33,851 bases of DNA from a bacterium (GCA_017958745.1 JAGDCC010000031.1:1-33851), one strand, 5' to 3'. Numbered from the stretch's first letter, positions 1-33,851 are shown. The notes: generated by a model from the sequence alone, not told the origin. Numbers and translations are program-made.

Positions 1-1
1 A

Positions 2-3000
2 ATAACACTAAGTGCAGCAAGTGGTAGAGTCTTAGTGGATAATACAAATAATTTTATAGCCACAGTTAGCTCTGGTGGCTCAGCAACAGTAACAGGAACA
101 TTGTCTGTAGTAAGTAGTGACACAACTAAGGTAACAGTATCTCCAGCAAGTTCTAATATAACCGCAAATACATCTGGGGTCGCAACAACGGAAACAATAA
201 CAGGTATTGCAGAAGGTGATAGTACAATAACAGTAAGTTTTACTCCAGCAGATACAAGCAACTTTAATAGTGCTGTTAATAAGATTTATCCTGTTGTAGT
301 AACAGTTCCAACCTTGGCAGAGAAGATAATAATGGATGATTATGGTGATGATAATTACAATGCTGCGGTAACAGCAATAAATAATAAGTCTGCAAGAGAT
401 TTTAAAACAACAGCCACAACAGATGAGGGATTACATGCAATAGCAGATTATTCCAGTATAAGTAGTACAACATTAGACGGAACAAGTTATTATTTTAGAG
501 GTGCGGCAGATGATAACTGGGTAAGCTTTGCAGGATATCTTTGGAGAGTCGTAAGAATAAATGGAGATGGAAGTGTAAGAATGATTTATAGTGGAACAAC
601 TAGTAACCATACGGGAACAGACACTTGGATTGGTACATCTTCTTATAATGTTGATGGGCTTGATTCAAAATTCGTAGGATATACATACGATACAGATACT
701 GCAAGCACAGTAAAAAGAGAGATAGATGCTTGGTATGAGAACAATCTGAAAGAAGAATATGAAAGTTACCTTGCCGATGAAATCTTCTGTAATGATAAAA
801 GTATTAGTTTAGAAAGGTCTGGAGAGTACGATACAATTTATATGGCAAATGAAAGATTGAGTAATAGTTATGCTCCTACTTTGCAATGCGTAAATCAATC
901 GGATAGATATACATTAAAGGCACAATTTGGAGAAAGTAGTATATCTGGAGTAAGCGGAGCTGGTAATAATATGCTCCGTTATCCAATAGGATTGTTAACA
1001 GCAGATGAAGTATCTCTAGCAGGTGGCTTGTATGGTATGTATAATAATGATTACTATCTCTATACATCCGATGATTCTTTTTGGCTAGGATCTCCATGGC
1101 AATATAGTCCTAATGAGACATATATATATAGTTTTATGTTTTCTGTTGGATATTATTTTGAATATAGTTCTGTCTCGTACCATGGTGATTATAATGATTT
1201 GACAACAAGAGGTATTCGTCCAGTAATAAACCTAAAGCCAAGTGTGGAGTATTATAGTGGTAGTGGTACGGAAAATGATCCATATATAATAAAAGAAATT
1301 CCAACACCAACAATAACATTAAGTGCAACAGAGAATGCAATTCTTCTTGGTGGTACAACATCATTTGTTGCAACAGTAAATAGTGGAACAGTCAGTAGTA
1401 TTCCAGGTACATTAACAGTAAGAAGCTTAGATACAAGTGTAGCAACAGTAAGTCCTGCAAGTAGTAGTGTAACTGCAACAACAAGTGGTGTATCTACATC
1501 CATTACTGTGAATGGAGTTGGAGGAGGAATCAGTCGTATATTATTAGAATTTACACCAACAGATACAGCAACATATGGTGTATCCTCTAAGATATATACG
1601 ATATCTGTAAATCCATGTTTATCAGGAGATACATTAGCAAATTGTTTGATATACGCAGATTATGGAACCAGAAATTATAGTACTGCAACAACGACAATAA
1701 ACAATAAAACAGCAATAGTTTTTAGAGATCCCGCAACAACAGATGAGGGTCTGCATGCAATAGCAGATTACTCAAGTGTAAGTAGTACGACATTAGATGG
1801 AACAAGCTACTATTATAGAGGAGCAGTAGAAGATAACTGGGTAAGTTTTGCAGGATATTTATGGAGAGTAGTAAGAATCAATGGCGATGGTAGTGTAAGA
1901 CTGATTTACAGTGGAACAACAAGTAACCATACAGGAGTTGATACACAAATAGGTACATCTCCTTATAATGTTGATGGGCTTGATTCAAAATTTGTCGGAT
2001 ATATGTATGATACAACTGTAAATAGTACAATAAAGGGAGTTATAGATACTTGGTATGAGAATAACCTTAAGGCAGAATATGAAGGATACCTATCTAATGA
2101 AATATTTTGCAATGATAGAAGTATTGCTGGCTATGATTATACGAATAACTTTTCTTATAATACAGAACACAGATTAATCCAGTACGATTACTATAATCAT
2201 ATATACCCGACTCTACAATGTGAGAATCAATCAGATAGATATACGTTAAAGGTTCAATCAGAATATAGTGGGATTGCTGGAGTAAGTGGAGCAGGTAATA
2301 ATTTACTTGACTATCCAATAGGTTTGTTGACAGCGGATGAAGCAACTTTGTCTGGGGTTAGTATTGTAGGTCATAATTATCACGGTTATCTTTCTACTGG
2401 GCAATTATATTGGACTAGTAGTCCATCATATGGGTCATCATATTCACATGTTTTGTTTGTTTCAACATTTGGTCTAGGAAATAAAGAACCTTTAAGTAAC
2501 AACTATGGAGTTCGTCCTGTTATCAATCTAAAATCAGGCGTAAAGTATGCAAGTGGTAACGGTACAGAAACTAATCCGTATGTAATAGAGTTAGAGCCAA
2601 CGATTTCTTTGAGTGAATATAAAGGTTCTGTCGCGCCAAGTGATACACTAACATTTACTGCGACAGTATACTCAGGAGATACATCTAGTATTCCAGGAAC
2701 GTTTACAGTAAGCAGTAGTGATACAAGTAAAGCAACAGTAAGCCCAGCAACTAGTAGTATAACAGCCATCCCAAGTGGAACATCAGTAACAGTAACAGTT
2801 ACAGGAGTCGCATCTGGAAGTAGCACAATAACAGTGGGCTTTACACCAACAGATACAACAACCTACAGTACACCAGAATCTAGGGTATATACGGTAACTA
2901 CGAGAAATGATTATACAGTTACATTTAATGGGAATGGGGGAACATTTGCAAACAATGCAAATACAAATACTTTAGTATATCCATTAGGTTATTTAACATT

Positions 3001-6000
3001 ATCAAATGATACAGTAACCAAATATTCTCACACATCTAATGTAGATGATACTGGATTAAAAACATCTAATTATGGAAATAACTGGACAAATGCAAATATA
3101 ACGGGAACAGATAGAGGAGATACAACTAAGGCTCATGTAGTAACTATACCAGGAGCAAGATCATTAACTGTGGAAATATATTACAATGGACAAGGAACAT
3201 CTTATGATTGGGTAACAGTCTGGGCAGGAAGTCATCCAGATTATACTGCAGGATCTAACTATACTTCTGGAATATCTGGTGGTACTAGGTTAGGAGGTAG
3301 TCAGAGTGGAAGTTATACAGTAAATGGCAATTCTCTTACAAACATGGGGCATAGTACATTTACAATACATGGAGACACAGTAACGTTTGGATTCAAATCT
3401 AATGCAAGTAATGTTGGACAAGGTTATGGATATTATGCAATTATAACCAACAATGGACCGATAGAATCTGTTACATATACAGGAACATATGAGGAGCCAA
3501 CTAAATCTGGGTATGATTTTGTTGGGTGGTTGTCTTCTGCTGATGGAAATGTATACAACAATTTGAGTGGAGAATCTTTAAGACCAGATGATGATATTAC
3601 GTATACAGCACAATGGGGACATTATGTGGCAATACCTACGAATTCTTATTGCCGTTCTGGATTGTCATATACGGGTAGCAGTCAGATTTTAACTAATGCA
3701 CCAGGGACTGGTTATAGTTTTAGCGGTAATAGTGCAATCGATTCTGGTTATCATATAGTGACAGCTATATTAGATACAGATTATGTATGGGAAGATAATA
3801 CTCGTGACAATAAAGGGATAAGGTGTAATATCTACAAGATATATCCAGTGTTAACTTTGGGTGCTACAAGTGGAAGTGTTGTAGAGGGAAATACATCAAC
3901 ATTTACAGCGATAGTAACAAGTGATGTCGCTTCTGCTGGGACATTGTCTGTTGTTAGTGATTCTACTGATGTTGTGACAGTTTCTCCAACAAGTAGTAGC
4001 ATAACCGCTACTACAGCTGGTACTTCTGTTACAGAGACAATAACTGGTGTGTCTAGAAAGGGTCAGGGTACGATAACTGTAGATTTTATTCCAACAGATA
4101 TTGTTAACTTTTCTCGACCGCAAAAGATGTATTATTCAGCCTTTGTGGAAGGTGTAAACCAATGTTTATCTGGAGATACATTGGCAGATTGTTTAGTTTA
4201 TAATGATTATGGTGGGAGAAATTATAGTAATGCTATAGCAAACATAAATAATAAAGCACCTTCTGATTTTACATCTATTTCTACAACATACGAAGGACTT
4301 AAGGCAATAGAGGATTATTCTAGTGTGAGTGGTACAACATTAGATGGAACAAGCTATTACTACAGGGGAGATATAAGGGATAACTGGGTAAGCTTTGGAG
4401 GTTTCTTATGGAGAGTAGTTAGAATAAACGGAGATGGAAGTGTAAGGCTAATCTATAGTGGAACAAGTAGTAATCATACTGGAACTGGTACGCGAATAGG
4501 AACATCTGCATTCGGTAGTGATTCTAACGATCCAAAGTATGTTGGGTACACGTATGATGACAATGAAGATAGTGTTATAAAGGGAGTGGTTGATACTTGG
4601 TATGAGAGTAATCTTATGGAGAATTATGAAAGTTATTTATCTAATGAAATATTTTGTAATGATAGAAGTGTAGATGATAACAGTTTCGGTGCGTTTAAAA
4701 GAATATTTTACAATAGCGCGCCAAGTCTTGTATGTGTAAACCAAGCTGATAAATATACGTTGAAGTTATCTGGGAATAGCTATGTTTCTGGTATTAACGG
4801 AGCTGGTAACAACTTGCTTAATTATCCAATAGGCCTTCTAACAGCAGATGAGGCTGCGATAGCTGGTAGTGGTAATTACTACGGTTATATCAATGACACT
4901 TATTATTTATATACAGGACAAACATATTGGCTAGGCTCGCCTTCCTATATTTCTTCTTCTTATTTGGGTTCAACGGTGACATCTAGTGGTTACTTAGATG
5001 CTGTTAGTGTTAGTAATACGAGTTATAATATAGGTGTTCGTCCAGTAATAAACCTTAAATCTAGTGTAGAATATTATGGTGGTAGCGGTTCTGAGAATAA
5101 TCCTTATGTTATTAAAGAACTTCCTACTCCAGTATTGACTTTAAGTTCTGCTCAAGGAACAGTTATTCAGGGTAATACAACTACATTCACAGCAACGGTT
5201 GCATCAGGTAGTTCTTCTAATATTCCTGGAACATTGGTAGTGAAAAATACGGATGCAAGTATAGCTACTGTAAGTCCAGCAAGTACAAATGTAACTGCAA
5301 CAGTATCTGGAGTCGCTACAACAATTACTCTTAGTGGTGTTAATATGGGAAGTAGTAAAATAATTGTAGAATTTATACCAACAGATACAACTACATATGC
5401 TGTTTCATCGAAGATTTATAACTTGACTGTTGCTCCATGTACAGCTGGAGATACATTAGCTAATTGCTTGATTTATTCAGACTCTGGGACAAGAAATTAT
5501 AGTGATGCTACAGCAGCCATAAGCAATAAAACTGCAAGGGATTTCAACACGACAGCAACAACAGATGAAGGGTTACATGCCATAGCAGATTACTCAAGTG
5601 TAAGTAGCACAACCTTAGATGGAACAAGCTACTATTATAGAGGAGCAGTAGAAGATAACTGGGTAAGTTTTGCAGGATATCTATGGAGAGTAGTAAGAAT
5701 CAATGGAGATGGTAGTGTTAGAATGATATATAGTGGGACGACTAGTAATCATGCTGGAACAGGTACACAGATAGGAACGTCATCATTTGATGATAGTATT
5801 TATGATCAGAAACATATCAATTATGTACATGATACAGATACGGTTATAAAAGAAAATATTGATACTTGGTATGAGAATAATCTTAAAGATAATTATGAAA
5901 GCTATTTGTCTAATGAAATCTTTTGTAATGATACTAGTATAGGTTCTATTGTTACTGCTGATAGTTATTATTACTTTGGTGCATACTCTAGACTTTATGA

Positions 6001-9000
6001 AAATAAAGCTCCAAGTCTAGTATGTACAAACCAATCAGATAGGTATACGTTAAAGAATATCGGTATCAGTAGTATACAGGGGGTAAGTGGAGATGGTAAT
6101 AATAGACTCAATTATCCAATTGGCTTATTGACAGCAGATGAAGTATCTTTAGCAGGTGGTAAATACAATACATCAAACAATAATTATTATCTTTATTCTG
6201 GGCAGTATTATTGGTTAAGTTCTCCACATAATGTTAGGTATGATTCACAATCTAATACTGCTAATATGTTTTATACATCTACTTATGGGAGTATTTCTTA
6301 TTATGAGTTGCGGGCATCTGGTATCGGTATTAGACCAGTTGTGAATTTAAAGCCATCTATTAAGTATGTTAGTGGTACTGGTACCGTAAGTGATCCATAC
6401 GAGATAGAGAGTATTAATACTTCTACAATGATGTTGAGTGCAACGGAAGGTTCTGTTATGACTGGCAATACAACATCTTTTGTTGCAACTGTAACTTCTG
6501 GTAGTACATCTAATATTTCAGGAACATTACTTGTTAGAAGTGAAGATACTAGTAAAGCAACTGTAAGTCCAGCTAGTAGTAATATAACAGCAACTCCATC
6601 TGGTGTGTCTACAACAATAACTGCTACAGCAGCAGAAGCAGGAGTAAGTAAAATAACTGTATTCTTTATACCTACAGATACTACATACGGAGTTTCATCT
6701 AAGACTTATACTTTAACAGTAGTCCCTTGTACTTCTGGAGATACTTTAGCTAATTGTTTAGTATATGCTGATACAGGAACAAGAAATTACAGTAATGCTG
6801 TAACAGCAATAAATAATAAATCTGCAAGAGATTTCTCTACAACAGCAACAACAGATGAAGGATTACATGCAGCAGCAGATTATTCTAGTATAAGTAGTAC
6901 AACCTTAGATGGAACAAGTTACTATTATAGAGGAAGTGTTCAGGATAACTGGGTAAGTTTTGCAGGCTATTACTGGAGAGTAGTGAGAATAAATGGAGAT
7001 GGTAGTATAAGACTAATCTACAGTGGAACAAGTAGTGATCATGGTGGAAGCTATACAAGCATATCTGATGCATCATTTAGTTCCGCATCTGAAATTTATT
7101 ATATGTCTGGTAGTGCAGATAGTTCAATAAAGAAAGGTCTTGATAGGTGGTATAAGAACAATATTAATACTATTTATGAAAATTATCTATCTAATCAAAT
7201 GTTCTGTTTTGACAAAGAAATAGATAGCATTTCTGGTTATTATACATATTATGGCGCGTATTCAAGATTAGTAACGAACAAAACTCCTAGTCTTGGATGT
7301 CCTAATAAGGAGGATATGTATACGTTAAGGGAGATAGGTCCGAGCATTGTTTTAGGTTCAAATGGAGCTGGTAATAATAAATTAGATTATCCAATAGGTT
7401 TGTTGACTGCGGATGAAGCAGCTTTAGCAGGTGGTGTTTATGATGTTGTTAATAATAGTTTTTACCTCTATGCTGAGAATAGGGATTATTGGCTCGGTTC
7501 ACCTTTTTATAAAAATTCAAATGTTACAACTGGTTTTGAGTTTTATATGAAAGATAGCTCATCTGGAACTGGTGATGCAGGAAAATTATTTGCAACTCAA
7601 AGCTCTGTTTCCCATATTGGTTTTCGTCCAGTAATTAATTTAAAAGCTAGTGTCAAGTATAATGGTGGTATAGGAACAGAAAGTGACCCATATGTAGTAA
7701 AACAAGAGCCTGCATTATTGTTGAGCTCCTCTATTGGTGGTGTGTATCCAAATGATACAACAACTTTTACTGCGAAAGTCTATTCAGGCGGAGAATCTGA
7801 TATCTCTGGTTTATTAACAGTAAGTAGTAGTGATACAAGTAAAGCAACTGTAACACCAGCGAGTAGCAATGTGACAGCAATACCAGGAGGAACGGAGGTT
7901 ACAATAACAATAACAGGAGTGGCATTAGGAAGTAGTACAATAACTGTAACCTTTACACCTACTGATACAAACTATGATGCAGTTTCTAAGATATACACAG
8001 TAACAACGAGAAATAATTATACGATAGACTTTGATGCGAATGGAGGAACATTTACTAATAGTAATACTACAAACACAATAGTGTATCCGACAGATTACTT
8101 AACGATATCACAAAGTAATGTAACTAAGTATTCTCATACGTCTAATGTAGATGATACAGGGTTACGAACATCTAATTTTGGAAATAACTGGACAAATGCA
8201 AATATAACGGGAACAGACAGAGGGGATACTAGCAAAGCTCATGTAGTAACAATATCAGGAGCGAGTTTCTTGACAGTAGATATTTATTACAGTGGTGATG
8301 ATGGTGACTGGGCAACAATATGGGCTGGGAGTCATCCAGATTACACAGCCGCGAATAATTATACTTCTAGTATAATTGGTGGAGCTCAGCTTGGAGGATA
8401 TCAAGGTGGGTCTTATACAGTGAATGGTAATTCCTTAACAAGTATGGGATATAGTCAATTCATAATAAGTGGTGATACTGTAACATTTGGGTTTAAATCT
8501 GATTCAAGCGGAGGATGGTATGGGTATTATGCTGTTATAACAGGAACATTTGAATCCATTACATATACTGGTACATATGAAGAACCAACAAAAGCAGGAT
8601 ATGAATTTCTTGGTTGGTTATCTTCTGAAGATGGAAACATATATCATGACATAAGTGGAGAATCCTTAAGACCAGATGAAGATGTTACATACACGGCACA
8701 ATGGGGACATTATATAGCAATTCCAACTGCAACTAATTACTGTAAATCAGGTTTAGCATATACAGGTAGTAGTCAAATCCTAACTAATACACCCGCAACT
8801 GGTTACACATTTAGTGGTAATACAGGAATTAATGCAGGTAGTTATGAAGTAACTGCTAGTTTAGATACGGATTATGTATGGATAGATGATAGCAGAGGAA
8901 CTAAGACATTTAGTTGTAGTATAGGTAAGGTAACTCCGACAATATCATTAAGTTCAACATCTGGTGGAGTCGAAGTTGGTAGCACAAGTACATTTACAGC

Positions 9001-11488
9001 AACCGTAACAAGTAGTGTAAATTCTGCAGGTACATTAACTGTTACCAGTAGAGCAAGCAGTGTAGCAACAGTAAGTCCAGCAAGTTCTTCTTTAACGGCA
9101 ACAACAACAGGAGTTTCTACAACAGAAACGATAACTGGTATTGCTAAGGGGTATAGTACAATAACAGTGAGTTTTACACCAACAGATACTACTAATTTTA
9201 ATAGTCCATCTAACAAGACATATTCCTTATCTGTAAATGGGGTCAACCAATGTATATCAGGAGATACATTAGCAAATTGTCTAGTCTATAATGATTATGG
9301 TGGTAGAAATTATAGTGATGCAGTAACAGCAATAGGAAACAAGTCTGCATCCAATTTCTCTTCTGTTTCTGAAACATATGAGGGACTTAAATCAATTTCC
9401 GATTATTCTAGTATAAGTGCAACAACATTAGATGGAACAAGTTATTATTACAGAGGGAGAATAGGTGATAACTGGGTTAGTTTTGCAGGATTCTTGTGGA
9501 GAGTTGTAAGAATTAATGGAGATGGAAGTGTAAGAATGATATATAGTGGGACGACTAGTAATCATGCTGGAACAGGTACACGAATAAGTACATCTGCATT
9601 TAACAGTAGTCGTAATAACTCTAAATATGTAGGGTATATGTATGACACAACTACAAATAGTACAATGAAGGGAGTAATAGATACATGGTATGAGAATAAT
9701 CTTAAAGCAAGTTACGAGGGTTATTTGTCAAACGAAATTTTCTGCAATGATACTAGTGTTGGAAGTACGAGTGGTAGTACAATCTATTACAGTACTTATG
9801 CAAGGCTATATACAAATAAAACACCTACATTAGAATGTGTAAATCAATCAGACAGATATACTTTGAAAGAATCTGGGCTTAGTAGTATTTCAGGAGTAAA
9901 TGGAGCAGGTAATAATATGTTAGATTATCCAGTTGGTTTATTAACAGCAGATGAGGTGGCTATAGCAGGAGGTGTCAATGGAACAAATAATACAAGTTAC
10001 TATTTATATACAGGGCAAAATTATAGACTAGGTTCTCCATATAGGTATTATAGCAGTAGTGCTTATGCTTACTACGTTAATACAAGTGGTAACCTGACAA
10101 ATGCTTATGTTACAACGAGTTATGGAGTGCGTCCAGTGATAAATCTAAAATCTGGTGTTAAGTATGCAAGTGGTGATGGTACAGAAGGTAATCCATATGT
10201 AATACAGGAAATACCAACACCAGCAATAACATTAAGTGCTAATAGTGGAAGTGTAGATTCAGGGGATACAACAACGTTTACAGCGACAGTAACATCCAGT
10301 AATTCTTACAATATAGCTGGTACATTAACAGTAAGTAGTGGAGATACAAGTAAAGCAACAGTAAGTCCTGCAAGTACTAACGTAACAGCAACGCAAGCAG
10401 GAGTAGCCACAACAATAACAGTAACAGGTGTGGCCGAAGGTAGTAGTTCAATAACAGTAAGCTTTACACCAACAGATACAGTATATTACAACAGTGCATC
10501 GGATGTATTATATACAGCAACAGTATCTAGTCCTCCACTTGCCAAGAAATTAATCATGGATGATTATGGAAGTAACAACTATGCAGCAGCAGTAGCAGCA
10601 ATAAATAACAAATCAGCTGTTGATTTCTCGACGACAGCAACAACAGATGAGGGCTTACATGCAATAGCAGATTACTCAAGTGTAAGTGCAACAACCTTAG
10701 ATGGAACGAGTTATTACTATAGAGGAGCAGTAGAAGATAACTGGGTAGATTTTGCAGGATATCTTTGGAGAATAGTAAGAATAAATGGAGATGGAAGTAT
10801 AAGATTAATATATAGTGGCACAACAAGTATTCATACAGGATCAGGTACTCAGATAGGTACATCTGTTTTTAACAGTAATGGAAGTGATTCTAAATATGTA
10901 GGATACACATATGATGATAATGGTACAGAAACAGATAGTATAATAAAGACTGCTATAGATAATTGGTATATAGCTAATATTAAGCCAAATTACGAAGGAT
11001 ATCTCTCTAACGAAATCTTTTGTAATGATAGAACATATACTGTTAATGGAAACATCCGTTATTTTGGTGCATATACAAGGCTAACAGCCAATAAAACACC
11101 AACACTACTATGTACAAACACACAAGATAAATATACGTTAAAGGTATCAGGACAAAGTAGTATATCAGGAACGAATGGAGCAGGTAATAACCTATTAGAG
11201 TATCCAGTAGGATTATTAACAGCAGACGAGGTATCTTTAGCAGGAGGTGTAAACGATATCGAGAATAGTAGCAGTTATCTTTATACAAGTAGTAGCTATT
11301 GGCTTGGTTCTCCTCGTATCTTCAATGGTGCTGCTGCTGATTTGTTCACTAATTGGGATGGAAAAATTGCTGGTGGTGGAAATCTAAGTTATAACAAAGG
11401 TGTTCGTCCAGTTTTAAATCTTAAACCTAGTGTTAAGTGGAACGGTGGTGATGGTTCAGAGAATACTCCATATACTGTAAAACTATAA
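2..11488 (+). CDS. Giant secreted repeat protein (3' part): DUF6273-like modules, Ig-like domains, InlB_B-like blocks
   Basis: Partial gene. The frame is open from base 2, and those first codons already encode the start of an Ig-like domain, so the GTG at 35 is internal. 3828 residues are visible. Nine Ig-like (Big_2-like) domains of about 100 residues alternate with seven modules of about 325 residues. Each module carries the conserved blocks LDGTSYYYRG, WRVVRINGDGS, EIFCND, PIGLLTADE and a C-terminal WLGSP...GVRPVINLK, which resembles DUF6273. Two further blocks combine an InlB_B/Flg_new-type repeat, a CUB-like insert and an MBG-like segment. Paired cysteines and Ser/Thr/Asn richness suggest an exported, surface-exposed adhesin-like protein. 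It ends right after the last module, with no LPXTG-like motif and no membrane segment, so any signal peptide or anchor must be upstream of the window or it is held otherwise. Similar domain mixtures are common in gut Bacillota. The ligand is unknown. Confidence 0.9.
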   Translation: MTLSAASGRVLVDNTNNFIATVSSGGSATVTGTLSVVSSDTTKVTVSPASSNITANTSGVATTETITGIAEGDSTITVSFTPADTSNFNSAVNKIYPVVVTVPTLAEKIIMDDYGDDNYNAAVTAINNKSARDFKTTATTDEGLHAIADYSSISSTTLDGTSYYFRGAADDNWVSFAGYLWRVVRINGDGSVRMIYSGTTSNHTGTDTWIGTSSYNVDGLDSKFVGYTYDTDTASTVKREIDAWYENNLKEEYESYLADEIFCNDKSISLERSGEYDTIYMANERLSNSYAPTLQCVNQSDRYTLKAQFGESSISGVSGAGNNMLRYPIGLLTADEVSLAGGLYGMYNNDYYLYTSDDSFWLGSPWQYSPNETYIYSFMFSVGYYFEYSSVSYHGDYNDLTTRGIRPVINLKPSVEYYSGSGTENDPYIIKEIPTPTITLSATENAILLGGTTSFVATVNSGTVSSIPGTLTVRSLDTSVATVSPASSSVTATTSGVSTSITVNGVGGGISRILLEFTPTDTATYGVSSKIYTISVNPCLSGDTLANCLIYADYGTRNYSTATTTINNKTAIVFRDPATTDEGLHAIADYSSVSSTTLDGTSYYYRGAVEDNWVSFAGYLWRVVRINGDGSVRLIYSGTTSNHTGVDTQIGTSPYNVDGLDSKFVGYMYDTTVNSTIKGVIDTWYENNLKAEYEGYLSNEIFCNDRSIAGYDYTNNFSYNTEHRLIQYDYYNHIYPTLQCENQSDRYTLKVQSEYSGIAGVSGAGNNLLDYPIGLLTADEATLSGVSIVGHNYHGYLSTGQLYWTSSPSYGSSYSHVLFVSTFGLGNKEPLSNNYGVRPVINLKSGVKYASGNGTETNPYVIELEPTISLSEYKGSVAPSDTLTFTATVYSGDTSSIPGTFTVSSSDTSKATVSPATSSITAIPSGTSVTVTVTGVASGSSTITVGFTPTDTTTYSTPESRVYTVTTRNDYTVTFNGNGGTFANNANTNTLVYPLGYLTLSNDTVTKYSHTSNVDDTGLKTSNYGNNWTNANITGTDRGDTTKAHVVTIPGARSLTVEIYYNGQGTSYDWVTVWAGSHPDYTAGSNYTSGISGGTRLGGSQSGSYTVNGNSLTNMGHSTFTIHGDTVTFGFKSNASNVGQGYGYYAIITNNGPIESVTYTGTYEEPTKSGYDFVGWLSSADGNVYNNLSGESLRPDDDITYTAQWGHYVAIPTNSYCRSGLSYTGSSQILTNAPGTGYSFSGNSAIDSGYHIVTAILDTDYVWEDNTRDNKGIRCNIYKIYPVLTLGATSGSVVEGNTSTFTAIVTSDVASAGTLSVVSDSTDVVTVSPTSSSITATTAGTSVTETITGVSRKGQGTITVDFIPTDIVNFSRPQKMYYSAFVEGVNQCLSGDTLADCLVYNDYGGRNYSNAIANINNKAPSDFTSISTTYEGLKAIEDYSSVSGTTLDGTSYYYRGDIRDNWVSFGGFLWRVVRINGDGSVRLIYSGTSSNHTGTGTRIGTSAFGSDSNDPKYVGYTYDDNEDSVIKGVVDTWYESNLMENYESYLSNEIFCNDRSVDDNSFGAFKRIFYNSAPSLVCVNQADKYTLKLSGNSYVSGINGAGNNLLNYPIGLLTADEAAIAGSGNYYGYINDTYYLYTGQTYWLGSPSYISSSYLGSTVTSSGYLDAVSVSNTSYNIGVRPVINLKSSVEYYGGSGSENNPYVIKELPTPVLTLSSAQGTVIQGNTTTFTATVASGSSSNIPGTLVVKNTDASIATVSPASTNVTATVSGVATTITLSGVNMGSSKIIVEFIPTDTTTYAVSSKIYNLTVAPCTAGDTLANCLIYSDSGTRNYSDATAAISNKTARDFNTTATTDEGLHAIADYSSVSSTTLDGTSYYYRGAVEDNWVSFAGYLWRVVRINGDGSVRMIYSGTTSNHAGTGTQIGTSSFDDSIYDQKHINYVHDTDTVIKENIDTWYENNLKDNYESYLSNEIFCNDTSIGSIVTADSYYYFGAYSRLYENKAPSLVCTNQSDRYTLKNIGISSIQGVSGDGNNRLNYPIGLLTADEVSLAGGKYNTSNNNYYLYSGQYYWLSSPHNVRYDSQSNTANMFYTSTYGSISYYELRASGIGIRPVVNLKPSIKYVSGTGTVSDPYEIESINTSTMMLSATEGSVMTGNTTSFVATVTSGSTSNISGTLLVRSEDTSKATVSPASSNITATPSGVSTTITATAAEAGVSKITVFFIPTDTTYGVSSKTYTLTVVPCTSGDTLANCLVYADTGTRNYSNAVTAINNKSARDFSTTATTDEGLHAAADYSSISSTTLDGTSYYYRGSVQDNWVSFAGYYWRVVRINGDGSIRLIYSGTSSDHGGSYTSISDASFSSASEIYYMSGSADSSIKKGLDRWYKNNINTIYENYLSNQMFCFDKEIDSISGYYTYYGAYSRLVTNKTPSLGCPNKEDMYTLREIGPSIVLGSNGAGNNKLDYPIGLLTADEAALAGGVYDVVNNSFYLYAENRDYWLGSPFYKNSNVTTGFEFYMKDSSSGTGDAGKLFATQSSVSHIGFRPVINLKASVKYNGGIGTESDPYVVKQEPALLLSSSIGGVYPNDTTTFTAKVYSGGESDISGLLTVSSSDTSKATVTPASSNVTAIPGGTEVTITITGVALGSSTITVTFTPTDTNYDAVSKIYTVTTRNNYTIDFDANGGTFTNSNTTNTIVYPTDYLTISQSNVTKYSHTSNVDDTGLRTSNFGNNWTNANITGTDRGDTSKAHVVTISGASFLTVDIYYSGDDGDWATIWAGSHPDYTAANNYTSSIIGGAQLGGYQGGSYTVNGNSLTSMGYSQFIISGDTVTFGFKSDSSGGWYGYYAVITGTFESITYTGTYEEPTKAGYEFLGWLSSEDGNIYHDISGESLRPDEDVTYTAQWGHYIAIPTATNYCKSGLAYTGSSQILTNTPATGYTFSGNTGINAGSYEVTASLDTDYVWIDDSRGTKTFSCSIGKVTPTISLSSTSGGVEVGSTSTFTATVTSSVNSAGTLTVTSRASSVATVSPASSSLTATTTGVSTTETITGIAKGYSTITVSFTPTDTTNFNSPSNKTYSLSVNGVNQCISGDTLANCLVYNDYGGRNYSDAVTAIGNKSASNFSSVSETYEGLKSISDYSSISATTLDGTSYYYRGRIGDNWVSFAGFLWRVVRINGDGSVRMIYSGTTSNHAGTGTRISTSAFNSSRNNSKYVGYMYDTTTNSTMKGVIDTWYENNLKASYEGYLSNEIFCNDTSVGSTSGSTIYYSTYARLYTNKTPTLECVNQSDRYTLKESGLSSISGVNGAGNNMLDYPVGLLTADEVAIAGGVNGTNNTSYYLYTGQNYRLGSPYRYYSSSAYAYYVNTSGNLTNAYVTTSYGVRPVINLKSGVKYASGDGTEGNPYVIQEIPTPAITLSANSGSVDSGDTTTFTATVTSSNSYNIAGTLTVSSGDTSKATVSPASTNVTATQAGVATTITVTGVAEGSSSITVSFTPTDTVYYNSASDVLYTATVSSPPLAKKLIMDDYGSNNYAAAVAAINNKSAVDFSTTATTDEGLHAIADYSSVSATTLDGTSYYYRGAVEDNWVDFAGYLWRIVRINGDGSIRLIYSGTTSIHTGSGTQIGTSVFNSNGSDSKYVGYTYDDNGTETDSIIKTAIDNWYIANIKPNYEGYLSNEIFCNDRTYTVNGNIRYFGAYTRLTANKTPTLLCTNTQDKYTLKVSGQSSISGTNGAGNNLLEYPVGLLTADEVSLAGGVNDIENSSSYLYTSSSYWLGSPRIFNGAAADLFTNWDGKIAGGGNLSYNKGVRPVLNLKPSVKWNGGDGSENTPYTVKL
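314..1300 (+). repeat. DUF6273-like module 1 (type C)
   Basis: It opens with LAEKIIMDDYG and lacks the N-terminal CxxGDTLAxC cysteine pair found in types A and B. It keeps the inner pair (EIFC ... LQC). The variable loop between WLGSP and GIRPVIN is 1097-1210 (38 residues). Its closest relative by opening motif is module 7. Confidence 0.75.
1615..2592 (+). repeat. DUF6273-like module 2 (type B)
   Basis: It opens with CLSGDTLANC and GTRNYS. Here the usual WLGSP is WTSSP. The variable loop is 2426-2506 (27 residues). It shares near-identical DNA with module 1 (around 640-680 and 1960-2000, exactly 1320 bases apart) and with module 4 (around 1800-1900 and 5620-5720). Confidence 0.75.
2905..3840 (+). 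repeat. InlB_B-like / CUB-like / MBG-like block 1
   Basis: An InlB_B (Listeria-Bacteroides) repeat starts with YTVTFNGNGGTF and ends with GYDFVGW ... YTAQW. It is interrupted by about 170 residues of CUB-like or jelly-roll sequence (SHTSNVDDTG ... WVTVWAGSHPDYTA ... GYYAIIT). An MBG-like segment with two cysteines (YCRSGLSYTGSSQ ... IRCNI) follows. The fold names for the insert and the tail are tentative. Confidence 0.6.
4150..5112 (+). repeat. DUF6273-like module 3 (type A)
   Basis: It opens with GVNQCLSGDTLADC and YNDYGGRNYS and has TYEGLK where the other types have TTDEGLH. It follows InlB block 1 and pairs with module 6, which follows block 2 and shares these type-specific motifs. The variable loop is 4943-5032. 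Confidence 0.75.
5437..6405 (+). repeat. DUF6273-like module 4 (type B)
   Basis: It opens with CTAGDTLANC and GTRNYS. The variable loop is 6227-6325. About 47 bases encoding RMIYSGTTSNHAGTGT are identical, synonymous codons included, to module 6 (around 5720-5770 and 9530-9580). This suggests recent conversion between non-adjacent modules. Confidence 0.75.
6727..7700 (+). repeat. DUF6273-like module 5 (type B)
   Basis: It opens with CTSGDTLANC and GTRNYS. It is the most divergent copy in the middle: NQMFCFDKE replaces NEIFCND, and PNKED replaces VNQSD. The variable loop is 7505-7618 (38 residues), and GFRPVIN follows it. Confidence 0.75.
8010..8930 (+). repeat. InlB_B-like / CUB-like / MBG-like block 2
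   Basis: Second copy of the 2905-3840 block in the same order: NYTIDFDANGGTF, the CUB-like insert, GYEFLGW ... YTAQWGHY, then the cysteine-paired MBG-like segment (YCKSGLAYTGSSQ ... FSCSIGK). Together with the flanking Ig units and type A modules it defines a higher-order unit of about 5.1 kb. Confidence 0.6.
9240..10203 (+). repeat. DUF6273-like module 6 (type A)
   Basis: It opens with GVNQCISGDTLANC and YNDYGGRNYS and has TYEGLK, like module 3. The conserved W of WLGSP is R (YRLGSP). The variable loop is 10040-10123. Its loop and flank (AYYVNTSGNL ... GVRPVIN) look most like a textbook DUF6273 C-terminus. Confidence 0.75.
10535..11488 (+). repeat. DUF6273-like module 7 (type C, C-terminal)
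   Basis: It opens with LAKKLIMDDYG, without the first cysteine pair, like module 1. The variable loop is 11315-11398. The protein stops 28 residues after GVRP, immediately after the terminal motif NTPYTVKL. Confidence 0.75.
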
Positions 11489-11510
11489 AAATGTATAGAA
11501 GAGTAAGAAT

Positions 11511-11531
11511 ATAATTTTTAAGTAAAATTAT
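11511..11531. terminator. AT-only hairpin between convergent genes
   Basis: ATAATTTT - taagt - AAAATTAT forms an 8-bp stem in the 42-base gap between the ends of the giant gene and the M15 peptidase gene. It could serve both directions. There is no GC in the stem and only short T runs, so it is a weak call. Confidence 0.3.
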
Positions 11532-12421
11532 TACTTACTTAAGAAATATCCATAATACTCGTCAAATGTAATGTAGTTATTGTAGATATAGGTTGCTATG
11601 TCTATACCTACATATCTGTAATGCCATGGTTCAAATTTATAACCTGTTATAGACTCTTTATCTTTTGGATATCTAAGAATAAAGCCATATTTATAAGAAT
11701 TATCCTTTAACCATAAATAATCGGGAGAATTAACAAAATCATCATCAACCATATTAATATCTAAAGCTAAACCAGTCTGATGCTCAGAAAAACCAGCCCT
11801 AGCAGAAAAAGTATCTGCAATATCATAGCTATCATTTTCTTCTGCATAATGCTCATACAACCATTCCTGCATAGAATAAGATCTATACGCAGAAATATTC
11901 TTAATCTCTATACCTTCTAATTTGGCAGCATCTGCCATCTCTACAAAATGCTCATAAGCATCCTCATTCATAAGATTATTCCAACCAAGAGTATAGTCCT
12001 CATCTATCGTAACCAAATTATCTGGCTCATAATCCTCATCCAAATAATTATATTTATTAACCAAAATTAATGTATCTTTAGATAAATCTGCTTCCTTTGT
12101 ATGTGTATAAAAATCATAATCCACACCAGCATTAACATTATCTACAATCTTAGAAACAGTAAACTTATTATTCTTATTAAAATAATTAACATATCTCTCT
12201 ATATTCTTAGGATTGTAATACTTATACAAACTAAAAGGATTTTTAAGAGCATCAACATTGTAATAATCAATATAGTCTTCTTTGATAGAATTTTTACCTA
12301 AAACGACAGAATTCTCATCATCTGCATTAACAACTTCCCTGAAATAAAAAAAACAAAAACCACTAAACAAACCTACTACCAAGAAAGTAACAATTGTAAA
12401 TAAAATCTCATTCTTCTTCAT
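11531..12421 (-). CDS. vanY: M15B (VanY-type) D-alanyl-D-alanine carboxypeptidase, membrane-anchored
   Basis: The protein has 296 residues and should cleave the terminal D-Ala from peptidoglycan stem peptides outside the membrane. One N-terminal membrane segment (about residues 6-27, after MKKNE) would act as an anchor. The C-terminal half carries the M15 signature: SAYRS, then SEHQTGLALDI (zinc-binding His and Asp) and EPWHYRYVG (catalytic Glu, zinc-binding His). The domain is full length. It lies 22 bases behind the dihydrouridine synthase on the same strand. It also has its own -10 (TAAAAT) exactly six bases before the ATG, and no Shine-Dalgarno. The exact peptide specificity (tetra- or pentapeptide) cannot be read from sequence. 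Confidence 0.88.
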   Translation of the reverse strand: MKKNEILFTIVTFLVVGLFSGFCFFYFREVVNADDENSVVLGKNSIKEDYIDYYNVDALKNPFSLYKYYNPKNIERYVNYFNKNNKFTVSKIVDNVNAGVDYDFYTHTKEADLSKDTLILVNKYNYLDEDYEPDNLVTIDEDYTLGWNNLMNEDAYEHFVEMADAAKLEGIEIKNISAYRSYSMQEWLYEHYAEENDSYDIADTFSARAGFSEHQTGLALDINMVDDDFVNSPDYLWLKDNSYKYGFILRYPKDKESITGYKFEPWHYRYVGIDIATYIYNNYITFDEYYGYFLSK

Positions 12422-12427
12422 GAATAC

Positions 12428-12455
12428 ATTTTACCATAATGAATTAATTATCCAA
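12428..12455 (-). promoter_or_regulatory. Leaderless promoter of the M15 peptidase gene
   Basis: -35 TTGGAT (12455-12450), 16-base spacer, extended -10 TGG-TAAAAT (hexamer 12433-12428), then six bases to the ATG. The predicted start is the A of the ATG. The -35 lies in the last codons of the upstream gene. Confidence 0.5.
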
Positions 12456-13403
12456 TTCTCTATATAAAATTTCTCTCATAGAAGCAATATCTTCTGTAAG
12501 AAGAATCTCTCTTCTAAGTTCATTAACACCTTCAAAATCGGATAAATATGCTTTCACATACTTCTTCTCAAATGCAAAAGGCTTTCTATCTACAAATGTC
12601 TTCTCATATAAATCTAAATGTAACAGAAAAGTCTGTATCTTTTCTTGCTTAGAAACATCTGCAGACTCTCTACCTGCAAAAACCCAAGGATTGTTCATGA
12701 CCTGTCTACCAATAAGATAACCATCTAGATTATATTTCTTAACATAAGAATCACCTTCTTTCTTACTCTTTAAATCACCATTACCAAGAATAAGCGTAGT
12801 AGGGGAGATCTTGTCTCTCAAAGGTATGCACTTTCCAATCTCCTCCCAATTAGCTGGAGTTGTATAAGTCTGCTTCGAAGTACGCCCATGTACTGTTATC
12901 ATGTCTAAATGCTGTTCCAGTAAGAAACCAATCCAATTCTCTGTATCAATTTGATCGTATCCTATACGTGTTTTTACACTTAAAGGAAGATTATATTTAG
13001 CACATCCAATCTTTGCAGATTCAATTATCTCTTTTGCTAGACCTGGATTGTTAATTAATGCTGAACCTCGACCACCAGAAAGCACATCCTTAACAGAACA
13101 ACCCATGTTAATATCTATACCATCTGGCTTCAGACCATCCTGCATAATACCATCTATTGTTTTCTCATAATATTCTGGAGTATTTCCCCAAAGCTGTATG
13201 ATCAAAGGCTTTTCCTCCTCTGTAAAAGAAATTCTATGTACAACATGCTTCTTTCCCTTAGAGCAATACCCATCTACATTAAGAAACTCTGTAAGAAAAA
13301 TATCCGGACGTCCAATCCTACACAAAACCTGTCTGAAAACAGAATCTGTAACACCCTCCATAGGGGAGAGTCCAACTAATTTTTTAGTTTTATCCAATAC
13401 CAT
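12444..13403 (-). CDS. dus: tRNA-dihydrouridine synthase
   Basis: The protein has 319 residues. It is a flavin-dependent enzyme that reduces uridines in the D-loop of tRNA. The TIM-barrel N-terminus begins GLSPMEGVTDSVFR. The active-site region is DINMGCS with C102 in the catalytic position; the usual Pro after Cys is Ser here. It is followed by SGGRGSAL, SVKTRIGYD, MITVHGRT and DGYLIGRQVMNNPW (FMN phosphate region), and then a short helical C-terminal domain. The length is normal for the family, but the Dus subfamily cannot be fixed by eye. It is the first gene of a two-gene unit with the M15 peptidase and is divergent from 13480. Confidence 0.9.
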   Translation of the reverse strand: MVLDKTKKLVGLSPMEGVTDSVFRQVLCRIGRPDIFLTEFLNVDGYCSKGKKHVVHRISFTEEEKPLIIQLWGNTPEYYEKTIDGIMQDGLKPDGIDINMGCSVKDVLSGGRGSALINNPGLAKEIIESAKIGCAKYNLPLSVKTRIGYDQIDTENWIGFLLEQHLDMITVHGRTSKQTYTTPANWEEIGKCIPLRDKISPTTLILGNGDLKSKKEGDSYVKKYNLDGYLIGRQVMNNPWVFAGRESADVSKQEKIQTFLLHLDLYEKTFVDRKPFAFEKKYVKAYLSDFEGVNELRREILLTEDIASMREILYRELDN

Positions 13404-13408
13404 TATTA

Positions 13409-13437
13409 ATTATACAACGAAAGAAACCTTAATATAA
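13409..13437 (-). promoter_or_regulatory. Leaderless promoter of dus
   Basis: A perfect TATAAT (13414-13409) lies five bases before the ATG at 13403. No good -35 is seen. It sits in a 76-bp divergent region with the promoter for the + strand gene at 13480. Confidence 0.45.
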
Positions 13438-13444
13438 AGCATTT

Positions 13445-13473
13445 TTGCTATGATAACCCCACTATGATACAAT
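13445..13473 (+). promoter_or_regulatory. Leaderless promoter of the 13480 gene
   Basis: TTGCTA (13445-13450), 17-base spacer, TACAAT (13468-13473), then six bases to the ATG at 13480. The predicted transcript starts at the start codon. Confidence 0.5.
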
Positions 13474-13479
13474 AAAAAA

Positions 13480-13857
13480 ATGGAAGGATTGCTGGAAGAA
13501 AAAGAAGTAGGGGTAGAAACAAGTAGCAGAATAATATTGCTATCTCTATTGGATTTTCTTAAATGGTGGTACCAGAAAATGCCTATATGGCATCTAAGAA
13601 AACTAGATAGAATATCTACAGTTATGGATGACACATTATCCATATCTTTGTTGGTAAGAAACTTCTTTGTCCCATGGCATAGAGATTATTCCTTAATGGG
13701 TTTTGGATTTGGTATTGTGATGAAACTCCTATATTTACCAATCGCATTAGCTCTATATCTTCTAGCAACATTATTCTACTTTGCATTAATTATAATTTGG
13801 CTGTTATTACCAATAGGAGCAGTAGCTTTTATCCTATACACCTTTTTGAAATTTTAA
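13480..13857 (+). CDS. Small membrane protein paired with the Clp-type ATPase
   Basis: The protein has 125 residues and unknown function. It opens with an acidic stretch, followed by an amphipathic region (LLDFLKWWYQKMPIWHL) and a conserved-looking block (DDTLSISLLVRNFFVPWHRDY). One or two strongly hydrophobic segments follow at about 73-121. I recognise the FF-PW-R-D type of block from small Patescibacteria proteins but cannot name a family. Its stop is six bases before the ATG of the membrane-anchored Clp ATPase, so the two are almost certainly co-transcribed. A role as membrane partner or substrate receptor for that ATPase is inference. The ATG is supported by the promoter placed exactly at it. 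Confidence 0.75.
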   Translation: MEGLLEEKEVGVETSSRIILLSLLDFLKWWYQKMPIWHLRKLDRISTVMDDTLSISLLVRNFFVPWHRDYSLMGFGFGIVMKLLYLPIALALYLLATLFYFALIIIWLLLPIGAVAFILYTFLKF

Positions 13858-13863
13858 ATCACT

Positions 13864-16578
13864 ATGTTACCAAATAAATCTCAAAAAACATTAATAGGAA
13901 AAAATAATAAAGTAGATAACACATTTGTGTTGTTAAATAATTCTTATCCACTTGTTAACAATGAAGATGAATCCGTTTTTCTTGTATCCAAAGAACATTA
14001 TTTTACGGTAACATCTTCTCAAATAAAGTTTATATTGAATAATTTTCTTAGATACAGAACATTCTCATCTCTATTGAGAAATATCTGTGATGTACTGGTG
14101 ATTCTGGGAATATTTATAGCATTCTGTCTAATATTAAAAAATAATGAACAGTTTGCAAATTATCCTATTGTAAATTCAATATTAGAAACAAGATTTATAA
14201 ACTTACTATTTGGATTCTCTATACTTGGGCTGTTGTATCTTTGGTACGACTTCTTCCATACAAAAACACACCCAATAAAACTACCATTGGCCAAGGAAAT
14301 TACAGACAAAGAAATAGCAGAAATAAAAGCAGTTGGCTTTAAGTTTGGAATGTATACACATCTTGGAATTATAAACTTTACTAACGATGATTTCTTAGGA
14401 ATGTTATGTCTTTATTTTAAAAATAATGAGCTACAGACTTATGAACTATTCCAACATCTAGTTACAGAAACACCACAAATAGTAGAAATTGTGAGAAGAT
14501 CAGGTGTTCTCTTTGATACAGCAAGCTTTAAGAAAGGAGATATTAACAATAACACATTACCAAATATTACATTTACAGAATTAAGAAGTTTGCTTACATA
14601 TTCTGCACAAGAGGCTTTATTAACCAATAGCAGTGAAATAGGAGTAGAGCATCTTTTCTTAGCAATAATGAAGACAAATGATACTTTGCAAAGATTTTTG
14701 AGAGAAAATAATGTGACTTTAGATACCTTTAGATATGTTTGCTCCTACGAAAACGAACTTGTCGCAAGAAGAAATAGGACAGACCATTTTAATCCAAATG
14801 TTCCGTATTATAAAAATGGAGGATTTGCTAATGAATGGTTGTATGGATATACATGGGTATTGAGTCATTTTAGTAGAGAATTAAACAAAACCGTCGCTGG
14901 AAGTAAGGATACATATGGAATTGGGCATGACACAGAAGTGTCTGCTTTGGCATCTATATTAGGAAAAGTATCTAATAAGAATGCATTACTACTAGGAGAA
15001 CCTGGTGTAGGTAAGTCTTCTATTATCCTTGGTCTTGCACAGAGAATTAACTCTGGAGATGTACAGCAACAGTTGGCGGGTAAGAAGATAATTGAGCTAG
15101 ATCTTAACAGACTTATTGCTTATGCACAGCAGAATAATAATATGGAAGAAACCATAATTAAGACAATGGATGAACTCTCCAAAGCTGGTAATACAATTCT
15201 TTATATTGATGAAATACAAGAAATAATACCAAGTAAAGCTAGTGGTGGTTCTGACCACAGTCTTGCAGGTATTCTTTTGCCTTACATAATTAACAGTAAG
15301 TTTCCTATTATTGGAAGTATAAGTTATGCGGATTACAAAAAATACCTATACAGTAATGAGTCCTTGAGATCTTCTTTTACAAATGTAGAGATAAAAGAGA
15401 TATCTCCTGCAGATACAATGGAAATTATGGAAAGTAAAATTCCAAGTCTGGAAGATAACTTTAAATGTTATATAACGTTTCCTGCACTTACTGCTGCTGT
15501 GGATTTAGCACAAAGGTATATAAAGGAAAGAAAGCTTCCAAGTAGTGCAGTGCAGACAATAGAAACTACATGTGCATGGGCACAAGCAAATGGTGTTAAG
15601 ACAATAACAGCAGAGCATGTGGCACAGGCAATTTCCATACAGAAAGATATTAATGTGACATCTATTACAGAAGATGAGAGTAATAAACTAATGAAGCTAG
15701 AAGACAATATTAGAGCTAGAGTTATTGGACAAGATGAAGCTGTAAATGCTGTCTCTGAGGCTCTTAGAAGAGCAAGAACAGATGTAAGAAACCCAGACAG
15801 ACCAATTGCAGTATTTCTGTTTATTGGACCTACTGGTGTTGGTAAAACAGAGCTAGCAAAAGTTACAGGAGAAGAATTCTTTGGAACTAAAAATAATCTT
15901 ATACGTGTAGATATGTCTGAGTATAAGGAAATAGATAGTGTACAAAAGTTCTTAGGTGGAGAAACTGGTAATGTGATGGGACAATCTAGCATCTCTTTAA
16001 TAGATAAAATTAAATCTAAACCAAACTCTGTTGTTCTCTTTGATGAGATAGAGAAGGCCAATCCAGCAATCTTGGATTTATTCTTGCAACTCTTTGATGA
16101 AGGTCGTCTTACAAGCAATTATGGAGAAACAGCAGATTTTACTAATTCTATAATCATTTGTACGAGTAATATTGGTAGTAAGATATTGTTGGATACTTTG
16201 GAAAAGGGAGATATGGAGTGGAAGGATGCAAAAAGTGCTGCAGTTACAGAACTTAAGAATACTATTAAACCAGAATTACTTAACCGTTATGACAAAGTAA
16301 TAGTCTTCTCTCCACACGATATTAAGAATCTAAGCAAGATTTCTGAACTCTTACTAAAGAATCTCGCAGATAGACTTAGTCAAAAAGGATATGTTGTTAA
16401 ATGGTCTAAAGAGATTCCAAAGATTATTGCAACAAAAGCAAACGAACCTGGACTTGGTGCAAGACCTTTGAGAAGATTCATACAGGATAGGGTAGAAGGG
16501 CATATAGCTACAGAAATCATAGAAGGAAATCTAAAACAGGGAGATGAGATAGAAATTAAAGAAGATTGGATGGAGTAG
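13864..16578 (+). CDS. Membrane-anchored Clp/HSP100-type double AAA+ ATPase
   Basis: The protein has 904 residues. A cytosolic N-terminus is followed by two membrane segments (about 74-91 and 112-129) and a Clp_N-like repeat (about 236-290). AAA+ 1 has Walker A GEPGVGKSS (378-386) and Walker B ILYIDE (445-450). AAA+ 2 has Walker A GPTGVGKTE (655-663), Walker B VVLFDE (723-728), Arg finger in LLNR (808) and sensor 2 GARPLRR (865-871). There is no ClpB/ClpC middle coiled coil and no IGF/VGF-type ClpP-docking tripeptide where ClpC has one. The domain-1 pore motif (KYRG in ClpC) aligns to AQQNNN, the domain-1 Arg finger pair (ERRF) to RSSF, and the domain-2 pore GYVG to GNVMG. It is therefore probably an ATP-driven remodeller at the membrane without ClpP, with domain 1 partly degenerate. 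Its stop is three bases from the convergent sufB stop. Confidence 0.88.
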   Translation: MLPNKSQKTLIGKNNKVDNTFVLLNNSYPLVNNEDESVFLVSKEHYFTVTSSQIKFILNNFLRYRTFSSLLRNICDVLVILGIFIAFCLILKNNEQFANYPIVNSILETRFINLLFGFSILGLLYLWYDFFHTKTHPIKLPLAKEITDKEIAEIKAVGFKFGMYTHLGIINFTNDDFLGMLCLYFKNNELQTYELFQHLVTETPQIVEIVRRSGVLFDTASFKKGDINNNTLPNITFTELRSLLTYSAQEALLTNSSEIGVEHLFLAIMKTNDTLQRFLRENNVTLDTFRYVCSYENELVARRNRTDHFNPNVPYYKNGGFANEWLYGYTWVLSHFSRELNKTVAGSKDTYGIGHDTEVSALASILGKVSNKNALLLGEPGVGKSSIILGLAQRINSGDVQQQLAGKKIIELDLNRLIAYAQQNNNMEETIIKTMDELSKAGNTILYIDEIQEIIPSKASGGSDHSLAGILLPYIINSKFPIIGSISYADYKKYLYSNESLRSSFTNVEIKEISPADTMEIMESKIPSLEDNFKCYITFPALTAAVDLAQRYIKERKLPSSAVQTIETTCAWAQANGVKTITAEHVAQAISIQKDINVTSITEDESNKLMKLEDNIRARVIGQDEAVNAVSEALRRARTDVRNPDRPIAVFLFIGPTGVGKTELAKVTGEEFFGTKNNLIRVDMSEYKEIDSVQKFLGGETGNVMGQSSISLIDKIKSKPNSVVLFDEIEKANPAILDLFLQLFDEGRLTSNYGETADFTNSIIICTSNIGSKILLDTLEKGDMEWKDAKSAAVTELKNTIKPELLNRYDKVIVFSPHDIKNLSKISELLLKNLADRLSQKGYVVKWSKEIPKIIATKANEPGLGARPLRRFIQDRVEGHIATEIIEGNLKQGDEIEIKEDWME

Positions 16579-16581
16579 TTC

Positions 16582-17889
16582 CTATAGATTCTTGCTTAGT
16601 AATTGGTTTAACTCCACAGCATATTCCATTGGCAACTCTTGGGTGAAGTTGTCTATGAAACCAAGGATAATTAGTTCTGTCGCCCTTTCTTTAGTAATTC
16701 CTCTACTCATAAGATAGAAGAGGGCATCATCGTTGATTCTAGATACAGTTGCTTCGTGTTCTAAAGAAGATTCTTTTGTACTGCATATATTTGTTGGGTA
16801 TGCATCGCTTTTAGAATTCTTATCTACAATTAATGAGTCACATTTAACCATAGCATGGCTATTTGTAGCACTCTTTTTAATCTCAACTTTTCCTCTGTAA
16901 GAAGCATTCCCACCAAGTCTAGCTATACTCTTAGAAATTATTGTACTGCTTGTATTTTTACCGATGTGTATCATTCTTGCTCCACTATCTAGTATCTGTT
17001 TATGTGTAGCAACACCAATAGTTATACATTTTCCAGAAGAGTTATCTCCTTTAAGTACACAGCAAGGATACTTCATTGTGATGGAACTACCAATATTTCC
17101 ATCTACCCATTCCATACTACCATTTTCTTCTACAACAGCTCTTTTAGTTACGAGATTTAATACGTTAGTTGCCCAATTCTGTACTGTTGTGTATCTACAA
17201 TAACTATTTTTACCAACATAAATCTCTACAACAGCTGCATGTAGACTAGAATCGCTATATGTTGGTGCAGTGCAACCTTCTATGTAATGAAGTTTGCTGT
17301 TGTCATCAACGATGATGAGTGTTCTCTCAAACTGTCCCATTGCTTTAGAATTAATTCTAAAATAACTCTGCAATGGTCTTTCCAGTGTAGTGTTTGGTGG
17401 TATGTAAATAAAACTTCCTCCAGAAAAGACTGCTCCATTTAGTGCTGTGAATTTATTCTCTGCTGTTCCAACAATCTTAGTGAAATATTTTTTAACTAAA
17501 GAAGGATACTTTTTCATGGCAACTTCTATGGATGTGAATATGACCTTCTTTTCTACTAATTCTTCTAACATGTTGTGATAAATAACTTCGCTCTCATACT
17601 GAACTCCCATACCACTCATGTATTGTTCACTGCTTATTACACCTAAGGCTTCAAATTCTGATCTAATGCTTGGATTTATACAACTCCAGCTACTATCTAA
17701 TTCATTAACTTTGTCTTTGTAATAAATAATCTTGTTGAAATCTATGTCTATCTTAGGTCCAAATTTGGGCATATCCAATTTGTTAAAGAGTTGGTAGCTT
17801 TTTAGTCTGTAGTCCAGAATCCACTTATCCTCATCTTTTATCTTGGATATTTCTCTTATATTTTGTTCATTAAGACCTGTTATTGTCAT
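16582..17889 (-). CDS. sufB: Fe-S cluster assembly scaffold SufB
   Basis: The protein has 435 residues and is the scaffold subunit of the SufBCD complex on which iron-sulfur clusters are built. It shows the SufB core: GMGVQYESEVIYHN, ALNGAVFSGGSFIYIP, IEGCTAPTYS, the beta-helix, then VKCDSLIV (C350, at the position of the E. coli cluster-building Cys) and SSLEHEATVSRI with the FYLMSRGI C-terminus. The N-terminus is somewhat short compared with the usual 460-490 residues. It is the last gene of the operon, and its ATG overlaps the sufU end by 20 bases with no ribosome-binding site, so translation is probably coupled. Confidence 0.93.
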   Translation of the reverse strand: MTITGLNEQNIREISKIKDEDKWILDYRLKSYQLFNKLDMPKFGPKIDIDFNKIIYYKDKVNELDSSWSCINPSIRSEFEALGVISSEQYMSGMGVQYESEVIYHNMLEELVEKKVIFTSIEVAMKKYPSLVKKYFTKIVGTAENKFTALNGAVFSGGSFIYIPPNTTLERPLQSYFRINSKAMGQFERTLIIVDDNSKLHYIEGCTAPTYSDSSLHAAVVEIYVGKNSYCRYTTVQNWATNVLNLVTKRAVVEENGSMEWVDGNIGSSITMKYPCCVLKGDNSSGKCITIGVATHKQILDSGARMIHIGKNTSSTIISKSIARLGGNASYRGKVEIKKSATNSHAMVKCDSLIVDKNSKSDAYPTNICSTKESSLEHEATVSRINDDALFYLMSRGITKERATELIILGFIDNFTQELPMEYAVELNQLLSKNL

Positions 17890-18307
17890 TTTGGATTATT
17901 TTCTTAATAGCTTCTATAGGGAGTAGGGCACATTTTTTTCTAGATGGTTGCTTGTAGATTTCGTCGTAGATGTTAAATTCTCCAAGAATTTCTGGATTGT
18001 AAGGTTGTTCATTAATCATGTTTTCAAAGTTGGTAACTATTTCTTTTGCTTCTTCCAATGTCTTTCCTTTAAATTGTTTTGTCATAACACTTGTACATGA
18101 AGTACAAATTGCACATGCTTCTCCATCAAACTTAATATCTTCTAATTTCTCATTGTTTATTTTTGCAGCAACGTCTATGTTGTCTATGCAAGATTCGTTT
18201 CTAGAATTGACTTTTGTATAGCTTTTATCATTGCTATCTGGGAGACCTTTATTAGAAGGATTTTGGTAATTGTCTAGAATTATGTTTCTTTTAACATTTG
18301 CATCCAT
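17870..18307 (-). CDS. sufU: SufU-type zinc-dependent sulfurtransferase
   Basis: The protein has 145 residues. In the Gram-positive-type SUF system SufU accepts sulfur from SufS. The zinc-site residues are present at C40 and D42 (ESCIDN), C65 (GEACAICTSC) and C126 (KKCALLP). The NPSNKG motif near the N-terminus is also typical. Two additional cysteines (C68, C71) lie next to the second ligand. The start codon directly follows the sufS stop (TAA then ATG, no gap) and no Shine-Dalgarno is seen. SufE is absent from the window, consistent with a SufS-SufU pair. Confidence 0.92.
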   Translation of the reverse strand: MDANVKRNIILDNYQNPSNKGLPDSNDKSYTKVNSRNESCIDNIDVAAKINNEKLEDIKFDGEACAICTSCTSVMTKQFKGKTLEEAKEIVTNFENMINEQPYNPEILGEFNIYDEIYKQPSRKKCALLPIEAIKKIIQNDNNRS

Positions 18308-19504
18308 TTATACAAGAGTGTCTAATATTTTATCTTGGTTTCTTAGTGCTTCCACAACTTTATCTATATCTTCTTTTGTGTTGTAAAAACTCAAGCTAAT
18401 ACGACATGTAGAGTTATCTTGTATTACTTCATGAAGCATCTTGGCACAGTGATTTCCTGCTCTTATGCAAATGTTTAATTGATTAAGATAGATTGCAACA
18501 TCTTGGCTAAAGTATTTATCCACGTTGAAAAGTACAATTGTTCCTTGTGTGCTAGGGTTGTAGATTTTTATATTAGGAATCTGTTTCATTTGTTCTAGTA
18601 AATATTGGTGTAGGGATATTTCGTAATTATGAATCTTTTCCAATCCTATACTGTTTATGTAATCTATTGCTGCTCCTAGACCAATAACTCCTGCAATATT
18701 TCTTGTTCCTGCTTCTAATCTTGTTGGTAGCTCTTTTAGACTGTAATCTCCTGTGCTTGAGAACTCTGTGTTCATATCACCACCATATTCTATTGGTTGT
18801 ATCTTTTCTAATAAAAATTTCTTTCCATAAAGAATACCAGTTCCCGTCGGTCCGTACATTTTGTGTCCGGAAAAAGCGAGAAAGTTTATGTTATCTTCTT
18901 GTACATCTATTTTTGTATGTGCAATACTTTGTGCTGCATCTACTACAAATAGTATGTTATTTTCTTTGCAAAGTTTACCAATGTTGTTTATATCCCTTGT
19001 GTCTCCAATTGTGTTTGTTATGTGTGCAATGGATATGACCTTTGTATTTGGTGTTATGCAATTTTTAATACTTTCTACAGTAAGTTTGTAATCTTTATCT
19101 AAAGGTGCGAAGACTAATTTGAATCCTATTTTTTTGCTTAAAACTATCCAAGGTAATGAATTGGATGCATGTTCTGCTTGATCTATGATTACCTCATCTC
19201 CTGGTTTGAGGTAGTGCTGCATAAAACCAAAAACAACAATATTAAGACCATTAGTTGTTCCATTAGTGTAAATAATCTCTTCTTTACTTTGTGCATTTAT
19301 GAATTCTCTTATCTTTTCTCTTGTAGTTTCGTATTCTTTGTCTGCTCTTATACTGTTGTTGTAATCTCCTCTATGTATATTAGAAGTGTATTCTTTGTAA
19401 TAGTCTGTAACTGCTTTTATAACAGACTTTGGCTTCATGGTTGTTGCAGCATTGTCCAGATAGTCTATTCCTGTTTTTAAAATGTCGAAATCTTCTGTGT
19501 TCAT
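18308..19504 (-). CDS. sufS: Cysteine desulfurase SufS
   Basis: The protein has 398 residues. It is a class V PLP enzyme that converts cysteine to alanine and delivers persulfide sulfur to SufU. It begins with the typical YLDNAATT. It shows EHASNSLPW, VDAAQSIAH, the PLP lysine K215 in FSGHKMYGPTG, and the active-site C353 in RAGNHCAKML. The length is normal. The ATG overlaps the sufD TGA stop (ATGA). A TATAAT lies nine bases upstream of its ATG inside sufD and could give a minor internal promoter. Confidence 0.94.
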   Translation of the reverse strand: MNTEDFDILKTGIDYLDNAATTMKPKSVIKAVTDYYKEYTSNIHRGDYNNSIRADKEYETTREKIREFINAQSKEEIIYTNGTTNGLNIVVFGFMQHYLKPGDEVIIDQAEHASNSLPWIVLSKKIGFKLVFAPLDKDYKLTVESIKNCITPNTKVISIAHITNTIGDTRDINNIGKLCKENNILFVVDAAQSIAHTKIDVQEDNINFLAFSGHKMYGPTGTGILYGKKFLLEKIQPIEYGGDMNTEFSSTGDYSLKELPTRLEAGTRNIAGVIGLGAAIDYINSIGLEKIHNYEISLHQYLLEQMKQIPNIKIYNPSTQGTIVLFNVDKYFSQDVAIYLNQLNICIRAGNHCAKMLHEVIQDNSTCRISLSFYNTKEDIDKVVEALRNQDKILDTLV

Positions 19505-20214
19505 AATGAATTAATTATATCATTAAATATCTTTTCCTCCTCATCCTTTAATTGCATGCTGTTAATTAAAAATGCTCTAGTTAATAATTTAATAGATTCT
19601 TCTTTACTAATACCTCTTGTCATTAAGTAGAATAGGTAATCTTCTTTAAAAGATCCAACATATGCAGAATGATTTGCTTCTATGTCATTATTACTAACTA
19701 TTAGATTTGGTAATATTTGACTGTCTCCATCCTTGTAGTTAATTATCTGGTTTTCTTGATTGAAATATGTATTGCTAGAGTTCTTTTCTATTATTCCATC
19801 TACAATAAATCTAAAAACACTGTTTTCCATATTTAGTGCATGGTTAACAATGTTGCTTCTGCTATCTTCCTTACTATGTATAAATTTTTCTGTATAAATG
19901 TTGTCTTTGTAATTAACGATGCTGTTGTTTATGTTTACATTAGCATTCTTACCTTTGATATTTACTGTTAGAGTATCGGAACAATCTATACTTAGCTTAT
20001 TTATTATTAAATTAACATTTTTATCTACATTATATGTAATGATGTTTTTTGTATTCTTACTAGTATCTAGCACACGTATAGATGTATTAGGGGAGGTCTC
20101 AATTGTTAACTCTGTATTAGAATTTGCATAATTAATGAAGATATTTGTATCTTCCTTTATCTTTATTCTTTCTTTGTGGTTACTGTTGTCTTTGTTATTT
20201 AGAATTATATCCAT
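19501..20214 (-). CDS. sufD: SufD, short form
   Basis: The protein has 237 residues, against roughly 420-440 for typical SufD. It partners SufB in the SufBC2D scaffold. The C-terminal signature is intact: H182 in EANHSAYVG (position of the functionally important SufD His), FYLMTRGI and the final helices. What is missing is the N-terminal helical domain and part of the beta-helix. The ATG overlaps the sufC end by 20 bases, so it is not a truncated remnant and the reading frame is undisturbed. The stop is TGA, which shows TGA is a stop codon in this genome. A short SufB paralog is the only alternative; operon position makes SufD the better name. Confidence 0.85.
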   Translation of the reverse strand: MDIILNNKDNSNHKERIKIKEDTNIFINYANSNTELTIETSPNTSIRVLDTSKNTKNIITYNVDKNVNLIINKLSIDCSDTLTVNIKGKNANVNINNSIVNYKDNIYTEKFIHSKEDSRSNIVNHALNMENSVFRFIVDGIIEKNSSNTYFNQENQIINYKDGDSQILPNLIVSNNDIEANHSAYVGSFKEDYLFYLMTRGISKEESIKLLTRAFLINSMQLKDEEEKIFNDIINSL

Positions 20215-20923
20215 GTTTTTCTAAATCTAAAGCTAAAGACATTCCTCCTGTTTTAACAATAGTTCCATCTATCATCTCATGAACAAATGTAGGCTTTATA
20301 TATTCTAGTATTCTTGGATAGTGGGTTATTATTAATAATGATGTATCTTTATGATCCTTGAGATATTCCTTTATATTCTTGCAACAAATTTTGAGACTAT
20401 CTATATCTAGGCCACTATCTAATTCATCTAAAATAATGAAGCTTGGCTTGAGCATTTTTATCTGTAAAACTTCGTTCTTTTTTCTTTCTCCACCACTAGC
20501 ACCAACGTTAAGAGAGCGGTAAATCATTTCTTCTGGAATCTTTAATTCTTCTGTTTCTCTCATCATGTCTGCCATGAATTCGTAGAGATTAACAGGTTCT
20601 TCTTCTTTTGCATTAATAGCTGTTCTTATAAAATCGCTATTCTGTACACCTTCTATGCTGATAGGATTTTGCATGGATAGAAATATTCCCATTCTTGCTC
20701 TTTCGTCTACAGATAGATTATTTATCTTTACACCGTTGTACTTTATTTCTCCTTTGTCTATCTTGTATCTGCTATTTCCCATTATTACATTGGATAACGT
20801 GGACTTTCCAGTACCGTTGGGGCCCATTATTGCATGTATTTCTCCTTCTTTAATTTGTAAATTAAAGTTGTTTAATATTTTTATATTTTCTACAGATACA
20901 TTGAGATTTTTTATTTCTAACAT
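20195..20923 (-). CDS. sufC: SufC, ABC-type ATPase of Fe-S assembly
   Basis: The protein has 242 residues and is the ATPase of the SufBCD scaffold. It has Walker A GPNGTGKST (34-42), Q-loop region SMQNP, signature GASGGERKKNE, Walker B FIILDELDSGLD and the H-loop ITHYPRI. The length is normal for SufC. It is the first suf gene, 56 bases downstream of the zinc-ribbon membrane protein on the same strand. Its own -10 is weak, so read-through from that gene is possible. No Shine-Dalgarno is visible. Confidence 0.95.
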   Translation of the reverse strand: MLEIKNLNVSVENIKILNNFNLQIKEGEIHAIMGPNGTGKSTLSNVIMGNSRYKIDKGEIKYNGVKINNLSVDERARMGIFLSMQNPISIEGVQNSDFIRTAINAKEEEPVNLYEFMADMMRETEELKIPEEMIYRSLNVGASGGERKKNEVLQIKMLKPSFIILDELDSGLDIDSLKICCKNIKEYLKDHKDTSLLIITHYPRILEYIKPTFVHEMIDGTIVKTGGMSLALDLEKHGYNSK

Positions 20924-20979
20924 AGTGCGATTAATTCTTGATAATTCTAATAAAATACTTGCTTAGCAAAGAAAAAGGT

Positions 20980-21300
20980 TTATTGCTTCTTTCCACATTT
21001 CTTACAAAACTTGGAATCATCATCTATTTCGCATCCACAATGTTTGCAAAAAACAGTAGATTTAGTAAGTCCTTCTCTTATTGCTCCTGCTGTAGTTTTT
21101 ACTCCATCTTTTGTAGCATAAGCCATGTCATCAGAGATACTCTTTAAATCTTCTTTTGATTCTTCAATCATGTATTTCTGTGCTTTAATTTCTCTACTCA
21201 TCATTTTGCCTTTGAATTTAGGACTTACAATCATTGCAATGATAAAGACAAATACTGCAGCTATAAATATTGGAACTATAATAAATAGAATACTAAACAT
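20980..21300 (-). CDS. Small membrane protein with C-terminal zinc ribbon
   Basis: The protein has 106 residues and unknown function. An N-terminal membrane helix (about 4-26) is followed by a charged helical region (about 35-85) and a double-CxxC zinc ribbon (FCKHCGCEIDD ... FCKKCGKKQ) at the end. It is the only gene here with a clear Shine-Dalgarno-like sequence (AGGAAG, 21310-21305). Its TATAAT lies 28 bases before the ATG, so it probably has a normal short leader. It may share a transcript with sufCDSUB. Zinc ribbons of this type are common and do not predict function. Confidence 0.8.
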   Translation of the reverse strand: MFSILFIIVPIFIAAVFVFIIAMIVSPKFKGKMMSREIKAQKYMIEESKEDLKSISDDMAYATKDGVKTTAGAIREGLTKSTVFCKHCGCEIDDDSKFCKKCGKKQ

Positions 21301-21304
21301 TTTT

Positions 21305-21334
21305 CTTCCTAATCTAATTTATATTAATATTATA
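21305..21334 (-). promoter_or_regulatory. Conventional promoter and ribosome-binding site of the zinc-ribbon gene
   Basis: TATAAT at 21334-21329, then a leader of about 22 bases containing AGGAAG (21310-21305) four bases before the ATG at 21300. This contrasts with the leaderless starts elsewhere in the window. Confidence 0.5.
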
Positions 21335-21363
21335 ACATTTTGTGCGTAAATAAGCTAAAACCT

Positions 21364-21400
21364 TTGTACATTGTACAGTAAGAATAAAAACGATTATAAT
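21364..21400 (+). promoter_or_regulatory. Leaderless mutL promoter with tandem TTGTACA
   Basis: TTGTAC (21371-21376), 18-base spacer, TATAAT (21395-21400), six bases to the ATG at 21407. The -35 is the second of two perfect tandem TTGTACA copies (21364-21370 and 21371-21377). Each contains the palindrome TGTACA, a possible operator. Confidence 0.5.
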
Positions 21401-21406
21401 CAATGT

Positions 21407-23380
21407 ATGTCTAAACCAGTATTAAACATATTATCTGCAGATGTAATTAATAAAATTGCAGCAGGGGAGGTTGTAGAAAGACCTGCTTCTATTGTTAAGG
21501 AATTGGTAGATAATTCTATAGATGCGAAGTCTTCCAAGATAACTGTAAAAATTAAAAATGGAGGTATAGATGAAATAGAAGTGTCCGACAAAGGCATTGG
21601 TATTCCTAAGGAGAACCTAAACAATATCTTTAAGGCACATACAACATCCAAGATAAAAGATATAGAGGACTTAAATTCTCTAATAAGTATGGGTTTTAGA
21701 GGAGAGGCTTTGTCTACAATAACATCTGTTTGTAAGGTTACTTTGTCTTCCAAATATGTAGACGAGGAGATTGGGAACGCTATCTCTTATGGAGAAAATG
21801 GACAGTCTGAGATTACACCTTGTGCAAAAGAAGATGGTACTACAGTTATTGTTAAAGATGTCTTTTATAATATTCCAGCTAGAAGAAAGTATCTAAAAAC
21901 TCCTGCTACAGAGTACAACAAGATAGCACAGCTTATGGATAGGTATTTTCTTATGTATCCAAATATCTCTTTTGTTTTTGTTAAAGATGGAAAAGAAATA
22001 GCTAATTTACCTATTGTCTCGGAAGAGGAGTTAATTACAAAAGAAAGAGTAGAGCATGTTTTAGGTAAAGAATTTGCATCTTCTATGTTGCCAGTCTTCT
22101 ATGATGGCAATGGTATACATATACAAGGATTTATTGGACATCCAACACAACATAAATCAAGATGTACAGACCAGTATGTGTTCATTAACAAGAGGGGAAT
22201 CACGGATAACGGTATAACTAAATCTTTTTATAGTGGTTACAGTCGTTTTATTCCAAATGGAGAAAAGGTTCCATTTGTATTGAATATTACAATGAGGCCA
22301 GATCTTGTAGATGTAAATGTACATCCAAGAAAAGAAGAAGTCCGTTTTGAAAATCCATTTCGTGTATATATGGCAGTACAAAACTGTGTAGAGCATGCAT
22401 TAGAAAAAGGAACTTCTTATAAACCAAGTGTCAGCACTAACGATGTAGAAAATGTAGAAGTAAATAAAGAACAACCAGTAAATAGTGTAGAAAAAGGATT
22501 CTCTTACGATAATCTCCCAGTCAAAAAAGTAGATTTCTCTGCATTACGAGATAGACTTAACTCCTCTACATACCACAGTCAAGATAATTATAGTAAACCA
22601 AGCAGTATTAATTCTAGCAGTAGCAGTAAAGTAATTAATAGCTATGCTAGTACAAACAATGCTACTGTACAGCAAAGTTTAGAATTCTCTAAAAATCTAC
22701 TTACACCACTTAAAGAAAATGATAATAATGATATTAACATAGATAATAAAGAAGATAATGCTATAACTGTAGAAGATATCTCATCTAGCGAATGGGATGA
22801 TTCTCACATAATCTCTATTAACCAAATATTTAATAAATACATATTAATAGAATTTGCAGAACAAAAATTACTTGTAATAGACCAACATGCAGCAGCAGAA
22901 AGATATAATTTTGAAAGATTACAAAAGAGAGAAGCTGGTAAATCCAATCTACAAAATCTCCTTGTACCAGAAAAAATAGAATTCACTAAAGCAGAGTTAA
23001 GCTTCTTAGAAGAAAATATAGATTTCTTTAAAGAATTAGGTCTTACATATACAGTGGAAGATAAATGCATCTCTATTACCGTAATACCAGCAGAGTTTAA
23101 AGTATCAGAATTAAAGAATACCTTTGTAGAAATATTCTCTTTAGAAGATAGCCCAGAAGCATTAACTAAAAATATCCAAGAAAAGAAAAATGATATATTA
23201 GCCACAATAGCTTGCCACGGAAGTATTAGAAAGGGTCAAAAATTAGCAAAAGAAGAAATGCTACAAGTATTTAAAGAATTAAAACAATGCAAAAATGCTT
23301 ATAGCTGCCCACATGGAAGACCAATAGTATGGCAATTACCTCTAACAGAAATAGATAAACATTTTGAGAGAACTTATTAA
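21407..23380 (+). CDS. mutL: DNA mismatch repair protein MutL (endonuclease type)
   Basis: The protein has 657 residues from the ATG at 21407. That start is preferred to the TTG at 21371, which is part of the -35 box and would add 12 unrelated residues. The N-terminal GHKL ATPase shows IAAGEVVERPAS, KELVDNSIDA, DKGIGIP and GFRGEAL. The linker (about 345-480) is Ser/Asn-rich and low in complexity. The C-terminal domain carries the nicking-endonuclease motif DQHAAAERYNFE (from about D492), plus ACHGSIRKG and CPHGRP. It is therefore an incising MutL like that of Bacillus, for organisms without MutH. No mutS is in the window. It is divergent from the zinc-ribbon gene and upstream of the aminotransferase. 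Confidence 0.95.
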   Translation: MSKPVLNILSADVINKIAAGEVVERPASIVKELVDNSIDAKSSKITVKIKNGGIDEIEVSDKGIGIPKENLNNIFKAHTTSKIKDIEDLNSLISMGFRGEALSTITSVCKVTLSSKYVDEEIGNAISYGENGQSEITPCAKEDGTTVIVKDVFYNIPARRKYLKTPATEYNKIAQLMDRYFLMYPNISFVFVKDGKEIANLPIVSEEELITKERVEHVLGKEFASSMLPVFYDGNGIHIQGFIGHPTQHKSRCTDQYVFINKRGITDNGITKSFYSGYSRFIPNGEKVPFVLNITMRPDLVDVNVHPRKEEVRFENPFRVYMAVQNCVEHALEKGTSYKPSVSTNDVENVEVNKEQPVNSVEKGFSYDNLPVKKVDFSALRDRLNSSTYHSQDNYSKPSSINSSSSSKVINSYASTNNATVQQSLEFSKNLLTPLKENDNNDINIDNKEDNAITVEDISSSEWDDSHIISINQIFNKYILIEFAEQKLLVIDQHAAAERYNFERLQKREAGKSNLQNLLVPEKIEFTKAELSFLEENIDFFKELGLTYTVEDKCISITVIPAEFKVSELKNTFVEIFSLEDSPEALTKNIQEKKNDILATIACHGSIRKGQKLAKEEMLQVFKELKQCKNAYSCPHGRPIVWQLPLTEIDKHFERTY

Positions 23381-23392
23381 AAATAATATAAT
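23364..23392 (+). promoter_or_regulatory. Leaderless promoter of the DegT-type aminotransferase gene
   Basis: TTGAGA (23364-23369), exactly 17 bases, TATAAT (23387-23392), six bases to the ATG at 23399. It overlaps the end of mutL. It is among the best -35/-10 matches in the window. Confidence 0.6.
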
Positions 23393-23398
23393 TCTAGT

Positions 23399-24679
23399 AT
23401 GTCAGTATTAATAGGATCCATACCAAACGACAAAAAAGATGATGTCAAACTAGCTAAGAAATTATCTAAAATTAATTTCTACAAAAAGAGTACATCGCTA
23501 GAAGAATTAGAAGCATACTTCTCAGAAATCTTTGAGGACAGATCTCTGTTTATGTTTAACAGAGGAAGAGATAGTCTTTATTTCTTATTAAAATCACTAA
23601 ACATAAAAAGAGAAGAAGAAGTTATCGTCCAAGCATTTACATGTGTAGCAACAGTATCTCCTATATTGTGGGTACATGCAAGACCTGTCTATGTAGATAT
23701 AGACAAAGAAACATATAACATGGATATTTCCAAGTTAAAGGAAGCAATTACGCCTAAAACAAGAGTAATTATTGTACAGCACACATTTGGAAATATAGCA
23801 GATGTATACAAAGTAAGAGAAATTGTAGATGAAATTAACAAAAAGAGAGAAGAGGATAAAAGAATATCTATAATAGAAGACTGTTGTCACTTATTCTATT
23901 TGACATCTCAAGAGTTGGAAGAGAAGTATGTAGGAATCTTTAGCGATGCATTCTTCTTTAGTTTTGCACAAGATAAAGCCATAAGCTGTACACAAGGAAG
24001 TGTATGTGTTGTAAATAACACAAAAATATTTGGAAAAAGAAAAACAGAATATGCAAATATACCGGAATTATCTAAGGAAGATGCTAAATATAATGCAAAA
24101 TATATTGTTACATGGAATAAGATTAGAAAGTGGTATTTTGTAAAAGTATTGCCATTTATTAAAAGTGATAAGTTTACAATTGGAAAATTTCTAATTCTTT
24201 ATTATAGAGAGAGAGGAGATATAAAGAAACAAGCGGATAATAATACAATTTACTACGATGGTATTCACAAACTAAGTTATATTCAGGCAAGCTTATTATT
24301 GCATCAGTTAGATAAATTGGAAGATCTTAACGAACACAGAATTGTTATTGAAAATATATACAACAAAGGTTTAAAAAAACAATTTCAATTCAAGAAAGAA
24401 AAAGGGAGTGTTTTACTCAGATATCCAATTATTGTAAAAAATATTGAAAAGATAAGAGAAGCTTTAAAGAAAAAGAAAATAATTGTTGGAAAATGGTATT
24501 CTACACCAATATTTCCTCTAGATTATGATGAATTAGAAAAAGTAAATTACAAAAAAGGACTGTGTCCTAATGCAGAAAGTTGTGGTAAAAAGATAATTAA
24601 TCTTCCATTAAGTATAGATACAACAGAGGAAGATGCTAAAAATATTGTGTCTATAATAAATAAATTTGCTAAACAATAA
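23399..24679 (+). CDS. DegT/DnrJ/EryC1-family PLP aminotransferase
   Basis: The protein has 426 residues. It has the fold-type I sugar-aminotransferase layout: NRGRDSLYFLLKSL, VIVQAFTCVA, RPVYVDID, PLP-ring Asp in IIEDCCHLF (D161) and Schiff-base lysine K193 in SFAQDKAIS. Family members transaminate nucleotide-linked keto-sugars. The substrate here is unknown, and the divergent C-terminus could mean another amino acceptor. It is followed after one base by the FemAB-like gene (TAA-T-ATG), so the two are translationally coupled. This points to a shared role in the cell wall or a surface glycan. The arrangement and the QAFTCVA block recall Patescibacteria homologs. Confidence 0.85.
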   Translation: MSVLIGSIPNDKKDDVKLAKKLSKINFYKKSTSLEELEAYFSEIFEDRSLFMFNRGRDSLYFLLKSLNIKREEEVIVQAFTCVATVSPILWVHARPVYVDIDKETYNMDISKLKEAITPKTRVIIVQHTFGNIADVYKVREIVDEINKKREEDKRISIIEDCCHLFYLTSQELEEKYVGIFSDAFFFSFAQDKAISCTQGSVCVVNNTKIFGKRKTEYANIPELSKEDAKYNAKYIVTWNKIRKWYFVKVLPFIKSDKFTIGKFLILYYRERGDIKKQADNNTIYYDGIHKLSYIQASLLLHQLDKLEDLNEHRIVIENIYNKGLKKQFQFKKEKGSVLLRYPIIVKNIEKIREALKKKKIIVGKWYSTPIFPLDYDELEKVNYKKGLCPNAESCGKKIINLPLSIDTTEEDAKNIVSIINKFAKQ

Positions 24680-24680
24680 T

Positions 24681-25739
24681 ATGTCTTTAGAATTTAAAAC
24701 AATAGAAGATGATAGAGAGTGGGATAGTTTAGTTCAGTCTTTGCCAAAGTACTCTTTTCTAAATAGTAGCTGTAGATATAGATTTAATCTAGAAGTAGGT
24801 AGTAAATCTTACAGGTATGCTATTTATGATAAGGAAGCTTTCCTAGGAATAATTACTTTAACAATAGGGTATTCTAAGTTGTTTGGAAATTTCTTAGAGT
24901 GTAAACATTCTCCATTACTTTTTAAGTACGAATATTCTACACTAGAGGAAATTACAGAGTTTTGTAAGAATTTAGCAAAAGAGAATAATTGCTTTATGTT
25001 TAGATTTGCTCCATTGATACAGGAAAATGAAGATTTAGAGAAGTTTTATAATGAACATGAATTTAAGAAAGCACCTATACATAATGTAGATGCGCTTATT
25101 TCTCAGCATATGGATTTGACTTTGGATATTGCAGAATTAAGACACCAGCTTAGTAGTAGTAGAAAAAATAGATTAAATAAGTTGCTAAGAGATGAAACAG
25201 TATCTGTAAAGATATATAATGATAAAACTGCTTTTGATGATTTTAGAAAATTCCATGAAGAAACGGTTGCTCTTAAAGGTTATACAGATAAACCAACGGA
25301 TATCTTAATGAAAGAGCTATCTATGCAGGAAGAGCAGGGTATGTGTTATATGATTGTTGGTTGTATAGAAGATAAGCCAATTTCTATATGGCAAGCTACT
25401 GTTTATGGAAAAAATATGCATTTATACCAAGCATGTTCTAGTACGGAATATAGAGAAAAGAATCAAATAATGACAACACTTCTTTATTGGAAGACGGTTG
25501 AACTAGGGCAGAGTCTTCATTTAGAAACATTGGATTTGTTTGGTGGTGTAGTACCAAAGGGATGGGAACATAGTAGTCATCCATGGAGTGGAATTAGTGA
25601 TTTTAAGGAAAGTTTAGGAGGAGAAAAGATAACATATATGCATAGTAGAGATTATATGCTTAATAAACCTAAGTATTGGCTGTACTATTGGTATTCTTAC
25701 ATAAGAACTAGAAAGAAAGGATATACAATAGATTGGTAA
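24681..25739 (+). CDS. FemAB/FemX-like aminoacyl transferase (GNAT fold)
   Basis: The protein has 352 residues from the ATG at 24681, one base after the previous stop; an in-frame TTG at 24666 inside that gene is less likely. The pattern fits the FemABX family, which adds amino acids from aminoacyl-tRNA to peptidoglycan precursors. The N-terminal GNAT half runs through SFLNSSCRYRFN and ECKHSPLLF. A central basic stretch follows (MDLTLDIAELRHQLSSSRKN), then the second GNAT half (YMIVGCIEDKPISIWQAT ... LYQACSSTEYREKNQIMTTLLYWKTVELG ... LDLFGG) and the KESLGGE C-terminal motif. The long FemA coiled-coil arm is absent. The amino acid donor cannot be predicted. Confidence 0.82.
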   Translation: MSLEFKTIEDDREWDSLVQSLPKYSFLNSSCRYRFNLEVGSKSYRYAIYDKEAFLGIITLTIGYSKLFGNFLECKHSPLLFKYEYSTLEEITEFCKNLAKENNCFMFRFAPLIQENEDLEKFYNEHEFKKAPIHNVDALISQHMDLTLDIAELRHQLSSSRKNRLNKLLRDETVSVKIYNDKTAFDDFRKFHEETVALKGYTDKPTDILMKELSMQEEQGMCYMIVGCIEDKPISIWQATVYGKNMHLYQACSSTEYREKNQIMTTLLYWKTVELGQSLHLETLDLFGGVVPKGWEHSSHPWSGISDFKESLGGEKITYMHSRDYMLNKPKYWLYYWYSYIRTRKKGYTIDW

Positions 25740-25754
25740 AATTACTATAAGGTG

Positions 25755-25783
25755 TTGCACACTCTCTTGTTTGGGTATATAAA
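25755..25783 (+). promoter_or_regulatory. Promoter for the candidate noncoding RNA
   Basis: TTGCAC (25755-25760), 17-base spacer, TATAAA (25778-25783). The expected start is near 25790. It is the only well-formed promoter in this intergenic region other than that of the sortase gene. Confidence 0.45.
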
Positions 25784-25789
25784 ATAATT

Positions 25790-25980
25790 ACCAAACTCAA
25801 TTTCATATTGGAAGGCGTGATAATTGGTTGGGGTCTTTATTATAGAAATATAATAGAAGGCAGTCTTCTAAGTTGTATGCTTCGGTATGCATCTTTGATA
25901 AATATTTTTAACCTTTATTGGTTAAGTATTTACTAAAATTTTTTAGAGGGGATTCATAATTAGTTTCCCCTCTTTTTTTT
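25790..25980 (+). ncRNA. Candidate structured noncoding RNA, about 190 nt, unassigned
   Basis: The 286-base gap between the FemAB-like and sortase genes has no ORF of note but dense hairpins. A TATTATA/TATAATA stem is closed by a GAAA tetraloop (25838-25855). A 5-bp AGAAG/CTTCT hairpin lies at 25855-25869. A 10-bp stem with one U-U mismatch and a C(UUCG)G tetraloop lies at 25870-25895. TTAACC/GGTTAA with a second 5-bp helix lies at 25900-25931. A rho-independent terminator ends the region. The stable tetraloops and the matching promoter favour a discrete RNA. I do not recognise it as tmRNA, RNase P RNA, SRP RNA or a T-box. A 6S-like RNA of similar size, or a leader of the sortase gene, remain possible. 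Confidence 0.5.
25945..25980 (+). terminator. Rho-independent terminator
   Basis: An 8-bp stem AGAGGGGA (25945-25952) / TCCCCTCT (25966-25973) with a 13-base loop is followed by an unbroken T run to 25980. It is the strongest terminator in the window. It would end the candidate RNA and any read-through from the aminotransferase/FemAB pair, and it isolates the sortase promoter. Confidence 0.85.
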
Positions 25981-25990
25981 ATACATACAT

Positions 25991-26019
25991 TATACAAATT
26001 CCCAATATATAGATATAAT
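25991..26019 (+). promoter_or_regulatory. Leaderless sortase promoter
   Basis: Weak -35 TATACA (25991-25996), 17-base spacer, TATAAT (26014-26019), six bases to the ATG at 26026. Confidence 0.45.
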
Positions 26020-26025
26020 CTAGTT

Positions 26026-26865
26026 ATGGAAAATATTAATGTTAAACAAAAGAAAGTAGATTTATTTGGTAAACTTTTATGGCTTGTGATTATTATATCT
26101 GCAGTTATTGTTGGGTATTGTGTTTATAGACTTGTTATAGAAGGAATATCTATGGTTGAAACAAATGGTTTGATTAAGGAATTTGATACGATCGTAGAAG
26201 TTAAAGAAGTCGTTGATTCTGATTCTGTAGAATTGGTAAACAAGGAAGAGAAAGCAATAGATAACGATTACTGGTATTACACATCTTTTCCTCTTATAGA
26301 TGTAGATTTCTCTAAATTGATGGAAAAGAATAAAGATACTGTTGCATGGATACAAGTAAAAGGTACAAATATCAACTATCCAGTAGTACAAGCTAGTGAT
26401 AATTCTTATTATCTTAACCATGCATATGATGGAAAGTACAATACCGGTGGCTGGTTGTTCATGGATTACAGAAACAATAGTTCTAGTTTAGAAGACAAAA
26501 ATACAATTATTTATGGACATGCAAGAATAGATGGAACAATGCTTGGTTCTTTGTCTAGAATTTTTTATTCTAGTTGGGTGAACAATAGAGATAACTATAT
26601 TGTCAGATTGTCTACACCTACACATAATACGATGTGGCAGGTATTTAGTGTTTACGAAACTCCTGTAGAGATGTATTACATTACAACAAAGTTTGCGAAT
26701 GATAACGATTATTCCGTATTCTTAGACACAATAAGGAGTAGAAGTAAGTATGATTTTAATACAGATGTTGATATTAATGACAAAGTTTTGACACTCTCTA
26801 CATGTAATGGAAATAACAAAAGAGTTGTATTACATGCTAAGTTGATAAAATCTGATAATAAATAA
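26026..26865 (+). CDS. Class B-like sortase
   Basis: The protein has 279 residues. It is a membrane-anchored transpeptidase that cleaves a C-terminal sorting motif and links proteins to the wall or to each other. There is one N-terminal membrane segment (about 17-38), then an acidic linker and the catalytic domain: NINYPVVQASDN-type entry, FMDYRN, IIYGHA (H165), LTLSTC (C260) and R266 in KRVVLHAKL. The TLSTC motif and the long domain fit class B. No sorting-signal substrate is visible nearby, and the giant protein's visible end has none. It is followed by leuS, whose -10 overlaps the base right after the sortase stop. Confidence 0.9.
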   Translation: MENINVKQKKVDLFGKLLWLVIIISAVIVGYCVYRLVIEGISMVETNGLIKEFDTIVEVKEVVDSDSVELVNKEEKAIDNDYWYYTSFPLIDVDFSKLMEKNKDTVAWIQVKGTNINYPVVQASDNSYYLNHAYDGKYNTGGWLFMDYRNNSSSLEDKNTIIYGHARIDGTMLGSLSRIFYSSWVNNRDNYIVRLSTPTHNTMWQVFSVYETPVEMYYITTKFANDNDYSVFLDTIRSRSKYDFNTDVDINDKVLTLSTCNGNNKRVVLHAKLIKSDNK

Positions 26866-26871
26866 TATAAT
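26842..26871 (+). promoter_or_regulatory. Leaderless leuS promoter
   Basis: TTGATA (26842-26847), 18-base spacer, TATAAT (26866-26871), six bases to the ATG at 26878. The -10 begins directly after the sortase stop codon. No T-box leader is present. Confidence 0.55.
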
Positions 26872-26877
26872 ACGCCT

Positions 26878-29271
26878 ATGTACGACCATAAAAAGATAGA
26901 AGAAAAATGGGAAAAATATTGGGATGATAACAAGACATTCTATACGGATGTACATGATTTCTCCAAGAAAAAGTATTATGTATTGGATATGTTTCCTTAT
27001 CCATCTGGGGAAGGATTGCATTTAGGGCATCCAGAGGGTTATACAGCAACAGATATTGTATCCAGAATGAAGAGAATGCAAGGATTTAATGTCTTACATC
27101 CAATGGGTTTCGATTCTTTTGGTCTTCCTGCAGAGCAATATGCAATTAAGACAGGAAATCATCCAAGTGGTTTTACACAGAAGAATATAGAAACATTTAC
27201 AAAACAGCTTAAAAAACTAGGCTTTTCTTTTGATTGGTCTAAAGTTATCTCTACATGTGAACCTAAGTATTATAAATGGACACAGTGGATATTTAAGCAA
27301 CTATATGATGCAGGATTGGCTGTGGAAAGAGAAATGTCTGTAAATTGGTGTGAGGAGTTAGGGACAGTATTGGCAAATGATGAAGTTATAGATGGAAAGA
27401 GTGAGAGGGGAGGATATCCAGTTGTACGTAAAACAATGAAGCAGTGGGTGATGAGAATACCAGAGTACGCAGAAAGATTGCTAGAGGGATTGGATTCTAT
27501 TGATTGGCCAGAATCTACTAAAGAAATACAAAAAAATTGGATTGGTAAAAGTATTGGCGCACAAGTAACATTTAAAGTTAAGGATACAGATAAATCCTTC
27601 GATGTCTTTACAACAAGATGTGATACATTGTTTGGAGCTACATATTGTGTTTTATCCCCAGAACATCCTTTGGTATTAGAAATTTCAACAGAAGATAAGC
27701 TAGAAGAAGTTAAGAATTATATAGAAGAGTGCTCCAAGAAATCTGATTTGGAAAGAACTGATTTGGCAAAAGAAAAGACTGGAGTATTTATTGGTGCTTA
27801 TGCTATTAATCCTATTAACAATACAGAAATACCAATTTATATCTCTGATTATGTTCTTGCTACATATGGAACAGGTGCAATTATGGCTGTTCCTGCTCAT
27901 GATGATAGAGATTATGAATTTGCTAAGAAGTTTAATATAGAAATAATACCTGTTATAGAAGGTGGAGATATAGATAAAGAAGCTTATACAGGAGATGGTG
28001 TGCATATTAACTCTGATTTCTTAAACGGTCTAAATAAGCAAGATGCAATAGATAAAGCTATCGCATGGTTAGAAGATAATAAGTGTGGAAAAGCTTCTGT
28101 TAGTTACAAGATTAGAGATTGGATATTTGCTAGACAGAGATACTGGGGAGAACCAATTCCAGTATTACATTTCGCGGATGGTTCTACATGTACTCTTGAT
28201 GATGATGAGTTACCTTTGGTGTTACCAGAGTTAGAGGATTATAAGCCAAATAAAGATGGAAGCTCTCCATTAAATAAGGCAGTAGAGTGGGTGAATGTAG
28301 AAAGAGATGGTAAACCAGCAAAGAGAGATACTCAAACAATGCCAGGAGCTGCAGGATCTAGCTGGTATTGGATTAGATATATTGATCCTGACAATGATAA
28401 AGAATTTGCAGATATGGAGTTGATGAAGCATTGGTTGCCTGTCGATTTATATCTCGGTGGACCAGAGCATGCAACAGGACATTTGCTTTATTCTAGATTC
28501 TGGAATAACTTCCTTTATGATAAAGGTTTTGTCCCTGTAAAAGAACCATTCCAAAAACTTGTACACCAAGGAATGATACTTGGTACTAATGGAGAAAAGA
28601 TGAGCAAATCTCGTGGTAATGTCATCAATCCAGACGATATTATAGAGAAATATGGAGCAGATTCTCTACGTATGTTTGAGATGTTCTTAGGTGCACTAGG
28701 AGATTCTAAGCCTTGGAACGATAAAGGTATTATGGGATGTGTAAAATTCTTGGATAGAGTATGGAGACTGTATCATACAGAAGGAAAGATAGTAGATAAG
28801 GAAAACAGTAATCTTGAAAGAGTTTATAACTTTACTGTAAAGAAAGTAACAGAAGATTATGAATCTCTAAACTTTAATACGGCAATTTCCCAAATGATGG
28901 TATTTATAAATGCTGTTTATAAAGAAGATGTATTTCCTAAAACTTATGCAGAAAACTTTGTTAAACTTTTGAATCCTGTTTGTCCTTTTATTACAGAAGA
29001 ATTGTGGAATACAGTGCTTGGTTATGATGGAACAATCTCTTATGAAGAATGGCCAACTTATGATGCTACAAAGCTTTTAGAGAATACAGTAGAGGTTGTT
29101 GTGCAGGTAAATGGTAAGGTTAGGGATAAGCTAAGTGTTGAGATAGATATGGATAAAGAAGTATTGGAGAAAATGGCTGTAGAGTCTGATAAGGTTAAAT
29201 CCTTTATTGGAGATAAGGAGATAAGAAAAGTTATAGTAATCCCAAATAAAATAGTGAATATTGTTATATAA
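26878..29271 (+). CDS. leuS: Leucyl-tRNA synthetase
   Basis: The protein has 797 residues. It is a class I synthetase charging tRNA-Leu. The HIGH motif is HLGH (48-51, after [10 protein letters not shown]) and the KMSKS motif lies in [11 protein letters not shown] (about residue 574). The CP1 editing domain is present, with TTRCDTLFG (Cys where TRPDT is usual) and [15 protein letters not shown]. The C-terminal tRNA-binding part ends with the [11 protein letters not shown] block. The length is near the bacterial norm. It is leaderless by promoter position. The restriction-enzyme gene follows after 12 bases and may be co-transcribed. Confidence 0.97.
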
Positions 29272-29283
29272 AAATAATAATAT

Positions 29284-29967
29284 ATGGCAAGTTCAGATTT
29301 TTTAAGACACAATATAAATCAGCACACAGTAAAAAATAATAAGTCCAAAACAATGGATAAAGATATTATACAAGCAACTAATGCAACGATAGCGTACCTA
29401 GAAGAAAAGTACCCTTCATTGAAATTTGAGTGGGTAAAGCAAATGAAATTGAAAGATATTGTTGCTATGTTGTCAAAACAATATCCAGAGTTGACTTATA
29501 TATTTGGAGAACCACAGGAGAGTAGTTTTATATCTCCTGATGGTGGGTTTCTCTTTGCAACAAACAAACAAGGGGAGAGAAGAATAGTTCTTGTTTCAGA
29601 AGTAAAAAGACAGGGAACAAATGATGCGAGACAGAAAGAAGGTTTAGGTATTCAGGCGAAAGGTACTGCTATAGAACGTTTAGGTAAGAATCTAATTGGT
29701 ATTCGAACAATATTCAAAAATGAAGGTTTTATTCCATTTATAACATTTGGATATGGATGGGATTTCAGAGAAGGATCTACTATTTTAGATCGTGTTTTAA
29801 CAATGAATGAATTTTTCCCGTTAAATAAGCAATTTGTTGTGAAAGATTATTTGCCTTTTGAACCGGTGACTATGATGTTTAGAGAGGAACCTTGGACTAT
29901 AGAAGAAATGACTGAACTTCTTATAGATGTCGCTGTGAAAGCTATTGAATATCGTTTTGTTGATTAG
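29284..29967 (+). CDS. EcoRI-family type II restriction endonuclease
   Basis: The protein has 227 residues. It matches the EcoRI/RsrI/MunI family by motif: catalytic D86 in SPDGG, E106 and K108 in VLVSEVKRQG (EcoRI D91, E111, K113). It also has GTAIER-x3-N (127-136), which corresponds to the EcoRI recognition segment GNAIER containing E144/R145. The Asn of that segment is Thr here. EcoRI-family recognition of AATT cores makes a GAATTC- or CAATTG-like site plausible, but this is inference. It lies 12 bases behind leuS, with only a weak TATAAA (29267-29272) between. Its TAG stop overlaps the convergent methylase stop by four bases. It should be a homodimeric cutter paired with that methylase. 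Confidence 0.85.
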   Translation: MASSDFLRHNINQHTVKNNKSKTMDKDIIQATNATIAYLEEKYPSLKFEWVKQMKLKDIVAMLSKQYPELTYIFGEPQESSFISPDGGFLFATNKQGERRIVLVSEVKRQGTNDARQKEGLGIQAKGTAIERLGKNLIGIRTIFKNEGFIPFITFGYGWDFREGSTILDRVLTMNEFFPLNKQFVVKDYLPFEPVTMMFREEPWTIEEMTELLIDVAVKAIEYRFVD

Positions 29968-31127
29968 TTTTTCTTTATTAGCCAGAGCAACTCTTTGACT
30001 TTGTTATTTCTGCTACTAAGATTTCTTGATCCTCTGTAGGTATTATACTCTTGTTCAAACAGTTCCCATTTTCCATGTCTAGATACGATTTCTTGGAATT
30101 TCTCTATTGGTATAATTCCCTCGTTATTATATGAAATTAGAATATATTTTGCTTTAGTATCTCTTATTAAATCATCCATAGCTTGTTCTGCAGGAATTGT
30201 CTTATTGTAAGCTGAGCGTTGCCAATCTTTTGATATACCACTTACACCGTCCTGGATATCTATTGGTTTTCCACCATTGATAATGTTTAACATAAAGTAA
30301 TTCGAGCCATATGGGTGTTGGTTATATGGAGGGTCATAATAGGCTAAATCAACAGGTTCTAACTTATTGATTAAAGTATTTATGTCCTCGCAGTAAACGA
30401 TAGTTTCGTTCTCTATATCTGCAAAAATAGGTGTTTCTAGTATTATCTCTCCTTTTATTCTTGTTAATGCATTTTCACCAGCACCTCCGAAATGACCTAT
30501 ACCATCTTTTTTATGAAAACCCTTAAATACTCCTGAAGTGTTATTGTGAATAGAAGCTTTTATGATAAGTTGGGCGAGGCAATATAAGCGTAAATCTTCA
30601 TCAATATCGTGGTCTATCATGTATCTGATCTTATCTATTATTCGAGCATTCTTATTGGTATAGAAAACTCTTTCTCCCTGCTTGATATCGTTATCGTTTT
30701 TTGGTGCATAATTATTTGTAATGAAGTAGTCAGATTTTGTTTTTTTTAACTTATTTGCATTAAGATAATCAATAGCTTCGTTCAGCCTTTTTAAATCTAC
30801 TTCGGATTTATTTGTTAGATAAGCTGTGTTTACCGTCTTTGCATATTGCTCAAAATCGTTAGATATAAGTTTTGTTGTATGATATTTCAACAATCTTGCT
30901 ACTACACCACTTCCAGAAAATCCATCAAGTGCAGTTATCTTGTCTTTATTTAAACGTTTTTTGACTTCTAAGATACAGCTGTCTATAAATGGTAATAATT
31001 TCCTTTTATTTCCGAGATAAGTTATTAGATGAGAAATAAAGTACTGACTGTTAAAATCTGGAGATGTTCCTAACGCTGTGTCATCAAATAAGCATAATGT
31101 TTGGATATTTGCTTTATTTTTTGTCAT
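29964..31127 (-). CDS. D12-class DNA adenine-N6 methyltransferase of the RM pair
   Basis: The protein has 387 residues. Motif order fits the alpha (D12) class of N6-adenine methylases: motif X YLGNKRKLL (37-45), motif I DGFSGSG (68-74, SAM binding) and motif IV DPPY (265-268, catalytic) in YYDPPYNQHPYGSNYF. The target-recognition region lies between I and IV. It should protect the host from the neighbouring EcoRI-type nuclease. Canonical M.EcoRI, as I recall it, has a different motif arrangement, so this may be an unusual nuclease-methylase combination. It is transcribed towards the nuclease gene and starts 43 bases beyond the 3' end of tRNA-Ser. A TACAAC five bases before the ATG is a weak -10. 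Confidence 0.88.
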   Translation of the reverse strand: MTKNKANIQTLCLFDDTALGTSPDFNSQYFISHLITYLGNKRKLLPFIDSCILEVKKRLNKDKITALDGFSGSGVVARLLKYHTTKLISNDFEQYAKTVNTAYLTNKSEVDLKRLNEAIDYLNANKLKKTKSDYFITNNYAPKNDNDIKQGERVFYTNKNARIIDKIRYMIDHDIDEDLRLYCLAQLIIKASIHNNTSGVFKGFHKKDGIGHFGGAGENALTRIKGEIILETPIFADIENETIVYCEDINTLINKLEPVDLAYYDPPYNQHPYGSNYFMLNIINGGKPIDIQDGVSGISKDWQRSAYNKTIPAEQAMDDLIRDTKAKYILISYNNEGIIPIEKFQEIVSRHGKWELFEQEYNTYRGSRNLSSRNNKVKELLWLIKKN

Positions 31128-31170
31128 GTGATGTTGTATCTAAAACAAATAAACATGCTTTTGGATAAAA

Positions 31171-31260
31171 CGGAGAAGGAGGGATTCGAACCCTCGGCAG
31201 GCTTTAATGACCCGCGACTCGTTAGCAGTGAGTTCCTTTCGACCACTCAGGCACCTCTCC
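31171..31260 (-). tRNA. tRNA-Ser(GCU)
   Basis: About 90 nt with a long variable arm. The acceptor stem GGAGAGG pairs with CTTCTCC (one G-U), with discriminator G at 31171. The D-arm is GCCTGAGTGGTCGAAAGGA, the T-arm contains GGTTCGAATCC, and the anticodon GCT lies at 31226-31224. It reads AGC/AGU codons. CCA is not encoded. Confidence 0.95.
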
Positions 31261-31272
31261 ATAACAGACCTT

Positions 31273-31278
31273 ATTATA
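31273..31278 (-). promoter_or_regulatory. -10 box of tRNA-Ser
   Basis: TATAAT (31278-31273) lies 12 bases before the mature 5' end of the tRNA, in the 44-base gap behind the RodZ-like gene. The -35 is weak. Confidence 0.4.
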
Positions 31279-31300
31279 TCTTAAATAATGATATTTTGAA

Positions 31301-31320
31301 ACAATTAATTACAATTAATT
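31301..31320. repeat. Perfect 10-bp tandem repeat
   Basis: Two copies of ACAATTAATT lie at the very end of the RodZ-like gene and just beyond it. The second copy encodes the last residues and the stop. It is probably incidental in AT-rich DNA. Confidence 0.7.
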
Positions 31321-32252
31321 AAATTGTCTGTAACATTACAAGACATAACTGCAACATTATCTATATTTTTCCATTCTATTAACTCTCCATTGTAGTAAAG
31401 TTGTGTATCAGAAGGCTTACCGGTTGTTATTTCTAAAGAATTATTAATAATATATTCATAATCGGAAGGTTGTATTATTTGATTGATCTTTTCTTCTCCA
31501 TCTACTTTTAAGTTGACCCATGTTTCAGAATTAATTATTCTTAATGTAATCTTGTTTTCTATAACAACAGGCTCAGGAGGAACAACCTCTTCTTCCTTCT
31601 TGGGTGCATTGTATACAACCTTTCTAGTTTCTACTGTTTCTAAGACATTATTTGTATTTTTCTTTGCTTTTACAGTAATTAAGTTGCTACCTTCTATTAA
31701 TGTGATAGATTTCTCAAAATAACCAGTAGAATCTGTCTCTACAGAAGTATCATTAATATCTATGGAGACACCTTCATCTGTCTTTCCTTTAACAATAACA
31801 GTATTTTCTGTAGTAGTTGTCTCCTTTTCTGTAGGATCATAAATAGTTAGAGTAGGGGGAGTTTGGAACTTCTTTATTTGTAAGAATATATAGAAAATAA
31901 TTCCAAAAGAGAAAAGAATTAATAATAATACGCCAAAAAATTGCGGAGAAGGCATTCTTCTAGTATCTGTAGAATTAATTTTGTTTGAGTAAATTGACTT
32001 AGCTTCTGTATTTTTCTTCTCTGGATTGGATCTTCTATATAAAGCAAGTATCTTATCTACATCCAAATCTAGATATTCTGCATATATTTTTATGAAGCCA
32101 ATAAGAAAGACTTCGTCGCTAAATATAGAGAAATCATCGTTTTCTATTGCATCTAGAAATCTTACTTGTACTTTTGTTTCCGCTGAAACAGTTTCCAAAC
32201 TCTTTCTTAGAGATTTTCTTTTGTTTTTTAAAACTTCTCCTACGGTAAGCAT
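31305..32252 (-). CDS. rodZ: RodZ-like protein: cytoplasmic HTH, one membrane helix, Ig-like and DUF4115-like domains
   Basis: The protein has 315 residues. An N-terminal RodZ-type helix-turn-helix (about 1-73: VGEVLKNKRKSLRKSLETVS ... RFLDAIEND ... FIKIYAEYLDLD) would bind MreB in the cytoplasm. A membrane helix spans about 104-126. Outside come a beta-sandwich resembling a Glucodextran_B/Ig-like unit (about 133-218) and a C-terminal DUF4115-like domain (about 233-315). RodZ organises rod shape and wall growth. The extra Ig-like unit is an architecture I associate with Patescibacteria. It lies 21 bases behind ftsK on the same strand, with its own -10 exactly six bases before the ATG. Confidence 0.85.
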   Translation of the reverse strand: MLTVGEVLKNKRKSLRKSLETVSAETKVQVRFLDAIENDDFSIFSDEVFLIGFIKIYAEYLDLDVDKILALYRRSNPEKKNTEAKSIYSNKINSTDTRRMPSPQFFGVLLLILFSFGIIFYIFLQIKKFQTPPTLTIYDPTEKETTTTENTVIVKGKTDEGVSIDINDTSVETDSTGYFEKSITLIEGSNLITVKAKKNTNNVLETVETRKVVYNAPKKEEEVVPPEPVVIENKITLRIINSETWVNLKVDGEEKINQIIQPSDYEYIINNSLEITTGKPSDTQLYYNGELIEWKNIDNVAVMSCNVTDNLINCN

Positions 32253-32258
32253 TTTGTG

Positions 32259-32264
32259 ATTTTA
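32259..32264 (-). promoter_or_regulatory. Leaderless -10 of the RodZ-like gene
   Basis: TAAAAT (32264-32259) ends six bases before the ATG at 32252, within the gap behind ftsK. No convincing -35 is seen. Confidence 0.35.
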
Positions 32265-32273
32265 CTACAGAAA

Positions 32274-33851
32274 CTAGAAATCATCATCATCTTGGGAAGA
32301 ATCTTTCCCTAAAATTTGGTCTACAGAAGTGACTAGAACTTTTCTTGGTTTTGAGCCTTCTTCTCCGCCAATTGCACCAGCTTCATAGAGTTGGTCTATT
32401 AAACGTGCTGCTTTGTTGTAACCAATCCTCATCTTTCTTTCTAGGAAGGAGGAAGATGCTTTTTGGTTTGCTATTACTATTTCTAATGCTTGCTTAAACT
32501 CTGGATCTCTATCTGCTGATGCTCCTTTAGAATCTCCATCTTTACCTTTTTCTATTGCTGTTGTTAGCTCTTTAGAATATTCTAGATCATCTTCTGATAC
32601 TTGTTCCTTAATCTTGTCTGTAATGTTTACAGTATCCTCTGTAGATGTGTATGTACACTGTATTCTGATAGCTTTAGGCATTGTTTGGTCTACAAATAAC
32701 ATATCTCCGTTTCCAAGAAGTGCTTCTGCGCCTCCATCGTCCAAAATGACACGAGAATCCATAAGTGTTGCAACTGCAAATGCCATTCTTCCAGGAATGT
32801 TTGATTTTATTAAACCTGTGATAACGTTAACCGTAGGCTTCTGTGTTGCTAAGATTAAGTGTATACCAACAGCTCTTCCCATCTGTGCGAGTCTTTGTAT
32901 CTTTGTTTCTACTTCTGCTGCGGATGTAAGCATAAGGTCTGCCATCTCATCTATAACTATGACAATGTATGGCATTGCTGTGTAACCAATCTTTGCATTG
33001 TACTCCGTGAGCTTTTTAACCTGTACTTGCTTGAGCTGTCTGTATCTTCTCATCATTTCGTTAATTGCCCAATCTAATGCGTTTGGTACAAGTTCCATAT
33101 CTGTTATAACTGGTGTCAAAAGGTGAGGAATACCAGCGTAAGCACCCATTTCTACACCCATTTTAGGGTCAACCATGATGAATTTTACTTCATCTGGAGT
33201 TTTAGTCATAAGAAGACCTGCCAAAATTGAGTTGATACCGACAGATTTTCCTGTCCCTGTTGCTCCTGCTACGAGTAGGTGAGGGATTTTTGCTAGGTCT
33301 CGAACGATTGTTTTACCGGTAATGTCCTTTCCAAGAATCATAGGAAGTTCGTATTTGTGTGGATCTTGGTTAAGTTCCATTCTAACTTTTTGTATCATTT
33401 CTCTTGTGTAAACATAGTTTGGAGTAGGGTTAGGGATTTCTATTCCAATATAGGAAGTTCCAGGTATAGGTGCTTCTATTCTTAAGGATGCTGATTGGGA
33501 AGCCAATGCTAATGCTAAATCATTGCTAAGATTCTTAACTTTGGATACTTTTGTACCCATACTGATACTAAGAGAAAATCTAAGAACGGTTGGTCCAACA
33601 GCTATTGCGATAACTTTTGCTTGTATACCAAAGTTTTGTAAAGTTCTTTCTATTATTAATGCTTTTTCTTTGTATAACTTCTCATCCTGCTTTTTAGTTT
33701 CTACTTTTTGTAAAATATCTACACTAGGAAATTCCCAGTTCGTATATTTTGGTTTAGAATCTAGCAATTTGGAATCTGCTTCTATAGCTCCACTGTTGTC
33801 GGTAATCTTTACACTCTCTTGTTGGCGAGGAGATGTAGTTGGTATATTGTC
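32274..33851 (-). CDS. ftsK: FtsK/SpoIIIE DNA translocase (C-terminal part)
   Basis: Partial gene. The frame is open through 28 more codons to the window edge, so the TTG at 33767 is not the start. 525 residues are visible and the membrane N-terminus is outside. The motor shows the alpha domain, then Walker A LLVAGATGTGKSVGIN, the FIMVDPKMGVEMGAYAGIPHL block, Walker B IVIVIDEMADL and ATQKPTVNVITGLIKSNIPGR. A C-terminal gamma winged helix (DRDPEFKQALEIV ... RIGYNKAARLIDQLYEAGAIG) reads orientation sequences. It pumps chromosomal DNA through the division septum. It is upstream of the RodZ-like gene, giving a division/shape cluster. Confidence 0.95.
   Translation of the reverse strand, partial: DNIPTTSPRQQESVKITDNSGAIEADSKLLDSKPKYTNWEFPSVDILQKVETKKQDEKLYKEKALIIERTLQNFGIQAKVIAIAVGPTVLRFSLSISMGTKVSKVKNLSNDLALALASQSASLRIEAPIPGTSYIGIEIPNPTPNYVYTREMIQKVRMELNQDPHKYELPMILGKDITGKTIVRDLAKIPHLLVAGATGTGKSVGINSILAGLLMTKTPDEVKFIMVDPKMGVEMGAYAGIPHLLTPVITDMELVPNALDWAINEMMRRYRQLKQVQVKKLTEYNAKIGYTAMPYIVIVIDEMADLMLTSAAEVETKIQRLAQMGRAVGIHLILATQKPTVNVITGLIKSNIPGRMAFAVATLMDSRVILDDGGAEALLGNGDMLFVDQTMPKAIRIQCTYTSTEDTVNITDKIKEQVSEDDLEYSKELTTAIEKGKDGDSKGASADRDPEFKQALEIVIANQKASSSFLERKMRIGYNKAARLIDQLYEAGAIGGEEGSKPRKVLVTSVDQILGKDSSQDDDDF

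Follow-up and report, generated by a model that had tools for sequence, protein, structure and literature searches.

A membrane-anchored Clp-type ATPase and its WWY membrane partner in Patescibacteria

The window, the whole 33,851-nucleotide stretch analysed here and contig C25 in the 722-kb assembly of a Ca. Dojkabacteria MAG, encodes a 904-residue Clp/Hsp100 two-ring AAA+ ATPase with a Clp N-domain and a membrane hairpin, and beside it a 125-residue protein made up of a newly recognised membrane domain, the WWY domain. The parts of the ATPase are of known Clp type; the family is phylum-wide in Patescibacteria and is unnamed in the domain libraries searched. This conserved membrane machine probably performs a job at the membrane rather than ordinary protein threading or degradation.

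The WWY-ATPase locus and its architecture

The two ORFs (13480-13857 and 13864-16578) lie on the same strand with 6 nt between them, as the original prediction of a small membrane-protein gene coupled directly upstream of the ATPase had it. The features of the pair are listed below.

13445..13473 (+): candidate promoter, TTGCTA-17 nt-TACAAT, with TG before the -10 hexamer (extended -10); sequence match
13480..13857 (+): WWY membrane protein, 125 aa; ORF
13864..16578 (+): Clp/Hsp100-type two-ring AAA+ ATPase, membrane-anchored, 904 aa; ORF, Pfam, AF2, alignment
14080..14268 (+): hydrophobic hairpin of the ATPase, residues 73-135; hydropathy, AF2
14581..14781 (+): Clp N-domain-like region, residues 240-306; Pfam Clp_N and fold match of the equivalent region of the relative L117
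14989..15021 (+): ring 1 Walker A, LLGEPGVGKSS; alignment
15112..15150 (+): ring 1 pore loop LIAYAQQNNNMEE replacing VVAGTKYRGEFEE; HMM alignment
15196..15222 (+): ring 1 Walker B, ILYIDEIQE; complete in Dojkabacteria, without its Glu in many of the other lineages
15361..15384 (+): ring 1 arginine-finger region SLRSSFTN replacing ALERRFQP; alignment
15820..15852 (+): ring 2 Walker A, FIGPTGVGKTE; alignment
15952..15984 (+): ring 2 pore loop LGGETGNVMGQ replacing VGAPPGYVGH; alignment
16033..16056 (+): ring 2 Walker B, VLFDEIEK; alignment
16162..16275 (+): sensor 1 (TSN) with the shortened stretch that follows, in which the ClpP-docking [ILMV]GF/L loop is missing; alignment
16276..16293 (+): ring 2 arginine finger, LLNRYD; alignment

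Pfam searches of the ATPase returned AAA_2 (1.7e-46), AAA (7.8e-19), ClpB_D2-small (3.9e-17) and AAA_lid_9 (2.8e-12), and a phmmer search of the PDB reached 3e-111 to ClpC. The AF2 model (mean pLDDT 83.5) was matched by Foldseek to S. aureus ClpC with a TM-score of 0.87 on the target. A Clp_N match at residues 249-290 (E 1.8e-5, 25.3 bits against a cut-off of 20.7) reveals an N-domain that the first reading of the protein had missed. The protein falls below the NCBIfam ClpA/ClpC equivalog cut-off (TIGR02639, 432 vs 993 bits) and below that for ClpB (TIGR03346, 469 vs 1232 bits). Alignment to ClpC and ClpB confirmed three of the earlier by-eye readings, namely that both Walker A/B pairs are intact, that the middle (M-domain, coiled-coil) insertion is absent and that no [ILMV]GF/L loop for ClpP is present. 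The two membrane helices proposed at the same time are also predicted here, with hydropathy segments at residues ~73-91 and 106-124 lying inside AF2 helices 51-93 and 110-135.

The WWY protein is short, hydrophobic and helical: a helix bearing the WWY residues is followed by an FFVPWHRD motif and then by hydrophobic helices; W29, W30, Y31, P65, D69, G74 and P111 are conserved. Searches gave no Pfam, NCBIfam, PHROG or PADLOC match, no plasmid match and no AAA match. A phage or plasmid origin of the pair was rejected on the missing PHROG and plasmid matches of the partner. A relative in which the two proteins are fused, L117, clarifies the layout: its AF2 model (pLDDT 84) comprises a WW-motif helix, a short break with P-x-x-x-D, two long hydrophobic helices and an all-helical domain. 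The best PDB matches of that last domain are the ClpB and ClpC N-domains (1khy; probability 1.00 but E 0.04), and the membrane (WWY) part has no significant PDB fold match (all E > 0.04). The window's WWY protein corresponds to the first part of L117, and the hairpin and N-domain of the 904-residue protein correspond to the remainder.

The original prediction also placed the pair under a leaderless promoter. The -10 hexamer of the candidate promoter ends 6 nt short of the WWY ATG (13480), with a predicted transcription start at or next to that ATG and a transcript that is possibly leaderless. The TTGCTA-17-TACAAT element is plausible as a promoter, but shuffled sequence yields promoter-like sites as often as this region does, and conservation of the element is not visible upstream of relatives.

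Elsewhere in the same genome a canonical Clp (contig C43), ClpP (C13) and FtsH (C37) are encoded. Immediately beyond the ATPase lies a SUF iron-sulfur operon (SufB, NifU-like, SufS, short SufD-like and SufC; 16582-20923, - strand), occupying the site where most Dojkabacteria relatives carry nusB, rnc, rpsP and khpA; the SUF genes here are a local rearrangement in the window genome. The neighbours gave no hint of the substrate: only these housekeeping genes recur downstream in Dojkabacteria, and between lineages the neighbours of the pair vary. The window also holds a putative surface protein of 3817 aa (35-11488, +) with DUF6273, Big_2-like and Listeria-Bacteroides (Flg_new) repeat domains, a sortase gene (26026-26865) and, just ahead of the latter, a DegT-type aminotransferase adjoining a weak FemX-like acetyltransferase (23399-25739, +). 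An EcoRI-family restriction endonuclease (29284-29967, +; Pfam 2.9e-16) converges on a D12-class adenine methyltransferase (29964-31127, -), and the two are likely a complete restriction-modification system.

Linkage, fusion and distribution in Patescibacteria

A genome scan with the ATPase retrieved only relatives named Dojkabacteria, and the window genome is assigned to that group on this basis. Orthologues share ~41-64% identity throughout the order, and the protein search found more distant relatives in the class. At all ~40 Dojkabacteria-class loci where the upstream side is covered, the WWY gene lies directly upstream of the ATPase; two distant WWY genes that a single-sequence search missed were recovered with a profile. 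Five genomes of the class (G045, G048, G051, G052 and G054) have a canonical Clp and lack both the membrane ATPase and WWY.

In an effort to follow the pair more widely, a profile built from Dojkabacteria WWY sequences was run on 380 sampled Patescibacteria genomes and found the domain in 199; a broader profile found it in 238/380 genomes and 202/313 genera. Fifty-nine WWY loci from other lineages were then compared, with an adjacent member of the ATPase family in 40 and an N-terminally fused WWY in 18 (58/59). Since these loci were picked by their WWY match and the Dojkabacteria set by its ATPase, they test for the ATPase given WWY, and the Dojkabacteria set tests the reverse. The proposed co-occurrence of the two genes holds without exception at the Dojkabacteria loci and, as adjacency or fusion, with a single exception among the loci compared across the phylum. 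At that exception, L128 (G332:C17:19000-31000), a strong WWY domain (6419-6763, +; E 2e-30) has no membrane Clp ATPase within ~5 kb. The state of the pair, fused or split, changed at least 5 times on the ATPase tree, and these natural fusions suggest that the WWY protein and the ATPase form one complex.

Most genomes carrying the membrane ATPase also have a canonical Clp; G015 (99% complete), G024 (94%) and G025 (94%) carry the membrane ATPase and no canonical Clp. FtsH is present in 82/87 phylum genomes, and because the two coexist, a role as an FtsH replacement was rejected. A link to Tat absence and folded-protein export was looked for, but Tat is present in only 10/87 phylum genomes, so the comparison carries little information. 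An anti-phage role was also rejected, as PADLOC gives only generic AAA matches and the neighbours are housekeeping genes. ClpP is encoded in 28/29 relatives. Some eleven Dojkabacteria genomes (G006:C8, G004:C4, G015:C3 and G041:C14 among them) have clpP on the strand of the pair, at a distance of 3-17 kb upstream.

A quick maximum-likelihood search over both rings, with the pore columns retained, gave a tree of 104 sequences. One branch, with an SH-aLRT support of 100%, has every canonical Clp (among them ClpA and ClpB of E. coli) on the same side, so a single origin would suffice for the membrane family; the tree gives no position for the root, its deep forks are poorly supported and it contains some long rows.

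Pore, arginine and ClpP-docking residues

An HMM alignment of the ATPase to S. aureus ClpC pairs KYRGEF with QQNNNM, GYVG with GNVM and ERRF with RSSF, reproducing the pore and Arg substitutions previously read by eye. To follow these positions through the family, 98 membrane-family members were compared with 23 canonical controls (E. coli ClpA and ClpB, and canonical paralogs from Patescibacteria), using E. coli ClpB numbering. The ring-2 pore residue Tyr653 is present in 23/23 controls and in ~1/98 family members (L113), and Arg331 and Arg332 of ring 1 are both present in 23/23 controls vs 0/98. Because every canonical control keeps the Tyr and the Arg pair, their loss in the membrane family is not chance, and the homologs thus bear out the suggestion that both are consistently missing. 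At the ring-1 pore position the controls have Y, F or M, and the membrane family practically never does. Ten of the 23 controls (L167-L175 and others) carry Met here (KMRG) and keep GYVG in ring 2; loss of the ring-1 Tyr is therefore not diagnostic by itself, and a functional reading of that loss alone was dropped.

The catalytic residues of ring 2 (Lys611, Asp677, Glu678, Asn719, Arg756 and Arg815) hardly vary, whether in the family or in the controls; the Walker A Lys, Walker B DE, sensor 1, arginine finger and sensor 2 are kept in at least 63/64 sequences outside Dojkabacteria and in all untruncated Dojkabacteria rows. The ring-1 Walker-B Glu279 is present in 34/34 Dojkabacteria; elsewhere only 34/64 sequences have E or D there, and the tree requires at least 16 changes at this position, from which it follows that ring 1 decays repeatedly and ring 2 does not. 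In most Dojkabacteria an Arg is conserved one residue upstream of the Arg331 position (ESLRQSF), which could be a displaced arginine finger.

The ClpP motif [ILMV]G[FL] was found after the ring-2 sensor 1 in 0/95 membrane-family members, and the segment is ~13 residues shorter. Canonical paralogs in the same Dojkabacteria genomes carry a VLGF ClpP-docking motif. At the ring-2 pore loop, AF2 confidence drops below 50 over ATPase residues 701-709. Outside Dojkabacteria the loop is usually shortened or polar and is almost deleted in L066/L067 and L136. Near a loop, an aromatic remains in a few members (GYPG in L113; KY in ring 1 of L040 and L057), and the Gly655 column, two residues from Tyr653, holds F, L or M in 25/34 Dojkabacteria. 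For these reasons some pulling is possible, and the ring-2 loop may grip weakly in Dojkabacteria. The proposal that the machine does not thread polypeptides in the usual way is accordingly favoured by the Tyr and Arg losses across homologs and tempered by these bulky residues.

Mechanism, alternatives and precedents

We put at about an even chance the reading that the ATPase is a membrane-tethered, ring-2-driven remodelling motor that works without conventional threading and without feeding ClpP. The WWY protein and the ATPase hairpin would together form a membrane base, on which the Clp N-domain and the two stacked AAA+ rings would sit in the cytosol. Ring 2 would be the motor that hydrolyses ATP, and ring 1 would serve mainly for nucleotide binding or assembly, since ring 1 lacks the arginine-finger pair and often the Walker-B Glu. 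With no conserved aromatic in either pore loop and the ClpP-docking loop gone, the machine would probably not pull unfolded chains into ClpP; instead, conformational change driven by ring 2 would remodel, release or move something at the membrane. What it acts on could be a complex of membrane proteins, a cargo in its folded state or the machine's own membrane base. More tentatively, and at somewhat less than even likelihood, the family could be a Patescibacteria-wide, Clp-derived membrane machine that uses its WWY base and acts on folded proteins or on complexes in the membrane, moving or remodelling them without threading. To our knowledge, no bacterial Clp/Hsp100 protein has been described as acting in such a non-threading way.

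Several other readings accommodate part of these data. Threading could persist if the ATPase is a membrane-protein dislocase like Msp1/ATAD1 or Cdc48, its ring-2 loops gripping through Met/Leu/Phe or through the backbone, without handover to ClpP. The bulky hydrophobic side chain that many Dojkabacteria have close to the tip of the ring-2 loop, the retained Clp N-domain and the full ring-2 ATPase machinery are consistent with this, as is the working ring 1 of Cdc48, whose loop is non-aromatic (Met) in an enzyme that keeps the aromatic in ring 2 (PMC5511170). The shortened, polar or nearly deleted ring-2 loops outside Dojkabacteria speak against it, as does the invariance of the ring-2 Tyr in canonical controls, and we judge a dislocase possible but rather unlikely. 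The same pore losses bear on whether this is an ordinary ClpC/ClpA-type partner of ClpP that is merely membrane-bound. Nearly all relatives do have ClpP, several of them upstream on the same strand, but the docking motif is absent throughout the membrane family although canonical paralogs in the same genomes have one, and the probability of this reading is very small.

The state of the two rings weighs on the remaining alternatives. A ring 1 that is degenerate in many lineages would suit a structural scaffold, a pseudo-motor in which ATP binding merely assembles a membrane complex; the ring-2 Walker B Glu, sensor 1, arginine finger and sensor 2 are, however, near-invariant over ~98 divergent sequences, an invariance that argues for selection for hydrolysis and makes a scaffold improbable. 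The missing pore loops and ring-1 Arg fingers might instead be supplied by the canonical ClpC/ClpB of the same cell in mixed rings, tethering normal unfolding to the membrane. A canonical Clp is available in most of these genomes, and paired inactive and active AAA+ rings are known, for instance Torsin-LAP1 (PMC4358337). Against this, the three genomes noted above carry the membrane Clp with no canonical Clp, and the ring-2 site is intact and self-consistent with its own Arg finger; we consider mixed rings quite improbable.

Comparison with known systems places the family among the Clps. ClpC/ClpA are the best sequence and fold match, sharing the N-domain, ring 1, ring 2 and C-terminal domain; the membrane ATPase differs in its membrane anchor and its separate or fused WWY domain, and in lacking the M-domain, ClpP loop, pore Tyr and ring-1 Arg pair. 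The ClpB/Hsp104 disaggregases share ring sequence similarity and, like the membrane ATPase, have no ClpP loop, but they differ from it in that it has no middle coiled-coil domain, is membrane-anchored and has lost the pore Tyr. FtsH/FtsHi share a membrane-tethered AAA+ ring, though the membrane ATPase has no M41 protease domain and belongs to a different AAA clade. Plasmodium Hsp101, the PTEX motor, likewise has a Clp-type ring at a membrane with dedicated partners, and its structure 4irf is an N-domain match. Hsp101 threads cargo through the EXP2 channel, keeps its pore aromatics and has no membrane helices of its own.

The membrane Clp ATPase belongs to neither the Bcs1 nor the Torsin family, which are its closest functional precedents. 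TorsinA is a Clp-related (ring-2-like) ATPase without an arginine finger that is completed by the membrane protein LAP1, and TorsinA-LAP1/LULL1 resembles the present pair in joining an ATPase without a standard finger to a membrane partner (PMC4358337). TorsinA is eukaryotic, single-ringed and lumenal, and LAP1 is an AAA+-like domain that donates the finger (PMC4358337). Unlike LAP1, the 125-aa WWY partner is a small hydrophobic helical domain with no AAA+-like fold to donate a finger, and ring 2 of the membrane ATPase has its own. Bcs1 is a membrane AAA+ protein that acts on folded cargo without threading; it is of a different AAA clade, single-ringed and heptameric, and folded-cargo transport is shown for Bcs1 (PMC11143374) and hypothetical for the membrane Clp. 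In place of the Bcs1-specific domain and single AAA ring, the ATPase has two Clp rings and a Clp N-domain.

Patescibacteria genomes are very reduced, yet about two thirds of those sampled carry the WWY membrane part, and some Patescibacteria keep the membrane ATPase as their only Clp of its class. Clp is not mentioned in the main text of five Patescibacteria papers (PMC10633639, PMC11665869, PMC12102498, PMC6744442 and PMC8406219). The family offers a natural experiment on a Clp motor after the loss of its pore aromatics and protease docking, with about a hundred divergent sequences that a strongly supported branch sets to one side. It also gives the genetics now emerging for cultured Patescibacteria a concrete target in the membrane.
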